Under the pieces are notes generated by a model that searched no databases, was not told where the DNA came from, and saw only the letters and a program-made list of their open reading frames with translations. From Shinella fusca (lineage in GTDB: Bacteria; Pseudomonadota; Alphaproteobacteria; Rhizobiales; Rhizobiaceae), in the NCBI RefSeq assembly GCF_014203155.1, contig NZ_JACHIK010000004.1:372001-436000 (forward strand): a DNA stretch of 64,000 nt, given 5' to 3'. This document shows positions 1 to 64,000 of this stretch, one piece after another; positions within the stretch are counted from its first letter, which is position 1, and each line of letters starts with the position of its first letter. The position numbers and the translations under genes are program-made.

Positions 1-3000
1 GATCGTCGCAAGGCCATCACTGGTGCCGGTCACCTGCCAGCTCACCGTCGCCGCAGTCGTCGCCCTGCCGTCGGAGATGCCGTAGTTCACCGTCACCGTC
101 GTCGTCTGGCCTTCGGCGAGCGCCTGGAAGGCCGCATGGGACGGATCGAGGACGAAGCTCTTCGCAGCCGCATCGTAGCTGACGCCGTCGGGAAGCGTGG
201 CGGGCAGCACGACGGACAGCGCGTCGCCGTCGATATCGGACGCATTGGCAAGGGCGGAAAGCGCGACCGCCGCCCCATCCTCCACGGCCGCGCCGAGCAC
301 CGGCCCGGAGACCACCGGCACATCGTTCTTGCCGCTGATGGTCACGGTCACGCTCTGCGTCGTCGTTGCGCCATGTTCATCGGCAACGGTGACTGCGAAA
401 GTTTCCTGCTGCGTCGTGCCTTCGCCAAGCGCCTGCGCGACGGCATTGTTCAGCGCAAAGGTCCAATTGCCCGTCGCCGGATCGATGGAGAAGTCGCCAT
501 AGACTCCCGCCGCATTGCCCGTGAAGGTCAGCGTATCTCCAAGATCGGCATCGCTGGCCTTCACCGTACCTGTAGCGATCAGGGTCGCATCCTCGACCAC
601 CGCGCCTTCCTGCACCCCGGATGTGATCATCGGTGCGTCGTTCGTGCCGGTGATCGTCACGATGATCGCCTGGCTCGCGGTACCGTCGAGCGAGGTGACC
701 GTCAGCCTTTCCGTGACGGTCTGGCCTCCTTTCAGCGCCTCAGCACGGGTATCGAGCGCATAAGTCCATGCGCCGGATACCGGATCAAAGGTGAAGCTTC
801 CGTAGGAGCCTTGCAAATCGGAAACTGGCGCGAAGGAAGCCTGTCCGGCATCCGGATCGACAACCGTTAGCTGGCCGGACGCCGTCGTCACGTCACCTCC
901 CTCCGTTAGCGCAGCATCTGCCGCGCCGTGGATCGAGGCTGCATCATTGACGGGACGGACGACCACCATGAAAGACTTGGTCGTCGTTGCGCTGTCTACG
1001 GCCTGCCCGGTGGAAAGTGTGGCCGTATCCACCGACACCGCGGTTACGGACAACTCGAACGCGCCGTTATAGTTCACTGGCGGCAGAACCGTGAGGTTCG
1101 CGAGATTCCAGCCAAGAACGGAAACCTTTCCATCGGCGTCGATCTGGACGCTGTTCACACCATCGCTCACGATGGCGCCTTCAGGCAGATTGGAAAGGGC
1201 GAGCGTCGCCAGGCTTTCCGATCCGTCCAGATCGGCAACGGCGGCCGAAATGCCCGGCAGCCTGATCGCCGTGTCCTCCGCCCCATCAACCTGCTGGACC
1301 GGGCCGGTGACACCCAGCCGGATCACGGTCCCCTTGGAGTAGGGCAGCGACTCGAAGTTGATGAAGATGCCGTCCTCTGTCCAACTGATTCGTGAGGCAT
1401 CCAAGCCGGCCATGTTGCTGGAGAGGATCGAAACGTTGCCAATGGCCGAAAGATCGTTCGAGCCGGTATCGAGAATCCTGAGGCCGTTGAATATCGCATT
1501 CGAGAAGAACGCCGTTCCCGTTCCACTGAAATTGTTATCGGCAAAGCTGAAGGTGATTTCCCCGTCCGTGAAATCAACGGTGAAGTAATCCGTGTAGGTC
1601 CAGTCGATGCCATCGCCTGCGACGATGGCGCCAGGGTTGGACGGCTGTCCGGGGCCGTAGATGTTGGAGGCGGTGGGAAAAAGATAAGCGACCTGAAGTG
1701 TCGCACCTTCAAACACGACCGGCATCAGGCCGAAGTTGAGAACCGGCTGATCAGCATGAGGCTGCACATCGACATGCACGCTCGCCAGGTCGGACAACTG
1801 GCTGCCATTGCTCGCGCGGTAGGTGATTTCCGCTTGGCCGGAGAAATTGGCATTTGGCTGAAAGTGGATTTGGTTGCCGACTAGGGTGACGGTACCGTTT
1901 GTCGAAGAAACCGATGCCGGATCGATGGAAAGCGGCAGACCGTTCGGGTCGCTGTCGTTTAGCAGCACATCGATAATGATTGGCGTGTCTTCGGTGCCGG
2001 TGACGTGGTCAAAAACGACGATCGGCGCATCGTTCGTGCCGGTGACCATCACAGTAATGGTCTGCGTCGCGGTGCCGTCTGATGATTTGACCGTCAGTGT
2101 TTCCGTGGCGGTCTGACCGTCGGTCAGCGCCTGGGCGCGGGTGTCGAGCGTGTAGCTCCAGTCGCCCGATGCCGGGTCGAAGGTGAAATTGCCATAGGCG
2201 CCAACCAAGGATGACGGAGCCTGGAAGCCAGCTTCTCCCATATCGGCGTCCGACACGGCCAGCGTGCCGCCCGTCGTTACCGCAACGTCTTCAGTGACGG
2301 AACCGCTAAAATCGCCGGAGATGCTTGCACCATCGTTCGCCCCCGTGACCGTCACGGTGACGATCTGCGTCGCGGTCGCGCCGTGCTCGTCGGTGACCGT
2401 GACGGTGAAGGTCTCCTGCCGTGTCTCGCCCTCGCCGAGCACCTGAGCGGTGGCGTTGTCCAGCGTATAGGACCATTCCCCCGTCACCGCATCGACGACG
2501 AAGCTGCCATAAGCGCCCGCCGCATCGCCCGTGAAGGTCAGCGTGTCGCCAAGATCCGCATCGCTGGCCGCGACCGTGCCCGTCGCGATCAGGGCCGCAT
2601 CCTCGACCACCGCGCCTTCCTGCAAAGCCGACGTGATGACCGGCGCGTCGTTCGTGCCGGTGACCGTCACGATGATCGACTTCGCGGTACCATCAAGCGA
2701 CCGAACCGTCAGTGTCTCGGTAACGACCTCGCCGCCGGCAAGCGCCTCGGCGCGGCTATCCAGTGTATAGGTCCACGCGCCGGTCGCGGCGTCGAAGGTG
2801 AAGCTGCCGAACGAACCGGCAAGAGAGGTCGCAGGACGGAAGCCGGCCTCGCCCGCGTCCGCATCCGAGACGGTCAGCGTGCCGCCCGTCGTCACGTTCG
2901 TATTTTCCGTGACAGAGCCCGTGATGGCGCCGAGGATCGTCGCGCTGTCGTTCGTGCCGGTGACGGTAATGGTCGCTGTCGCCGTATCGCTGTCACCGTC

Positions 3001-3879
3001 AGCATCGACCACCTTGTAGGTAAAGCTGATCGTCGTGCTTTGCCCCGCGCGCAGCCAATCGAACGCATTGCCCGCCGAATAGGAAAAGCTGCCGTCGGCA
3101 TTGAAGGTAAGCGAACCGGCGGACGGGCCACTGACCAGCGAGACCGACTTCACCAGGTCGGCCACGCTGTCATTCGCAAGAACCTGGCCGCTCACCGAGC
3201 CGTTTTCAAGGACAGTGTAGCTGTCGTTTACGGCCTTGACCGCCTGGTCACGCGGATCGAGTTCGACCCCGTCGACGAATACCTTCAGATTCTCGATGCT
3301 CTCGACCGTGAGGTTGAAAGCCTTGAACTGGAACTTATTCGGAAGGCAGAACCAGAAGGACGGCTGCTGGACAGCGTTGACGAGAAAGCGCGCGATATCG
3401 CTCTGCACCGCGCCCGTCATCCACTCGGCGCGCGTCAATTGCAGGACGAGCGTATCGTTGCCGCTGTCACCGTCGTAGAAGTCCGAAGCGCCGGCGTTCT
3501 CGCTGACGCGATGGACGAAGACGTCCCGACCGGAAGAACCGTACGCGCGATCGCTGCCGGCTCCCCCATCAAAATAGTCATTGCCGGAACCGCCGTAGAG
3601 CGTGTCGTTTCCAGCGCCGCCGATCAGTTCGTCATCGCCGGAACCGCCATCCAGCATATCGTTCCCGGCGCCGCCTTCGAGACGATCGTTACCGCTGTCG
3701 CCATAGAGCCTGTCATCACCGCCGAGGCCTTTGAGAACGTCGTCGCCACGCCCGCCGATCAAAATATCGTTGCGGTTGTCGCGGCCGGTCAGAACGTCGC
3801 CGTGGCGCGTGCCGATGGCGACGCTGTTCAGGAGGTTGTGCAACAACCACTCGAGCGAACTCAGAAAATTGACCGACAT
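1..3879 (-). CDS. Giant RTX/VCBS-repeat protein, 3' end outside window
   Basis: The reading frame is open from an ATG at 3879 to the left edge, giving 1,293 residues with no stop. Residues ~27-115 carry a block of RTX-type calcium-binding nonapeptides (GGAGNDMLDGGSGDDELIGG and similar). A linker with a cadherin-like segment follows (~213-308). Then come repeated VCBS-type modules ending in TGTNDAP-like motifs (boundaries near 308, 405, 512, 615 and again ~985-1290), separated by another cadherin-like stretch at ~617-715. A purine-rich GGGGGGAT lies 7-14 bases before the ATG. Such proteins are normally exported by type I secretion and act in adhesion or biofilm; the C-terminal secretion signal would lie outside the window. 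RTX repeats at the N-terminus rather than the C-terminus are unusual. The product is clear as a family, but its ligand is unknown. Confidence 0.88.
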   Translation of the reverse strand, partial: MSVNFLSSLEWLLHNLLNSVAIGTRHGDVLTGRDNRNDILIGGRGDDVLKGLGGDDRLYGDSGNDRLEGGAGNDMLDGGSGDDELIGGAGNDTLYGGSGNDYFDGGAGSDRAYGSSGRDVFVHRVSENAGASDFYDGDSGNDTLVLQLTRAEWMTGAVQSDIARFLVNAVQQPSFWFCLPNKFQFKAFNLTVESIENLKVFVDGVELDPRDQAVKAVNDSYTVLENGSVSGQVLANDSVADLVKSVSLVSGPSAGSLTFNADGSFSYSAGNAFDWLRAGQSTTISFTYKVVDADGDSDTATATITVTGTNDSATILGAITGSVTENTNVTTGGTLTVSDADAGEAGFRPATSLAGSFGSFTFDAATGAWTYTLDSRAEALAGGEVVTETLTVRSLDGTAKSIIVTVTGTNDAPVITSALQEGAVVEDAALIATGTVAASDADLGDTLTFTGDAAGAYGSFVVDAVTGEWSYTLDNATAQVLGEGETRQETFTVTVTDEHGATATQIVTVTVTGANDGASISGDFSGSVTEDVAVTTGGTLAVSDADMGEAGFQAPSSLVGAYGNFTFDPASGDWSYTLDTRAQALTDGQTATETLTVKSSDGTATQTITVMVTGTNDAPIVVFDHVTGTEDTPIIIDVLLNDSDPNGLPLSIDPASVSSTNGTVTLVGNQIHFQPNANFSGQAEITYRASNGSQLSDLASVHVDVQPHADQPVLNFGLMPVVFEGATLQVAYLFPTASNIYGPGQPSNPGAIVAGDGIDWTYTDYFTVDFTDGEITFSFADNNFSGTGTAFFSNAIFNGLRILDTGSNDLSAIGNVSILSSNMAGLDASRISWTEDGIFINFESLPYSKGTVIRLGVTGPVQQVDGAEDTAIRLPGISAAVADLDGSESLATLALSNLPEGAIVSDGVNSVQIDADGKVSVLGWNLANLTVLPPVNYNGAFELSVTAVSVDTATLSTGQAVDSATTTKSFMVVVRPVNDAASIHGAADAALTEGGDVTTASGQLTVVDPDAGQASFAPVSDLQGSYGSFTFDPVSGAWTYALDTRAEALKGGQTVTERLTVTSLDGTASQAIIVTITGTNDAPMITSGVQEGAVVEDATLIATGTVKASDADLGDTLTFTGNAAGVYGDFSIDPATGNWTFALNNAVAQALGEGTTQQETFAVTVADEHGATTTQSVTVTISGKNDVPVVSGPVLGAAVEDGAAVALSALANASDIDGDALSVVLPATLPDGVSYDAAAKSFVLDPSHAAFQALAEGQTTTVTVNYGISDGRATTAATVSWQVTGTSDGLATI

Positions 3880-4362
3880 GCAACATCCCCCCATCGACGC
3901 AACGGCCCTCAGCGCGGGTGAAGCCTGACGGACCTGGAAACACATGGGGCAGAAGTTAACATTTTACTACTTTATCGCGCATCACCCAAATTGGGTAGAC
4001 GGCACGCAAAGTCCGGGATTGGAAAACTAATCTAACTTATTATCCTTAACGCTTGGAGAGAAAGTAAATTCATCCAAAGAATATCCGCGCTCACGTTAGA
4101 TGTATAAATTTGAGACAGAAAATGAATTCTCGATTTCACACACATGAATCACAATGAAACATGCCTACCTTGTCATGCGATGCCCATAAAAGGCGGAGAC
4201 TTGATTGTGTAATCAGCAGGAATAGACGCGCAAGAAATGCAATGTACAGGATTGCCTCATGGAAGGAGGCAATTGAACCGAACAACGCCGTCGGCTTCTC
4301 CCGGCCTGGTAAATTTCAGACAAGCCTCACCCGGATAATGTGCGCCATGCCTAAAAGGGGCC
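3880..4362. other. AT-rich intergenic region between the RTX gene and luxR-type gene
   Basis: This region of about 480 bases is clearly more AT-rich than its surroundings and has no convincing gene. It must hold the divergent promoters of the giant RTX gene (minus) and the LuxR-type gene (plus). One hairpin (4251-4273) is listed separately. A short open frame at 4161-4424 has no recognisable features and overlaps the regulator gene, so I do not call it. Confidence 0.5.
4251..4273. repeat. 8-bp-arm inverted repeat upstream of the LuxR-type gene
   Basis: ATTGCCTC, a 7-base loop, then GAGGCAAT form a perfect inverted repeat ending about 90 bases before the regulator's start codon. It could be an operator (possibly autoregulatory) or a leader hairpin; nothing else distinguishes these. 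Confidence 0.4.
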
Positions 4363-5454
4363 ATGACCGTGACCGATCTCTCCGCCATCATCGACCAAAT
4401 CTACGAAGCGGCATTCCTGCCTGACACCTGGTATCCCATTCTCGACCATATGGCAGCGGCGGCTGGCGCGCAGGGCACGTCTCTCGTCAGCACGATGGCA
4501 CCCAGCACAAAATGGCTCGCCTCGCCGTCGCTGGAAGACATGAAGATCAAGATGATCGATGAAGGCTGGTATCGCTACAACACGCGGACGGACAAGCTGC
4601 TCTCCATCGAGCATCACGGCTTCGTCAATGAAGCCGACTTCTTTACCGAACACGATTACAACACCATGCCGATCTTCACAGGCATGATGCAGCCGCTCGG
4701 CTACGGTTTCGGCACCTCGACCTTCATCAGCACACCGAGCGGTGAAAAGATCATCGTTGCGGTGGAAAAGAAGAAGGCCACCGGACCGGTGGAGCGATCC
4801 GCAATCGCCTATCTCGATCAGTTACGGCCTCATTTGGCGCGTGCCGCCATGATGTCGAGCCGGCTGGAATTCGAGCGCATCAATGCGGCAGTTGAAGCCT
4901 TGCAGATGGCGAACCTACCCTGTGCGGTGCTGCGTCATGACGGCAAGGTCGTTGCCGGCAACCGGTTGCTGGAAGAATTCGCACCGCAATTGACCATAGC
5001 GGCCCGCAATCTCGTCCGCTTTGAATGTGCGCCTGCCAACGCACTGCTGACGGAAACACTTGAGAACGCGCGCAACGGCGGCGGCATCGCCAGCCGATCG
5101 TTTCCCCTGCCGCGTACCGGGGACGCACCGCCCGCCATCGTTCATCTGATGCCGGTTCGCGGCAGCGCGCGCGATATTTTTCTGAGCGCGGCCCTTTTTC
5201 TGATTGTGACCCCTGTGGATCGCTCGCGGGTACCGACGGCCGAAACGATCCAGGGACTATTCGATCTCACGCCGGCCGAAGCCCGCGTTGCGCGCTCCCT
5301 CGCTGCCGGACGCGACGTCACTGCGACGGCAGGGCAACTTGCGGTCAGCGCAGAAACCGTCCGAAGCCACGTCAAATCCATCCTGTCGAAATCCGGTATG
5401 CAGCGACAGACGGATTTCGTCGCCGCTGTCGCCAGCGTCCGTTCACTCGAATAG
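4363..5454 (+). CDS. LuxR/FixJ-type HTH transcriptional regulator
   Basis: A 363-residue protein. The last ~65 residues form a LuxR-family helix-turn-helix: LTPAEARVARSLAAG, then a recognition region with SAETVRSHVKSILSK, the hallmark T(V)R.H...I..K pattern. The N-terminal ~290 residues resemble the uncharacterised sensor region common in rhizobial LuxR-type regulators (it begins LSAIIDQIYEAAFLPDTW) and show no receiver or AHL-binding signature I can identify. The start is ambiguous: AAAAGGGG ends only two bases before the ATG at 4363, whereas a GTG two codons on (4369) has ideal spacing. It is divergent from the RTX/VCBS gene and is a reasonable candidate regulator of it, by position only. 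Confidence 0.85.
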   Translation: MTVTDLSAIIDQIYEAAFLPDTWYPILDHMAAAAGAQGTSLVSTMAPSTKWLASPSLEDMKIKMIDEGWYRYNTRTDKLLSIEHHGFVNEADFFTEHDYNTMPIFTGMMQPLGYGFGTSTFISTPSGEKIIVAVEKKKATGPVERSAIAYLDQLRPHLARAAMMSSRLEFERINAAVEALQMANLPCAVLRHDGKVVAGNRLLEEFAPQLTIAARNLVRFECAPANALLTETLENARNGGGIASRSFPLPRTGDAPPAIVHLMPVRGSARDIFLSAALFLIVTPVDRSRVPTAETIQGLFDLTPAEARVARSLAAGRDVTATAGQLAVSAETVRSHVKSILSKSGMQRQTDFVAAVASVRSLE

Positions 5455-5544
5455 AAATCTTGCTGGCGATCCCGGAACGCTACCCACATCGACTTCATCT
5501 CCCGTCGCACACAGGACAACGTGCAAGCAGCGGATTCTACGGCA

Positions 5545-5740
5545 AAGTCCCCGCTCGCCATGGCGTGACCTGCCCTCGCGTTATGGGCCACACACCACGG
5601 TCTACAACCGCTATAACCGGTGGTCGAAGGCGGGGGCTGACTGGGGGTGTTCGAGGCGCTGTCGGCGACATCGCCTCAGTCCATGCACCTGATCGATAGT
5701 TCCATCATCCGCGCCCATCAGCATGCCGCTGGCCCGCGCC
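5545..5740 (+). pseudogene. Remnant of an IS5-family (IS427-like) transposase
   Basis: Two reading frames together encode a transposase piece: SPWRDLPSRYGPHTTVYNRY followed by NRWSKAG in one frame, then VFEALSATSPQSMHLIDSS and IIRAHQHAAG in the next. This matches the N-terminal part of IS5/IS427-type transposases (W-R-D-L-P...VYNR..RW...; D-S-...RAHQHAAG). A frameshift near 5640 separates the halves. Neither the start nor the DDE catalytic C-terminus remains. No terminal inverted repeats are visible. It abuts the 3' end of the Crp/Fnr gene. Confidence 0.75.
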
Positions 5741-5771
5741 CCGCCTGGCTGACCGGCGAAGACGAGGTGGG

Positions 5772-6503
5772 CTATGAGGCCACCGGCTGCGACGAGCCCC
5801 TCAATGTCGGTTCCGCCGCGTCGATGAGGAAGGAGGGCGAGGCGAAGCGCTCCAGCGTCGCGCGGTCGCAAAGCTCGATGCGATTGCCGTCCGACACCAC
5901 GCCATAGTCGGCGAGCACCGCAAAGCCGCGCGACAGGTTCTCCGGCGTCATGCCGAGATAGGAGGCGAGCACCCTCTTTTCGAAAAGAAGCTTAATCGCG
6001 CCGGAACCGCCCTGGTTGTCGTCCTCGCGCAAAAGCCAGTTGGCGAGCCTCTGCGTGCCGTGCCTGAGCTTCTGCCTCTTCAGTTCCTTGACCGTGCGAC
6101 GATATGCGCGGGCCAGCTCGAATACGACGGAACGCATGAAATCGGAATCCTCGACCATGAGATCGCGGATCAGCGAGGCCGGGATCATCAGGATCCTCGC
6201 AGGCGTCAGCGTCCTGGCGGATTGAAGACTGACGTCGTTGTTGAGGACGGCCGCCAGGATGAACAGGCTTGTCGGACCGAGAATTTCAATCACCGTCTCG
6301 TTTTTCATGGAGGAGGCAGACATCTCCACCAATCCTTCAAGGGTGATATAAAGGAAATCAGCCGGACTGTTTTCTTCGAGCAACACGGTCCCTGCGGGAA
6401 AAGACTGCAGGAAGCTCGGAACGATAATCTTCTCGAAGGTGCTTTGCTTGACGCCCTCGAGGATATTCAGATGCTTGAGTTTTTCGACATCATCGGATCG
6501 CAT
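5772..6503 (-). CDS. Crp/Fnr-family regulator (Dnr/NnrR-like, no Fe-S cysteines)
   Basis: A 243-residue protein with an N-terminal cyclic-nucleotide-binding-like fold (FPAGTVLLEENSPADFLYIT...GLVEM) and a C-terminal winged helix. The recognition helix reads TPENLSRGFAVL and keeps the E-x-x-S-R pattern that FNR uses to read TTGAT half-sites. The only cysteine is near the C-terminus (ELCDRA), so it cannot bind an FNR-type 4Fe-4S cluster. It more likely belongs to the Dnr/NnrR/NarR group that responds to NO or nitrate/nitrite. It is divergent from the nar operon, whose promoter carries a matching box, so it is the probable activator of narK-GHJI. Which signal it senses is inference. Confidence 0.88.
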   Translation of the reverse strand: MRSDDVEKLKHLNILEGVKQSTFEKIIVPSFLQSFPAGTVLLEENSPADFLYITLEGLVEMSASSMKNETVIEILGPTSLFILAAVLNNDVSLQSARTLTPARILMIPASLIRDLMVEDSDFMRSVVFELARAYRRTVKELKRQKLRHGTQRLANWLLREDDNQGGSGAIKLLFEKRVLASYLGMTPENLSRGFAVLADYGVVSDGNRIELCDRATLERFASPSFLIDAAEPTLRGSSQPVAS

Positions 6504-6738
6504 CGGTGCAGCCTTGCCTCATAGTTGATAGCATCAGTCAACAAAACAAAAAATATCAATCGAAGAGCATAAATAAGAAGACCACAGTATATATAAAAAT
6601 CATCCAAGCGCCAAAAAGAGTTGTCCTTGTCTTAAAATGTATACCTCTGAAGAGGATTGACCCAGATCAACAACAAACCCCGGCACATATCTCCTAATCG
6701 CCAGGAGAATTCGGTCAAATTCGAACCGGGGTAGGACT
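6504..6738. promoter_or_regulatory. Divergent promoter region between Crp/Fnr gene and narK
   Basis: This AT-rich 235-bp spacer contains the FNR-like box at 6657-6670. Near the regulator's start lies TTGATAGCATCAGTCAA (6524-6540), with half-sites of the right sequence but non-standard spacing; it also includes the palindrome TGAT-AGC-ATCA. It may serve autoregulation, but that is weak. If the box at 6657 sits at -41.5, transcription of narK would start near 6705. Confidence 0.5.
6657..6670 (+). promoter_or_regulatory. FNR/Dnr-type operator upstream of narK
   Basis: TTGACCCAGATCAA matches the FNR-family consensus TTGAT-N4-ATCAA at 9 of 10 defined positions. Its centre is 75 bases before the narK ATG. 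It is placed for class II activation of the nar operon by the neighbouring Crp/Fnr protein, whose recognition helix has the matching E-x-x-S-R residues. Confidence 0.75.
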
Positions 6739-9489
6739 ATGACTAGCGCGACAACCGCCAGTCCCCAGGGTCAGAAGACAGCCTTGGCGATGAGTACCAT
6801 CGCCTTCACCGCCTGTTTCGCCGTGTGGACGATCTTTGCAATCATCGGCATCCAGATCCGCCAGGATCTGGGTCTTTCCGAAACACAGTTCGGCCTTCTG
6901 GTCGGCACGCCCATCCTGACCGGTTCGCTGATCCGCGTGGTGCTGGGCATCTGGGCAGACCGCTACGGCGGCCGTGTGGTCTTCGTCTGCACGATGCTCG
7001 CCGCCGCCGTGGCGACGTTCCTGCTCACTTACGCCACGACCTATCCGCAGATGCTGCTCGCCGCGCTCGGCGTCGGCATCTCGGGCGGCTCCTTCGCCGT
7101 CGGCGTCGCCTATGTGTCGCGCTGGTATCCGGCCGAAAAGCAGGGCACCGCGCTCGGCATCTTCGGCGCGGGCAATGTCGGCGCGGCGGTTACGAAGTTC
7201 TTCGCCCCCCTCGTGCTCGTCGCCTTCGGCTGGCACACCGTCGCCGAAATCTGGGCCGCCGCCCTCGTCGTCATGGCGGTCGTCTTCTGGTTCACCACCA
7301 GGGACGATCCGGTTCTCACCGAGCGCCGCCGCTCCGGCGAGCAGCCCAAGAGCACCTGGATGGAGCTGGAGCCCCTGAAGAATATCCAGGTCTGGCGCTT
7401 CTCGCTCTACTATTTCTTCGTCTTCGGCGCCTTCGTCGCCCTGGCGCTGTGGCTGCCGCAGTATCTCATCAAGGTCTACGGCGTCGACATCCGCCTCGCC
7501 GGCATTATCGCCGCCTGCTTCTCGGTTCCCGCGAGCCTCTTCCGCGCCTATGGCGGCCACCTCTCGGACGTCTACGGCGCCCGGCGCGTCATGTACTGGA
7601 CCTTCCTCGTGTCGGTCGCCGCAACCTTCGTCCTTTCCTATCCGCCGACCGACTATGTCGTGCGCGGCGTCAATGGCCCGATCGCCTTCCATGCCGAGCT
7701 CGGCGTCGTCGGCTTCACCGTCACCATCTTCATCCTCGGCTTCTTCATGGCGCTCGGCAAGGCCGCCGTCTTCAAGCACATCCCGGTCTACTATCCGAAG
7801 AACGTCGGTTCCGTCGGCGGCCTCGTCGGCATGATCGGCGGCCTCGGCGGCTTCATCCTGCCGATCGTCTTCGGCCTGCTTCTCGATCTGACCGGCCTAT
7901 GGACGAGCTGCTTCATGCTGCTTTTCCTGATCGCCGCCGGCTCGCTCGCCTGGATGCACCTCGCCGTCCGCCAGATGGAGCGGGAGGCCTCGCAGGAGAG
8001 CATCAAGGCGCTGCCGCCCTTCCCGGAAATGCAGGGCATGGCGACGCCCGTTCGCAAGCCTGTCAAGGAAAGCGCGGCCGTACTCACCGACTGGCGCCCG
8101 GAAGACAGGACCTTCTGGCAGGAGAAAGGCCGCAAGATCGCCAGCCGCAATCTCTGGCTGTCGATCCCGGCCCTGCTTCTGTCCTTCGCGATCTGGCAGG
8201 TCTGGTCGGTCGTCGTCGCCAAGCTGCCGCTCGTCGGCTTCACCTTCACCACCGACCAGCTCTTCTGGCTGGCGGCGCTGCCGGGCCTGTCGGGCGCGAC
8301 GCTGCGCATCTTCTATTCCTTCATGGTTCCGATCCTCGGCGGACGGCTGTGGACGACGCTGACCACCTGGTCGCTGATCATCCCGGCGCTCGGCATCGGC
8401 TATGCGGTGCAGAACCCCGACACGCCCTATATCGTCCTCCTGATCCTCGCACTGCTGTGCGGCTTCGGCGGCGGCAACTTCGCCTCCTCGATGGCCAACA
8501 TCTCCTTCTTCTACCCGAAGTCGGAAAAGGGCAACGCGCTCGCTCTCAATGCCGGCCTCGGCAATCTCGGCGTCTCCGTCGTGCAGTTCGTCGTGCCGCT
8601 CGTCATCACCACCGGCATCTTCGGCGGCCTCGGCGGCGATCCGGCGATGGTCCCCGCGACCGCGGCCACCGGCGAGACGCCGTTGTGGTTGCAGAATGCA
8701 GGCTTCTTCTTCATTCCCTTCATTATTATCGCCGCCTTCGCCAACTGGTTCGGCATGAACGACATCGCCTCTGCCAAGGCCTCCTTCACCGAGCAGGCGG
8801 TCATCTTCCAGCGCAAGCACAACTGGATCATGTGCTGGCTCTACACCGGCACCTTCGGTTCCTTCATCGGCTATTCCGCAGGCTTCCCGCTTCTGTCGAA
8901 GACGCTGTTTCCCGACGTCAACGCCTTGCAGTTCGCCTTCCTCGGCCCGCTGGTCGGCGCGCTGTCGCGCTCGGCCACCGGCTGGCTCGCCGACAAGTAC
9001 GGCGGCGCCCGCGTCACGTTCTGGGTCTTCGTGCTGATGATGGCGGGGGTTTGCGGCGTGCTCTACTTCATCGGCATCAAGGACCAGCCGCATGCCTTCT
9101 GGGGCTTCTTCGCTTCGTTCCTGGTGCTGTTCTTCGCCGCCGGCGTCGGCAATGCCTCCACCTTCCAGATGATCCCGGCAATCATGGGCAAGGAAATGGG
9201 CCGGCTGATGCCACAGGCGACGCCGGAAGCCCGCCGGCTGCAGGCCGAGAAGGAATCGGCCGCCATCACCGGCTTCACCTCGGCGATCGCCGCCTTCGGC
9301 GCCTTCTTCATCCCGAAGGGCTACGGCTCCTCGATCACGCTGACCGGCGGGCCGGAGGCGGCTCTCTGGGCCTTCCTGATCTTCTACGTCACCTGCGTGC
9401 TGATCACCTGGGCCGTCTACGCCCGCAAGGGCGGACTGCTCCACGACATCGAGCGCGGCCGGGCTCGCCCGGCCTCCGCGAACGCCTGA
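6739..9489 (+). CDS. narK: Fused NarK1-NarK2 nitrate/nitrite transporter
   Basis: A 916-residue protein made of two complete MFS NarK modules joined by a hydrophilic linker (~residues 415-465). The first (residues ~10-410) has GISGGSFAVGVAYVSRWYP and FMALGKAAVFKHIPVYYP. The second (~470-905) has CGFGGGNFASSMANISFFYP and AAGVGNASTFQMIP, which are NarK nitrate-signature regions. Each half has about 12 membrane segments. In characterised fused NarK proteins (for example Paracoccus) the first half behaves as nitrate/proton symporter and the second as nitrate/nitrite exchanger; that assignment is by family. It is the first gene of the nar operon, 16 bp ahead of narG. GTAGGA precedes the ATG at short spacing. 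Confidence 0.95.
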   Translation: MTSATTASPQGQKTALAMSTIAFTACFAVWTIFAIIGIQIRQDLGLSETQFGLLVGTPILTGSLIRVVLGIWADRYGGRVVFVCTMLAAAVATFLLTYATTYPQMLLAALGVGISGGSFAVGVAYVSRWYPAEKQGTALGIFGAGNVGAAVTKFFAPLVLVAFGWHTVAEIWAAALVVMAVVFWFTTRDDPVLTERRRSGEQPKSTWMELEPLKNIQVWRFSLYYFFVFGAFVALALWLPQYLIKVYGVDIRLAGIIAACFSVPASLFRAYGGHLSDVYGARRVMYWTFLVSVAATFVLSYPPTDYVVRGVNGPIAFHAELGVVGFTVTIFILGFFMALGKAAVFKHIPVYYPKNVGSVGGLVGMIGGLGGFILPIVFGLLLDLTGLWTSCFMLLFLIAAGSLAWMHLAVRQMEREASQESIKALPPFPEMQGMATPVRKPVKESAAVLTDWRPEDRTFWQEKGRKIASRNLWLSIPALLLSFAIWQVWSVVVAKLPLVGFTFTTDQLFWLAALPGLSGATLRIFYSFMVPILGGRLWTTLTTWSLIIPALGIGYAVQNPDTPYIVLLILALLCGFGGGNFASSMANISFFYPKSEKGNALALNAGLGNLGVSVVQFVVPLVITTGIFGGLGGDPAMVPATAATGETPLWLQNAGFFFIPFIIIAAFANWFGMNDIASAKASFTEQAVIFQRKHNWIMCWLYTGTFGSFIGYSAGFPLLSKTLFPDVNALQFAFLGPLVGALSRSATGWLADKYGGARVTFWVFVLMMAGVCGVLYFIGIKDQPHAFWGFFASFLVLFFAAGVGNASTFQMIPAIMGKEMGRLMPQATPEARRLQAEKESAAITGFTSAIAAFGAFFIPKGYGSSITLTGGPEAALWAFLIFYVTCVLITWAVYARKGGLLHDIERGRARPASANA

Positions 9490-9505
9490 ACCTGGAGGAT
9501 AGACC

Positions 9506-12500
9506 ATGAGCCACCTACTCGATCGCCTGAACTTCCTCGCGCGCAAGAACACCGGCACGTTCTCCGACGGTCACGGCGTCACGACGACGGAAAGCCGCGA
9601 CTGGGAGGACGCCTACCGCAAGCGCTGGCAGCACGACAAGATCGTGCGCTCCACCCACGGCGCCAACTGCACGGGCTCCTGCTCGTGGAAGATCTATGTC
9701 AAGGGCGGGATCGTCACCTGGGAGACCCAGCAGACCGACTATCCGCGCACGCGGCCGGACCTGCCCAATCACGAGCCGCGCGGCTGTTCGCGCGGCGCGA
9801 GCTATAGCTGGTACATGTATTCGGCCAACCGCGTGAAATATCCTCTGGTCCGCTCGCGCCTCCTCAAGCTGTGGCGCAGGGAGCGGACCGTCAAGACGCC
9901 GATCGGCGCGTGGGCGGCAATCCAGGAGAGCCCCGAGAAGCGGGCGGAATATGTCAGGATGCGCGGTCTCGGCGGCTTCGTGCGCGCCACCTGGGACGAG
10001 GTCAACGAGATCATCGCGGCGGCCAACGCCTATACGGTGAAGACCTGGGGGCCGGACCGCGTCATCGGTTTCTCGCCGATCCCGGCCATGTCGATGGTTT
10101 CCTACGCCGCGGGCTCGCGCTACCTGTCGCTGCTCGGCGGCGTCTGCATGTCGTTCTACGACTGGTACTGCGACCTGCCGCCCGCCTCGCCGATGACCTG
10201 GGGCGAGCAGACCGACGTGCCGGAATCGGCCGACTGGTACAATTCCGGCTTCCTCATCCTCTGGGGCTCGAACGTGCCGCAGACTCGCACCCCCGACGCG
10301 CATTTCTACACCGAGGTGCGCTACAAAGGGGCCAAGTCCGTCGTCGTCTCGCCGGACTATTCGGAAGCCGCCAAATTCTCCGACCTCTGGCTGCATCCCA
10401 AGCAAGGGACGGACGCGGCTCTCGCCATGGCGCTCGGCCACGTCATCCTGCGCGAGTTCCACATCGACCGCCAGGCCGAGTATTTCGAGGACTACTGCCG
10501 CCGCTACACCGACATGCCGATGCTGGTGAAGCTTGCCCGAAAGGACGGCTATCTCGTCCCCGATCGCTTCGTGCGCGCCTCCGACTTCGTCGGCGGCCTC
10601 GACGAGGCGAACAACCCGGAATGGAAGACCGTGGCGGTCGACGCCGAGACCGGCCAGTTCATCTCGCCGAACGGCTCCATCGGCTATCGCTGGGGCGAAC
10701 AGGGCAAGTGGAACCTCGAGGCCAAGGACGGCAAGGGCAACGAGGTCGAGCTTGCCATGAGCTTCATCCTCGAGGGCGAGCACGACGCGATCGCCGATGT
10801 CGGCTTCCCCTATTTCGGCAACCGCGAGCACGACTACTTCGAGGGCACCGAGCATGACAGCGTGCTGGTGCGCAAGGTGCCGGCCCGCAAGATCAGGCTT
10901 GCCGACGGCGAGACCCTGGTGGCGACCGTCTTCGATCTCTTCGTCGCCAACTACGGCGTCGACCGCGGCCTCGGCGATCCGAACTCGGCGAAATCCTACG
11001 AGGAGAACCTTCCCTATACGCCCGCCTGGGCCGAGCGCATCACCGGCGTCCCGCGCGCCCAGATCGTCGCGGTCGCCCGTGAATTCGCCAGCAATGCCGA
11101 AAAGACCGGAGGCCGCTCGATGGTCATCCTCGGCGCCGGCCTGAACCACTGGTACCACATGGACATGAACTACCGCGGCATCATCAACATGCTGGTGATG
11201 TGCGGCTGCATCGGCCAGTCGGGCGGCGGCTGGAGCCATTATGTCGGCCAGGAAAAGCTCCGGCCGCAGACCGGCTGGACGGCGCTTGCCTTCGCGCTCG
11301 ACTGGAGCCGCCCTCCCCGCCACATGAACTCGACCTCGTTCTTCTACGCCCATACCGACCAGTGGCGCTACGAGACGCTGAAGGTCGAGGAGATCCTGTC
11401 GCCGACGGCGCCGGACGGCCCGTGGGACGCGGCGCTGATCGACTACAACATCCGCGCCGAGCGCATGGGCTGGCTGCCCTCCGCCCCGCAGCTCAAGGCC
11501 AATCCGCTCTCGGTCTCGAAGGACGCCGCGGCCTCCGGCAAGGCGGCGAAGGACTACGTTGCCGAGCAGCTGAAGGCCGGCACGCTGTCGATGTCCTGCG
11601 AGGATCCCGACGATCCGTCGAACTGGCCGCGCAACCTCTTCGTCTGGCGCTCGAACCTGCTCGGCTCGTCGGGCAAGGGCCATGAATACTTCCTGAAGCA
11701 CCTGCTCGGCACCAAGCACGGCGTGCTCGGCAAGGACCTCGGCGAGGAGGGCCGGCAGGCGGCGAAGGAAGCGGTCTGGCACGACGAGGCGCCGGAGGGA
11801 AAGCTCGACCTCCTCGTCACCCTCGACTTCCGCATGTCGACGACCTGCGTCTATTCCGACATCGTGCTGCCGACGGCGACCTGGTACGAGAAGAACGACC
11901 TCAACACCTCCGACATGCATCCCTTCATCCATCCGCTGTCGAGCGCCGCCGACCCGGCCTGGGACGCACGGAGCGACTGGGAGATCTTCAAGGGTATCGC
12001 CCGCAAGTTCTCCGAGATCGCCCCGGAGGTTCTCGGCGTCGAGAAGGATGTCGTGCTCGTGCCGACGCTGCACGACACGGCCGGCGAGCTTGCCCAGCCG
12101 TTCGAAGTCAAGGACTGGAAGAAGGGCGAGATCGACCCGATCCCCGGCAAAACCATGCCGACGGTCGCCGTCATCGAGCGCGACTATCCGAACCTTTACA
12201 AGAAGTTCACCTCCGTCGGCACCCTGCTCGACACGCTCGGCAACGGCGGCAAGGGCATTTCCTGGAATACCGGGCACGAGGTCGACCTGCTCGCCCGGCT
12301 GAACGGCGTGGTGGAGGAGGAAGGCGTCGCCAAGGGCCGTCCGAAGATCGAAAGCGACATCGACGCGACCGAGGTCATCCTGTCGCTCGCGCCGGAGACC
12401 AACGGCGAGGTCGCGGTAAAGGCCTGGGAGGCGCTGTCGAAATATACCGGCCGCGACCACACCCATCTCGCCATCCCCAAGGAGGACGAGAAGATCCGCT

Positions 12501-13264
12501 TCCGCGACGTGGTCGCCCAGCCGCGCAAGATCATCTCCTCGCCGACCTGGTCGGGCCTGGAATCGGAGAAGGTCTGCTACAATGCCGGCTATACCAACGT
12601 CCACGAGCTGATCCCGTGGCGCACCCTCACCGGCCGCCAGCAGCTCTACCAGGATCACCTGTGGATGCGCGCCTTCGGCGAGGGCTTCTGCGTCTACCGG
12701 CCGCCGATCGACACCAAGACCGTCAACCCGGCGATCAGGGCGAGGAGCGACGGCAAGCCGCATCTGGTGCTGAACTTCATCACGCCGCACCAGAAATGGG
12801 GCATCCATTCGACCTACAGCGACAACCTGATGATGCTGACGCTCAACCGCGGCGGCCCGGTCGTGTGGATTTCCGAGCCGGACGCCAAACGCGCGGGCAT
12901 TGCCGACAACGACTGGGTCGAGGTCTACAACGCCAATGGCGCCATCGTCGCCCGCGCCGTCGTCTCGCAGCGCATGAAGGACGGCACGATCTACATGTAC
13001 CACGCCCAGGAGAAGATCGTGAACACGCCCGGCTCGCCGACCACCGGCCAGCGCGGCGGCATCCACAATTCCGTGACCCGCATCATCACGAAGCCGACGC
13101 ACATGATCGGCGGCTACGCCCAGCAGGCCTACGGCTTCAACTACTACGGCACGGTCGGCTCCAACCGCGACGAGTTCGTCGTGGTGCGCAAGCTCGATAC
13201 GGTGGACTGGCTGGAGGGCCCGCCCGCCGAAGGCGTCACTCACAACAAGGAGGCGGCAGAATGA
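9506..13264 (+). CDS. narG: Respiratory nitrate reductase alpha subunit
   Basis: A 1,252-residue protein, the usual NarG size. It reduces nitrate to nitrite at a Mo-bisMGD centre on the cytoplasmic side. The FS0 cluster motif is present: His51, Cys55, Cys59 (HGANCTGSCSWK) and Cys94. Asp223 in the motif SFYDWYCDLPPASP corresponds to the molybdenum-ligating aspartate. No Tat leader is evident beyond the vestigial NarG N-terminus. A GGAGG-like site precedes the ATG. It overlaps narH by four bases (ATGA), which suggests translational coupling. Confidence 0.98.
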   Translation: MSHLLDRLNFLARKNTGTFSDGHGVTTTESRDWEDAYRKRWQHDKIVRSTHGANCTGSCSWKIYVKGGIVTWETQQTDYPRTRPDLPNHEPRGCSRGASYSWYMYSANRVKYPLVRSRLLKLWRRERTVKTPIGAWAAIQESPEKRAEYVRMRGLGGFVRATWDEVNEIIAAANAYTVKTWGPDRVIGFSPIPAMSMVSYAAGSRYLSLLGGVCMSFYDWYCDLPPASPMTWGEQTDVPESADWYNSGFLILWGSNVPQTRTPDAHFYTEVRYKGAKSVVVSPDYSEAAKFSDLWLHPKQGTDAALAMALGHVILREFHIDRQAEYFEDYCRRYTDMPMLVKLARKDGYLVPDRFVRASDFVGGLDEANNPEWKTVAVDAETGQFISPNGSIGYRWGEQGKWNLEAKDGKGNEVELAMSFILEGEHDAIADVGFPYFGNREHDYFEGTEHDSVLVRKVPARKIRLADGETLVATVFDLFVANYGVDRGLGDPNSAKSYEENLPYTPAWAERITGVPRAQIVAVAREFASNAEKTGGRSMVILGAGLNHWYHMDMNYRGIINMLVMCGCIGQSGGGWSHYVGQEKLRPQTGWTALAFALDWSRPPRHMNSTSFFYAHTDQWRYETLKVEEILSPTAPDGPWDAALIDYNIRAERMGWLPSAPQLKANPLSVSKDAAASGKAAKDYVAEQLKAGTLSMSCEDPDDPSNWPRNLFVWRSNLLGSSGKGHEYFLKHLLGTKHGVLGKDLGEEGRQAAKEAVWHDEAPEGKLDLLVTLDFRMSTTCVYSDIVLPTATWYEKNDLNTSDMHPFIHPLSSAADPAWDARSDWEIFKGIARKFSEIAPEVLGVEKDVVLVPTLHDTAGELAQPFEVKDWKKGEIDPIPGKTMPTVAVIERDYPNLYKKFTSVGTLLDTLGNGGKGISWNTGHEVDLLARLNGVVEEEGVAKGRPKIESDIDATEVILSLAPETNGEVAVKAWEALSKYTGRDHTHLAIPKEDEKIRFRDVVAQPRKIISSPTWSGLESEKVCYNAGYTNVHELIPWRTLTGRQQLYQDHLWMRAFGEGFCVYRPPIDTKTVNPAIRARSDGKPHLVLNFITPHQKWGIHSTYSDNLMMLTLNRGGPVVWISEPDAKRAGIADNDWVEVYNANGAIVARAVVSQRMKDGTIYMYHAQEKIVNTPGSPTTGQRGGIHNSVTRIITKPTHMIGGYAQQAYGFNYYGTVGSNRDEFVVVRKLDTVDWLEGPPAEGVTHNKEAAE

Positions 13265-14799
13265 AAATCCGCGCGCAAATCGGCATGGTCCTCAATCTCG
13301 ACAAGTGCATCGGGTGCCATACCTGCTCCGTCACCTGCAAGAACGTCTGGACCAATCGCGAAGGCGTCGAATACGCCTGGTTCAACAATGTCGAGACCAA
13401 GCCCGGCGTCGGCTTTCCCAAGGATTGGGAAAACCAGAAGAAATGGAACGGCGGCTGGGTCCGCAAGCCGAACGGCAAGATCGAGCCGAAGATGGGTGCG
13501 AAATGGCGCATCCTTGCCAAGATCTTCGCCAATCCGGACCTGCCGGAGATCGACGACTACTACGAGCCCTTCGATTTCGACTACGGCCACCTGCAGACGG
13601 CCGGCGAAAGCCGCGCCACGCCGACCGCCCGTCCACGCTCGATGATCACCGGCGAGCGGATGGAGAAGATCGAATGGGGGCCGAACTGGGAGGAGATCCT
13701 CGGCGGGGAATTCGAGAAGCGCTCGAAGGACCATAATTTCGAGGGGGTGCAGAAGGAGATCTACGGCCAGTTCGAGAACACCTTCATGATGTACCTGCCG
13801 AGGCTGTGCGAGCACTGTCTCAACCCGACCTGCGCGGCGGCCTGTCCTTCGGGGGCGATCTACAAGCGCGAGGACGACGGCATCGTGCTGATCGACCAGG
13901 AAAAATGCCGCGGCTGGCGCATGTGCGTCTCCGGCTGCCCCTACAAGAAGATCTACTACAACTGGAACTCGGGCAAATCGGAAAAGTGCATCTTCTGCTA
14001 TCCGCGCATCGAGGCCGGCCATCCGACCGTCTGCTCGGAGACCTGCGTCGGCCGCATCCGCTATCTCGGCGTCATCCTCTACGATGCCGACCGAATCTCG
14101 CAGGCCGCCTCCACGGCGAACGAACAGGACCTCTACGAGGAGCAGCTGAAGATCTTCCTCGACCCGAACGACCCGGCGGTGATCGCCCAGGCCCGCAAGG
14201 ACGGCGTTCCTGACACGTGGCTGGAGGCCGCCAAACGCTCGCCGGTCTACAGGATGGCGATGGACTGGAAGATCGCCTTCCCGCTCCACCCGGAATACCG
14301 CACGCTGCCGATGGTCTGGTACATTCCGCCGCTCTCGCCGCTGCAGTCGGCGGCCCAGGCCGGCAAGCTCGGCATGGACGGGCCGCTGCCGGACGTCCGC
14401 TCGCTACGCATTCCGGTGCGCTATCTCGCCAATCTCCTCACCGCCGGCAAGGAGGCCCCTGTCGTTTCCGCACTCGAACGCATGCTCGCCATGCGCGCCT
14501 ATATGCGCGCCAAGACGATCGACGGCGTGATCGACCCGTCGATCGCCGCCAAGGTCGGCATGAGCGGCCAGATGATCGAGGAGATGTACCACATCATGGC
14601 AATCGCCAACTACGAAGACCGGTTCGTCATTCCGACGACGCACCGCGAGGTGAGCGAGGATGCCTACGACGTGCGCGGCTCCTGCGGCTTCTCCTTCGGC
14701 AACGGCTGCTCCGGCGGCACGTCGGAGGGCGACCTGTTCGGCGCCAAGCGCCGCAAGGTCGTCAACACCCCGACCGACATCTTCAAGGAGCTCGTCTGA
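13261..14799 (+). CDS. narH: Respiratory nitrate reductase beta subunit
   Basis: A 512-residue iron-sulfur protein that carries electrons from NarI to NarG. The start MKIRAQIGMVLNLDKCIGCH overlaps the narG stop as ATGA. Four cysteine groups are visible: CIGCHTCSVTCK near the N-terminus; CEHCLNPTCAAACPSGA; CRGWRMCVSGCP, where a tryptophan replaces a ligand as in the 3Fe-4S cluster of NarH; and CIFCYPRIEAGHPTVCSETC. The longer frame upstream of 13261 is out-of-frame narG sequence and was not used. Its stop overlaps the narJ start (TGATG). Confidence 0.98.
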   Translation: MKIRAQIGMVLNLDKCIGCHTCSVTCKNVWTNREGVEYAWFNNVETKPGVGFPKDWENQKKWNGGWVRKPNGKIEPKMGAKWRILAKIFANPDLPEIDDYYEPFDFDYGHLQTAGESRATPTARPRSMITGERMEKIEWGPNWEEILGGEFEKRSKDHNFEGVQKEIYGQFENTFMMYLPRLCEHCLNPTCAAACPSGAIYKREDDGIVLIDQEKCRGWRMCVSGCPYKKIYYNWNSGKSEKCIFCYPRIEAGHPTVCSETCVGRIRYLGVILYDADRISQAASTANEQDLYEEQLKIFLDPNDPAVIAQARKDGVPDTWLEAAKRSPVYRMAMDWKIAFPLHPEYRTLPMVWYIPPLSPLQSAAQAGKLGMDGPLPDVRSLRIPVRYLANLLTAGKEAPVVSALERMLAMRAYMRAKTIDGVIDPSIAAKVGMSGQMIEEMYHIMAIANYEDRFVIPTTHREVSEDAYDVRGSCGFSFGNGCSGGTSEGDLFGAKRRKVVNTPTDIFKELV

Positions 14800-15512
14800 T
14801 GCACACCGCCCTCAAGATCCTGTCGCTCCTGCTCAGCTATCCGGGCGAGGAACTCATCAACGGCGCCGGCGAGCTGAAGGCGGCGCTTCAGGCGGACGAC
14901 ACGGTCGGCGCGGACGTCGGGCGGCATCTCGTCCGCCTGATCGACGATCTCGCCGGCCAGGACCTCTACGAGGCTCAGGAGCGCTACGTCCATCTGTTCG
15001 ACCGCAGCCGCTCGCTGTCGCTGCACCTGTTCGAGCACGTGCACGGCGAAAGCCGCGACCGCGGCCAGGCCATGGTCGACCTGATGGAGATGTATGAGGA
15101 AAACGGCTTCGTCATCGACAGCAAGGAGCTGCCGGACTACCTGCCGCTCTTCCTCGAATTCCTCTCGACGCGCAGCGCCGAGGAGATCGACGACCTCCTG
15201 TCCCAGACCGGGCACATCACGGCGGCGATCGGCGAGCGGCTGAGGAAGCGCGAGTCGGTCTATGCCTTCGCCTTCGCCGCGTTGCGGCTCCTGTCGAAGG
15301 CAAAGCCGGACGAAAAGCGCGTGAACGCGCTTCTGGAAGGCGCCGAGGACAATCCCGACGACCTTGCCGCGCTCGACCGCATCTGGTGGGACGAGGCCGT
15401 CACCTTCGGCGGCAATGCCGGCGAGAACGCCTGCGGCCCGGACAGGCTGCGCACGCAGATGAGGGCGGCGGCGCGCAAGCCGAACGAGCCCGCAAACACC
15501 ATACCGGTCTAG
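14799..15512 (+). CDS. narJ: Nitrate reductase assembly chaperone
   Basis: A 237-residue, largely helical TorD/NarJ-family chaperone. It is needed for molybdenum cofactor insertion into NarG and membrane attachment of NarGH. Typical features include LSLLLSYPGEEL at the N-terminus, the segment YVHLFDRSRSLSLHLFEHVH, the DLMEMYEENGF stretch, and DYLPLFLEFL. Its ATG overlaps the narH stop codon. It ends 10 bp before narI. Confidence 0.96.
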   Translation: MHTALKILSLLLSYPGEELINGAGELKAALQADDTVGADVGRHLVRLIDDLAGQDLYEAQERYVHLFDRSRSLSLHLFEHVHGESRDRGQAMVDLMEMYEENGFVIDSKELPDYLPLFLEFLSTRSAEEIDDLLSQTGHITAAIGERLRKRESVYAFAFAALRLLSKAKPDEKRVNALLEGAEDNPDDLAALDRIWWDEAVTFGGNAGENACGPDRLRTQMRAAARKPNEPANTIPV

Positions 15513-15522
15513 GAGGCGGAAC

Positions 15523-16242
15523 ATGTCTGGCTATCTCAACTCGCTCGTGTTCGGAATCTATCCCTATGTGGCGCTCGCCGTCCTGGTCCTCGGCTCGATC
15601 ATCCGCTACGATCGCGAGCCCTATACCTGGCGTTCCGGATCGAGCCAGCTCCTGCGCCGCAAGCAGCTCATCTGGGGCTCGGTGCTCTTCCATGTCGGCG
15701 TTCTCGTCATCTTCGCCGGCCATCTGGTCGGGCTCCTGACGCCGATCCGGGTGTTCGACGCGCTCGGCGTCAGCCATGGCGCCAAGCAGTTGCTCGCGAT
15801 CATCGCCGGCGGCATCGCCGGCCTCATGGCGATCGCCGGCGCGACGCTCCTCGTCCACCGCCGCCTGTTCGACGCGCGCGTGCGCGCCGCCTCGAGCACC
15901 ACGGATACGCTGATCATCATCCTGCTGTGGATCCAGCTCTTCCTCGGCCTCTCGACCATCCCCGCATCGCTTTCCCATCTCGACGGCCGCGAGATGGTGA
16001 AGTTCATGAACTGGGCGCAGGGCATCTTCACCTTCAACCCCGAGGCGGCCTCCTACGTCGCCGATACGGCGGCGGTGTTCAAGCTGCACCTGTTCCTCGG
16101 CCTCACCATCCTCCTCCTCTTCCCGTTCACGCGGCTCGTGCACATGCTGAGCGTGCCGGTGCGCTATATGTGGCGTCCGGGCTATCAGGTCGTGCGCCAG
16201 CGCCGCCGCCGCGCGGCCGGCAGCCGGATTGCGGCGGAGTAA
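15523..16242 (+). CDS. narI: Respiratory nitrate reductase gamma subunit, cytochrome b
   Basis: A 239-residue membrane protein with five predicted transmembrane helices that oxidises quinol and passes electrons to NarH. The four haem-b ligands expected in the family are present at His57 (LFHVG), His67 (AGHLVG), His189 (KLHLFLG) and His207 (RLVHMLS). AGGAGG stands before the ATG. The next gene starts five bases after its stop. Confidence 0.97.
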   Translation: MSGYLNSLVFGIYPYVALAVLVLGSIIRYDREPYTWRSGSSQLLRRKQLIWGSVLFHVGVLVIFAGHLVGLLTPIRVFDALGVSHGAKQLLAIIAGGIAGLMAIAGATLLVHRRLFDARVRAASSTTDTLIIILLWIQLFLGLSTIPASLSHLDGREMVKFMNWAQGIFTFNPEAASYVADTAAVFKLHLFLGLTILLLFPFTRLVHMLSVPVRYMWRPGYQVVRQRRRRAAGSRIAAE

Positions 16243-16246
16243 GGCC

Positions 16247-17161
16247 ATGGTCACGCTTTTCGACAAGACGCAGAACGCAAGCGCCGCCGGGAACGGCGGG
16301 CCGCAGGACAGCTATTCCGGCTACCGCGAACCGGATACGAAGGTGCCGCCGAAGGCGCGGCCCGTCCTCGACGCCGTCTCGGTCAACGGTGTCGCCATCG
16401 CCGAAAGCGACATCCTCGCCGAGGCGCAGAACCATCCGGCCGACAATCCCGGCGCGGCCCTTGCCGCCGCGGCAAGAGCGCTGGTGGTCCGTCAACTGCT
16501 CCTGCAAAGGGCCCGCGAACTCGACCTCCTCGCCGCGCCGCAGGCCGACGGGGACGGGCGCCTGGAAACCGCAGAGGACGCCGCCATCCGCCTCGTGATC
16601 GAGCGCGAGGTCTCCGCCCCCTCGGCGAGCGAGGAGGAATGCCGCCGCTTCTACGACAACAATCGCGAGAAATTCCGCAGCGCGCCGATCTTCGAGGCAA
16701 GCCATATCCTGCTACCCGCCGACCCGGCCGACGAGGGCGCGCGCGCTTCCCGCCGCATCGAGGCGGAACGGCTCGCCGCCGTCATCGCCGGGCATCCGGG
16801 TGAGTTCGCGACCATGGCCCGCACCCATTCGGCCTGCCCGTCTGCCGCAAGCGGCGGCAATCTCGGGCAACTGACGCGCGGCAGCACGGTCACCGCGTTC
16901 GAGCGGGCCCTGCAGCGCATGAAGGAAGGCGAGATCACCCGGGCCCCGGTCGAAACCCGCTTCGGCTTCCACATCATCCGCCTCGACCGGCGGGTCGACG
17001 GCGAGCAATTGCCCTTCGATCTCGTCTGCCGGCGCATTGCCGGCTGGCTCGAAGCCTCCGCCTGGTCGAAGGCCGTGTCGCAGTTCATCGCCGTCCTTGC
17101 CACGGACGCCACGATCACCGGCATCGACGTGACGGGCGCCGACGGCCCGCTGCGACAGTGA
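16247..17161 (+). CDS. Parvulin-type peptidyl-prolyl isomerase of the nar operon
   Basis: A 304-residue protein with a central PpiC/parvulin domain: SHILLPADP at ~residue 152, then GEFATMARTHSACPSAASGG, LGQLTRGSTVTAFERAL and TRFGFHIIRLDRR. The N-terminal part resembles SurA/NifM-type helper regions. No signal peptide is seen, so it is probably cytoplasmic and could help fold or mature NarGHI, as NifM does for nitrogenase. I chose the ATG at 16247, preceded by GGAG and TAAGG, over an in-frame TTG at 16229 that would overlap narI. Genes of this kind sit at the end of several proteobacterial nar operons (family knowledge). Confidence 0.9.
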   Translation: MVTLFDKTQNASAAGNGGPQDSYSGYREPDTKVPPKARPVLDAVSVNGVAIAESDILAEAQNHPADNPGAALAAAARALVVRQLLLQRARELDLLAAPQADGDGRLETAEDAAIRLVIEREVSAPSASEEECRRFYDNNREKFRSAPIFEASHILLPADPADEGARASRRIEAERLAAVIAGHPGEFATMARTHSACPSAASGGNLGQLTRGSTVTAFERALQRMKEGEITRAPVETRFGFHIIRLDRRVDGEQLPFDLVCRRIAGWLEASAWSKAVSQFIAVLATDATITGIDVTGADGPLRQ

Positions 17162-17261
17162 GCGCGGGAACGGCACCGCCACCGGCCGTCATTAAGGCGG
17201 GCCGGACGGAAAGATTCACCATGCCTGAGCAGACAAAAGACGGATTTCAAAGAAGCGCCCC

Positions 17262-17915
17262 ATGACCGACATCATATTTCCCCTGCAAGCCGCCCTTCTC
17301 GTCGGGAGGGACCGCGCAGTGGACGATATCCTCGACGCCGTTGCCCGAACGATGCGCAGCGAGGGCCGGAACGCCATCGGCTTCCTGCAGCGGCAAAACA
17401 TGCAGGAAGGCGAGTGTTGCGGCCAGATCGAGCTGGAGGATATCGCCACCGGCACCCGCCACGTCATCTCGCAGGCGCTCGGCTCCGGCGCGCGCGGCTG
17501 CCGGCTCGACCCGCAGGCACTGGCCGGTATCGCCGGCCCGCTGCTGACCCGTGTCGAGGCCGGACCGGATCTCCTGATCCTCAACCGCTTCGGCAAGGGC
17601 GAAGCGGAAGGCGGCGGCTTTCGCGCCGTGATCGAGGCGGCGTGCATGCGCGGTATTCCGACGCTGACGGCGGTGCGGGAAGACTATGTCGAGGCCTGGC
17701 GCGCATTTTCCGGCGACCTCGGAGTCCTCATCGCCCCCGACCGCGGCGCGGCGATCGGCTGGGCGCGCCGGGCGATCTCCGGTTCTCCAGAAATCGATAT
17801 CCTCGCGATCGAGGAAGGCGGCGACCAGATCATCCTTCGTGCCGAAATGGCGGTAGAGACTGGTCTTTGCGACACCCGATCTCTCCACGACGAGATCGAC
17901 GCCGACGGGGTTTAA
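17262..17915 (+). CDS. DUF2478-family protein with a chimeric C-terminus
   Basis: A 217-residue protein. Residues ~5-172 look like DUF2478, a P-loop-NTPase-like family often found beside molybdenum enzymes: VGRDRAVDDILDAVARTM, QGECCGQ-type region, GPDLLILNRFGKGEAEGGGF, ACMRGIPTLTAVREDYVEAW. The last ~45 residues (from about position 17778) are the antisense reading of a TetR-gene fragment and are probably not native. It lies 100 bp after the nar PPIase gene and may belong to the same transcript. A role in molybdenum cofactor or molybdate handling is a guess from context. Confidence 0.75.
   Translation: MTDIIFPLQAALLVGRDRAVDDILDAVARTMRSEGRNAIGFLQRQNMQEGECCGQIELEDIATGTRHVISQALGSGARGCRLDPQALAGIAGPLLTRVEAGPDLLILNRFGKGEAEGGGFRAVIEAACMRGIPTLTAVREDYVEAWRAFSGDLGVLIAPDRGAAIGWARRAISGSPEIDILAIEEGGDQIILRAEMAVETGLCDTRSLHDEIDADGV
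17778..17910 (-). pseudogene. TetR-family regulator fragment (HTH only)
   Basis: Read on the minus strand this stretch encodes NPVGVDLVVERSGVAKTSLY followed by RHFGTKDDLVAAFLDREDIDFW, an excellent TetR N-terminal HTH with the SGVAK-S-LYRHF recognition helix. Upstream there is no proper start or first helix. Downstream the match stops abruptly where DUF2478 coding begins on the other strand. It is a relic of about 45 codons left by recombination. Confidence 0.8.
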
Positions 17916-18026
17916 AAGCGCCGGCGGCGATTTTCGATGCCGGGAGCTTCCTGCAGGCCCTCACCTCCCGGTCGAACCCCCGGAATTCGAATCCAGATAG
18001 GCCGCCGCCGATCCCGGCTTTCCGTC

Positions 18027-18926
18027 TTATCGATCATTCCTGTGCGGCACCCGCAGCGCGTTGATAAGCGCGGCAAGCGCTGCGGGCTGATGGCGCCGGC
18101 TGGGATAGTACATGGAGAAGCCGGGAATGGGGGGTGTCCAGTCTTCCAGCACGCGCAGAAGGCGCCCCTTCGCAATATGTTCCGCGACCTGTTCTTCATA
18201 GGCGACCCCTATCCCGACCCCGGAAAGGGCCGCCTGGATCGCGAGGTGCGTTTCGTCGATGATCAGGGGACCGTCCGGGGCTATCGTTACCGACTTTCCT
18301 TCCTTCTCGAACTCCCAGCGGTATGGCCCTCCTGTATGCCTGAGGGTGATGCACCGATGGTCATGGAGATCCTTCGGCGTCTGCGGAACGGACCTTGAAG
18401 CAAAGTAGGCAGGCGATCCGACGACGGCCAACCGCAACTCGGGCGTGACGCGGACGGCGATCATATCCCTCTGGATATACTCGCCCAGCTGGATTCCTGC
18501 GTCGAACTCGCCAGCCACGAGGTCGGCGGGTCCCGTGCCGGTGACGACGTCCAGCACGACCTTCGGATAGGCCTCCGCGAATGCCGCGAGCCGCGGGAGC
18601 AGCACCATCGCCGCAGCCGAACGGGACATGAAAATCCGAAGCCGTCCCGCCGGTTCGTGGCGATCGCTTCGCGCCCGGTTGACGGCGAGATCGATTTGCT
18701 CGAGCGCAGGCGCCAGGTCCCGCAGGAGCGCCGCGCCGGCAGCCGTCGGCGCGACACTTTTCGTCGTCCGGGCAAGCAGCTGCAATCCGAGTCTCTGTTC
18801 AAGCCGCCGGATCGTATGGCTCAGCGCGGATTGCGACACACCCAGCTTCGCGGCGGCCCGCGTAAAACTTCGCTCCGCAGCTACCTTCGCGAACATGGCC
18901 AGTTCGTTCAATTCATTTGTCATCAT
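18027..18926 (-). CDS. LysR-family transcriptional regulator
   Basis: A 299-residue LTTR. The N-terminal winged HTH is clear (residues ~8-65: MFAKVAAERSFTRAAAKLG, SQSALSHTIRRLEQRLG). A periplasmic-binding-like effector domain follows (RLRIFMSRSAAAMVLLPRL..., GEFDAGIQLGEYIQRDMIAV). This subtype, with DAGI.LGE..Q.DM..V, is common among rhizobial regulators of oxidoreductase genes. It is transcribed away from the NTF2-like gene and likely controls it and the metallo-hydrolase through the operator at 18929-18943. Confidence 0.93.
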   Translation of the reverse strand: MMTNELNELAMFAKVAAERSFTRAAAKLGVSQSALSHTIRRLEQRLGLQLLARTTKSVAPTAAGAALLRDLAPALEQIDLAVNRARSDRHEPAGRLRIFMSRSAAAMVLLPRLAAFAEAYPKVVLDVVTGTGPADLVAGEFDAGIQLGEYIQRDMIAVRVTPELRLAVVGSPAYFASRSVPQTPKDLHDHRCITLRHTGGPYRWEFEKEGKSVTIAPDGPLIIDETHLAIQAALSGVGIGVAYEEQVAEHIAKGRLLRVLEDWTPPIPGFSMYYPSRRHQPAALAALINALRVPHRNDR

Positions 18927-18928
18927 TC

Positions 18929-18943
18929 ATGACTATCAGTCAT
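18929..18943. promoter_or_regulatory. Candidate LysR operator, perfect inverted repeat
   Basis: ATGACT-ATC-AGTCAT is a perfect 15-bp inverted repeat starting three bases upstream of the LysR gene's start codon, in the divergent intergenic region. It contains the T-N11-A pattern typical of LTTR sites. A second small palindrome, ATCATGAT, lies at 18971-18978. Confidence 0.55.
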
Positions 18944-19068
18944 GAAGCTGATAAATGCAACGCGCCTACTATCATGATCAGCTATCCCATATGTTGAGCC
19001 AACGAGCGCGGGGCAATTCCGGCAAGTGCCGGTCCCGCTCGGGAAAATACCGATCGACAGGAGATGAC

Positions 19069-19449
19069 ATGCCGACCTTGCAGGAAGAAGACGTACGCGC
19101 TCTGCGCTCGCTGGCTCAGACATACTTTGACGCAGCTTATGAGATGGATGCAGAGAAATTTTCCTCCATCTTGCATCCGTCGAGTTCCGTGACGAAGATC
19201 GCCGAACATGGCGACGTGGTTGTAACACCGATCGCGACGTGGCTGGAGGCGGTGCGCGGCCTCACGGCTCCGAAGGCGCAGAATTTCGGGCGCGAGGACC
19301 AACTCCTCTCGATAGACGTTGAAGGCGATCTCGCGCTGATCAGGCTGAAGCTTCGCGTGCCGCCCCGGTCCTTCACGGATCTTCTCTCATGCCTGAAGGT
19401 CGATGGAGGCTGGAAGGTCGTCCAGAAGGTCATGACTTCGAATGCCTGA
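19069..19449 (+). CDS. NTF2/SnoaL-like putative lumazine-binding family protein
   Basis: A 126-residue protein of the small NTF2-like cone fold: LRSLAQTYFDAAYEMDAEKF, then FSSILHPSSSVTKI, ITWLEAV-type helix, DVEGDLALIRLKLRVPPRSF and the closing strand DGGWKVVQKVM. Members act as small-molecule isomerases, dehydratases or binding proteins, and no substrate can be read from sequence. The ATG at 19069 follows CAGGAG with five-base spacing; the frame upstream of it is not coding-like. It is divergent from the LysR gene and is followed by the MBL-fold gene. Confidence 0.8.
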   Translation: MPTLQEEDVRALRSLAQTYFDAAYEMDAEKFSSILHPSSSVTKIAEHGDVVVTPIATWLEAVRGLTAPKAQNFGREDQLLSIDVEGDLALIRLKLRVPPRSFTDLLSCLKVDGGWKVVQKVMTSNA

Positions 19450-19546
19450 GCGCATTTGACAAGCCAGGGCCGGGCCGCTCCGCGGCCCGGCAGGTGTATC
19501 GGGAGCAGCGGGCGATGAAGCGGCGACCTGCCCGCGGCGTCTCGAA

Positions 19547-20365
19547 ATGCAAGTATTACGGTATCCGATGATTTCGACATCGCACAGTTCCGACGTCCTT
19601 GAGTGCAGATCGGGAAATTTCCGCGTCTGGTCGCTCTGCGACGGCTATCTCGACATGCCGGCTGGGCTTTTGCGGGACCTGGAGAATAGTCCCGTACCAA
19701 GCGCTGCCGCAGCAGCAAGGTTTCGCCTGTCCGTCAACTGCTTTGCGCTGGAGGGGCCGGGGGTCGATGGCGTTCTGATCGACTGCGGAGGAGGAAGCTG
19801 GGCGCCCACACTGGGTCGACTGGCGCAATCCCTGAAGGCGACGGGGCTCAGTCCTTCGGCGATCAGGGTCCTGGCGCTTACGCATGCGCACCAGGACCAC
19901 ACCCACGGCCTGTTGACACCCGACGGACAAGCCGCTTTACCAAACCTGTCCGCGATCCTTCTTCCCGCGGAAGCGGTCGAAAGCTTCCGCTCCGAACGGC
20001 GGCTTGCACCGTTTCATCATCTTGTCAGGCCTTTGCAAAACGGGGAACGGCTGGCGAAGCACCTGAAAACGGTGGCGTTGCCGGGTCATGCGAATGGACA
20101 TTGCGGCTACGCGCTAGACACGGAAGAAGATCTCTTCTTGTTTTTCGGGGACATCGTTCACGTACCCGCCTTGCAGTTCGCCAACCCGACGCTGAGCTGG
20201 GGCTATGACGAGAACCAGGCAACGGCCCGTGCGACCCGCTTCGGAGTTTTCGATGAGGCCGCCCGTAACGGCACGTGGATCGCCGGCGCGCACCTGGACC
20301 GGCCGGGGATCGGCCGCGTGATATCCAGGGGCGAAGGGTTTCACTTTGAACCGGCAGGCGGATGA
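19547..20365 (+). CDS. Metallo-beta-lactamase-fold hydrolase
   Basis: A 272-residue MBL-fold enzyme. The metal motif HAHQDH is at residues 113-118 (THAHQDHTHGL); further likely ligands lie in LPGHANGHCGY, FFGDIVHVP and IAGAHLDRPG. The overall arrangement resembles the quorum-quenching lactonase and related single-domain MBL hydrolases, but the substrate is unknown. Two starts are possible (19547 or 19568) and neither has a strong ribosome site. It probably shares regulation with the NTF2-like gene 97 bp upstream. Confidence 0.87.
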   Translation: MQVLRYPMISTSHSSDVLECRSGNFRVWSLCDGYLDMPAGLLRDLENSPVPSAAAAARFRLSVNCFALEGPGVDGVLIDCGGGSWAPTLGRLAQSLKATGLSPSAIRVLALTHAHQDHTHGLLTPDGQAALPNLSAILLPAEAVESFRSERRLAPFHHLVRPLQNGERLAKHLKTVALPGHANGHCGYALDTEEDLFLFFGDIVHVPALQFANPTLSWGYDENQATARATRFGVFDEAARNGTWIAGAHLDRPGIGRVISRGEGFHFEPAGG

Positions 20366-20442
20366 TTGTGCGCAACGCCGGCCGATCGTCCCGGGCCGGC
20401 CCCGACAAATCGGCGAGCTCGGCCAGCCCTTTCGAGGAGAAT

Positions 20443-20595
20443 CCGGGTTTTACCCGGTTGCCGGCGCCGCGAGGCCTTGCCATCGGCACACATCCGGGAA
20501 AAACCGGGGACAGGCCCTGTAGCAAGACCGGCGGCCCGACCGCCGGACCCGGCCATGAGGTCAAAGGCTGCACGGCTTGCAGCACAGGGCCTGTC
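20443..20595. repeat. Nested inverted repeats in the convergent intergenic region
   Basis: Between the MBL gene and the minus-strand binding-protein gene lies a folded-looking patch. A 12-bp perfect inverted repeat (GACAGGCCCTGT at 20509-20520, ACAGGGCCTGTC at 20584-20595) encloses two perfect hairpins: CCGGCGG/CCGCCGG at 20528-20546 and GCTGCA/TGCAGC at 20567-20583. Together they would make a three-way junction. Just upstream is CCGGGT-TTT-ACCCGG (20443-20457). It may be a bidirectional transcript end or a structured RNA; no T-tract is evident. Confidence 0.55.
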
Positions 20596-20604
20596 GGGTT
20601 GAGC

Positions 20605-21630
20605 TTACTTCTGTAGATCCGTCCAAATCCGCGTGTAAATCTTCATGACTTCCGGCGAGCAGGTTTCGATGGGGAAGCCGGCCTTTGCCAGTTCCGGCGG
20701 GATGTTGACTTCCGGCGCGGTCTTCATGTCTTCCGGCATGTACTTGTCGGAGCCGACGATGCCGTTGCCGTAGCGGGCATAGGCGGAGATCATCGCGGCG
20801 TTTTCCGGGTCCATGATGAAGTTCAGGAAGAGCCTGGCGTTGTCGACGTTCGCGGCATCGGCGAGAATGGCGGCATTGTCCATGAAGATGGGGAAGCCTT
20901 CCTGCGGGAAGCCGAATTCGAGCTGCGGGTTGATCAGGCGGCTGCGGAAGGAAGAGCCGTTCCAGTTCATACCGGCGGCAATATCGCCCTGGGCGAGCTG
21001 CTCGACCGTACCGTAGTCCATCGACACCCAGTTCGGCTTGGCAGCCACGAGCAGGTCGCGCACCTTCTTCAGGACCGTCATGTCGTTGGTGCAGGTCTCG
21101 CCGCCGACATAGTGGACCGCGAGCGCCATGAGGTCGTTCATTTCCGGAACGACGTTGATCTTGCCCTTCAGCTCGTCCGGCGGGTTGAACAGGATGGACG
21201 AGGTGTTGATATCACCCTTGTAGACCTTGCGGTTGACCGAGACCCCTACCGTGCCCCACTGCCACGGCACGGTGTAGTGGCGGCCGGGATCGAAGGTCGG
21301 GTTCGCCCACTTCGGATCGACGTTCTTGAAGTTTTCCATCTGGTCGGGGCGGGCTTCCAGCAGCAAGCCCTTTTCGATCCAGATCGGCACGTAGATGCCG
21401 GCCGGGACCACGATATCGAAACCATGGCCGCCGGCCTCCACCTTGGCGAGCGCGGTGTCGTTGCTGTCGTAGTCGGTGACGGTGACCTTGACGTTATACT
21501 TTTCCTCGAACTTCCTGATCATGTCCGGGGGCGTGTAGTTGCCCCAGTTGTAGATGTTGAGGTTGCCTTCCGCGAAGGCAGGCCCGGCCAACAGGCAGGC
21601 AGCGGCAATGGATGCGATGAGTTGTTTCAT
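20605..21630 (-). CDS. Polyamine-type ABC transporter substrate-binding protein
   Basis: A 341-residue periplasmic protein of the PotD/PotF family. The signal peptide MKQLIASIAAACLLAGPAFA is cleaved before EGNLNIYNWGNY. The mature start with Y-N-W-G-N-Y and the segment KVEAGGHGFDIVVPAGIYVP are typical of putrescine/spermidine binders. It is the last gene of a minus-strand operon (ureohydrolase, ATPase, two permeases, binding protein). The ligand may be putrescine, agmatine or a related guanidino-compound, as the co-encoded ureohydrolase suggests. Confidence 0.92.
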   Translation of the reverse strand: MKQLIASIAAACLLAGPAFAEGNLNIYNWGNYTPPDMIRKFEEKYNVKVTVTDYDSNDTALAKVEAGGHGFDIVVPAGIYVPIWIEKGLLLEARPDQMENFKNVDPKWANPTFDPGRHYTVPWQWGTVGVSVNRKVYKGDINTSSILFNPPDELKGKINVVPEMNDLMALAVHYVGGETCTNDMTVLKKVRDLLVAAKPNWVSMDYGTVEQLAQGDIAAGMNWNGSSFRSRLINPQLEFGFPQEGFPIFMDNAAILADAANVDNARLFLNFIMDPENAAMISAYARYGNGIVGSDKYMPEDMKTAPEVNIPPELAKAGFPIETCSPEVMKIYTRIWTDLQK

Positions 21631-21686
21631 GGGTTTCCTCTTCCCTTGGTTTTCGAATGCTTGGTTTTTGTCCTAGTCGTCAGGCT

Positions 21687-22508
21687 CTAAAGCTGCGCCT
21701 TGGCGTGTTTTTCCCGGCTGACGAAGAAGAACGCGACCACCAGCACCACCGAGAACACCAGAAGTACGGTGGCGATGGCGTTGGTTTCCGGCGTCAGGTT
21801 GCGGCGCATCTGGCCCAGCATGTAGGTCGGCAGCGTATCCTGCCCGGCGCTCTTGACGAACTCGGTGATGACGACATCGTCGAGCGAGGTGACGAAGGCG
21901 AGCATGGCGCCTGCCAGCACTCCCGGCCACAACAACGGGAAGGTGACGCGGCGGAAGACCTGCCAGGCGGAGGCATAGAGATCGGCGGCGGCCTGCTCCA
22001 GCGTCTGGTCCATGCCCTGCAGGCGCGCCCGGACCGGCATGAACGCGAAAGGAATGCAGAAGGCCGAATGGGCGAGAATGAGGTAGCCGAGGCCGGAATA
22101 GCCGATGGTTGTCTTCACCCAGGCAAAGACGACCAGCAGCGAGACCGCGGTGACGATTTCCGGCACCATCAGCGGCTGGTTGATCAGCGCGAACATGGCG
22201 CTGCGGCCACGGAAGGACTTGCCGCGCCCCATCGCGAGGGCGGCGAGAACCGCGACCAGCGTCGACACGACGGTCGCGACCGCGGCGATGACCACCGAGC
22301 GGATCGTCGCGGCCTGCACGACTTCGTTGTGCCAGGCGGTCACGTACCAGACGAGCGAAAAGCCTTCCCACCGCGTCAGCGCGAGGCCTCCGTTGAAGGA
22401 GAAGATCGCCATCAGCACAATCGGCAGATAGAGCATGACGAAGCAGAAGGCGGCGATGGCGGTGAAGCCGGCCTGCCGGCGCGTGTCGAAGGTCTTGCGC
22501 TTGGCCAT
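21687..22508 (-). CDS. Polyamine-type ABC transporter permease (PotI/PotC-like)
   Basis: A 273-residue inner-membrane permease with about six transmembrane helices and the EAA-type loop (EQAAADLYASAWQVFRRVTF, P-L-L-W-P-G-V). I start it at the ATG at 22508, one base after the stop of the preceding permease gene and with GGAG upstream; an earlier in-frame ATG at 22541 would lie inside that gene. It pairs with the upstream PotH-like permease to form the channel. Confidence 0.92.
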   Translation of the reverse strand: MAKRKTFDTRRQAGFTAIAAFCFVMLYLPIVLMAIFSFNGGLALTRWEGFSLVWYVTAWHNEVVQAATIRSVVIAAVATVVSTLVAVLAALAMGRGKSFRGRSAMFALINQPLMVPEIVTAVSLLVVFAWVKTTIGYSGLGYLILAHSAFCIPFAFMPVRARLQGMDQTLEQAAADLYASAWQVFRRVTFPLLWPGVLAGAMLAFVTSLDDVVITEFVKSAGQDTLPTYMLGQMRRNLTPETNAIATVLLVFSVVLVVAFFFVSREKHAKAQL

Positions 22509-22509
22509 C

Positions 22510-23427
22510 TCAGTCTCCTTCGTTCGCGGAGGCGCGGACATAGACGATAAGGGCGACGGTCACCATGACGAGCAGGGTCAGCGAAAGGGCCGCCCCGAGC
22601 GGCCAGTTGCGGGCCTGGCCGAATTGCAGCTCGATCAGGTTGCCGAGCATCAGCTGCGTGCCGCCGCCGAGGATTCTCGGGATGACGTAGGCGCCGAGCG
22701 AGGGCACGAAGACGAGGATGGAGCCGGCGACGACGCCGGGCTTGACCGCCGGGACAATGACCCGCCGCAGCACCCGGAACGGCGTGGCATAGAGATCGTA
22801 GGCCGCATCGATCAGCGAAAAGTTCAAGCGCTCCATCGAGGCGTAGAGCGGCAGCACCATCAGCGGCAGATAGACATAGACCATGCCGAGCAGGATGGCG
22901 AAATCGGTGAACATCATCTGGATCGGATGGTCGATGATGCCGAGCCATTCGAGGAGCCCGTTGGCGAGGCCTTCGTTGCGGATGAGACCCATGATCGCGA
23001 AGGTCCGGATCAGGAGGTTGGTCCAGAAGGGGATGGTGATCAGAAGCATCCAGCCGTCGCGCTGCGTGACGGGGCGCGTGGCGATGAAATAAGCCGTGGG
23101 AAAGCCGAGGATCAGGCAGAACAGCGTCGTCAGGAACGAAAGTTTCACCGACCGCCAGAGGATCGAAATATGGGCGTTTGCAAGGCTCAGCGTGCCATCG
23201 AACGGATCGCTCGTGGTGAAGACGCCGAGCCAGCCATCCCAGGAGAAATGCCAGACAACGCCGCCGTAGTCGCCGGCGGTGAGGAAGGAATAGATGACGA
23301 CGACGATCAGCGGACCGACGGCGGCCGCAAGCAGGATGACGATCGACGGCAGCAGCAGCAGCCAACGATTGCGGGTTTCGCGCCGGTTGGCGATCACGAG
23401 ATCGGTGTTGGGTTGCGTGACGGCCAT
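22510..23427 (-). CDS. Polyamine-type ABC transporter permease (PotH/PotB-like)
   Basis: A 305-residue permease with around six helices (first at WLLLLPSIVILLAAAVGPLI) and the EAA loop DAAYDLYATPFRVLRRVIVP. The ATG at 23427 follows the ATPase stop by a few bases; a TTG six codons... earlier at 23442 would overlap the ATPase gene and is less likely. It is the first membrane subunit in the operon. Confidence 0.92.
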   Translation of the reverse strand: MAVTQPNTDLVIANRRETRNRWLLLLPSIVILLAAAVGPLIVVVIYSFLTAGDYGGVVWHFSWDGWLGVFTTSDPFDGTLSLANAHISILWRSVKLSFLTTLFCLILGFPTAYFIATRPVTQRDGWMLLITIPFWTNLLIRTFAIMGLIRNEGLANGLLEWLGIIDHPIQMMFTDFAILLGMVYVYLPLMVLPLYASMERLNFSLIDAAYDLYATPFRVLRRVIVPAVKPGVVAGSILVFVPSLGAYVIPRILGGGTQLMLGNLIELQFGQARNWPLGAALSLTLLVMVTVALIVYVRASANEGD

Positions 23428-23431
23428 GGCA

Positions 23432-24499
23432 TCAGCCCTCAAGAACCTGAACGGCCTGCGGCTCGAAACCGATGCCGAGGCGCTGGCCCTTCTCGAAGGT
23501 CACCGGACGGGCCGGGTTGTTCTGGCGGCGGACGACGAAGCGGGCACCGTCGGCAAGCATCAGGTGGTAGTGGGTATCCGTGCCGCAATAGACGACGTTT
23601 TCCAGCACTCCCGAAAGCGGCGCCTTCTCCGGCACCTGTTCGAGCACCGTCTGTTCGGGGCGGATGACCAGCGTAACGGGGCGGGCGGCGACGGCCGCAT
23701 CCTCCTGCAGGCCGGCGCGGATGCGGGCGCCACCCGGCAGCTCCACGGTGCCGTCGGCCGAAAGGTTCGCCTGCACGAAATTGGTATCGCCGATAAAGTC
23801 GGCCACGAAGCGCTCGCGGGGGTGATCGTAGATTTCGCGCGGGGTTCCGATCTGGCGGATCGTTCCGGCGCTCATGACCGCGATGCGGTCGCTCATGGTC
23901 AGGGCTTCTTCCTGATCGTGGGTAACGAAGATGAAGGTGATGCCGGTTTCGGATTGCAGGCGCTTCAGCTCGATCTGCATTTCCTTGCGCAGCTTCAGGT
24001 CGAGCGCGGAGAGCGATTCATCGAGCAACAGCACCTTGGGTTTGGGCGCAAGCGCGCGGGCAAGCGCCACGCGCTGCTGCTGGCCGCCGGAAAGCTCCGA
24101 CGGACGGCGGCTTGCCATCGCCGTCATCTTCACCAGTGCCAGCATCTCCTCGACGGTGGCGGCGATCTCGGCACGCGGGCGACCGAGCATTTCGAGGCCG
24201 AAACCGACATTCTCGGCAACCGTCATATGCGGGAAGAGGGCGTAGTTCTGGAAGACGGTATTGACCGGGCGTTTGAACGGCGGCAGCGACAGGATGTTCT
24301 GGCCGGCAAGACGGATCGCACCGCCGCTGGGGTGAATGAAACCGGCGATCGAGCGCAACAGCGTCGTTTTTCCGCAGCCGGAGGGGCCGAGCAGAGTGAA
24401 GAACTCGCTTTCGTTGATCGTCACGCTGACGTCGTTGAGAGCGATGAAGGCGCCGGGTCCCTCGCCGAACCGGACATGAATGCGGTCTACTTCGATCAC
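23432..24499 (-). CDS. Polyamine-type ABC transporter ATPase (PotG/PotA-like)
   Basis: A 355-residue ABC ATPase. It has Walker [10 protein letters not shown] (~residue 38), Q-loop [13 protein letters not shown], signature [15 protein letters not shown], Walker [12 protein letters not shown] and H-loop [10 protein letters not shown], plus a C-terminal TOBE-type regulatory region. The Walker B is followed by serine where nearly all relatives have proline (DEPLSALD), an oddity outside the catalytic Asp-Glu pair. It starts four bases after the ureohydrolase stop, so the two genes are probably cotranscribed. Confidence 0.94.
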
Positions 24500-24503
24500 T
24501 GGC

Positions 24504-25466
24504 TTACTTCCTGTTCTTGGCGGCCGCCTCGGCGACGCGTGGCAGGGCGCAGAGCATCTCGTAGAGGAAATTCGCTGCGATCACCGCGGTGTTGCCGGCG
24601 GGGTCATAGGGCGGCGACACTTCGACGAGATCACAGCCGACGAGGTTCAGCCCGGCGCAGCCGCGGATGATCTCCAGTCCCTGATGGGTCGTCAGGCCCC
24701 CGACCTCGACGGTGCCGGTACCGGGCGCAAAGGCGGGGTCGAGGCTGTCGATGTCATAGGTCAGATAGACCGGCGCATCGCCGATCCTGCTGCGGATATC
24801 GGCCATCAGCGGCGTCAGCGATTTCCACCAGCATTCCTCGGCCTGGATGCAGGTCCAGCCCTGCTTGCGGCCCCAGTCGAAATCCTCAGGGCTGTAGCCG
24901 GTGCCGCGGATGCCGATCTGGAAGACCTTGTCGTTCTGCAGGCAGCCGTCTTCCCAGGCGCGGCGGAAGGGGCAGCCATGGGCGACGGCCTCGCCGAACA
25001 TGTGCTCGTTCGTATCCGAGTGGGCGTCGACATGGATAAGGGCGACCGGGCCATGGCGCTCTTTAACCGCGCGCAGGATCGGCCATGTCAGGGTGTGGTC
25101 ACCGCCAAGCGTCAACGGAATGGCGCCATGGGCGAGCACGCCGCGATAATATTCGGTGATGATGGCGACCGACTTCTTGAGATCGAAGGTGTTGATCGGG
25201 ACATCGCCGATGTCGGCGACCTGCAGCACGTCGAAGGGAGCAGCCCCCGTCGCCATGTTGTAAGGCCGGATCATGCGGCTTTCGTCGCGGATCTGGCGTG
25301 GCCCAAGCCGGGTACCCGACCGGTTCGACGTGCCGATATCCATGGGGATACCGATGAAACAGGCATCCAGATTTGCGGCCGACGAAGCGCCGGGCAACCG
25401 CATCATCGTGGCGGGGCCCCCAAAGCGCGGCATCTCGTTGCCGCCTAAAGGCTGGTTGAAAGACAT
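24504..25466 (-). CDS. Agmatinase/guanidinobutyrase-type ureohydrolase
   Basis: A 320-residue manganese ureohydrolase of the arginase/agmatinase family. All metal-binding motifs are present: GGDHT, DAHSD, and [15 protein letters not shown]. The motif HGCPFRRA stands where agmatinases have HGTPFRRA. It hydrolyses a guanidino group to release urea; agmatine to putrescine or guanidinobutyrate to GABA are the likely reactions, and sequence alone does not choose. It heads the operon with the polyamine-type transporter, which suggests import followed by urea removal. Confidence 0.88.
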
Positions 25467-25622
25467 GCGACCTCCCCAAAATGGTATTCCACCAAGTGTG
25501 GGAGGAGCCGGGCACCGCTAACATTCCATTGTGCGGAAACTTGCGTTGACAAAACCCAATGTATCGGCGGGCAAGCCTTGCCCGCCCGCGGATGGAAGCC
25601 GTCTGGAGAGGCGCGGCAGGCG

Positions 25623-26552
25623 TCAGGTTCGGGCGACTGCGCCACCGCGCCCCGATGTGCGGGAGCGGTAGAGGCCGACGAGTGTCTCGCGGAAAATCTG
25701 GAAGGTCTTCGGGTGGGGGCCGCTACGATGGACGAGCTGCATCATGCAGTCGAAATTGTCCTCATGCGGCGGCAGTTTCCGGAGCCTGCCGGAGACGACA
25801 TAGGCGTCGGCCGCGTGATCCGGCAGCAGGCCGATGTAGTCGCCGCTCAACACGAACAGCAGTTGCGCCTCGATCTGGTCGACGATGCGGTCGGCCTCGA
25901 TAACCTGCTGGCTCTTCTTGCGCTCGCGGCTCCAGTAGCCGCGATGCACCCAGACGCATCGGTCCATGTCCTGCTGGGTGATGTCGCCATCCGGTGTCGA
26001 AAACAGCGGATGAGCCCTGCCACAATAGAGCGAATGGCTCTCCTCGTAGAGGTTGGCGTAGGACAGGCCTTTTATCTTGTTGTCGAAACTTCCGATGCCG
26101 GCATGGATATCGCCTTCGGCGAGCCGGCGCAGGATGCCGCCCTGCTTCTCCACCTCGATCTCGATGCGAATACCCGGCGCCTCGTCGTTCAGCCTGTGAA
26201 CCGCCTCGGTCAGCTTGAGGGCGGGATCGGAGGCGACGCAATCGACGACGGCGATCTTCAGCTGGCCGACGAGGCTGCCCTTCAGCGCGGTCAGCGAGAT
26301 CGAGTGCTGGTCGATCCGCCGCAGCAGGTCGACGGCGATTTCATGCACCTGCCGGCCCTTGTCGGTAAGCTGGAACCCGCGCCGGCCGCGTTGGCACAGG
26401 ATGACGCCGAGCCGCGTTTCGAGCGCGGTGATGTGATTGGAAATGGTCGGCTGGCTGAGGCCAAGCTCGGCCTGGGCCGCCGAAAAACCACCGTTGCGGA
26501 CCACGGAATCGAACACGGAGAGAAGATGCAGATCGGCGCCTGAGATTTTCAT
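25623..26552 (-). CDS. LysR-family regulator of the polyamine/guanidino island
   Basis: A 309-residue LTTR. Its winged HTH covers residues ~5-62 (LHLLSVFDSVVRNGGFSAAQ, LSQPTISNHITALETRLG), followed by an effector domain. The ATG at 26552 begins MKISGADLHLL; the frame further upstream is not family-like and crosses the divergent promoter. It lies between the minus-strand ureohydrolase/transporter operon and the plus-strand cupin/oxidoreductase operon, with 122 bp to the latter, so it probably controls both. Effector unknown. Confidence 0.92.
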   Translation of the reverse strand: MKISGADLHLLSVFDSVVRNGGFSAAQAELGLSQPTISNHITALETRLGVILCQRGRRGFQLTDKGRQVHEIAVDLLRRIDQHSISLTALKGSLVGQLKIAVVDCVASDPALKLTEAVHRLNDEAPGIRIEIEVEKQGGILRRLAEGDIHAGIGSFDNKIKGLSYANLYEESHSLYCGRAHPLFSTPDGDITQQDMDRCVWVHRGYWSRERKKSQQVIEADRIVDQIEAQLLFVLSGDYIGLLPDHAADAYVVSGRLRKLPPHEDNFDCMMQLVHRSGPHPKTFQIFRETLVGLYRSRTSGRGGAVART

Positions 26553-26674
26553 GCATTCATTGAAAGCGGCAAATCCAACGCGATGTAAAGCGTGATTTTT
26601 AGGACCGAGGCGGCCCCCTATCATCCTGTCGACCGGCGAGCATGTCGCCACACTCTTCAGACAGGAGAACTACA

Positions 26675-27040
26675 ATGAGCGCAGTCATCCGCCTTTCCCG
26701 CGAGGGCCTCGGCAACGGGCCGATGGAAGCCTGCTCGGTCGTTCCGCCGGAGGCCGTGCTGAGCGGCTCGCCGAGCGAAACCGGCGCGATGCACTATGAG
26801 GCGGGCAAGGGCAAGTTCCTCGTCGGCACCTGGGAATGCACGCCTTACGCCGAAACGCTCGCCTATCCCGAATCCAGCGAATTCTGCGTGGTGATCTCGG
26901 GCCGCGTGGCGCTGACGAACCCAAACGGCAGCATCGAGGAATTCGGCGCCGGCGATTGCTACATCGTGCCGAAAGGCTTCGAGGGCCGCTTCGAGGTGCT
27001 GGAGACCCTGCGCAAGATCTACGTGCTTTTCAACGACTGA
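26675..27040 (+). CDS. Cupin-domain protein (DUF861/EutQ-like)
   Basis: A 121-residue single-cupin protein. The conserved segment is YPESSEFCVVISGRVALTNP, G-A-G-D-C-Y-I-V-P-K-G-F-E-G-R-F-E-V, typical of Cupin_3. The ATG at 26675 follows GACAGGAG at good spacing. It is the first gene of a plus-strand operon with an FAD oxidoreductase, an aldehyde dehydrogenase and an amidohydrolase. Small cupins of this kind commonly accompany gamma-glutamylputrescine oxidase genes; the function is not established. Confidence 0.88.
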   Translation: MSAVIRLSREGLGNGPMEACSVVPPEAVLSGSPSETGAMHYEAGKGKFLVGTWECTPYAETLAYPESSEFCVVISGRVALTNPNGSIEEFGAGDCYIVPKGFEGRFEVLETLRKIYVLFND

Positions 27041-27102
27041 TCCCGGTTTCGAGGAGCGGCCGCAACGGCCGCCCTCGCCTCCCAATATGATGTGAGACTG
27101 TC

Positions 27103-28491
27103 ATGCTTGCCGATCGCGCCCTGGCGAACGTCACCTTCTATCCCTTCTGGCTCGACCGGCCGGATGCTCCCGCTCCGCAAGCCCCGCTCGTCGGCCGCAC
27201 GGAAGCCGATCTCCTGATCGTCGGCGGCGGGTTCACCGGGCTCTGGGCGGCGATCCTGGCCAAGGAGGCGGAGCCGTCGAAGGACGTGGTGCTGATCGAG
27301 GCGGAGAATATCGCCTGCGGCGCATCCGGGCGCCCCGGCGCCATCGTCTCGACGTCCGTCATGCACGGCCTGCACAACGCCGTCAGGGTGTTTCCCGAGG
27401 ATATCGCCATGCTCGAGGCGCTGGGCCAGGCGAATATCGCCGGCTTCCTCGACACGCTGGACCGGCATGCGATCGATTGCGATGCGGAGTGGAACGGCGA
27501 GCTTACGGTCGCCGTCGGCAAGGAGAACCTGCCGACGCTGAACGAGGAATACGAACTGCACGCGCGCCATGGCCATGACGTGGTGCTGATGAATGCCGAG
27601 GAGACTCGCGGGCAACTGGCCTCGCCTCTGTTCGAGGGCAGCCTCTGGGCGAAGAAGAACAGCGGCACCCTGCATCCGGCACGGTTGGCCTGGGGGCTGA
27701 AACGGGCCGCGCTGTCGCTCGGCGTGCGCATTCACGAACACACGCCGCTGCGCGATATCAGCGATGAAGGCAGCACCGTCGTCGCCGCGACCCGTGACGG
27801 CAAGGTCAGGGCGCGCAAGGTGCTGCTTGCGACCAACGCCTTTGCCGCCGGGCACGATCACATCAAGAGGCGCGTGGCGATGGTGCGCGACCGTATCCTG
27901 ATGACGGAGCCGCTCACGCCCGAGCAGATGGACCGCATCGGCTGGCGCAACCGGCAGGGCGTCTACGACACCCGCACCCAGCTCAACTACATGCGGCTGA
28001 CGAAGGACAACCGCATCCTGTTCGGCGGACGGCTCGGCTATTTCTACGGCGGGCCGCGCGACCCGCGCCTCGACCGCACGCCGGCACCCTACAAGCGGCT
28101 GGCGGAAGCCTTCTTCCGCACCTTTCCGCAACTCGACGATATCGGTTTCACCCATGCCTGGAGCGGGCCGATCGCGCTGACGACACGCATGGCGGTGCAT
28201 TTCCAGACCTATCACCGCGGCAAGGTGGTCTATGCCGGCGGCTATTCCGGCTTCGGGGTTTCCGCCAGCCGCTTCGGAGCCGATATCGGGCTTGCCAAAC
28301 TGAACGGAGCCACGCGCCCCGAACTCGAATGCGATTTTGCCCGCACCATGCCGGGCATCATCCCGCCCGAACCGTTCCGCTATATCGGCGCCCGGACGAC
28401 GATGTATGCGCTCGACACCGCAGACAGCAAAGGCGGCTGGCGCAACCTGTGGCTCAAATTCGTGGGCAAGCTCGGCTTCCCTCTCTCCTGA
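27103..28491 (+). CDS. FAD-dependent amine oxidoreductase (PuuB-like, DAO family)
   Basis: A 462-residue flavoprotein of the DadA/glycine-oxidase superfamily. The FAD site GGGFTG is at residues 41-46 (LLIVGGGFTGLWAAILA), with the acidic end of the second strand at VVLIEAE. The C-terminal GYSGFGVSASRFGADI is also typical. It resembles gamma-glutamylputrescine oxidoreductases, which turn an amine into an aldehyde and give hydrogen peroxide or reduced acceptor. The adjacent aldehyde dehydrogenase would take the product. No glutamylputrescine synthetase gene is present in the window, so the real substrate may be a different amine. Confidence 0.87.
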   Translation: MLADRALANVTFYPFWLDRPDAPAPQAPLVGRTEADLLIVGGGFTGLWAAILAKEAEPSKDVVLIEAENIACGASGRPGAIVSTSVMHGLHNAVRVFPEDIAMLEALGQANIAGFLDTLDRHAIDCDAEWNGELTVAVGKENLPTLNEEYELHARHGHDVVLMNAEETRGQLASPLFEGSLWAKKNSGTLHPARLAWGLKRAALSLGVRIHEHTPLRDISDEGSTVVAATRDGKVRARKVLLATNAFAAGHDHIKRRVAMVRDRILMTEPLTPEQMDRIGWRNRQGVYDTRTQLNYMRLTKDNRILFGGRLGYFYGGPRDPRLDRTPAPYKRLAEAFFRTFPQLDDIGFTHAWSGPIALTTRMAVHFQTYHRGKVVYAGGYSGFGVSASRFGADIGLAKLNGATRPELECDFARTMPGIIPPEPFRYIGARTTMYALDTADSKGGWRNLWLKFVGKLGFPLS

Positions 28492-28507
28492 CGCAGTGAG
28501 CAAGACC

Positions 28508-29953
28508 ATGACGAACTACGATCGCGACCACACCACGTTCATCGACGGCGTCTGGGAGACCGGGCTGGGCGGCACGGTCCTGGAGGTCGCCGACCCCTCG
28601 ACCGGCGCTGTTTTTGCCAGGGCGAGAACGACGAGCGAGCGGCAGGTCGAGTGTGCGGCAGCCGCCGCGGCAAGGGCATTCGGTCCCTGGGCGCGGCTCT
28701 CCGCCGGGGACCGCGCCGGTTATCTGCGTGGCTTTGCCCGCGGGTTGGAAAGCCGGGCAGCGGAGCTTGAAGCGCTTCAGATGGTCAACAGCGGCAAGCC
28801 CCGGATCGAAGCCTCGATCGATCTCGGCGATGCGATCGCGACCTTCGATTATTACGCCGACCTCATCGAGGAGCGCGCCCGCAGCCCGCATGCCGAAACG
28901 AGCCTTGGCGGCGGCAGCCACAGGGGCCGCGTGCGCCATGAGCCGATCGGGCCGGTGGGGCTGATCGTTCCATGGAATTTTCCGCTGGTCACCAGCGCCT
29001 GGAAGATTGCGCCCGCGCTCGCGGCCGGCTGCACGGCTGTCCTGAAGCCCTCCGAGGCGACGCCGCTGGCCGAATTGTGCTACGGCGACATCGCCCGCGA
29101 GATCGGGCTGCCGGCCGGTGTGCTGAACATCGTGACCGGCGCTGCTCCTGTCGGCAAGGCGCTGACGGAGGCCAGGGCCCTGCGGAAAATCTCCTTCACC
29201 GGCTCGAATGCGGCCGGGGCGAAGGTCATGGCGGCCGCCGCCACGCGCGGCCTTCCGGTTTCGCTCGAACTCGGCGGCAAGTCGGCGATCATCGTGACCG
29301 AAGACGCGGATCTCGATCTGGCGGTGGAATGCGTGGCGGCCGGCATCTTCTTCAATGCCGGGCAGGTCTGCTCGGCGACCTCGCGGCTTCTCGTGCATGA
29401 GGCGGTCGAGGCGAAGCTGCTGGAGGCGCTGGTGGAGCGGGTGCGCGGCATGGCGGTCGGCTCGCCCTTCGCCGGGCGATGCGACATGGGGCCGCTCACG
29501 ACGCTGGCGCAGCTTGACAAGGTGAACCGCTATTTCGCAGCCGCTGACGCCGGGGGCTGCGATTGCCTGGCCGGCGGACACAGGCTCGACGGTCCCGGCT
29601 ATTTCGCCGCCCCGACGATCTATCGCGACGTCGATGTCTCAAGCCCCATCTGGACCGAAGAAATCTTCGGGCCGGTGCTGGCGAGCCGCCGCTTCAGGAA
29701 CGACGACGAGGCGATCGCACTGGCGAATGCCTCCGAATTCGGGCTGGCGGGCAGCATCGTCGCCGGCGATCCGGCGCGAGCAGACCGGCTGGCCGCACGG
29801 ATGGAAGCCGGCCATATCTGGATCAACACGCCGCAGATCGTCTATCCGCAGAGCGCCTGGGGCGGCTTCAAGTCGAGCGGCATCGGCCGCGAGCTTGGCC
29901 CCTGGGGGCTCGCCAGCTATCAGGGCGTCAAGCACATCACGGCTGCCGCCTGA
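28508..29953 (+). CDS. NAD(P)-dependent aldehyde dehydrogenase
   Basis: A 481-residue ALDH of the betaine-aldehyde/aminobutyraldehyde group. It has PWNFPLV, the coenzyme segment [22 protein letters not shown], catalytic Glu254 (LELGGKS) and nucleophile Cys288 ([10 protein letters not shown]), and the closing SGIGRELG motif. The ATG at 28508 lies 16 bp after the oxidoreductase stop; the longer open frame before it is inside that gene. It likely oxidises the aminoaldehyde made by the upstream flavoprotein. Confidence 0.93.
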
Positions 29954-29992
29954 ACTCCATCGAACGACCAGGGACACAACCGGGAGGAGCCC

Positions 29993-31681
29993 ATGACTGT
30001 CACCGCCGACCTCATCATCCGCAACGGCGCCATCCGCACCATGGACGAAGCCCGACCGGCCGCGCAGAGCATCGCCGTGCTCGGCAACCGCATCGTCCGG
30101 GTCGGCTCGGATGCGGAATGCGCCCCGCTGGAAGGGCCCGAAACCCGCGTGATCGATGCCGGGGGCAACACCGTGCTGCCCGGCTTCAACGAAGCGCACC
30201 TGCATATCTTCGGCGGCAGCATTTCGCTGCAGCAGCTCTCCGTCGCCACCGTCAAGGGCGTCGAGGACCTGGCAGCACGCATTGCCGACTGGCGGGCACA
30301 GCATCCGGGCCTTCGCTTCATCGTTGGGCATTCGGCGCTCTACAATTTCATCTCCGACGAACGCATGCCGACACGCGAGGACCTCGATGCGGCCTGCCCG
30401 GACCTGCCGGTGTTCATCTCCTCGGCCGACCATCACACCGCATGGGCAAACACGGCGGCCCTGAGGCTTGCCGGCATCGAGCGGGGCGCGGAACTCCGCC
30501 CCGGAACCGAGGTCGTCGTCGGGGCGGATGGGCTTGCGACGGGCGAGCTGCGGGAAGCCCCGGCCATGAACCTTGTCTATAAGCTTTCCCCCTCCGGCGG
30601 GCGGGATATCCTTGGCGCCGTCACCAGCGCGGAAGAGAGCGGCATCACGGCGGAAGAGCGCGCCGGGGACATGGCGGTGCTGCGCAAGGGCCTTGCCTAT
30701 TGCGCCGCGAACGGCATCACCTCCATCCAGAACATGGACGGCAATTATTACCAGCTCGATATGCTCCGGGAGCTTGACGCCAATGGCGAACTGCCGGTGC
30801 GCGTGCGGGTGCCTTATCTGTTCAAGCCCGGCACGGCCCTCGAGGACATCCGCAGCGCCGCCGACTGGCGCGAGGAATTCCAGAGCGACTTCCTGACCTG
30901 CGACTTCGTCAAGGTCTTTGCCGACGGCGTGGTGGAATCGGGAACCGCCGTACTCGTCGACGGCTATACCGATGCGCCGGATCACAACGGCACGCCGCTT
31001 TTCCCCGGTAACGAACTCAGCGAAGCGATCGTTCTTGCCGATGCTCTCGGGTTGCAGGTTGCCGTGCATGCCATCGGCGACGGCGCCGTCCGGCAGGTGC
31101 TGGATGCCTATGAGGATGCACGCGGGAAGAACGGCAAACGCGATTCCCGCCACCGTATCGAGCATATCGAACTGCTGCAGGAGAGCGATTTCCCGCGCTT
31201 CGGCGAACTCGGCGTCGTTGCTTCGATGCAGCCGGCCCACCCGCCGGGTGCGATGGATTTCCCGACGGAAACCTATCTGCCACGCATCGGCATCGAGCGC
31301 GAAGCCATCGCCTTCCGCACCCGCGAGCTGCTGGAAGCCGCCGTGCCGCTGGTGTTTTCATCCGATTGGCCCATCGCGCCTCTTGCACCGCTGGCGAACA
31401 TCCAGGCGGCCGTCACGCGGCAGCCCTGGAGGGAAGGCGGCAAAGACCAATCGGTTACCATCGACCAGGCGTTGCATGCCTACACACGGGCCGGCGCCTG
31501 GGTGGAATTCAGGGAAAGCCAAAAAGGCAAGCTCGCACCGGGCTTCCTGGCCGACATCGTCATCCTCGACAGCGATCTTGCGCAAGTTCCGCAGACCGAT
31601 CTCGCGCGCGTCTCGATATCGATGACGATTTGCAATGCATGCATCACCTATTCCAGGGATGGGAATACGCCGACCCCGTGA
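29993..31681 (+). CDS. Amidohydrolase family protein (YtcJ-like)
   Basis: A 562-residue amidohydrolase_3-type enzyme. The metal site GFNEAHLHIFGG has His69 and His71. Further expected motifs are FVKVFADGVVE (lysine ligand), VHAIGDGAV, SRHRIEHIE and SSDWPIAPL. The family includes N-substituted formamide deformylases and other amide hydrolases. GGGAGGAG stands before the ATG. It closes the plus-strand operon, suggesting it opens an N-acyl or amide intermediate of the amine pathway; that role is inferred. Confidence 0.88.
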   Translation: MTVTADLIIRNGAIRTMDEARPAAQSIAVLGNRIVRVGSDAECAPLEGPETRVIDAGGNTVLPGFNEAHLHIFGGSISLQQLSVATVKGVEDLAARIADWRAQHPGLRFIVGHSALYNFISDERMPTREDLDAACPDLPVFISSADHHTAWANTAALRLAGIERGAELRPGTEVVVGADGLATGELREAPAMNLVYKLSPSGGRDILGAVTSAEESGITAEERAGDMAVLRKGLAYCAANGITSIQNMDGNYYQLDMLRELDANGELPVRVRVPYLFKPGTALEDIRSAADWREEFQSDFLTCDFVKVFADGVVESGTAVLVDGYTDAPDHNGTPLFPGNELSEAIVLADALGLQVAVHAIGDGAVRQVLDAYEDARGKNGKRDSRHRIEHIELLQESDFPRFGELGVVASMQPAHPPGAMDFPTETYLPRIGIEREAIAFRTRELLEAAVPLVFSSDWPIAPLAPLANIQAAVTRQPWREGGKDQSVTIDQALHAYTRAGAWVEFRESQKGKLAPGFLADIVILDSDLAQVPQTDLARVSISMTICNACITYSRDGNTPTP

Positions 31682-31708
31682 TAAGCACGCTCCTGCCCTC
31701 ACGTCTCT

Positions 31709-31925
31709 TCATCGGATTGCCAGCCCCTTGTCGTCGAAGCGGTGGATACGGTTCTCGTCCGGGGTGAGGAAGACGGCGTCGCCATGGGTGGCGGCAAAGT
31801 CACCGTCGGCGCGCACCGTCATCGTGCCGACGCCATCGACATAGACGTGCAGAACATGTCGGAGCCGAGATGCTCGGCGCCCACGACGCCCTTCCAGGTG
31901 CCGGTCTCCCTGGAAAGCCGGAAGC
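31709..31925 (-). pseudogene. C-terminal fragment of a sugar ABC ATPase (UgpC/MalK-like)
   Basis: On the minus strand one frame reads [20 protein letters not shown] and a second, after a frameshift near 31853, reads [19 protein letters not shown] then TPDENRIHRFDDKGLAIR and stop. This is the TOBE-like C-terminus of CUT1-type ATPases. The ATPase core is absent. Confidence 0.75.
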
Positions 31926-32045
31926 CGAGCGCCCTATTGATATCCGCCAACACCCCGTAGCCCGGATGCATGATTATGTTCTTCCACACGAGTGCGGCCA
32001 CCGGCGGCATCACGAAGAAGGACAGATGATCATAATGCACACGAT
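31925..32045 (-). pseudogene. Fragment of a sugar ABC permease
   Basis: The minus-strand frame contains [20 protein letters not shown] and [18 protein letters not shown], which resembles an internal piece of a MalF/UgpA-type permease. It is fused in frame to the ATPase fragment downstream, with no start, EAA loop or remaining helices. Confidence 0.6.
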
Positions 32046-32157
32046 CCCCTGCCCCCACATCGGCTGGTCGAGGAGAAGCGCAATCGCAATCCCCCCGACC
32101 ACGGTGAGCACTCCCGCTTCAAATCACCCTTATCGGCTAACAGACAGGAGACCGGCA

Positions 32158-32345
32158 ATAGACATTCTACGGGCAGGTACACGATCCTCGGCAAAGGGCC
32201 GGAGGCCTGGTTCACCGGGACGGTACACATCGATCCGCTCTTCAACCCGTTCGGTGCAGGGCGCGCAGGTGACCTTCGAGCCGGGCGCGCGCACCGCCTG
32301 GCATACCCATCCGCTCGGCCAGACGCTCATCGTCGTCTCCGGCCT
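32158..32345 (+). pseudogene. Truncated cupin gene with lost start and two frameshifts
   Basis: AGGAG at 32145-32149 region is followed by ATA where a start codon is expected, then [13 protein letters not shown] in one frame, [19 protein letters not shown] in the next and [20 protein letters not shown] plus GQTLIVVSG back in the first. This is the N-terminal half of a small cupin of the carboxymuconolactone-associated type ([12 protein letters not shown] metal motif). It breaks off into unrelated sequence. Confidence 0.8.
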
Positions 32346-32349
32346 CGAA

Positions 32350-32560
32350 CGCGGGAATGGCGGCGCAGTTGAGCGCCATGAAGGGGCGACCACGGCGCCT
32401 GCCGAGATCGTAGAGGGCGCGGGCCACCACCTCTTTGCCCGTTCCCGTCTCGCCGTTGACGAGCACGTCGACATCGAGGTCGCAGAGCGGAGCGAGGCGA
32501 CCGCGGAGTGCGACGACCCCGGGCGACGAACCGATGAAGCGGCTTTCGAGCTCCGCCTTC
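32350..32560 (-). pseudogene. Fragment of a sigma-54-dependent activator AAA+ domain
   Basis: The minus strand encodes [20 protein letters not shown] followed by [20 protein letters not shown] and a segment ending [10 protein letters not shown]. This contains the Walker A GETGTGKE and the N-C-A-A-I-P motif of NtrC/DctD-type proteins. Receiver, GAFTGA loop and HTH are missing. Confidence 0.82.
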
Positions 32561-32564
32561 AGCA

Positions 32565-32940
32565 AACCCAGACCCGCACCGTGGTCTTCGTCACCCACGA
32601 TCTCGATGAGGCCATCCGCCTGGCGGACCGCATCGCCATCATGGAAGCCGGCCGCATCATCCAGATCGGTACGCCGGAGGAACTGGTAACCGAGCCCGCC
32701 ACCGATTATGTGCGCCGCTTCGTCGCCAAGGTGCCGCCGGCCTGCGTCGTTCGTGTCGCATCGATCATGACCGCGGAAGCCGGCCCCGCAACCGCGGGCG
32801 TGGATGTCGACGCGACCATCGCCGACATCGCCCCGCAACTCGTCGCCGCCACAGACCGTCTGCCCGTCGTCGACGGAGTGAGGCAGGTCGGCTGGCTCGA
32901 CCGTTCGGCGGCCCTGGCGACGCTTGCAGCAAGGACATAG
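32565..32940 (+). pseudogene. C-terminal fragment of a glycine-betaine ABC ATPase (ProV-like)
   Basis: The frame reads [20 protein letters not shown] then [18 protein letters not shown], the H-loop and post-Walker region of ProV/OpuA ATPases. It continues into a CBS-like tail ([26 protein letters not shown]) and a natural stop at 32940. Everything upstream of the switch region, including Walker A and signature, is missing. Confidence 0.8.
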
Positions 32941-33108
32941 GAAATGTCGTGGCGTTGATGGGAATCTTCTATTTGTTCAACATGCGCCACCTGCACCGTA
33001 CGTCCTTCGGTCTGGCCGGTGCGATGGGCACCCCTGCCGTGTTCGCCGCCATCGCGATCGTCGCAGCCGCGCATCATATCTATCGCAGGCCCATATCGGT
33101 ATTTATCA
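32941..33108 (+). other. Short membrane-protein-like remnant, unidentified
   Basis: A plus-strand frame from 32949 encodes FYLFNMRHLHRTSFGLAGAM then GTPAVFAAIAIVAAAHHIY, with a hydrophobic stretch, before running into the end of the opposite-strand VOC gene. I cannot assign it to a family. It continues the run of truncated pieces and probably is another relic. Confidence 0.35.
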
Positions 33109-33495
33109 CTAAACCTTCTCACCCATGTGTGTGCCGAGCCACCAAACGTTACCGAAGGCATCACGTATCCCCGCGGACCGATCGCCATAGCCGAAGGTAC
33201 CTGGTTCGCTGAGGGACTCGGCACCAAGCGCCAGGCACTTGCGATACGTCTCGTCGACATCCGACACATAGAGATGGGTCGAGTTCTGAAATGTCACATT
33301 CCGCGAACCGACCATGACGACCGAGTCGTCGATAGCCACAGCGGCATGCATGATCGTTCCATCCGTCCGCTCGATCCTTGAGATTTCGCGGCCGTCGAAG
33401 GCCTGCTTGAGAAAATCAACCAGGCCTGCAGCATCCGATACGAGAAGATAGGGCGACACGGCGGCATGGCCCGTGGGGCGATAGGGTACTGTCAT
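33109..33495 (-). CDS. VOC-family (glyoxalase/PhnB-like) protein
   Basis: A 128-residue vicinal-oxygen-chelate protein: HAAVSPYLLVSDAAGLVDFL, KQAFDGREISRIERTDGTIM, H-L-Y-V-S-D-V-D, and the ending RDAFGNVWWLGTH. The start is either ATG at 33495 (MTVPYRP, the usual family start) or a GTG at 33504 overlapping the MarR stop. It is cotranscribed with the MarR gene, a common pairing for detoxification or antibiotic-tolerance genes. Confidence 0.88.
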   Translation of the reverse strand: MTVPYRPTGHAAVSPYLLVSDAAGLVDFLKQAFDGREISRIERTDGTIMHAAVAIDDSVVMVGSRNVTFQNSTHLYVSDVDETYRKCLALGAESLSEPGTFGYGDRSAGIRDAFGNVWWLGTHMGEKV

Positions 33496-33500
33496 GCTTT

Positions 33501-33974
33501 TCACCTGTTCGAAAGCGTCGTTTCAACTGCGATACGGAAGCGCTCCAGAAAGTGCAAAACTGCCGGATCGACCTCGTGGCCCAACACGGCGGAAACGGCT
33601 GCCGTCCAGCGCTCCCGTTCGCTTCTGATCATCTCCAAAGCAGCCCTGCCTTGGGGTGTCAGGCAGACAAGCGGATAGCGGCGATGCCTTGGGTTTTCAT
33701 TGAGCGCCGCGGAGCCTTCTGCGACGAGTTCGTTGGCGATCCTTTGGACGCCTTGCCGTGAACCGTTCTTGATCCGCGCAATCTCGGCGACCGTTTTTGG
33801 CCCGTCGTCCAATGCGTTCAGCACCTGCCATCGTGCTCCCGTCTGACCTGCCGGCTCGGATATCCGATTGGCTGCCGCCTTCAGCACGTCATCGAGCCGG
33901 AAAATCGTAAGGATCAACTCTTGAATCATGTCGTTGGCTTCTGTATCCATTTGTGACAATATGCTGTCATGCAT
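33501..33974 (-). CDS. MarR-family transcriptional regulator
   Basis: A 157-residue (from 33974) winged-helix regulator: GARWQVLNALDDGPKTVAEI, ARIKNGSRQGVQRIANEL, wing PRHRRYPLVCLTPQGRAAL. Alternative starts at 33950 and 33929 are possible, and none has a clear ribosome site. TGACA-atatgc-TGTCA at 33954-33969 is an inverted repeat of MarR-operator shape at the 5' end and may be the autoregulatory site; if so a start downstream of it is more likely. Confidence 0.88.
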   Translation of the reverse strand: MHDSILSQMDTEANDMIQELILTIFRLDDVLKAAANRISEPAGQTGARWQVLNALDDGPKTVAEIARIKNGSRQGVQRIANELVAEGSAALNENPRHRRYPLVCLTPQGRAALEMIRSERERWTAAVSAVLGHEVDPAVLHFLERFRIAVETTLSNR

Positions 33975-34051
33975 GCAGCTTCGTCAAGTGAAGCGGTGCA
34001 AAACACAGTCGGCTCATCGTCGAGGAAATGGCGATTAGGGAGTGACATGAG

Positions 34052-34270
34052 ATGCGCAATGAACGGTATATTGCCCGCTATTTCTGCAGCGTCGACAATC
34101 CGGATGCCGTTCGGACATGGTTTGTCTTTGATCGTCAAACCGGCGCGCCATTGAGCGATGAAGATGGCATTCGGATGTTTACGGGCGAAGAAATCCGCGA
34201 TTTCGTGCGCGCGTCCACGATCGCAGCAATTGTTGATGACGATGCCGCGCCGGGCGAATTATCCGTTTGA
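34052..34270 (+). CDS. Small hypothetical protein
   Basis: A 72-residue frame beginning MRNERYIARYFCSVDNPDAV and containing TGEEIRDFVRASTIAAIVDDD. GGGAG lies nine bases before the ATG, and the composition looks protein-like (acidic, amphipathic). I do not recognise a family. It is divergent from the MarR gene. Confidence 0.45.
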   Translation: MRNERYIARYFCSVDNPDAVRTWFVFDRQTGAPLSDEDGIRMFTGEEIRDFVRASTIAAIVDDDAAPGELSV

Positions 34271-34508
34271 TTTCGACTGGCCCCGTGAGCCACACTTCAT
34301 ACGCTTTGCCGCCGAATGTCGGGCATGTGCGCAGAGCCGAAAGTCCAAGTCATCGATCCGGAACGTGGGATGGCTTCGACGGCGATTGGTTGCCAAGCAA
34401 CCCCTTTTATGATCTGCCCAGGGCCGGACAATCGGGCGCAGGCCTGCCCGGCGGTTCCGTGGTCTACGAACATCGTTATGTGATCGGAAAACGCCCGCGC
34501 GCGGCTCT
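34271..34508. other. Intergenic stretch with no convincing gene
   Basis: A plus-strand frame from 34267 runs through this stretch and into the antisense of the IalB-like gene, but it shows no motif, ribosome site or family resemblance. I see nothing else supportable here. Confidence 0.4.
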
Positions 34509-35057
34509 CTACTTCGTCAACTCGGAGACGCGGCTCAACGCAGCCGAAAAGCCCTTCAGCGAAATCTTGAGCTCCACGGGCTGAGGCGGCGAAAACGACC
34601 GGGCAGCGAGATTGAGCGCCGTGCCGCCCTTGAGCTTCGCGATGTCATCCGCTTCGAACGAAATCGGCGCGAGGCACCCCTGCGGCAGGCAGGTCGAAAA
34701 CGGCAACACGCGGCTTTTCCCGGCACCGTCGATGGTCACGGTGGCGCCCTCGGAAAGCAGCAATCCAAACGGAAGGAGAAGCGCTCCGTTCAGCTTGTCC
34801 TGCGCAGCCGAAAACTCGACCGTCACGACATTCTGCCCCGTCTGCGTGTTGCTCTGCACCTGCCGCATGACGCAGAAGCTTTGCCCGTCGCGCTCCTGGC
34901 ATGCGACGACCCAATCCTGATAGGTTTCGACGAGCGAGCCGGCGCCGCCCGGCAAAGGCGCTGCCTTTGCCGGTGCAAGCGTTAAACCGAGAAGGGTGGC
35001 AGAGGTGACGCTCGCCAGCGTCCATGCGATTTTACCGAGTGACTGTTTGCTGGCCAT
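34509..35057 (-). CDS. Invasion-associated locus B (IalB)-like periplasmic protein
   Basis: A 182-residue protein with an N-terminal signal sequence (IAWTLASVTSATLLGLTLAP, cleaved around AKA-APLPG) and the IalB core: ETYQDWVVACQERDGQSFCV, MRQVQ...GQNVVTVEFS, LLLPFGLLLSEGATVTID, PFSTCLPQGCLAPISF. Four cysteines, two disulfide pairs likely. The ATG at 35057 comes one base after the TpsA stop (TGA-A-ATG), so it is translationally linked to the giant exoprotein. IalB was named from Bartonella invasion, but the molecular function of the family is unclear. Confidence 0.88.
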   Translation of the reverse strand: MASKQSLGKIAWTLASVTSATLLGLTLAPAKAAPLPGGAGSLVETYQDWVVACQERDGQSFCVMRQVQSNTQTGQNVVTVEFSAAQDKLNGALLLPFGLLLSEGATVTIDGAGKSRVLPFSTCLPQGCLAPISFEADDIAKLKGGTALNLAARSFSPPQPVELKISLKGFSAALSRVSELTK

Positions 35058-35058
35058 T

Positions 35059-38000
35059 TCATTGCCCATTCTCAAAAAGTGTGCCGTCATTCACCGACGC
35101 GACCCACGGCCATTCCGGAAAGTCCACCAGCACCGGACCGGCGAGCAGACGCGCAGTATCGAAGACAACAAGTTCGTCCGTCGGAAAGCCCTCGGGCACC
35201 AGCGTCAGCGGCGGCAGGGGGCTGGCGAACGGCGCATTCACGTCTGCCGTTGCGACTGCCGTGTCATTGCTCAGCACATAATTCCTTGCGTCGACGCCGC
35301 CGAGGCGCAAACCTGTAATGGTGATCGCCTTGTCCTGTCCGGGGCTCGCATCACCGAACTGGCCATGGCCGCTCGCGACCTGCAGCACGTCGCCCGCCAC
35401 CGCACCGATGAAGACCGTCTGTGTATAGTCGAGCAGCGCTCCGGTGGTTCCGTCATAGGCCTTGTTCACGCCGCGAATACCGGTGATGGCGGAGATCGTC
35501 GCACGAGCGATATCGGCCGTCGTCGCCGCGGTTCCGGTGATCGAATAGTTCTCCGCATCCTGACCGAAAAGCGTGATGCCACCAATCGTTACGACCTTTC
35601 CGGCACCGGCGTTCTTGTCGGCGAACAGGGAACTCGCATAGGCGAAGAAGACCTCGTCGGATCCAATAATGCCATCGAGCTGGCCGCCCGTGACCGTTGC
35701 CGACGTGGTGCCGTCATAGACTTTCCCGGCCGCCGTGAAGCCCGACATCGAGAGGCTTGCGCGCGCGATATCGGCGGCGGCCGCCGCCGTCGTGTCACCG
35801 AGCACGTAGTTGCCGGATGATGCACCGCCGAGCACGATGCCCGTAATGTTCACCGTTTTGCCGCTGCCGGCATTCTTGTCTTCGAAGGCTCCGCTGGCGG
35901 CGGCGACTTCGAGGTCATCCCCATCGACCATGCCGGTGAAGCCCGCGCCCGACGTCGCGAGCGAAGCGGCGGTGGTTCCGTCGTAGGTCTTGCCGGATGC
36001 CGCAATACCCGTGACGGCGGATATCGTCGCCCTGGCAATGTCGGCGGTCGTCGTCGCCGTCGTGTCGGCCAGCGTATAGTTGCCGGCGTCGTCACCCGAC
36101 AGGGCAATGCCACTGATCCTGACGGTCTTGCCGTTCCCGGCATTCTTGTCTTCGAAGGCGCCGGTTGCGCTGGAAACGATCAGGGTGTCGCCGCTGACCA
36201 TGCCGGTGAAGCCGGCATCATCGGTGTCAACCGTCGCAACGGTCGAGCCGTCATAGGTTTTGCCGGATGCTGTAATGCCCGTGACGGCGGAAATCGTCGC
36301 CTTGGCGATGTCGGCGGTCGTCGTCGCCGTCGTGTCGGCCAGCGTATAGTTGCCGGCGTCGCCGCCAGACAGGGCAATGCCGTTAATCGTGACGGTCTTG
36401 CCGTTCCCGGCATTCTTGTCCCCGAAGGCAGCACTGAGGAATGTCGATGACAGATCGTCATCGGCGATCATGTTGTCGATCGTTCCGGCGGTGGTGATCT
36501 GCGCCCCGGTCGAACCGTTGTAGACCCTGTCGGCAGCCGCATAGCCGTCGATGGAGACCGCACGCTTCTCGATGGTGGCGGTCGTCGAGGCTGTCGTGCT
36601 CGAGAGTGTGTAGTTGCCGGCATCGTTACCCCCGAGGATGAGGCCGGAAATGTTGACCGTCTTGTCGTTCCCCGCGTTCTTGTCGCCGAATGCACCGATA
36701 GAACTTGCAACCGTCAGAACGTCGTTCAGGACCATGCCGGAGAAGGATACGCCCGAGAAGTTGAGGGTCGCGTTTGCCGTACCGTCATAGACCTTGTCCG
36801 AAGCGGTGATACCCGTGACGCTGCCGATCGCGGCCTTCGTGATGTTCGCGGTCGTGGTGATCGAACTCAGATCCAGGATGTAGTTGTCGGCGTCGGCACC
36901 GCCGAGCACGAAGTTCCCGACGGTCACCTCCTTGCCCGTTCCCGCATTCTTGTCCGAGAACGTGCCGGTGGCGGCGGAAAGCAACAGATCTTCGCCGGCG
37001 ACGAGCCCCTCGAAAGTCACCCCGGAAAAGTCCAGTGTGGCCGAGGTCGAGCCGTCATAGGTCTTGTTTGCGGCGAGTATGCCTGAAATGCCGGTGATCA
37101 CGGCGCGGATGATATCGACCGCATAGGTGCCGCTGGCGAGCGTGTAGTTTGAAGCGAGGCCGGTGCCATCGGCCAGCGCGAGCGTTCCGAGCGAAACGAC
37201 CTTGCCTGTTCCCAGGCCGTTGTCGACCATCGCGCCCTGCCCGGTCAGGGTCAGCGTCTCATCATTGGCGAGATTAAGGAGAGTGAAGATGGACGCATCG
37301 AGAACGGACGTGCGGTCATAGCCACGATTACCGAGAAGCGACACAACGCGTTTGTTGATCGTCAGGCCGCCGGCGTCGAAGCCCATATAGTAGTCACCGG
37401 CCTCGCCCGCCGAATAGGTCATCGCGAAGATGTCCTGCGTTGACCAGTCATAGGTACCGACATTGGTGGACGTCGTGATGGCACTGCCCCACCCGACCGT
37501 TACGTTGTCCGCGCCGATGCCGCTGACGACGACACCGTTGGTCGAAGGCGTGTCCCCGTAGGTGCCGGTGGCGTTGCCGCCGACACGCACATAGTAATTG
37601 TAGACCGGAGCCGATGTGAGGGTGCGGAGAACCGGTGCGCCGCCGGCCTTGGGCGTGGCCCAGGCAGAGGCGAAATCCCAGCCCGCCGCAATGAGGCGGA
37701 ACGGATCGATGAGCTGCTGCACCGCAAGGTCCGTCACCGTCCCGCAGGCCGCGTTGCCGCAGGCGCCGCTGCGGCCCGTGGCAGCGGAACTCCAGCTGCT
37801 GTCGTCGATCGTGGACTGGTTCTGCCCGACGAGCCCGCCGGTATTGTAGCTTCCGCTGACCGTACCCATAGCGAAGGCATTGCTGACCGTGCCAAGGTTC
37901 ACCCCGACCAGGCCGCCGACATTCTGGCTACCGTTCACCGTGCCCGAAGCGTAGGAGAATTCGACAGCGTCCTGATTGACGCCAACCAGACCGCCGATGG

Positions 38001-41000
38001 CATTGCTGCCGCTTACCGCGCCCGTGGCATAGGCATTCCTGATGCTGGCGATTGTCCTTCCCACCAGCCCGCCGACATTGTCGGAGCCGGTAACGCTGCC
38101 CGCCGCGTAGGCCGTATCGATCTGCGCGGTGTTCTGGCCGATCAGCCCGCCGGTATAGTTCGCGCCGACTACGCTCGCCGTCGAGAAGACATTCTCGACG
38201 ACCCCGTTATTGGCCACCCCCGCGAGGGCTCCGGTGCTGTTGCGCCCGATTACCTTGCCGCCGACGAGGCCGACATTGCGGATCGTTGCGCCATACGTCT
38301 GCCCGAACAGGCCCACGCCATCCATGTCGCCCCGGTTGATGACGAGATTGGAAATCGTATATCCCCGTCCATCGAAGGTGCCGCTGAACAGGCCCACGCC
38401 AGCGTTGTCGCCCACCCCGAAGAAGCCCATGCCGTCGGAAGACGACGTGGCCCACATGTCGGAGCGGCTGCCATCGGTCAGCAGGCTGCCGAAGTCGATA
38501 TCGTGCAGCAGACTGTAACTTGCACCGGGGTTCAGCACCATGAGCTGAAGCTGGTTGATGCTGGAAATGACGGTCGAATATTCCGACCGCAGGAAGGGGC
38601 GGGTATTGCCCTCGATCATGAACCAGTCGTTCACGAAGTCCCATCCGACATAACTCGCCTGCGTCAGCATTTCAGCGGTCGTGTAGGCGGCGACATTGGA
38701 CGTCTGAGGGGCTGCCCAGTAGGGTTCCTTGAAGATCAGCCGGTCGGTTCCAGCTGTTTCCTTGTCGAAAAAGCTGTCGGTTATGAACGCTTCCCCGTTG
38801 GCGACACCGATAAAACCGCCAACATTCTGACCGCCGCTGACCCCGCCTGAAGAGAAGGACTGCGACACGGTTCCCTTCGACAGCCAGCCGACCAGCCCGC
38901 CGACGCTGGAATCGCCGGAGACGCTGCCTGTTGCGTAAGACTGTGTGACGCTGTTCGTGTCGCGCGACATATAGCCGACCAGGCCGCCGATATTCGCGCT
39001 GCCGTAGACCGAACCGGTCGCATAGGAGCGCAACACGGTGCCACCGTCCAGATAGCCGACCAGACCACCGACATTACCGGATCTGTCTCCGCCCACACTG
39101 CCGGTAGTAAAGGAATCCGTGACCGTTCCATTACTGTATCCGACGAGTCCACCCAGGTTCCGGCGGCCTTGAATATTCATCAACCTGACATCGCCCGTCG
39201 TGTGGGAGCGACTGATCGAACCCAGTTCATTGTACCCGACCAGACCACCGACATTGCCGTCGGCGCTGCCGTTGTTGCTGACACCGGTTACGGCTGCGCT
39301 GGACCAGGTGTTGTCGATCGCTCCCGATGAGGAATAACCCACCAGAGCGCCGACATTGATCATGCCCAAGATGCTGCCACCGGAAATCCCGATATTGCGG
39401 ATGATGCCGCCATTGCTTCCCGAACCACCCAGAAAGCCGACCAGGCCGATCTCATTTTCACCGGGACGATCAATCGTCAGATTCTTGACGACATGGCCGA
39501 GCCCGTCGAGCGCGCCGGTAAACCGCGACCCGTAGTCGCCGAGGGGATCGAAACCCGCACCGCCGTTCCAGCCGGCCGTTGCCGTCGCATCGATATCGGC
39601 ACCCAGCACATAATAGCCGGAAAGGTTGCCGTTGATGCCCTGAAGGTCGCTGCCGGTCGTGCTGCCGGCCGCACCGAGCGCGGTTATGACGGTCCAGTCG
39701 ATCGCCGCGGCCGCCCCCTTCTGCGTGCGGAACAGGCTGCCTGCGGCAAGGTTGACGGAAGCATTGATCGTGTAGCTGCCGGTGGCGGTCGTCTGTGCGT
39801 ACTGGAGCACGAGACCATCCGTCAGGCTCGTGCCTGTCGATGTGAGCGTGGCGTTGATGACGATATTGTTGTCCGCCCGCAAGGTCAGGGCATGCGAGCC
39901 CCATGTCACCGAGGCATTGACGTTGATGTTGCCCTCATCACCGCCATTGCCGTCGTTGTAGGTGGAGACCTCCACGTCACCGGTCGCAAGCGCCGTCTCC
40001 AGCGCGGTCGCATAGTTGTTGTCGATGGTGATGTTCACCGGGTCGATGACCCATTTGCCGCCGCCGGTATCCACCTTCGCCGTCTTGTCGAGTGTCACCT
40101 TTGCGGCGGAGGTTTCCACCCGCTTCGCCTTGAGCTTTCCAGCGACCCTGACCTCGCCGTTCTGCATGTCGCCGAGCAGCAGGATGCGGCCGTCACGCGT
40201 CCCGATGGAACTTGCCTCGATGGTGCCGGAGTTGTTGACGACACCCTTCATGGCCGCCGACGCGCCCTTGGCCGTCAGGATGGCGACACCCTTGTCAGCC
40301 TTGATGACGCCCTTGTTCTCGACCAGCGTCTCCATGGTCGAGCCCTTCACCTCCACCGACAGCAGGCCGTCGCCGTCGAAGTCGAGAAGGACGTCCGTTC
40401 CGCCCGCCAGGGCGGTATTGCCGGTGATTGTGCCCGCATTGGAAACGGATGGCGCGATCAAGGCGACCGTGCCGCCGACGATGTCACCCTCGTTGACGAT
40501 CGATCCGCCGGTGCCCGTGAAACTGTAGGTGCCGGAGAGGAATTTCTCGTCGCTGATACCGAGGGTGGAGGCAACAAAGGCACCGGTCTGCACGCGACCG
40601 GTCTTGCCGATCGCCACGCCGTTGGGATTGATCAGGAAGACCTGCCCATTGGCAGTAAGATTGCCGAGAATCTGCGAGGGGTCCTGCCCGATCACACGGT
40701 TCAGGGCGACAGAGGACGCGCCCGGCTGGTTGAAGGTGACGGAATTGCCCGCGCCGACGGAGAAGCTCTGCCAGTTCGCGATCATCCGGTCGGAGGACTG
40801 GTTGATCGTCATGGCCCCGCCGTTTACGCCGATCGTCGCCGAGCCGGATACGACCTGCCCGCCCGTTGGCAGGGCATCCTGCGCCATCGCGGAGGAAAGC
40901 GCCATCGAGGACAGAAGTCCCGCAAGCGCGCCGGCTGCGATACCGCTTGCCGGCAACCTGTTCCTGCGCCGTCCAGACTTTCCGCCGCCCGCGCCGACGG

Positions 41001-41067
41001 CGCATTCCGGCACGACGATCAGACGACCGAGGCTCTTCGACCAGATATGCCTGTAGATCCTGTTCAT
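35059..41067 (-). CDS. Two-partner secretion exoprotein (FHA/TpsA family)
   Basis: A 2,002-residue TpsA. It starts MNRIYRHIWSKSLGRLIVVP, an extended signal peptide region, followed by a hydrophobic core ending near SSAMAQ. The TPS/haemagglutination domain follows (~70-185: NQSSDRMIANWQSFSVGAGN, FLINPNGVAIG). GLUG-type repeats (GGLVGY...) lie at about residues 580-760 and 945-1085. Six or more YDG/MBG-like repeats (SGKTYDGSTVA...TITGIALSGGDAGNYTLA) occupy ~1320-1880. A short proline-rich tail ends the protein. It is secreted by the TpsB gene 10 bp upstream and likely acts in adhesion. A longer frame extends to 41181 but overlaps TpsB and lacks a signal peptide. Confidence 0.95.
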   Translation of the reverse strand: MNRIYRHIWSKSLGRLIVVPECAVGAGGGKSGRRRNRLPASGIAAGALAGLLSSMALSSAMAQDALPTGGQVVSGSATIGVNGGAMTINQSSDRMIANWQSFSVGAGNSVTFNQPGASSVALNRVIGQDPSQILGNLTANGQVFLINPNGVAIGKTGRVQTGAFVASTLGISDEKFLSGTYSFTGTGGSIVNEGDIVGGTVALIAPSVSNAGTITGNTALAGGTDVLLDFDGDGLLSVEVKGSTMETLVENKGVIKADKGVAILTAKGASAAMKGVVNNSGTIEASSIGTRDGRILLLGDMQNGEVRVAGKLKAKRVETSAAKVTLDKTAKVDTGGGKWVIDPVNITIDNNYATALETALATGDVEVSTYNDGNGGDEGNINVNASVTWGSHALTLRADNNIVINATLTSTGTSLTDGLVLQYAQTTATGSYTINASVNLAAGSLFRTQKGAAAAIDWTVITALGAAGSTTGSDLQGINGNLSGYYVLGADIDATATAGWNGGAGFDPLGDYGSRFTGALDGLGHVVKNLTIDRPGENEIGLVGFLGGSGSNGGIIRNIGISGGSILGMINVGALVGYSSSGAIDNTWSSAAVTGVSNNGSADGNVGGLVGYNELGSISRSHTTGDVRLMNIQGRRNLGGLVGYSNGTVTDSFTTGSVGGDRSGNVGGLVGYLDGGTVLRSYATGSVYGSANIGGLVGYMSRDTNSVTQSYATGSVSGDSSVGGLVGWLSKGTVSQSFSSGGVSGGQNVGGFIGVANGEAFITDSFFDKETAGTDRLIFKEPYWAAPQTSNVAAYTTAEMLTQASYVGWDFVNDWFMIEGNTRPFLRSEYSTVISSINQLQLMVLNPGASYSLLHDIDFGSLLTDGSRSDMWATSSSDGMGFFGVGDNAGVGLFSGTFDGRGYTISNLVINRGDMDGVGLFGQTYGATIRNVGLVGGKVIGRNSTGALAGVANNGVVENVFSTASVVGANYTGGLIGQNTAQIDTAYAAGSVTGSDNVGGLVGRTIASIRNAYATGAVSGSNAIGGLVGVNQDAVEFSYASGTVNGSQNVGGLVGVNLGTVSNAFAMGTVSGSYNTGGLVGQNQSTIDDSSWSSAATGRSGACGNAACGTVTDLAVQQLIDPFRLIAAGWDFASAWATPKAGGAPVLRTLTSAPVYNYYVRVGGNATGTYGDTPSTNGVVVSGIGADNVTVGWGSAITTSTNVGTYDWSTQDIFAMTYSAGEAGDYYMGFDAGGLTINKRVVSLLGNRGYDRTSVLDASIFTLLNLANDETLTLTGQGAMVDNGLGTGKVVSLGTLALADGTGLASNYTLASGTYAVDIIRAVITGISGILAANKTYDGSTSATLDFSGVTFEGLVAGEDLLLSAATGTFSDKNAGTGKEVTVGNFVLGGADADNYILDLSSITTTANITKAAIGSVTGITASDKVYDGTANATLNFSGVSFSGMVLNDVLTVASSIGAFGDKNAGNDKTVNISGLILGGNDAGNYTLSSTTASTTATIEKRAVSIDGYAAADRVYNGSTGAQITTAGTIDNMIADDDLSSTFLSAAFGDKNAGNGKTVTINGIALSGGDAGNYTLADTTATTTADIAKATISAVTGITASGKTYDGSTVATVDTDDAGFTGMVSGDTLIVSSATGAFEDKNAGNGKTVRISGIALSGDDAGNYTLADTTATTTADIARATISAVTGIAASGKTYDGTTAASLATSGAGFTGMVDGDDLEVAAASGAFEDKNAGSGKTVNITGIVLGGASSGNYVLGDTTAAAAADIARASLSMSGFTAAGKVYDGTTSATVTGGQLDGIIGSDEVFFAYASSLFADKNAGAGKVVTIGGITLFGQDAENYSITGTAATTADIARATISAITGIRGVNKAYDGTTGALLDYTQTVFIGAVAGDVLQVASGHGQFGDASPGQDKAITITGLRLGGVDARNYVLSNDTAVATADVNAPFASPLPPLTLVPEGFPTDELVVFDTARLLAGPVLVDFPEWPWVASVNDGTLFENGQ
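35980..36440 (-). repeat. Near-identical 270-bp tandem repeats inside tpsA
   Basis: The blocks around 35980-36160 and 36250-36430 are offset by exactly 270 bp (90 codons) and share long identical runs, far more similar at DNA level than the other YDG units. This indicates recent duplication or gene conversion within the repeat array. Confidence 0.8.
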
Positions 41068-41077
41068 GTTTCCACCC

Positions 41078-42799
41078 TCAGAACTTGATAGCGCCCTGCA
41101 GCCAGAACTGGTGGCGGCGCGTGCTGCCGTCCGCGTTCTCGCCGGTGAGGCGGTCGCGGCCGGGATTGGAGCCGAGCGCATGCGCCCAGGCTGCGGAGAA
41201 GCTCAGATTTTCACGAGACCAGCGCGCCGAAACGCCGGCGCTGGCCAAGCCGTAATCGTTGCAGCCGCACACACTGGCGGCAGCAATGCCATTCGATTGC
41301 CGGTTCAAGCGCACGTAACCGGCATCCAGGAACGTCGCGAATTGCAGCGCTCCCCACATGTCGGGCACCGGGGCGTCGTAGCGAAGCTCGAGCGTGCCGA
41401 GCACGCCCATGTCGCCGCGGCCTTCACCAACGGGATAACCACGCACGCCATACGGCCCCCCGAGCGAAAAATCCTGCGAACTGTCGAGGTTCTTGTTCGC
41501 CCACTGGGCACCGACCCGGCCGAACAGCGAAAGATCACCCGGGAGCGCCTGCAGGCGCGATACCTGCGCATTCAGCGTCTGGAAACTGCCCTGTGTCTGC
41601 AGGCTTGCCTCATCGGCGGCCATCGCGCCGGGAACGCGGGAAAGATCGAGGTCACCGAGGGTCCACCCGAGCGACCAGCTTGTCAGCCCGCCACCCAGAA
41701 TGTCATCACGCACGTCACCGGCTATGCCGAAGGTGCCCGCGATAACGCGCTTGTCCTGAAGACGGCCGACAAGGCTGTCGTCGATCAGGGCCTTCCAGTC
41801 GAGATCGGCGGTCAGCCGGACATTGACGTCACGCGAACGCACCAGGCTGTAATCGAGACCGACACCGGCATAGTGGGCCTGCCCTTCCAGACCGAGAACG
41901 GAACCGACCGCATCGACATTGCGGTAATCGAGAAATCCGTAATTGGCGCTGAAGGAGAGCGGGCCGGTGCCGAGCGGCATGCTGAACGCGGCCTGTGCGA
42001 ATTTTTGCCCTTCGGAAACGGTGGTCGTAAACCGTGTGACATCGCCGTATCCGGAGAGATCGGTCAGCACAAACTGCCCGTTTGCCTGCGCCCTGCCGGT
42101 GGACGACGAGCCGGCATTGTCACCCCAGAGGCTGGCGGAGAAAAGCGGCGCCTGCTCCACGCCAATGACAAGCCGGCTTGTCTGGGGTGCCGCGCCCGCC
42201 ATCAGCCTCGCTCGCGCCGTGACGCCGGGATGATCGTTCATCCGCAGCAGTACCGCCTCGAGATCCTTCTTCTCCACACCGTCGGCAGGAAGCTCCGCCG
42301 CGAGACCTTCGAGCCTGCCCTGGCGGGCTCGGACGTCTCCCTTGCGCTCGACGACTTTTTCGCTGAGATGCCCTTCGCGTATTTCGACGCGCACGACACC
42401 TTCGGTAATGTCCTGGGGCGGGAGAACCGCGAAAGCCAGAAGCCGCCCTTCCTTCTGGGCGGCGATCGTCACCGTGTCGGCGATTGCCTTTATGCCGGCA
42501 ATGCCGAGGCACTGGCCCTGCACGGCCGAGGCGATGCGCGCACGTTCCTTCTCCGGCAGGATATCGACCTTGCCGGTGAAGAGCAGGCTTCGCACAATGA
42601 TCGTCTGCCCCTGCTGGGCGCCTGCGACGGGCCTTTCCTGCGCGGACGCATCGTCTTCGACGGAGGGCAGCCTGTCGGGGCGCAGACTATCCTCGCGCCT
42701 CTGCTGCTCGCGCAAGAGCGCACCCGCGTCCTGTGCCGCAGCCGGCAGGGATGTTCCGGCCAGAAGCAGGCACAGAAGAGCCGAAATCCTGAAATGCAC
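41078..42799 (-). CDS. Two-partner secretion outer-membrane transporter (TpsB, ShlB/FhaC-like)
   Basis: A 573-residue Omp85-superfamily pore. It has a signal peptide (ISALLCLLLAGTSLPAAAQ), POTRA regions (VRSLLFTGKVDILPEKER..., LLAFAVLPPQDITEGVVRVE), and a beta-barrel with the conserved GGPYGVRGYPVGEGRGD loop that holds the plug motif. The C-terminus ends in an aromatic strand (QFWLQGAIKF). It should export the adjacent TpsA. GAGGAAA lies upstream of the ATG. Confidence 0.95.
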   Translation of the reverse strand: MHFRISALLCLLLAGTSLPAAAQDAGALLREQQRREDSLRPDRLPSVEDDASAQERPVAGAQQGQTIIVRSLLFTGKVDILPEKERARIASAVQGQCLGIAGIKAIADTVTIAAQKEGRLLAFAVLPPQDITEGVVRVEIREGHLSEKVVERKGDVRARQGRLEGLAAELPADGVEKKDLEAVLLRMNDHPGVTARARLMAGAAPQTSRLVIGVEQAPLFSASLWGDNAGSSSTGRAQANGQFVLTDLSGYGDVTRFTTTVSEGQKFAQAAFSMPLGTGPLSFSANYGFLDYRNVDAVGSVLGLEGQAHYAGVGLDYSLVRSRDVNVRLTADLDWKALIDDSLVGRLQDKRVIAGTFGIAGDVRDDILGGGLTSWSLGWTLGDLDLSRVPGAMAADEASLQTQGSFQTLNAQVSRLQALPGDLSLFGRVGAQWANKNLDSSQDFSLGGPYGVRGYPVGEGRGDMGVLGTLELRYDAPVPDMWGALQFATFLDAGYVRLNRQSNGIAAASVCGCNDYGLASAGVSARWSRENLSFSAAWAHALGSNPGRDRLTGENADGSTRRHQFWLQGAIKF

Positions 42800-42862
42800 G
42801 ACAATTTCCTCTAAGGTATCCCCGGCGTTGACGAGCCGCCCGGCGGCGTCATCCGCCCAGAT

Positions 42863-43792
42863 TTATGAAAAGGCGTCTCGATCGTCGCCGTCCATTTTTG
42901 ACACGTGCCAGTTGGCGCCTGTCTGGGCTGCGGTAACGGTGAAGGCCTTGTCGAGCGCAAGCAGCTTGCAGGCCTGTGCCCGCGCGTACTCCGTGTAAAA
43001 ATTCTGCGAGATCCAGATACGGGAATGGCCCCGCCTGCCGCTCCAGCCTATTCCCCCGATCGATTCCGCCTCGGCGATCTTCCGGCTGGCATGCGCGCGG
43101 GACAGTCCGAAAGAGCGTGCAAGATCCGAAATCGAGCTGACATCGGTCAGGTAACCGCCGTCGACCCGCGCCACCGTCCGGTCGATACCTGCGACGAGCC
43201 GGTCCATCAGAAGACCGCCGGCATCCGCCCAGGTGAAGATCGTATAAAGCGGCCCCGGCGTGCGCACGTCCGGGTTCGACAGAATGGTGTTGCCCGCAAT
43301 GGGGGCGAGACCGACCAGATGGTTTTCGGGATCGGCAAGAAACCAGGCATTCCGGGTTCCGCCATCAAGCATGTCGAGCGCTCGGAAATGAAGGCTGTAC
43401 CAGCGGATCAGGATCAGCAGGGTGCCGTCCGAGGGCGCGAACACATCGTCGAAGGGCCGGATGACGCCATACTTCAACGCTTCGTCGAAGAACGCATGGG
43501 CGGTGTTGCGACTGGCAATGCCATGCTGCAGGGCCAGTTGCGCCATGCCGCGTCGTGTCAGGCGAGGCTGACCGTCCGCAACACCACGAAAATGCTCCGC
43601 AAGTGCCGCGTGGCAGAGGAGCCATCGCTGTTGTGTCGCAAACAGCGCTGCGGCTCTGGGGGCGACTTCGTGGATAGCGACGAAATCTGCCGACATCATC
43701 GCCACGGCGTCGGCAAACCTCGCGCCCGCTATCAGCCGGTCGGCATCCCCGGCCGCGGCTGCCACGCCTTGTAACTCGAATACATTTCCCAT
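42863..43792 (-). CDS. Putative HTH regulator upstream of the TPS locus
   Basis: A 309-residue soluble protein I cannot place in a named family. A helix-turn-helix is likely near residues 220-245 (SISDLARSFGLSRAHASRKI). Another HTH-like stretch occurs around GMAQLALQHGIASRNTAHAF. Taken together it may be a two-wing MarR-like or replication-initiator-like fold. It is encoded 63 bp upstream of tpsB on the same strand and may control the operon or be its first gene. Confidence 0.65.
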   Translation of the reverse strand: MGNVFELQGVAAAAGDADRLIAGARFADAVAMMSADFVAIHEVAPRAAALFATQQRWLLCHAALAEHFRGVADGQPRLTRRGMAQLALQHGIASRNTAHAFFDEALKYGVIRPFDDVFAPSDGTLLILIRWYSLHFRALDMLDGGTRNAWFLADPENHLVGLAPIAGNTILSNPDVRTPGPLYTIFTWADAGGLLMDRLVAGIDRTVARVDGGYLTDVSSISDLARSFGLSRAHASRKIAEAESIGGIGWSGRRGHSRIWISQNFYTEYARAQACKLLALDKAFTVTAAQTGANWHVSKMDGDDRDAFS

Positions 43793-44135
43793 TGCGTGGC
43801 GCTCGTCCCGCCTGAATTACACGGAGACAGGCAAGCCTTCGACGCGATCCCGATGGATCGCATCGCCGCTGTCTGCCAGGCTCCGTTCTGTTCCGGTGCA
43901 TCACAGCGGCCCCGGGCCGCGCGTGAAAAACCCTAGGCCAGGTCGGCCGATGCGGTCCTGAACGCGGCGGCGCAAACGTCTGAAAGATTCTGAAATTTTT
44001 CTGAAATTGCGGGAAGATGCCATGCGGGCCATGGCAGAAACCACACCGAAATGCTCTCTCCCAACGCGTGTTGACGGTAGCGCTTCAGCCTCTCTATGGT
44101 GCGTCGCCATTGCGGCCAGCAGCTTTGGGGGAAGC
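43793..44135. other. Divergent intergenic region
   Basis: This ~340-bp region lies between the two regulator genes. It contains ...TCTGAAAGATTCTGAAATTTTTCTGAAATTG near 43978-44008, a triple TCTGAAA direct repeat with ~10-bp spacing that could be a regulatory site. No gene is supported. Confidence 0.45.
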
Positions 44136-45773
44136 GTGTACAGTTTTTCGGGATTCACGCTGGATCCGGACCGGAGGGAAGTACGAGACCCGAACGGTGA
44201 ACTGGTACGCTTGCGCCCTAAGGCCTTCGAGCTTCTGCGTTTCCTTGTCACGCACCAGCGACACCTGCTCGCCAAATCGGAGCTCATGGACGCCGTCTGG
44301 CCAGGTATCCATGTCGGGGAAGACAGCCTCTTTCAGGCCATCCGTGAAATCCGAATCGCGCTCGGTGACGACGACCGGCGAATGGTCCGGCTCGTGTCCG
44401 GTCGTGGTTATCTGTTCGCTGTCGACGTCTCTGCAGCAAATAGCACCGAACCGGAGGACGGTGCACCAACCCCACCGCAAACCTCTGCCGGCCGTGCTCC
44501 CGGCAACCGCAGGCATGTTGTTCCCGCTGTGCTTGTCCTGCTCCTGGTTGTGGCGATCGCCGCATTCTTCTTGCACGGTAGTGCCTTCAACAACCTTCCG
44601 CCCTCGGTCAGTGTTCGTCCGATCGTTCATGATGCCGGAGATGCAGAGGGTACCGCCTTGTCGCAGGGGATTCTTACCCAGCTCGTCGCCGGGCTTTCGA
44701 AGATCGACGGCATCGACCTGATCGAACAGGAGGGGCCGCACACGGCGGGGCAACAGGCTGCGACATACGAAATCCAGGGAGAACTGCGTCGCGAGGAGCA
44801 ATCATGGCACTATCAGGCCCGCCTCGTTGATCTTGCGAGCGGGCGCATTGAATCCGTTGCTGAGATATCGTCGGATGCGGCAGAGGGCAGCGCGCAGTTG
44901 CTGCAAACCAGACTGGCGGCGCGCGCCGGCTATGCCTTCGCTGACAGGCTGAACAGTCTTCAGCTCAAAGGGCAGGCAGCACGCGACCCCGCAGGCGACG
45001 TCGCAATACGTCAGGCGATAGCCTCGATCAACCAGACGACGCAGGAACGCTTCGCGACGGCGCTTGCAATCCTCGAAAAGAGCCTCTCCGCCGATCCCGA
45101 CAATGTCGATCTGCAGGTCGCGCTCGCAGCACTTCGCCTGCGTGGCGTGCAGATGGCCTGGTACGATCCGGCCAGAAGCCTCGAGGCCGAGGAAGACGCC
45201 CGCGTTCTTCTGGAGCGGGCATTGAAGGCGCGGCCCAACGCGGTCGCCATATTGGGCGCCTACTGTCGCTTCCTGACGGTAACAAACCAGTTTTCCGAAA
45301 GCCTGGTCGCCTGTGCGCGGGTTCTTACCGCCAATCCCTGGGACGGGACGGCACTCTTTCATCTCGGCATGACGCACGTTCAGCTGGGCCGTTTCGCCGA
45401 TGCGCTTGCTGTCTTTTCACAAGCGGATCGTTTCGACACACCCGAGGTGTCACGGTGGACGTGGATGCTGGGCGCAGGCTGGGCGAGCCTCCTGATGGAC
45501 CGGAACGAAGACGCCGTCACCTGGCTGGAGCGCTCGGTTGCCATCACGCCGGCATCCGGCCGGGCCTACATGCTGCTCGCCGCCGCCTATCAAAATCTCG
45601 GCCGAACCGCGGATGCGAAGAACGCCTTTGCCAAAGCGATGGAAATCAGGCCGCAATCCACGGTGCGCAACATCTCCCTGCCCGCCCGCAATACCAGTGA
45701 TATCTACCTGCGTGCCCGCCAGAGCATCAATCGCACCCTTGCCCAGCTCGGCTTGCCGAATGAAACGCCCTGA
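44136..45773 (+). CDS. Membrane-anchored winged-helix (OmpR-type) regulator with TPRs
   Basis: A 545-residue CadC/ToxR-like protein. The OmpR/PhoB DNA-binding domain (residues ~1-100) includes YSFSGFTLDPDRREVRDPNG, LVRLRPKAFELLRFLVTHQR and RLVSGRGYLF. A single transmembrane helix follows (VVPAVLVLLLVVAIAAFFLH), then a periplasmic part with TPR-like repeats (GTALFHLGMTHVQLGRFADA). The GTG at 44136 begins exactly where CadC-like proteins begin and follows GGGGGAAG; ATG codons upstream (44007, 44022) are in frame but would add unrelated residues. Divergent from the TPS locus regulator. Confidence 0.85.
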   Translation: MYSFSGFTLDPDRREVRDPNGELVRLRPKAFELLRFLVTHQRHLLAKSELMDAVWPGIHVGEDSLFQAIREIRIALGDDDRRMVRLVSGRGYLFAVDVSAANSTEPEDGAPTPPQTSAGRAPGNRRHVVPAVLVLLLVVAIAAFFLHGSAFNNLPPSVSVRPIVHDAGDAEGTALSQGILTQLVAGLSKIDGIDLIEQEGPHTAGQQAATYEIQGELRREEQSWHYQARLVDLASGRIESVAEISSDAAEGSAQLLQTRLAARAGYAFADRLNSLQLKGQAARDPAGDVAIRQAIASINQTTQERFATALAILEKSLSADPDNVDLQVALAALRLRGVQMAWYDPARSLEAEEDARVLLERALKARPNAVAILGAYCRFLTVTNQFSESLVACARVLTANPWDGTALFHLGMTHVQLGRFADALAVFSQADRFDTPEVSRWTWMLGAGWASLLMDRNEDAVTWLERSVAITPASGRAYMLLAAAYQNLGRTADAKNAFAKAMEIRPQSTVRNISLPARNTSDIYLRARQSINRTLAQLGLPNETP

Positions 45774-46057
45774 AACGACGCTCACCAGCCCACCGACAAC
45801 ACCAGCCAAGCCTAGCTCTCGCAGAGATGTTTGCTCGACAGGAATTATTCGAACTCGAGTGGTATTGTAAATTTCGACAGCACCACCACTACATTAACTC
45901 GCTATCGATATGGAATCGCACAGAACGAATAGAAACTGAGTTTGCTACAGGGCTAGGAATCCTACACATTCCACCTGAATTCGGCCTGACTGTTATCGAC
46001 GGTGGCCCAACGTTGCGGACGGGCTCTATCTGCGAATGCTGGTACGGTAGATACGGC

Positions 46058-46744
46058 CTAGCTTTCGTCTGTTGTATCCTGCCCATACTTTGAAATCTCT
46101 ACCATTTCTTTCCGGCTGAGCAGCCCGGCATCCTCCAGCGCCTCGATGTCGGGCAGATCGCGCAGCGTCTGCATGCCGAAGGCTGAGAGGAACTGCTTCG
46201 TCGTGACATAGGTGTAGGGCGCGCCCGGCGTCGGGCTGCGCGGGCCGGAGGCGAGGAAACTGGCATTGCGGAGGCTCGCAATCGTGTCGCGGCTGACCTC
46301 CTTGCCGAAGATTTTCGACAGGTCGCCGCGGGTGATCGGCTGGAAATAGGCGATGGCCATCAGCACCATGGCCTCGAAGTCGGACATTACAGGCGCCGCA
46401 TTCCGCGTTGATGTCTGCGACGCCCGGATCGCGGATGCGTAAGCCGAACGGCTTCGATGCTGCCAGCCGCCCGCAACGGCGACGATCTCGTAGGACCGGT
46501 CCCGCAATTCCGCGCGCAGGTCGTCGATCAGGAGGTCGATGCTGCAGTCCCTGCCGACGACACGGGCCAACGCCTCCCGGCTGACCGGCTCTGCCGCGGC
46601 AAAAATCACCGCCTCCACCCGCAGCATCCATTCGCGCCAGCGCAGGGCCGGCGGCAGTTCGGCCAGTTCCCGATCCAAGAGGACTTCGTCCTCCGGTGAC
46701 GATCTGCGGTTTCGCCGCGTGCCGCTTGCGTCCGGTTCAACCAT
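46058..46744 (-). CDS. scpB: ScpB-family segregation/condensation protein, plasmid-borne
   Basis: A 228-residue paired winged-helix protein of the ScpB family: LRVEAVIFAAAEPVSREALA, V-V-G-R-D-C-S-I-D, then FEAMVLMAIAYFQPITRGDL and PGAPYTYVTTKQFLSAFGMQ, TLRDLPDIEAL. In chromosomes ScpB binds ScpA and SMC. Here no ScpA or SMC gene is adjacent; instead it follows a DUF1403 gene by two bases. The ATG at 46744 (MVEPDASG) is used; the longer frame runs through DUF1403 antisense-free sequence of another frame. A replicon-specific variant seems likely. Confidence 0.9.
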   Translation of the reverse strand: MVEPDASGTRRNRRSSPEDEVLLDRELAELPPALRWREWMLRVEAVIFAAAEPVSREALARVVGRDCSIDLLIDDLRAELRDRSYEIVAVAGGWQHRSRSAYASAIRASQTSTRNAAPVMSDFEAMVLMAIAYFQPITRGDLSKIFGKEVSRDTIASLRNASFLASGPRSPTPGAPYTYVTTKQFLSAFGMQTLRDLPDIEALEDAGLLSRKEMVEISKYGQDTTDES

Positions 46745-46746
46745 CG

Positions 46747-47700
46747 TCACAGCCCATAGATCCGGAACGAGGTGCGGCCGGACAGCTCCCGCACGGCGCC
46801 AAAGCCTTCCAGCCGGTCGAACAGCCGGGTCGCCGCCCAGCGCGAGAGGCCGCTGCCCAGGGCCGAAGCCGGCACGGCATCGTCCTCGAGCAATTTCGCG
46901 ATGACCGCGTCGGCGCCCCGGGTGCGGACCTTCGGCGCGGCGACGACAAGCGCATCCGCCCGGCGGGCGATTTCCGATGCCGAACGCAACGCCGCGCCGG
47001 CTCCTTCGGTCAGGGCAAGGCAGACGGCCCGGGCAAAGGCCGGATCGCCCGGGCGCACGCGTCCCCTGCCCCCGAGCGTCTTGAAGGCCGGGCCGTAGCG
47101 CTCGGCCATCAGCAGCGGCACAGCAAAATCCCATTTCAGCATTACGGCGATCAGCCCATCGGCCAACACCCACGCCAGCGGCTCGGCATCCGGGCGCGCT
47201 GCGCAGATCGCCGACACCAGGTCCGCCGCGGCGAAGGGGGCCGGCCGCCCGGCCTGTAGCATCCTGTCGCCATGGTCGACGGCTTCGGCAAGCCGCTCAT
47301 CCCGGACGAGGCCCAGCAGATCGGCCAGTTCCATCATGCTTTTCGTCGAAAAGCCGGGTTTTCGCGCAGAAAACCTCTTGGTGGCCAAGAACACTTTTCC
47401 AGCCGGGCCAGGATCGTCACCGGCCGCCGTCAGCAGCACGGCATCACGCAACGCTGCCTCATCCTCGCTGCGGCCCATCAGCCGGATCGCGGCGGCGGCG
47501 CATTTCAGCGCCTGTCGCGCGCGCCAGCAACCGGCCCAAATGGGTGCGGCGCGGACAAGATCGTCCAGCGATTTCAAGGCGATGCCAGTAGCAAAGGCGG
47601 CATCGAGGTCTCCCGGCTCGCGGCCGCGCGACAGCGCCCAGCCGGGAATGTGCGGCAAAGGCGATGCGGGGACCGGAACGGAGATGGCGCGCGAATCCAT
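46747..47700 (-). CDS. DUF1403-family protein
   Basis: A 317-residue, helix-rich protein matching the DUF1403 family seen in rhizobia: [60 protein letters not shown], ending in [20 protein letters not shown]. No catalytic motif is apparent. The stop lies two bases before scpB, so the genes are almost certainly coexpressed. Given that ScpB normally needs a kleisin partner, DUF1403 could be a partner or adaptor; this is inference. Confidence 0.85.
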
Positions 47701-47774
47701 GCCGGGAAGACTACAGCAATCGTGCGGTTAGGGCTACGGAGAACCCATAAAACCGCACGGCTTGTCGAACCATT

Positions 47775-47809
47775 ATAACGAACGATAATCTTGCATTATC
47801 GTTCATTAT
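47775..47809. repeat. 35-bp inverted repeat at the recombinase start (possible recombination core site or operator)
   Basis: GAACGATAAT-CTTGC-ATTATCGTTC is a perfect 10-bp-arm inverted repeat with a 5-bp asymmetric centre (47780-47804). It extends outwards to 14 of 15 matching arm positions (47775-47789 and 47795-47809). It lies between DUF1403 and the tyrosine recombinase and touches the recombinase's first possible ATG (47808). Confidence 0.75.
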
Positions 47810-48974
47810 GCCGTCCTATGAGGAAATGACCTCTCCCATCGAGCAGAACAGCGAAAAGCCCGCTCCGGAACACGCTACGCCGGCGGATAATACAGCGCTT
47901 GCGGTTAATGTTTCGCTTGCGCCGGTGTCGGCCGCCCTCCCCTCCCCTTCCCCGGAAGGCCGTTCCGGCGCGACCGCGCATCTGCAGGATCTCACCGATC
48001 GCGCCCGCGCCTATGTCGAGGCCGCCGCCTCCGCCAATACCCGGCGCGCCTATGCCTCCGACTGGAAGCATTTTGCCGCCTGGTGCCGGCGGCAGAACCT
48101 TCCGCTTCTTCCTGCCGACCCGCAGGTCGTCGGCCTCTACATCACCGCCTGCGCCGCCGGCAGCGCCGCAAGCACGTCTGCAGGCGCCGGCAGGCCGATG
48201 AGCGTTTCGACCATCGAACGGCGGCTGTCGTCGCTTTGCTGGAACTATGCCCAGCGCGGCGGAGAAAAGCTCGACCGCAGGGACCGCGCCATCGCCACCG
48301 TCCTTGCCGGCATCCGCAACAGGCATGCCGCCCCGCCGCGGCAGAAGGAGGCGATCCTGCCGGAAGACCTGATCGCCATGCTGGAGACGCTCGACCGGGC
48401 AAGCCTGCGTGGCCTGCGCGACCGGGCCATGCTGCTGATCGGCTTTGCCGGTGGCCTGCGCCGCTCGGAAATCACCGGCCTCGACCTCGGGCGTGACCAG
48501 AGCGAGGATGGACGCGGCTGGGTCGAAATCTTCGATCGGGGCCTGCTCCTGACACTGCGCGGCAAGACCGGCTGGCGCGAGGTGGAGATCGGCCGCGGCT
48601 CCTGCGACGCCACCTGCCCCGTCGTCGCGCTCGAAACCTGGATCCGCTTTGCCAGGATCGCCAGAGGACCGCTCTTCCGCCGCGTGACCGGCAAAGGCAA
48701 GGACGTCGGCCCCGACCGGCTCAACGACCAGGAGGTGGCCCGCCTCGTCAGGAAGACGGCGCTGGCCGCCGGCGTGCGCGGCGATCTTCCCGAGGCCGAG
48801 CGCGGGCAGAAATTCGCCGGCCATTCGCTGCGCGCCGGCCTTGCCTCCTCGGCCGAAGTCGACGAACGCCACGTCCAGAAGCAGCTCGGCCACGCGTCCG
48901 CCGAAATGACCCGCCGCTACCAGCGCCGGCGCGACAGGTTCCGCATCAACCTTACCAAGGCTGCCGGACTGTAG
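47808..48974 (+). CDS. Tyrosine recombinase/integrase linked to repABC
   Basis: A 388-residue tyrosine recombinase. The N-terminal SAM-like core-binding domain is at ~60-165 (YVEAAASANTRRAYASDWKH). The catalytic domain has Arg in GGLRRSEIT, His-x-x-Arg in GHSLRAGLAS, His in LGHASAEMT and the nucleophile Tyr in TRRYQRRRD. Start could be 47808 or 47826; the latter follows GAGGAA closely and lies outside the inverted repeat. It is convergent with repC and divergent from DUF1403/scpB. A role in resolving replicon multimers is plausible, but an integrase role cannot be excluded. Confidence 0.9.
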   Translation: MPSYEEMTSPIEQNSEKPAPEHATPADNTALAVNVSLAPVSAALPSPSPEGRSGATAHLQDLTDRARAYVEAAASANTRRAYASDWKHFAAWCRRQNLPLLPADPQVVGLYITACAAGSAASTSAGAGRPMSVSTIERRLSSLCWNYAQRGGEKLDRRDRAIATVLAGIRNRHAAPPRQKEAILPEDLIAMLETLDRASLRGLRDRAMLLIGFAGGLRRSEITGLDLGRDQSEDGRGWVEIFDRGLLLTLRGKTGWREVEIGRGSCDATCPVVALETWIRFARIARGPLFRRVTGKGKDVGPDRLNDQEVARLVRKTALAAGVRGDLPEAERGQKFAGHSLRAGLASSAEVDERHVQKQLGHASAEMTRRYQRRRDRFRINLTKAAGL

Positions 48975-49008
48975 AGTTTCGCAAACGGCCGATGAAACCC
49001 ACATGGCG

Positions 49009-50229
49009 CTATCCGGCATTCCCGACGCTATCCCTATTGCCGTTCGCCCGCAGCAGGGCCATGAGCATCGGGCCGAGGGAGAATTCGCCGCGCGCGGCCT
49101 TTCGCGTCAGATCGCGCAGATAGCCGCCCGGTGAGCTGATGTGCCCTGCCCTTTCGAGGATGCAGGCGATGGCGACCGCGGCATTTTCAGGCCCCATGAC
49201 CTCGCAGGCTTCCTGATAAGCCGAGGGACTGACCCCCAGCATCGAGCGGACCACCACCGCGGCCGTCATCAGGTCCCGCCAGTGCGAAATGGCACCGTCC
49301 GGGCCATACATCGCGATATCCGGGCATGCCCGCAGCACCATGCCCAAGGGGAACGCCTTCAGCGGCTCATGCCGGCGTTCGTTCTGGATCGCCGGCTTCG
49401 CGCCCTGCTCGTCTTCTGAGCGAGGTTCAAGTTCATTGCTGGATTCGGGATTTGAATTCTGTTTGTGCTGACGCCATTCGGCATCATTGGCGTCGGTTTT
49501 TTGAGAAAGAAGCAAATCTTCCAGCATGTTGGAGATTTCCTCCTGCAACAGGGAAAGCTCGTCGAGGCAGTCTGCGAGATCGGACAGCGTCTTTGCTGCG
49601 CGAAGGCGGGCGACGGCCGCAAGATACTGGTCCTCCACGAACGCCCAGTCGCCCCCGGCGCCCTCTTCCATGGCGGCGGAGATGAGCTTGCGGATGTTGC
49701 GGCGGGTAATGGTGATCCGCTCCCGGACGATCTTCAGCCGGCGGCGCTCCTCGGCGACCTCCTGTGCCATCTGCGCCAGCTCCTCGGCGCGGGCAAGCAA
49801 CGGCGCGAGATTGAAGCCGTAGGCCGTCTCGATCGCCCCGTCCCTGCTCTTGCGGGCGTAGCGCTTGCCGTTCGGGCTGTCCTGGCGATGGATGAGGCCC
49901 GCCTGGACGAGGAGCGCCAGGTTCTCACGGAGCGTCGTGCCGGCAATGCCGTTCGCCCGGGCCGAGAGCTGCGCGTTGGATGGAAAGACGACGAGGTTGT
50001 CGCCCTCCTTCAATTCCACCTCGGGGTGGAAGGAGAGAAGCGCGTTGAGAACGGCAAGCGCACGGTCCCGCACGCCAAGCAGCGTGCGCGCGTCGCAGGC
50101 GTCCCGATAGATCTTCCACTTGTCCGCGGATTTCCCGCTCCTGATATTGGCCGTCTCGAACTGGCCTTTCACCAGCGCAAGCGTCATCGGCCGCCGCCCG
50201 AAGGGCGTCGTCACATGTCCACTCTGCAT
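49009..50229 (-). CDS. repC: Plasmid replication initiator RepC
   Basis: A 406-residue RepC. It starts MQSGHVTTPFGRRPMTLALV, has the N-terminal winged-helix region (KWKIYRDACDARTLLGVRDR, LVVFPSNAQLSARANGI, TTLRENLALLVQAGLIHRQD) and the C-terminal PSAYQEACEVMGPENAAVAI and SPGGYLRDLTRKAARGEFSL. RepC initiates replication at an origin inside its own gene in this family. It is the last gene of the repABC operon, preceded by the counter-transcript region. Confidence 0.97.
   Translation of the reverse strand: MQSGHVTTPFGRRPMTLALVKGQFETANIRSGKSADKWKIYRDACDARTLLGVRDRALAVLNALLSFHPEVELKEGDNLVVFPSNAQLSARANGIAGTTLRENLALLVQAGLIHRQDSPNGKRYARKSRDGAIETAYGFNLAPLLARAEELAQMAQEVAEERRRLKIVRERITITRRNIRKLISAAMEEGAGGDWAFVEDQYLAAVARLRAAKTLSDLADCLDELSLLQEEISNMLEDLLLSQKTDANDAEWRQHKQNSNPESSNELEPRSEDEQGAKPAIQNERRHEPLKAFPLGMVLRACPDIAMYGPDGAISHWRDLMTAAVVVRSMLGVSPSAYQEACEVMGPENAAVAIACILERAGHISSPGGYLRDLTRKAARGEFSLGPMLMALLRANGNRDSVGNAG
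49415..49530. other. Putative replication origin inside repC
   Basis: This segment of repC (encoding the hydrophilic linker with SSNELEPRSEDEQG) is distinctly AT-richer than the rest of the gene. In characterised repABC plasmids oriV lies in an AT-rich stretch within repC. The placement is by analogy. Confidence 0.5.
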
Positions 50230-50289
50230 CTTTCTTCACCTTCCAGAAGGCAAAAGAAATCCGCTCACCAAATTCGGTGCCAAAGACTC

Positions 50290-50380
50290 TTGACTGTGAT
50301 TCGTGGAAATGCGATTCTCGGAGTGCTTAGATCTGAGAGAGGCTTCCACGTGGGCAACCGCTTGGGGGCCTTTTTCTTTT
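50290..50380 (+). ncRNA. Predicted antisense counter-transcript (incA-type ctRNA) between repC and repB
   Basis: A plus-strand promoter is visible: TTGACT (50290-50295), a 17-bp spacer and GATTCT (50313-50318). Transcription would begin near 50325. AGGCTTCCA (50340-50348) pairs with TGGGGGCCT (50363-50371), including two G-U pairs, and is followed by TTTTTCTTTT, a Rho-independent terminator. The result is an RNA of about 50 nt antisense to the repB-repC leader, the position and size of the known repABC copy-number RNA. Confidence 0.8.
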
Positions 50381-50385
50381 GCTGT

Positions 50386-51360
50386 TCAGTCTCCCCTGTT
50401 TTCTTCGTCCAGGAACTGCGCATAGAGCGCATCCAGATTGCGTGACAGAAAATCGCCGAAACGCACGGCGTTCTTCGCCTTCATCGAAAGCGAGAAAACC
50501 TTCCCGCTGTTCTTGATCTCCGCGACGACCGCGCGGTCCTGCGGCTCCCATTTCGCCTTGCCCGCCGCCGGCTCCGTCTTCTTCACGGTGCGCGCGGAGG
50601 TATTGAGCGCGCCGTACAGCGACAGGAAGCGCTCGTCCGAAGGCAGGTCGCGGAAGCCGGGCGCACCGGCGAGCTCGCGCGCCTTGCCGAGGCTGGAGGC
50701 CTTGCCGACCAGCAGCGACAGCTCCACCCAGCGCTCGCGCCCGATGCCGGGCGTCTCGCCGATGGCGTGGATAACGTCGGCGGGGATGCGCTCGGTCACC
50801 GACATCATCTTCGAGACGGCGGCCGCATTGGCGGCAAGCGCCGCCGAGATCACCTCGCGGTCGTAGCCAAGATCATCGAGCCGGCGCGCAAAGAGGGCCC
50901 GCTCGATGAACGTCAGGTTGGCGCGGGCGGAATTCTCCTGCCCCTGGGCGATGACGTGGGTCCGATCGTCGATCGTCTTGACGACGGCCTTCACCTTGCG
51001 GCCGAGCTCGCGCGCGGCGCGAAGGCGGCGGTGGCCGAAGACCACCTGGTAGCGCCCGGCAAGGCTCGCATGGGGACGCACGAGAATGGGGGTATCCTGG
51101 CCGCGGCTGCGGATCGCCTCGACGAGCTCGCGGAAATCGTCGTTGTCCTGCGCCAGGCGGTCCTGCACGAAGGAATCGTCGATGAGATCGGGATCGAACT
51201 CGACGACCGCCTCCCCCTCCAGGAAGCGGTCGGCCTGCCGGGCGAGCTCGTCCAGCGAGCGGACGAGCGACTTGCCCGCCCCGCGCATCGGATAGGACGA
51301 TGGGCTCGCCGTGTCGTCCGTCAGAGTGGCCAAGCCCTCGAGAAGATTCTTCCGCGCCAT
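50386..51360 (-). CDS. repB: Plasmid partitioning protein RepB (ParB family)
   Basis: A 324-residue ParB-like centromere-binding protein: SLVRSLDELARQADRFLEGE, ELVEAIRSRGQDTPILVRP, the CTP-binding box GRYQVVFGHRRLRAARELG, TFIERALFARRLDDLGYD, and an HTH region NAAAVSKMMSVTERI. It lies 71 bp downstream of repA with a palindrome-rich spacer, and 156 bp upstream of repC. With RepA it segregates the replicon and represses the operon. Confidence 0.97.
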   Translation of the reverse strand: MARKNLLEGLATLTDDTASPSSYPMRGAGKSLVRSLDELARQADRFLEGEAVVEFDPDLIDDSFVQDRLAQDNDDFRELVEAIRSRGQDTPILVRPHASLAGRYQVVFGHRRLRAARELGRKVKAVVKTIDDRTHVIAQGQENSARANLTFIERALFARRLDDLGYDREVISAALAANAAAVSKMMSVTERIPADVIHAIGETPGIGRERWVELSLLVGKASSLGKARELAGAPGFRDLPSDERFLSLYGALNTSARTVKKTEPAAGKAKWEPQDRAVVAEIKNSGKVFSLSMKAKNAVRFGDFLSRNLDALYAQFLDEENRGD

Positions 51361-51374
51361 TCCTTCATTCTCCG

Positions 51375-51431
51375 ATAGGCTTCAGCCTATTGTTTTTCCT
51401 TCATTAAACGTCGTTTTTGTCAGCCGACAAA
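51375..51431. promoter_or_regulatory. Candidate parS-like palindromes in the repA-repB spacer
   Basis: ATAGGCT-TC-AGCCTAT (51375-51390), AAACG-T-CGTTT (51406-51416) and TTTGTC-AGCC-GACAAA (51416-51431) are three perfect inverted repeats packed in the 71-bp repA-repB gap, a known location for repABC centromeres. None fits the GTTNNCNGCNGNNAAC consensus I know for some repABC parS sites. Confidence 0.55.
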
Positions 51432-52640
51432 TCAACGTCCCCATGCCCGGTGGATGAGATCGGCGATCTCGCCGTTCACCGCGTCCAGCGATTCCAGCGC
51501 CCGGTCGTAGGTCGCGCGGTTCATCGATGCGCGCTCGACCTCGTACAAGGTTTGCTTGGTGATGCCGGCATCCGAAACGGCCGTCGACTTCACCATCTGG
51601 TTCTTCAGCATGAATTCGTGGAACATGGTCGACATGAAGCCGACCATCTGCGCCTGCGGCACGTCCGTCGGCTCGTAGCGCGTGATGAGGTAGCGATACC
51701 AGGAAAGATTGACCTCCGCGCCCGCCGAACGGATCGGCTTGAGGATGCCGCCGAGCATGAGCAGGAACTGGCCCATCGACATGACGTCCAGCATCTGCGG
51801 ATGGATCGTGATGAGCACGCTCGTTGCGGCCGTCAGCGCGGTCAGCGTCAGGTAGCCGAGCTGCGGCGGGCAGTCGATCACCACCACGTCGTAGCGGTCG
51901 TCCACATCGGCCAGCGCCCGCGAGATGCGGGTGAAGAAGGTGCGCCCCTCGTTGGACGACTTGTCGGCCATGGCGAGCGGGGTGTCGTATTCGTATTCCT
52001 GTAGGTCGAGATTGGCCGGAACGATATCCAGCCCCGGGAAATTCGTAGGCCGGATGATATCGGCCAGCGGCTTGCGCTCGCCGTCGTAGCGGATGGCATC
52101 GTAGATCGAGGCGACCTGATCCAGCTCCGGCTGGAAGCCGTGGAGGGACGAGAGGGACGCCTGCGGGTCGAGGTCGACCGCAAGCACGCGATGCCCCGTG
52201 AGGGCGAGATACTGCGCCAGATGCGCCGCTGTCGTCGTCTTGCCGGAGCCGCCCTTGAAATTGACGACGGCAACGACCTGCAGCTTCTCGCCGCTGCGCC
52301 GATGGGGCACATACATGCGGCTTTCCGAACGGCCATGCGCATCGAGGTACTGGCGCAGCTCCAGCATCTGCTCGGCGGTGTAGGACCGGCGGCCGGACGA
52401 GGAGGTCTGCGGGGAGGGGCCCTTGCCGTCGAGATGCAGCTTCTTCAGCGTGCTCTGCGACACCCCGACATAGGCGGCGACCTCCGCCAGCGAGAACGAC
52501 CGCAGGGTCTTCCTCGCATTGGGCGGGAACCGCTGCACGCTGAGCAGATGCAGCTTCTTCGAGATCAGATCGCCCTGTTCGAGGATCTGGTCTTCGAAGT
52601 TCATCGGAGCATGCAGCGAAGCGCTCGGATTAGCGTTCAT
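51432..52640 (-). CDS. repA: Plasmid partitioning ATPase RepA (ParA family)
   Basis: A 402-residue ParA-type ATPase with an N-terminal HTH (SLAEVAAYVGVSQSTLKKLH, ~50-70) used in autoregulation, the deviant Walker A KGGSGKTTTAAH (129-140), DLDPQASLSSLHG, and VVVIDCPPQLGYLTLTALTA (Walker B). It is the first gene of the repABC operon. The perfect palindrome CGTTCATGAACG at 52634-52645 spans its start codon. Confidence 0.97.
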   Translation of the reverse strand: MNANPSASLHAPMNFEDQILEQGDLISKKLHLLSVQRFPPNARKTLRSFSLAEVAAYVGVSQSTLKKLHLDGKGPSPQTSSSGRRSYTAEQMLELRQYLDAHGRSESRMYVPHRRSGEKLQVVAVVNFKGGSGKTTTAAHLAQYLALTGHRVLAVDLDPQASLSSLHGFQPELDQVASIYDAIRYDGERKPLADIIRPTNFPGLDIVPANLDLQEYEYDTPLAMADKSSNEGRTFFTRISRALADVDDRYDVVVIDCPPQLGYLTLTALTAATSVLITIHPQMLDVMSMGQFLLMLGGILKPIRSAGAEVNLSWYRYLITRYEPTDVPQAQMVGFMSTMFHEFMLKNQMVKSTAVSDAGITKQTLYEVERASMNRATYDRALESLDAVNGEIADLIHRAWGR

Positions 52641-53042
52641 GAACGGTCATTCTCTCAGATAACGATTTTCGGCCGTAAAGAGCCCAATAAGCGTGATTAT
52701 GAGCGATTCTCTAGGGGGGGCAAGTGGTTTAGGTGGAGGCATCCACCGCTCTTTGCCACGCCTTGCTCCCGGCGGACGCTAATGCCTTGCCGATACTCTC
52801 CTTTCCGCAGCAGGAGAGGGATGCAGCGGAAGGGTGCAAAGGGGGCACCTTCAGTCTTTCCGGCGGCACGAACGGGTAGAAAGCAGGGACTTTCGTGCGA
52901 ATCGGTGCGGCCCGCCACCGGATGATCTTCCTGCCGGAGACGAAAGCAAGGCCGGGCGCCGGAAATCGGGGGAGGGGCTTGCACTACACGGCAAGCTCGT
53001 GTGCGATGGGCGAAGAAACAGCACATCGACGGGCCGCATGCC
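52641..53042. promoter_or_regulatory. repA upstream region
   Basis: About 400 bp without a convincing gene. The repABC promoter must lie here. Features seen are CGTTCATGAACG (52634-52645), an ATAACGA element at 52657-52663 resembling the recombinase inverted repeat, a direct repeat GCGTGATTATGAGCGATT-like motif near 52693, and CTCTCCT/AGGAGAG (52796-52818). A minor AT-rich stretch at 52655-52715 is the best promoter candidate. Confidence 0.5.
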
Positions 53043-53657
53043 ATGTCGCTTCAAAACCGCGTGACACCCTTCGGAGATATCCTTGCCATAGAGCAGCGAG
53101 GCCTCTTCACGGGCAATCGCGGCATCATCCATGATCCGGCGACGAAGACCCTTCTGGCCCGTCGCTGGACGAGCAAGGCCTGGATCGTCTGCGCCTGCGA
53201 ATACAAGGGGCAGCGGCGCACCGTGATGGGCGTGCGGAGCTGGACGGAGCTGTTCTTCCTCGACGAAGCTGTCGCGCTTGCCGCGGGCCACCGCCCCTGC
53301 TTCTTCTGCCGCAGGCAGGAGGCGGAACGGTTCCGTGCCTGCTGGGCGGCGGAAAGCGGCAAGGCTCCGCCGCGAGCGAGCGAGATGGACACAGTCCTCC
53401 ACCGGGAGCGCCTTGAGGGCGGCCGCAAGCGCCTGCACCCCATCCCAGCCCCGCTTGCGGCGCTTCCGGATGGCACGGTGGTCAGTGTCGGCGCGGAAGC
53501 CTTCACGCTCCGGGCCGGCCTCGCCCATCGCTGGACACGAGAAGGATACGCGCCGGCACAGCGCCTTCAGCAAGCCGACCGGCTGGTCACGCCGCCGTCG
53601 ACGCTGCGCGCGCTCCGGGTGGGGTATCGGCCCGTCCTGCATCCGTCCATCGCGTGA
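53043..53657 (+). CDS. Conserved-looking hypothetical protein with CxxC site
   Basis: A 204-residue protein beginning MSLQNRVTPFGDILAIEQRG. Notable are FTGNRGIIHDPATKTLLARR, IVCACEYKGQRRTVMG and AGHRPCFFCRRQEAERFR, a Cys-x-x-Cys pair that may bind metal. I recognise the overall pattern as a rhizobial protein of unknown function. The ATG at 53043 is chosen over 53001, which lies in unlike sequence. It is convergent with the DUF2325 gene. Confidence 0.75.
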   Translation: MSLQNRVTPFGDILAIEQRGLFTGNRGIIHDPATKTLLARRWTSKAWIVCACEYKGQRRTVMGVRSWTELFFLDEAVALAAGHRPCFFCRRQEAERFRACWAAESGKAPPRASEMDTVLHRERLEGGRKRLHPIPAPLAALPDGTVVSVGAEAFTLRAGLAHRWTREGYAPAQRLQQADRLVTPPSTLRALRVGYRPVLHPSIA

Positions 53658-53672
53658 TCGCCTGGAAAGCGC

Positions 53673-54911
53673 CTATGGCTGGCTGTAGGCGCCGCCGGCG
53701 CCGCTGATCGCGGCGAGGAAGCTCGCAAGGCCCGCCGAGCGGAGCGGCAGATAGGGCTTTGCCTGCTGGCGGCAAAGCCGCTTCACCAGGCCCACCGCCG
53801 TATGGCTGATATGGTCGACGGGGAAAAGGACCGTCGCCGCCTGCCCCACGAGCGCGGGCAGCATCGTCGTGCTGTCCTCCATGCCGCCGTCATGCAGCAG
53901 GAGCTCGACATTGCGGCTTTCGGCATAGGCGCGCAGGTGATCGAAGAGATTGCGCCGCCCGCCGACATAGAGAACCGGGCCGGCCGGGGAGGGCGGCGCC
54001 ACGCCCCTGCCCGCCTGGAGCTGCGCGGCGACCGCCGCCTCCAGCGCCTCGTTCTCCCGCAGGATCGAATGGGACAGATCCTGCAACTGCTCGAGTTCGC
54101 GCTGCAAGGCGTGGCCGCGTTCCTCCGCCTCGGCAAGGCGATGGGCGAGGGCGTCGGCACGGGCGGCTCCGGCATCCTCTTCAGCATAACGCCTGCGCTC
54201 CCCTGCCCGCGTCGAGCGGCCGGCGGCGATGGCGCTTGCCCGCGCACGCGTGATCCATTCCTCGAGCTCGCCAACGCGCTGCTGCAGCCCGGTGCGCTCC
54301 GCGGCTGCGGCCTTGAGGCGTGCCTGTTGCCGGCGGCTCCTGTCCTTCTCCGCCTCCAGTTCCCTTTCCAGCAGGGTCAACCGTGCGATGTCGAGGCGGC
54401 TGGCACTGCCGACGAGGTGCGAGAGCATGTGGACTTCGCCGAATATCTCGCGGACGAGGGCCGGCGGGCTCGCCGGATGGCTCATCAGCGCCCAGTAGGG
54501 GCCGGCAATGTCGCCGCGGTCGAAACTCTCCCGCCAGATCGCGCGAAGCGTCTCCTCGCCCGCCTGTCGCGGAAGGCGCCGGATGCTGTTCTCATGGCGC
54601 CTGTCGAGTGCCTTGTTGAGAAGCCGGGCGGCCTGGTCGCGCTGACCGGCGAGGCGCACGCCCCGGCCGTGCAAGGCGTGATCCGTCGCCGTGCGCGCGT
54701 CCTCCTGCCCGGCCCGGATCAGCAATTGGCGCAACTCGCCGGTGGTCAGGCAGGTGCCGATGATCGAGCAATGGAACGTCGATGGGATTTCCCAGGTGCG
54801 CAACCGCTGCGCACCGGATTTCGCCGCGCCGTCTTCCGGCAGGGCCGGGAAGGGCAGGGGCACGGCGAGGGCCGGAGAACGGGGCGGTACGAGGCGGGGC
54901 AGGGTCGGCAT
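53673..54911 (-). CDS. DUF2325 domain protein with long coiled coil
   Basis: A 412-residue protein. Residues ~180-310 are a strongly charged coiled coil (LLERELEAEKDRSRRQQARL, AEAEERGHALQRELEQLQDL). Residues ~325-405 match DUF2325: VLYVGGRRNLFDHLRAYAES, ELLLHDGGMEDSTTMLPALV, FPVDHISHTAVGLVKRLCRQ. A histidine and cysteines (IGTCL near residue 53, RLCRQ) could bind metal. DUF2325 proteins are often neighbours of denitrification or metal genes; function unknown. The ATG is six bases from a 38-bp palindrome. Confidence 0.87.
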   Translation of the reverse strand: MPTLPRLVPPRSPALAVPLPFPALPEDGAAKSGAQRLRTWEIPSTFHCSIIGTCLTTGELRQLLIRAGQEDARTATDHALHGRGVRLAGQRDQAARLLNKALDRRHENSIRRLPRQAGEETLRAIWRESFDRGDIAGPYWALMSHPASPPALVREIFGEVHMLSHLVGSASRLDIARLTLLERELEAEKDRSRRQQARLKAAAAERTGLQQRVGELEEWITRARASAIAAGRSTRAGERRRYAEEDAGAARADALAHRLAEAEERGHALQRELEQLQDLSHSILRENEALEAAVAAQLQAGRGVAPPSPAGPVLYVGGRRNLFDHLRAYAESRNVELLLHDGGMEDSTTMLPALVGQAATVLFPVDHISHTAVGLVKRLCRQQAKPYLPLRSAGLASFLAAISGAGGAYSQP

Positions 54912-54916
54912 GCTTA

Positions 54917-54954
54917 TCCCATTCGTTATATTTATTTGAATATAACGAATGGGA
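54917..54954. promoter_or_regulatory. 38-bp perfect palindrome upstream of the DUF2325 gene
   Basis: TCCCATTCGTTATATT, a 6-base centre (TATTTG), then AATATAACGAATGGGA form a perfect 16-bp-arm inverted repeat, in an AT-rich spot just before the start codon. It could be a strong operator or a hairpin in the leader. There is no T-tract directly after it on the minus strand. Confidence 0.8.
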
Positions 54955-55041
54955 AGACGACTTCACAAGAAAAATCGGCGCGCCGTGGACGCACCGCTTT
55001 TCCAATCCGGGGAAGGGGAGGGGATCGGATTTGCCGCAGCC

Positions 55042-56031
55042 TCAGGAAGCGGCCGCAGGCGCGGCATCCAGCGCCTTCTGCCGGTCGGCATAGATGCGGG
55101 CGAGCCAGGCACAGACCATGAGCTGAATCTGGTGGAAGAGCATCAGCGGCAGCACGATCACGCCGATCGGCTGCCCGGCGAAGATGACGCTCGCCATCGG
55201 CACGCCGCTCGCAAGGCTCTTCTTCGAGCCGCAGAAGACGGCGGTGATGCAATCCTCCCGGCTGAAACCGAGAAGGCGGCCGCCGATGCTCGTGATGACC
55301 AGAACCGCGGCGAGCAGCAGGCAGTCGACGAGGACGATGAGCGCAAGGTCCTGCAATGCGAGCCGGTGCCAGATGCCCTCCGTGACGGCCTCGGAGAAGG
55401 CGAGATAGACGACCATGAGGATGGAGCCGCGGTCGAAGGGCATCAGCAGCTTCTTGCGGGCGCGCACCCAGTTGCCAATGAAAGGCTGGAGCGCCTGCCC
55501 GAGCACGAAGGGCAGGAAGAGTTGCAGCATGATCTTCCAGATCATGTCGAACGAGATGCCCGCCTGTCCGCCCGTCGAGAAGAAGAGCGCCATCAGCGCC
55601 GGCGTCAGGAAGATGCCGAGGATATTGGAGGTCGAGGCGGCGCAGATCGCGGCCGGCACGTTGCCGCCCGCAATGGAGGTGAAGGCGATGGACGACTGCA
55701 CCGTCGACGGCAGGACGCACAGGAAGAGAAGGCCCATATAGACCGGCTGGTCGATGAGCCAGGGCGAGAAGACGCCGAGCCCGAGGCCGAGCAGGGGAAA
55801 GAGGCCGAACGTCGCCACGAGAATGAAGAGCTGGAGACGCCAGTGCAGCACGCCCGCGATCACCACGTCGGTGGAGAGCCGTGCGCCGTGCAGGAAGAAG
55901 AGGAGGGCGATCGCGAGATTGGTGGCAACGCCGAACCATTCCGCCGGCCCGCCGGAAATCGGCAGAAGGGAGGCAAGCAGCACGGTCCCGAGAAGGAGGA
56001 GGGTGAAGGTATCGGGCAGGAGGCGTTTCAT
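55042..56031 (-). CDS. Bile acid:sodium symporter (SBF-like, YfeH/SLC10A7 type)
   Basis: A 329-residue protein with about ten transmembrane helices: PDTFTLLLLGTVLLASLLPI, LAIALLFFLHGARLSTDVVI, LCVLPSTVQSSIAFTSIAGG, DCITAVFCGSKKSLASGVPM. These match the SBF-like family of secondary transporters; the substrate is not predictable. The stop is 131 bp upstream of the DUF2325 gene. It is divergent from the broken LysR gene, its likely former regulator. Confidence 0.9.
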   Translation of the reverse strand: MKRLLPDTFTLLLLGTVLLASLLPISGGPAEWFGVATNLAIALLFFLHGARLSTDVVIAGVLHWRLQLFILVATFGLFPLLGLGLGVFSPWLIDQPVYMGLLFLCVLPSTVQSSIAFTSIAGGNVPAAICAASTSNILGIFLTPALMALFFSTGGQAGISFDMIWKIMLQLFLPFVLGQALQPFIGNWVRARKKLLMPFDRGSILMVVYLAFSEAVTEGIWHRLALQDLALIVLVDCLLLAAVLVITSIGGRLLGFSREDCITAVFCGSKKSLASGVPMASVIFAGQPIGVIVLPLMLFHQIQLMVCAWLARIYADRQKALDAAPAAAS

Positions 56032-56119
56032 GGCGCTCGATCAGCAGGTCTCGACAGGCCTTGCAATCTAGCTATCCTGTTTCGCGATGCAAACGATAAC
56101 ACTTATCGGGAATCGCGAT

Positions 56120-56985
56120 ATGCTTGACCTCGTGCAGTTGCGCAGCTTCGTCATGGTGGCGCAGACGAGAAGCTTCACCCTGTCGGCCGAGCGGCTCAGC
56201 CTCGGCCAGTCGACCGTCAGCCAGCACATCCAGCGGCTGGAACGCGCCCTCCGGCGCCGGCTCATCGATCGCGATACCCACGCCGTCCGGCTGACGGCCG
56301 ACGGCGAGGCGCTGCTGCCCCACGCCCGCCAGCTTCTCTCGCTGGAACGGCAGGCCGTCGCCCATTTCGACGGGGAGGGGCCGCGCGGCACCTTCCGGCT
56401 CGGCATTTCGGAAGACCTCGTCAGCGGGCAATTGCCGGGCCTTCTGGAGGACTTCATCGCCGACTATCCCTCCGTCGACCTCCAGCTCTCCGTGGCGCTC
56501 TCCAAGACGCTGGCCGAGATGCAGGATCGCGGCGAACTCGATCTCGTCATGGCCAAGCGTCGCATCGGCGAGCAGCGCGGCCAGGCCATCGTCCGCGAGC
56601 CGCTCGTCTGGCTGGCGAGCGATCCGGACGCCATGCTCGCCAAGCCGCGCTTCCGCTGATCGTCTTTCCGCCGCCGAGCCTTACCCGCCTCCTTTTGATG
56701 GAAGCGCTGGAGCGCAGCGGAACGCCCTGGCGCATCGTCTGCTCCTGCCAGAGCCTCAGCGGGCTCACCGCGGCGGCGCGCGCGGGCATGGGCGTCCTCG
56801 TCCAGCCGCGCAGTCTCGCCCCGGCGGGCCTGCGCGAAATCCCCCCGCCGGCCCTGCCGCCGCTGGAGGATGTGGAATTCGTCCTCGTGACAGCGCTTTC
56901 CGCGGACCAGGCCACCGTCTCGGCCTTCGCCCGCAAGGTGCGCGAGCGTTTCGGCAAGGGCTTTGCCGGCGTGACGCGGTCCTGA
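56120..56985 (+). pseudogene. LysR-family regulator interrupted by a frameshift
   Basis: The first part (MLDLVQLRSFVMVAQTRSFT...; STVSQHIQRLERALRRRLID) is a normal LTTR HTH and effector domain, ending prematurely at 56659 after AKPRFR. In the next frame the protein resumes as LPLIVFPPPSLTRLLLMEAL and runs to 56985 (GKGFAGVTRS). One base gained or two lost near 56645-56655 would explain this. Whole length would be about 288 residues. It is divergent from the SBF-type symporter. Confidence 0.85.
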
Positions 56986-57049
56986 CATGCATCAAGGGTG
57001 CCGGGCGCGTCATGCGCGCTGAATCCGCGCCGTCCTTTCCGACTGAGCC

Positions 57050-57089
57050 GGAAAAAGAAAACGCCGCGCGATCCTGCGACCGCGCGGCG
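57050..57089 (-). terminator. Rho-independent terminator after the iron-binding protein gene
   Basis: On the minus strand CGCCGCGCG, a 10-base loop and CGCGCGGCG are followed by TTTTCTTTTTC. It lies 23 bp after the stop of the substrate-binding gene. Confidence 0.88.
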
Positions 57090-57111
57090 CTTCAATCCCG
57101 GGAAGATGGCT

Positions 57112-58113
57112 TCAGAGAAGGCCGGCGGCCGTCATCAGTTCCACGACCTTCTTGCTGTCGAGCGTCGAGGCCTCGACCTTCGGCGCGTCGAGCTCCTTCA
57201 GCGGAACCAGCTTGGGGTTGGATTCGCCGGCAACGGCATATTCGAAGGAATCGCCGTCCTTGAGGATGGACTGCCCGCCCTTGCCGGTGACCCACTTGAG
57301 GAAGGCCTGCGCCTCCTTCGGGTGCTTGGTGCTCTTGAGCACCGCGCCGCCGGAAATGCTGACGAAGGCGCCCGGATTCTGGTTCCTGAAATAGTGCAGC
57401 GCGACGTTGTTGCTGTTCTCGCCGGTCTTCGCCTGGTCGCCGAACCAGTAGTAGTGATAGATCACCGCGCCTTCGATCTCGCCGGCATTGACCGCCTTCA
57501 TGGCGACGCTGTTGCCCTTGTAGGGCGTCGCGCCTTCCTTCAGCGCCGCAAGCCAGGACGCCGTCGTCTCCTCGCCCTTGAGCTGCAGCAGGGCGCCGAC
57601 GATCGCCTGGAAATCCGCGCCGGCGGGCGCAGCACCCCAGCGGCCCTTCCAGGCGGGATCGGCAAGGTCGAGCAGCGACTTCGGCAGCTTGTCCTCGGTC
57701 AGCTTCGTCTTGTCATAGGCAAAGACCGTCGAGCGGGCGGCGATGCCCGTCCACATGCCGTCGGCCGGGCGGTACTCGGCCGGGACCTGGTCGAGCGTTT
57801 CCTTGTCGACCGGCGCAAAGCGCCCGGCATTGTCGAGCAGGACCATGGCCGGGGAGTTTTCCGTCAGGAACACGTCGGCGGGCGTCAGGTCGCCCTCCTG
57901 AAGGAGAAGGTTGGCGATCTGCATGTCGCTGCCCTTGCGCACCGTGACCTTGATGCCCGTCTCCTTGGTGAACGCCTCGATCCACGCGTTGCCGAGCCCT
58001 TCGTGCTGGGCATTGTAAACGACGATCCCCTCGGAATCCTCGGCCGCGGCGCCGGAGGCGGCCGCCATCAGCAACGACAGCGCCGTCAGCGCGGTCCGGA
58101 TCGATCTGTTCAT
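57112..58113 (-). CDS. Ferric iron ABC transporter substrate-binding protein (FbpA/AfuA-like)
   Basis: A 333-residue periplasmic protein. Signal peptide from MNRSIRTALTALSLLMAAAS to AAA, mature start EDSEGIVVYNAQHEGLGNAW. TGIKVTVRKGSDMQIANLLL and GAVIYHYYWFGDQ, with the adjacent tyrosines that coordinate Fe(III) in the family, support ferric-iron binding. AAGGAG precedes the ATG at 58113. It is transcribed away from its permease and ATPase genes, unlike the usual collinear fbpABC. Confidence 0.9.
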   Translation of the reverse strand: MNRSIRTALTALSLLMAAASGAAAEDSEGIVVYNAQHEGLGNAWIEAFTKETGIKVTVRKGSDMQIANLLLQEGDLTPADVFLTENSPAMVLLDNAGRFAPVDKETLDQVPAEYRPADGMWTGIAARSTVFAYDKTKLTEDKLPKSLLDLADPAWKGRWGAAPAGADFQAIVGALLQLKGEETTASWLAALKEGATPYKGNSVAMKAVNAGEIEGAVIYHYYWFGDQAKTGENSNNVALHYFRNQNPGAFVSISGGAVLKSTKHPKEAQAFLKWVTGKGGQSILKDGDSFEYAVAGESNPKLVPLKELDAPKVEASTLDSKKVVELMTAAGLL

Positions 58114-58180
58114 ACTGCTCTCCTTTTCAAGACGGATGCCGGCCTTTTCCCACCGGCGCCGCGATACTGGCATAAAAACC

Positions 58181-58195
58181 TGAAAATGACATTCA
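58181..58195. promoter_or_regulatory. Candidate RirA iron-responsive (IRO) box
   Basis: TGAAAATGACATTCA fits TGA-N9-TCA, the core of the IRO box bound by the rhizobial iron regulator RirA. It lies in the 227-bp spacer between the divergent fbpA-like and fbpB-like genes, 68 bp before the former's start. Confidence 0.5.
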
Positions 58196-58340
58196 ACTTA
58201 TTGCGAGAAGAAGATCCGGCAGGCCGCCGGCTCGGGAAATCCGCTAAGGCCTCGTCACCCGCCGGCCTGCCGCATTACAAACCATTGCGTTTTAGTCAAG
58301 AAATCCTTAGGGCAGGGGGCTGGCGTCGCACAAGACGCAA

Positions 58341-59953
58341 ATGGTCTTCTCTTTCAGGCATGAGGGCATGGGCCTGTTGCAGGAAAATACGGCAGAGGCA
58401 CTCGATACGGCGTGGCCCGCGGCGCAGCGACGGCAGGACGCCCGCGTGCCGCATGCGCCCATGGTGGTGCTGGCCGCGCTGATAGCGCTGTTCAGCCTCG
58501 TTCCCCTCGGCTTCATCGGCTGGGTGACCTACGATGTCGGCTGGGAGACGGTGAAGACCCTCGTCTTCCGCCCCCGCGTCGGCGAACTGGTCCTCAACAC
58601 CGTCTATCTCGAGCTGATCGCCATTCCGCTGTCCATCATCGTCGCGGTCGCCACGGCCTTCCTGACGGAGCGCTCGGACATTCCCTTCGCCCGCCTGTGG
58701 GCGTGGCTGGCGGTCACGCCGCTCGCGGTGCCCGCCTTCGTGCACAGCTATGCCTGGGTCAGCCTGATCCCCAGCATGCACGGACTTGCTAGCGGCGTCT
58801 TCGTCGCGGTGCTCGCCTATTATCCGTTCCTCTACCTGCCCGTCGCCGCCACGCTGCGCCGCCTCGATCCGGCGGTGGAGGATGCCGCCGCCTCGCTCGG
58901 CCTTGCGCCGGCCGCCGTGTTCTTCCGCGTGGTGCTGCCGCAATTGCGCATTCCCCTTTGCGGCGGCTCGCTGCTGATCGGCTTGCATCTTCTTTCCGAA
59001 TACGGCCTCTTCGCCATGATCCGGTTCGACACGCTGGCGACGGCCATCGTCGACCAGTTCCAGTCCTCCTACAACAGCCCGGCCGCCAACATGATCGGCG
59101 GCGTGCTGGTCGCCTGCTGCCTCTTCCTGCTGGCGCTCGAAGTGCTTTTGCGGGGCAACGAGCGCTATGCGCGCGTCGGCACCGGCACGGCACGGCCGGC
59201 CGACCGGCAGAAGCTCGGCCGCTTCCGCCTGCCCGCCCTGCTGCTGCCCGCGGCGATGGCAGCGCTGACGCTCGGCGTGCCGCTGATCACGCTCGGCCGC
59301 TGGCTCTGGCTGGGGGGCCTTGCCATCTGGGACGGCGCGGTGACGGGCGCGGTGGTGCAGACCCTCGTGCTCGCCCTTGCCGGCGGAGTGCTGACGACGA
59401 TTGCCGCCGTGCCGATGGCCTGGCTGTCGGTGCGCGCGCCGGGCCGGCTGCAACGGCTGCTCGAAGCCTGCCACTACTATGTCGGCTCGCTGCCGGGCGT
59501 CGTGGTGGCGCTGGCGCTGGTGTCGATCACCGTGCGCTTCCTGCTGCCGCTCTACCAGACCTTCGCCATGCTGCTTGCCGGCTATGTGCTCATGTTCCTG
59601 CCGCGCGCGCTGGTCGGCCTTCGCGCCAGCATCGCGCAGGCGCCCGTCGAGCTGGAGCGGGCGGCCATGGCGCTCGGGCGCACGCCCGGGCAGGCCCTGC
59701 GGCAGGTCACCCTGCGGCTCGCCGCGCCGGGCGCTGCGGCCGGCGTCGCGCTCGTCGCGCTCGGCATCACCAACGAGCTGACGGCGACGCTGATGCTCGC
59801 GCCAAACGGGGTGGAAACGCTCGCCACCCGTTTCTGGTCGCTGACCAGCGAGATCGACTACGTCGCCGCCGCGCCCTATGCGGTGATGATGGTGGCGCTG
59901 TCGCTGCCGCTCACCCTTCTTCTCCATGCCCAATCGAAACGGACGGCCGGTCA

Positions 59954-59957
<4 letters not shown>
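58341..59957 (+). CDS. Ferric iron ABC transporter permease (FbpB-like)
   Basis: A 538-residue inner-membrane protein with about 12 helices and two permease domains. Each contains an EAA-like loop: [20 protein letters not shown]-type and [20 protein letters not shown]. The start is uncertain: ATG at 58341 or at 58368 (MGLLQENT), neither with a strong ribosome site. Its stop overlaps the ATPase gene (ATGA). Confidence 0.92.
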
Positions 59958-60988
<1,031 letters not shown>

Positions 60989-60997
60989 CGGCCGCCG

Positions 60998-61618
60998 TCA
61001 GGCGGCCGCACCCGGCAGGTAGGGCATGACCTCCATCGCGCCGCGATAGATCATGTCGAGCGCGACATAGAGGATGATCGCAAGGCCGACATAGGCGATC
61101 CAGCGGTGCTTGCTGAGCAGGCGCGCGATGAAGTTGGCCGCAATGCCCATCAGCGCGATGGAGAGCACAAGGCCGAGGATCAGCACGCTCGGATGCTCGC
61201 GCGCGGCGCCCGCGACGGCAAGCACGTTGTCGAGCGACATGGAGACGTCGGCGACGACGATCTGGGTTGCGGCCTGGAAGAAGGTCTTCTTCGGCGCGTT
61301 CTCGACATCGACGCCGCTCTCATCCTCATGGCCGGTGGCCCGCAGCTCGCGCCACATCTTCCAGCACACCCACAGCAGCAGGAGGCCGCCGGCAAGCAAG
61401 AGGCCGATGATGGCGAGGAGATGCACGGCGACCGTGGCGAAGAGGATACGCAGCACGGTGGCGGCGATGATGCCGACGAAGATCGCCTTCTTGCGCTGCG
61501 CGGGATCGAGCCCCGCGGCGGCGAGGCCAATGACCACCGCATTGTCCCCCGCAAGGACCAGGTCGATCGCAATCACCTGCAGGAGCGCCGTCAGGCCGGC
61601 CGCTGTCAGAATTTCCAT
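60998..61618 (-). CDS. TerC-family membrane protein
   Basis: A 206-residue integral membrane protein of the TerC/YjbE group, with six or seven helices and the conserved acidic motifs IDLVLAGDNAVVIGLAAAGL and ADVSMSLDNVLAVAGAA. Members move or handle metal ions such as manganese. It is convergent with fbpC (stops 9 bp apart). I see no yybP-ykoY riboswitch in its upstream region. Confidence 0.92.
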   Translation of the reverse strand: MEILTAAGLTALLQVIAIDLVLAGDNAVVIGLAAAGLDPAQRKKAIFVGIIAATVLRILFATVAVHLLAIIGLLLAGGLLLLWVCWKMWRELRATGHEDESGVDVENAPKKTFFQAATQIVVADVSMSLDNVLAVAGAAREHPSVLILGLVLSIALMGIAANFIARLLSKHRWIAYVGLAIILYVALDMIYRGAMEVMPYLPGAAA

Positions 61619-61776
61619 GATGTCCCACCTTCGCTATGCTGTCTGCCGGCGCCGCGCGTCGCGGCCCGAATACTCTCCGCCAGAATGACCCGCCGGACGC
61701 GGCAACACGCCGCCATCCCGGCCTTTCGACCAGTACAGCGTCCGCTTTGCCTTTTGCAAGGCCGCGCTGCACTTCT

Positions 61777-62526
61777 TCAGGCGGTTCGGCGGAATCCTTC
61801 GCTGGCGGCCAGCAGGCCGCGCGTATAGTCCTGCGTCACCCGGCGCGCGGCAAGGTCGGCGGCGGTCAATTGCTCGACCGCCCGCCCGTTCTGCATGACC
61901 ATCAGCCGGTCGCACATATGGGTGACGACGGCAAGGTCGTGGCTGACCATGACGAAGGTGAGCCCGCGCGCCGCGCGGAGCTGTTCGAGCAGGTTCAGCA
62001 CCTCCGCCTGCACCGAGGCGTCGAGCGCCGAGGTCGGCTCGTCGAGGAGAAGGATGGACGGCTCGAGGATCAGCGCGCGGGCGATCGCCACGCGCTGGCG
62101 CTGGCCGCCGGAGAGCTGGTGCGAATAGCGAAAGCGGAAGCCCGCGCCGAGGCCCACCTCGTCGAGCGCGCGCACGATGCGGCTTTCCGTATCGTCGAAG
62201 CCGTGGATGGCCAGCGGCTCCAGCAGCAGCCGGTCGACCGTCTGGCGCGGATGCAGCGAACCGTAGGGGTCCTGGAACACCATCTGCACCGTGCGGTAGA
62301 AGGCCTTGTCGCGCCTGTCGCCCAGCACCTTGCCGCCAATCGCGATGGTGCCGCCGGTAACGGGCGCGAGCCCCGCCACGGCGCGAAGCAGGGTCGACTT
62401 GCCCGAGCCGGATTCGCCGACGAGGCCGAAGGATTCGCCCGGCGCGACGGAGAGGCTGACATCCTCCACCGCGACGAAATCGTCGAAGGCGACGCGAAGG
62501 CCGTCGATGGCGAGAGCCGGCGTCAT
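61777..62526 (-). CDS. Peptide-type ABC transporter ATPase (DppF/OppF-like)
   Basis: A 249-residue ATPase with Walker [14 protein letters not shown]-loop VFQDPYGSLHPRQTV, signature LSGGQRQRVAIARAL, Walker [12 protein letters not shown] and H-loop VSHDLAVV. The Q-loop DPYGSL is typical of dipeptide/oligopeptide systems. The ATG at 62526 overlaps the DppD-like stop. It is the downstream member of a pair. Confidence 0.93.
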   Translation of the reverse strand: MTPALAIDGLRVAFDDFVAVEDVSLSVAPGESFGLVGESGSGKSTLLRAVAGLAPVTGGTIAIGGKVLGDRRDKAFYRTVQMVFQDPYGSLHPRQTVDRLLLEPLAIHGFDDTESRIVRALDEVGLGAGFRFRYSHQLSGGQRQRVAIARALILEPSILLLDEPTSALDASVQAEVLNLLEQLRAARGLTFVMVSHDLAVVTHMCDRLMVMQNGRAVEQLTAADLAARRVTQDYTRGLLAASEGFRRTA

Positions 62527-63356
62527 TCTTTCCACTCCGCTTTGCGTTCGAGCACGGGCAGGGGATGCCGGTCCGCACCGATTTCGGGCATGCAGTTGAG
62601 AAGGCCCCGCGTATAGGGATGCTCGGCCTCGGCGAGGCGTGCGGCCGGCAGTTCCTCGACGATGCGGCCGGCATACATGACGATGACACGGTCGCAGAAG
62701 GAGGAGACGAGGCGAAGGTCGTGCGAGATGAAGATAAGGCCCATGCCACGCTCGGCCACCAGACGGTTGAGGATGGCGAGCACTTCGAGCTGCACGGTCA
62801 CGTCGAGCGCCGAGGTCGGCTCGTCGGCGATCAGCAGCTCGGGGCCGGCGACCAGCATCATGGCGATCATCACGCGCTGGCCCATGCCGCCGGAGACCTC
62901 GTGCGGGTAGAGGTCGAAGACGCGCTCGGGGTCGCGGATCTGCACGGCGGCGAGCATGTCGAGCGCGCGCCTGCGGGCCTCCGCCTTGCTCACCGGCTCA
63001 TGCGCGCGCAAGGTCTCGACGATCTGCCGGCCGATGGTCATGACCGGGTTCAGCGAATATTTCGGGTCCTGCAGCACCATGGCGATGCGCTTGCCGCGCA
63101 GCGCCCGCCGCTCGGCCTTCGAGGCCTTCAGGAGGTCGATGCCGTTGAAATCGAGCCGCTTGGCCGTGATCACGCCATGCTCTGGCGTCAGGCCCATGAT
63201 GGCGCGGCCGGTCTGCGACTTGCCGGAGCCGCTCTCGCCGACGATGCCGAGACGTTCGCGGCCAAGCGTGAAGGAGACGCCGCGCACCGCTTCGATGATG
63301 CCGGTGCGGGTGGGGAAGGTGACGCGCAGGTCCTCGACGGTCAGAAGCGCGCTCAC
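62523..63356 (-). CDS. Peptide-type ABC transporter ATPase (DppD/OppD-like)
   Basis: A 277-residue ATPase beginning with GTG at 63356 ([19 protein letters not shown]) that overlaps the permease stop. It has Walker [14 protein letters not shown]-loop [16 protein letters not shown], signature [15 protein letters not shown], Walker [12 protein letters not shown] and the C-terminal [12 protein letters not shown]-type peptide-transporter tail. Substrate not predictable. Confidence 0.93.
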
Positions 63357-64000
63357 TGGCCGCTTCCCCGCGGATCGAGCGCATCGCGCAGCCCGTCGCC
63401 GAGCAGGTTGAAGCCGAGGCTGACGATGAGGATGGCAAAGCCCGGCATGGCGGCGACCCACCACTGGTCGAGGATGAAGCGGCGGCCGGAGGCGATCATC
63501 GCGCCCCATTCGGGCAGCGGCGGCTGCGCGCCGAGGCCGAGGAAACCGAGGCCGGCGGCCGTGAGGATGATGCCGGCCATATCGAGCGTCACGCGCACGA
63601 TGAGCGAGGAGATGCAGAGCGGCATGATATGGCGCAGCACGATACGCCAGGGGGAAGCGCCCATCAGCCGCACGGCAAGGATGTAGTCGGAATTGCGCAC
63701 GGTCAGCGTCTCGGCCCGCGCGATGCGCGCATAGGGCGGCCAGGAGGTGATGGCGATGGCGATGATGGCATTGCCGATGCCGGGGCCGAGCGCAGCGACG
63801 AAGGCGAGGGCCAGCACGAGCTTGGGGAAGGCGAGGAAGATATCGGTGATGCGCATCAGCACCGCATCCACCCAGCCGCCCGCATAGCCGGCGACCGTGC
63901 CGACGAGAAGGCCGATGGGCGCGGCGATGACCGCCACCAGCACGACCACCTGGAGCGTGAGGCGCGAGCCGTAGATGAGGCGCGAGAGGATGTCGCGGCC
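63353..64000 (-). CDS. Peptide-type ABC transporter permease (DppC-like), 5' end outside window
   Basis: The frame is open to the right edge (216 codons seen, starting GRDILSRLIYGSRLTLQ), so the start is missing. Helices and the EAA loop (RIARAETLTVRNSDYILAVR) are typical of DppC/OppC. The terminal SLGFNLLGDGLRDALDPRG motif is diagnostic of this family. Confidence 0.94.
   Translation of the reverse strand, partial: GRDILSRLIYGSRLTLQVVVLVAVIAAPIGLLVGTVAGYAGGWVDAVLMRITDIFLAFPKLVLALAFVAALGPGIGNAIIAIAITSWPPYARIARAETLTVRNSDYILAVRLMGASPWRIVLRHIMPLCISSLIVRVTLDMAGIILTAAGLGFLGLGAQPPLPEWGAMIASGRRFILDQWWVAAMPGFAILIVSLGFNLLGDGLRDALDPRGSGQ

Follow-up and report, generated by a model that had tools for sequence, protein, structure and literature searches.

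A probable plasmid site-specific recombination module linking a tyrosine recombinase to DUF1403 and an ScpB homologue beside repABC in Shinella fusca

Introduction

The Cre/lox system of phage P1 resolves plasmid dimers, with Cre working without a helper at a lox site whose spacer is 8 bp long. In Tn4651-type elements the rst site lies between TnpS and TnpT and is described as one core repeat, IR1-IR2, plus one accessory repeat, IRa-IRb (PMC7157771). For Rhizobium etli, IntA is reported to recombine, both in vivo and in vitro, the sequence TCCGATAA-N7-TTATCGGA (PMC4928290) and to mediate fusion or cointegration of plasmids p42a and p42d (PMC4928290; PMC3224233, citing Brom et al. 2004). Work on S. 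meliloti plasmid pSmeLPU88b and its relatives places a Cre-like tyrosine recombinase termed 'XerD' downstream of repABC and near toxin-antitoxin genes, and suggests that it resolves concatemers (PMC10194956).

In this work we analyze a 64,000-nucleotide stretch of the Shinella fusca genome (contig NZ_JACHIK010000004.1, positions 372,001 to 436,000), hereafter the window, that encodes a tyrosine recombinase, a DUF1403 protein and an ScpB homologue. A preliminary description of this locus had proposed a plasmid-specific condensation, cohesion or copy-resolution system in which DUF1403 could replace or bridge the kleisin. No paper on DUF1403 was found, a weak absence since the literature searched omitted most subscription papers, and the same literature yielded none linking scpB with repABC.

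Locus organization and known relatives

The features of the locus are as follows.

46058..46744, minus strand: ScpB-like protein of 228 aa, second gene of the putative helper operon (PF04079, E 6.1e-32)
46747..47700, minus strand: DUF1403 protein of 317 aa, first gene of the putative helper operon (PF07183, E 4.1e-110)
47722..47758, no strand assigned: accessory inverted repeat of type A, GTGCGGTT-N21-AACCGCAC, taken from the window sequence
47759..47767, minus strand: CGACAAGCC block between accessory repeat and core (consensus CGACAgGC, from per-column information content)
47778..47806, minus strand: predicted core recombination site, an 11-7-11 palindrome (whole palindrome 47775-47809)
47808..48974, plus strand: tyrosine recombinase of 388 aa (Phage_integrase, PF00589, E 1.1e-13)
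49009..50229, minus strand: repC, context (RepABC_RepC, 558 bits)
50386..51360, minus strand: repB, context (PF07506, E 1.4e-28)
51432..52640, minus strand: repA, context (AAA_31, E 3.5e-38; named RepA from its position beside repB and repC)

Domain searches bear out the gene order and families first described, with ScpB, DUF1403 and Phage_integrase at the expected places, RepC, RepB and RepA past the recombinase, and two bases (46745-46746) separating the stop codon of DUF1403 from the ATG of ScpB. The recombinase is divergent from DUF1403-ScpB, and the gap between it and DUF1403 holds a palindrome and an inverted repeat. Neither element featured in the earlier account of the locus.

In a family alignment the recombinase carries R218/R219, H339, R342 and the Y of RRYQRRR, and the catalytic R, K, H-x-x-R, H/W and Y residues of tyrosine recombinases are present in its Phage_integrase domain. 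The closest PDB sequences are those of Cre (E about 6e-4), whose site likewise has palindromic arms around an asymmetric spacer, although the spacer measures 7 bp at DUF1403 loci and 8 bp in lox. The recombinase is also homologous to TnpS (29% identity, E 6e-21; hhalign 99.5%) and, as far as the rst system is described in the source, both units consist of a divergent recombinase and helper with an intervening site made of core and accessory repeat. They differ in their helpers, TnpT being a KfrA_N protein without detected similarity to DUF1403 or ScpB, and in their setting: TnpS/TnpT/rst is part of a Tn3-family transposon, whereas the DUF1403 unit has no transposase and lies on plasmid backbones, often near repABC. 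IntA, another tyrosine recombinase, acts on a site with a 7-bp centre and on arms TCCGATAA/TTATCGGA that recur in many DUF1403-locus cores (PMC4928290). In contrast, IntA is 29% identical to the window recombinase, its centre is GCATTAC, the surroundings of intA contain neither DUF1403 nor ScpB, and the GCGGTT repeat was not seen by eye at the same place beside attA/attD. The pSmeLPU88b 'XerD' may be comparable, and the published section on it mentions no site, DUF1403 or ScpB (PMC10194956).

Conservation and linkage of the unit

DUF1403 is present in 712 of 72,556 plasmid records. ScpB directly follows it in 76/80 loci of genome contigs (the best 80 of 567 confirmed, a set with redundancy that includes six near-identical Rhizobium altiplani contigs) and in 75/83 Rhizobiaceae loci whose ScpB side extends beyond 900 bp. 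Together these counts indicate linkage beyond chance. The proposed association of ScpB, DUF1403 and recombinase is real and conserved. The supposed tie to repABC holds in part: a rep gene lies inside the fetched flank of 35/64 loci in one set and 37/65 in another, and none occurs in the 17.9 kb around the second DUF1403 module of the S. fusca genome. The unit is thus often, but not always, beside repABC. The two module copies of this genome have 2871 bp in common, carrying these genes alone.

Among 199 Rhizobiaceae genomes, the recombinase was detected in 61, DUF1403 in 70 and both in 59 (Fisher 1.6e-36), a co-occurrence that may partly mirror plasmid-rich genomes and in which contig breaks may conceal linkage. 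Two genomes contain the recombinase without DUF1403, and 11 of the 70 DUF1403 genomes lack a recombinase match. Where only unlinked recombinases were present, 16/18 genomes nevertheless contained DUF1403. No shared partner gene was found upstream of 21 recombinase-less DUF1403 loci, bar one two-member cluster. In several loci, toxin-antitoxin genes adjoin the recombinase.

The core site and natural crossovers

Read on the DUF1403 strand, the core has the consensus ACGANCGATAA-TGCAANA-TTATCGNTCRT (11-7-11 bp) and appears in the window as ATGAACGATAA-TGCAAGA-TTATCGTTCGT. The 4.85 Mb genome contains exactly two matches with up to three mismatches, one per DUF1403 module, against none for the reversed control. 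Allowing two mismatches, the 199 Rhizobiaceae genomes yield 77 matches in 51 genomes, against one for the control; these spread over 75 contigs, two of which hold two, with the proviso that contigs are not always whole replicons and chance matches are possible. In 53 of the 77 cases a DUF1403 match follows at a distance of 102-236 bp, in the same orientation in 53/53, and 24 are not adjacent to a DUF1403; 10 of 20 such unlinked sites examined adjoin a recombinase but no DUF1403. The core accompanies 52/53 DUF1403 loci with a divergent recombinase, as opposed to 7/21 without one, and 16/86 DUF1403 loci lack it. The strict pattern recovers a site at just 50 of the 88 places with a near-full-length DUF1403, and an order-wide search matched 2/101 genomes, the pattern being too strict to be useful at that range. 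A search for the string GATAATGCAA with 'plasmid' gave no paper on this subject among the matches listed, most subscription papers lying outside the search.

The core and repeat columns are conserved across 69 aligned sites. Of 72 distinct cores, 63 are complementary at arm pair -3 (500 shuffles: mean 37.6, maximum 50), and complementarity at pairs -5 and -1 does not rise above shuffles. The site therefore has the palindromic core with asymmetric spacer characteristic of tyrosine recombinases: it is conserved, its arms covary at -3 and, as described below, sequence identity switches inside it. Different 7-bp centres that would insulate co-resident plasmids were not seen by eye, both S. fusca sites carrying TGCAAGA.

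Plasmid comparisons reveal what look like products of exchange at this site. Octopine pTi and pTi1D1609 (pair L004/L238) are 99.98% identical over 7952 bp up to the core, the half absent from pTi1D1609 is found on a co-resident plasmid, and the pair L004/L239 shows 99.8-100% identity from the core onward. Further identity switches at the core occur in pairs L155/L156, L150/L022, L189/L190 and L006/L241. The pair L162/L163, with 100% identity to the right and 75.8% over 1312 bp to the left, switches within some 20 bp leftward of the core and is taken as a supporting case only. Three other candidates were dropped: L016/L073 and L163/L211 looked promising over their initial 60 bp, but on the matching side identity was gone in less than 200 bp, and L189/L219 showed no switch at the core although its BLAST alignment ended nearby. 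High-identity pairs from one genome per species placed only 2/8 alignment ends within 25 bp of the core, a thin statistic of eight ends; the better cases came from plasmid searches. Pairwise distances correlate at 0.83 between DUF1403 and ScpB and at 0.49 between DUF1403 and the recombinase, in line with an exchange of modules. On these sequence comparisons, crossover within the core in natural plasmids is well supported, and the recombinase of the unit is its likely agent. The tie of the core to the recombinase, together with natural switches inside it, points to the unit being a site-specific recombination module.

The accessory repeat and the DUF1403 and ScpB proteins

Beside the core lies the accessory inverted repeat, with motif GCGGTT...AACCGC, and the CGACAAGCC (CGACA) block stands 10 bp from the core. 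The repeat (up to three mismatches) occurs in 66/70 loci with a core and 9/16 without, against 70/640 shuffles. Its type changes twice on the DUF1403 tree, four times on that of ScpB and ten times on that of the recombinase. Typing by crude regular expressions left five discordant and one unreadable among 86. The residue pair that opens the predicted recognition helix of DUF1403, R287-W288 or D287-R288, goes with repeat type. This correlation depends on few tree changes and is partly plain linkage, because DUF1403 and the repeat share one flank of the crossover.

The AlphaFold2 model of DUF1403 (pLDDT 95.0, pTM 0.91) looks like a degenerate Fic-like fold ending in a winged helix. Foldseek against the PDB gave 7cb8 as best match (E 3.3e-4, probability 1.00) and 3zcn with the highest TMq (0.61); rows 1-13 are all Fic proteins, with the reservation that only one row reaches E <=0.001 and that rmsd is 6.7-10.5 A at ranks 1-10. 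The Fic structures 3eqx/3zcn and 7cb8 carry a C-terminal winged helix. DUF1403 differs from them in lacking the active-site motif HxFx(D/E)GNGR in 118/118 sequences; its alignment has no conserved histidine column (maximum 26%), and a GGRGR stretch occurs in 58/118 only. No PDB sequence homologue was found at E 10 with the single sequence or the 118-row profile, no match in a viral structure library at E 0.001, no PADLOC defence family, and no natural DUF1403-ScpB fusion among the loci examined for one. DUF1403 was also considered as a TnpT homologue and rejected (hhalign probability 0.07%).

The plasmid ScpB shares PF04079 with the ScpB of the SMC-ScpA-ScpB condensin and matches ScpB structures such as 3w6j and 4i98. 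It scores 71.7 bits on the equivalog TIGR00281, under the cut-off of 89.2, and is thus a homologue rather than a standard ScpB. The secondary structure of its AlphaFold2 model (pLDDT 84.6, pTM 0.48) is consistent with two winged-helix units and an N-terminal helix at 17-28. A chromosomal scpA-scpB pair does exist, the genome's only ScpA match (E <=0.001) lying outside the window at contig C3 341875-342525, beside a chromosomal-type ScpB at C3 341280-341741; the absence of ScpA noted in the preliminary description is therefore correct. The possibility that the plasmid ScpB is a decayed copy is not borne out: plasmid ScpBs are strongly conserved in a 62-row alignment, and an N-terminal W-R-E-W motif appears in 61/62 of them against 0/30 full chromosomal ScpB frames. 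The two also differ in their partner gene, which on plasmids is DUF1403 and not scpA. The unit lacks a kleisin partner for ScpB, DUF1403 not being ScpA-like and the window containing no ScpA.

Discussion

We favor, with moderate confidence, the interpretation that the unit is a plasmid site-specific recombination module, devoted chiefly to multimer resolution, in which DUF1403 and ScpB bind the accessory repeat as helpers. The tyrosine recombinase would bind both arms of the 11-7-11 core and exchange strands in the asymmetric 7-bp centre TGCAANA, while the C-terminal winged helix of DUF1403 would bind the accessory repeat jointly with its operon partner ScpB. The correlation with repeat type and the structural model suggest repeat binding by DUF1403; participation of ScpB is suggested by the shared operon. 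The complex may control its own promoter and act as an architectural helper, setting the timing and the choice of recombining sites. The routine task would be the conversion of plasmid dimers and multimers to monomers, comparable to the role of Cre/lox in P1 and of TnpS/TnpT with Tn4651 cointegrates; analogy, the usual single site per contig and closeness to rep genes point to resolution as the main function. Compatible cores on two co-resident plasmids could lead to fusion, and later resolution elsewhere to chimeric plasmids. IntA shares these arms, yet it is reported to fuse plasmids and lacks a DUF1403 neighbor, so that the arms by themselves cannot establish resolution and not every relative requires helpers; the 11/70 DUF1403 genomes without recombinase and the 16/86 loci without core indicate that helpers persist alone.

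That DUF1403-ScpB merely regulates its own promoter and the recombinase, or is a hitch-hiking stability pair outside the recombination complex, seems unlikely to us. Retention of the repeat before DUF1403 in 9/16 core-less loci would fit such a role, as would the existence of DUF1403-ScpB without recombinase and of recombinase and core without adjacent DUF1403. However, the repeat stays beside the core at 11/15 sites without adjacent DUF1403, genomes with only unlinked recombinases nearly all encode DUF1403 elsewhere (16/18), and a simple repressor would hardly call for a two-gene operon that includes a homologue of a condensin subunit.

It is likewise doubtful that the recombinase mainly joins different plasmids for carriage of cargo or of non-conjugative replicons, with resolution secondary. 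IntA permits p42a-p42d cointegration with the same arm sequence, the natural products seen are inter-plasmid chimeras, and plasmids combine left and right modules in shuffled form; yet chimeras survive to be seen whereas dimer resolution is traceless, and conserved helpers, along with a site that is mostly single on its contig (77 matches, 75 contigs), suit housekeeping.

A complex for plasmid condensation or cohesion, with DUF1403 standing in for ScpA and connecting ScpB with SMC, is very improbable. ScpB homology and the operon shared with DUF1403 speak for it, as does the host's possession of its own ScpA-ScpB, but an ScpA profile (17 rows from 24 loci) shows no similarity to that of DUF1403 (hhalign probability 0.4%), the DUF1403 model is Fic-like with a C-terminal winged helix that varies with the DNA repeat, and the genes are frequently accompanied by a recombinase with its site. 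The kleisin role first suggested is accordingly rejected; of the three functions proposed alongside it, copy resolution matches our preferred reading.

Scarcely credible is an addiction module with DUF1403 as a Fic-type toxin or antitoxin, which the Fic-like fold and neighboring toxin-antitoxin genes might suggest but the missing catalytic motif (0/118), the lack of a conserved histidine column, the patchy GGRGR and the absence of any PADLOC match oppose.

Within the resolution-module interpretation, we raise as decidedly speculative and improbable the idea that plasmid ScpB, placed at the repeat by DUF1403, recruits the host SMC-ScpA condensin, a loop-extruding machine, and, much as FtsK does for XerCD-dif, pairs sister cores so that only multimers are resolved, in step with chromosome segregation. 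If true, evolution would have made a selectivity factor for recombination out of a condensin subunit.

Our analysis proposes an enzyme, its site and a pair of probable helpers for a widespread, unexplained gene neighborhood of alphaproteobacterial plasmids, including Ti plasmids, and points to a possible fold and DNA target of DUF1403. Part of plasmid mosaicism would thereby gain a precise mechanism, in which halves are exchanged at a 25-29 bp core, and the ScpB homologue, found outside the condensin setting, provides a case in which the role of ScpB without a kleisin can be studied.

Results

The preliminary description had claimed an ScpB-like gene, a DUF1403 gene and a tyrosine recombinase gene, and all three are present where it placed them, adjoining repC, repB and repA, which all lie on the reverse strand:

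46058-46744, - strand: ScpB-like gene
46747-47700, - strand: DUF1403 gene (317-aa product)
47808-48974, + strand: tyrosine recombinase gene (product P0003)

Separated by two bases, DUF1403 and scpB appear to form an operon. A second copy of the unit occurs on another contig of the same genome (C2), where window positions 46108-48978, from the recombinase through ScpB, are matched at 95.1% over 2871 bp; outside the unit, the 17.9 kb fetched there gives just three short weak matches to the window. Since similarity is confined to the unit, the three genes and the intervening DNA look like a single inheritance unit. An scpA-scpB pair of chromosomal kind is located on contig C3, and a partial, weak DUF1403-like stretch (23.6 bits, under the cut-off) lies at C1:288446-288733 (L003, L236).

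Two further stretches of the window were read at the ORF level. A 2040-aa repetitive secreted-adhesin-like protein beside a 573-aa outer-membrane transporter-like protein (35059-42799, - strand) resembles a two-partner secretion pair, and an ORF just beyond scpB (44007-45773, + strand) encodes 588 aa, CadC-like in the N-terminal part and TPR-like at the C-terminus. On two Rhodobacterales plasmids (L006 4396-7944; L007 12557-14469) scpB is followed directly by TniQ/TniB, with a Mu-type transposase also in L006.

A near-perfect palindrome (47775-47809) separates the recombinase from DUF1403. Among the first five relatives inspected, a palindrome finder placed one at the corresponding position in three, Bradyrhizobium and Phaeobacter included; in the remaining two it is less perfect (L007) or retains the right half only (L005). 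An alignment of 69 sites, one of them spurious (L232), yields the core consensus ACGANC GATAA TGCAANA TTATC GNTCRT on the DUF1403 strand, whose 11-bp arms flank an asymmetric 7-bp centre with an almost invariant CAA. A CGACAgGC block follows ~10 bp past the core, and after it a second inverted repeat, GCGGTT and then AACCGC ~20 bp on, which we term the accessory repeat. The core arms covary at one pair, -3, with complementary bases in 63 of 72 distinct cores (500 right-arm shuffles: mean 37.6, maximum 50). Pair -2 is complementary in 41 (shuffle mean 30.1, maximum 41), pairs -5 and -1 do not exceed the shuffled range for the same cores and shuffles, and the remaining pairs are almost invariant, hence uninformative on covariation.

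The Shinella fusca genome contains two cores, one in each module, and none for a reversed-pattern control; the 199 genomes of the family survey yield 77 matches, spread over 51 genomes, and a single match for the control. Fifty-three of the 77 sit 102-236 bp ahead of a DUF1403 match, all 53 identically oriented, and 24 have no adjoining DUF1403. Of the 88 near-full-length DUF1403 places, 86 were retrieved, all but the copy in the window and another on G443:C3; a core was allowed at most 3 mismatches among 14 fixed positions. By this criterion the core is present in 65 of the 81 loci with >300 bp upstream; it occurs in 52/53 loci with a divergent recombinase versus 7/21 lacking one over >7 kb upstream, and therefore accompanies the recombinase.

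Taking E <=1e-50 as a strong recombinase match, the recombinase was found in 61 of the 199 genomes, DUF1403 in 70 and both in 59 (Fisher p 1.6e-36, uncorrected for kinship). DUF1403 is found elsewhere in 16 of the 18 genomes with every recombinase >9 kb from DUF1403 or on other contigs, a setting in which contig breaks may partly mask linkage. Among the 20 of 24 unlinked core sites examined, 10 have a recombinase and none an adjoining DUF1403, for which L144 and L145, where sequence stops within ~550 bp of the site, cannot be judged. L130 and L146, close to a repC match that is weak (107-111 bits), carry a core and GCGGTT block in a stretch without recombinase or DUF1403; L135, L139 and L141 lack DUF1403 to the right of the core, and there a transposase-like gene (~190-230 aa, by reading) begins ~300 bp from the site.

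Sequence comparisons between plasmids show that crossovers happen at the core. The octopine pTi (L004, pGV2260) and pTi1D1609 (L238) are 99.98% identical across 7952 bp, from repA to the core end, and show no BLAST similarity in the 1500 bp beyond. The half absent from pTi1D1609 is found in the same strain on pAt1D1609a (L239), 99.8-100% identical to L004 from the core on, with DUF1403-ScpB first and then the same ATPase, PIN, trypsin-like and TIR genes, adjoining a different recombinase gene (79% identity across 613 bp). Both junctions, L004/L238 and L004/L239, fall inside a common stretch of ~25 bp. Four further pairs of loci switch at the core: L155/L156 (right 99.9% across 9053 bp, left without similarity), L150/L022 (left 98.3% across 5738 bp, right 68%), L189/L190 (right 100%, left without similarity) and L006/L241 (left 96.8% across 1291 bp, right without similarity). 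The halves either side of the core are reshuffled among plasmids: in 93 full triads, distances agree better between DUF1403 and ScpB (Spearman 0.83) than between DUF1403 and recombinase (0.49), and the two sides have therefore been shuffled. Exchange between two circles requires a second event at another place, which we liken to the p42a/p42d cointegrates, some of which are reported to resolve to recombinant plasmids (PMC3224233).

The ATPase, PIN, trypsin-like and TIR-domain group adjoining the octopine Ti module (L004 9752-17406; L239 9601-16284) has a defence-like look and travels with DUF1403-ScpB on pAt1D1609a. Toxin-antitoxin genes (VapBC, Phd/YefM, RelE/ParE) adjoin the recombinase in L004 (7136-7791), L008 (3978-6563) and L278 (2130-2769), and in L004 and L008 also sit between recombinase and core.

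The accessory repeat occupies its usual position (<=3 mismatches) at 11/15 unlinked core sites, and precedes DUF1403 in 66/70 loci with a core and 9/16 without (seven of the nine lie 62-77 bp ahead of the DUF1403 start, the usual distance); 70/640 shuffled upstream stretches of the 16 core-less loci reach the criterion. Its presence at recombination site and DUF1403 promoter alike is expected of a DUF1403(-ScpB) binding site, for which it is a candidate. It comes in two types, GTGCGGTT...AACCGCAC (A) and GGCGGTTT...AAGCGCC (B), with arms of matching type in 80/86 distinct blocks by crude patterns. In FastTree phylogenies, type switches twice along the DUF1403 tree, 4 times along that of ScpB and 10 times along that of the recombinase, a signal resting on few changes, with repeat and DUF1403 sharing one side of the crossover. 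The DUF1403 columns best tracking type include R287 and W288: at 287, all 66 type A sequences have R and 81% of 27 type B have D; at 288, 88% of type A have W and 96% of type B have R. In the AlphaFold2 model (mean pLDDT 95.0, pTM 0.91) these residues open a helix (287-299), close to invariant R292, R296 and R309; helix and following short hairpin have the form of a winged-helix recognition helix and wing, a label that interprets the model's secondary structure.

Foldseek searches of the DUF1403 model against the PDB returned Fic proteins in the first 13 rows (best 7cb8, E 3.3e-4, probability 1.00, TMq 0.56; 3zcn TMq 0.61), with only one row at E <=0.001 and large rmsd values. Given these matches and a Fic motif in 0/118 DUF1403 sequences (histidine <=26% in every column), the modelled protein resembles an inactive Fic fold carrying a DNA-binding tail. 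The earlier proposal that DUF1403 substitutes for the kleisin found no support, its profile bearing no resemblance to ScpA. Plasmid ScpBs are set apart from 30 chromosomal ScpBs (one row a 30-residue fragment) by 2 label changes (FastTree), and an N-terminal W-R-E-W motif marks 61/62 plasmid rows versus 0/30 full chromosomal frames. The plasmid ScpB model (pLDDT 84.6, pTM only 0.48) has a helix close to this motif and secondary structure compatible with two winged helices.

Discussion

The unit is a real, conserved, site-specific plasmid recombination module. The TnpS of pWW0, presumed to be such from annotation and position, shares 29% identity with P0003 (E 6e-21). In Tn4651-type transposons, as outlined in PMC7157771 (where tnpS/tnpT naming is reversed between figure legend and text), divergent recombinase and helper flank two repeats, one core and one accessory (TnpS/TnpT/rst). 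The window module shares this plan; its helper differs from TnpT, to which DUF1403 shows no resemblance in profile comparison. R. etli IntA is described as recombining TCCGATAAGCATTACTTATCGGA (PMC4928290), with arms identical to many cores here and a different centre; IntA and P0003 are 29% identical, and no DUF1403 is annotated in the stretch read around intA, which extends 11 kb to one side of the gene and 1.3 kb to the other. Because of the core-recombinase association and IntA, the window-type recombinase is likely responsible for the core crossovers.

Within the collection of papers searched, none was found on DUF1403, nor on scpB together with repABC. An S. meliloti recombinase in a like position has been termed Cre-like, with concatemer resolution suggested (PMC10194956). 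The module is a variant of the TnpS/TnpT kind in which the helpers are what is new; its main purpose would be plasmid multimer resolution, with DUF1403-ScpB probably acting as an accessory complex on the repeat.
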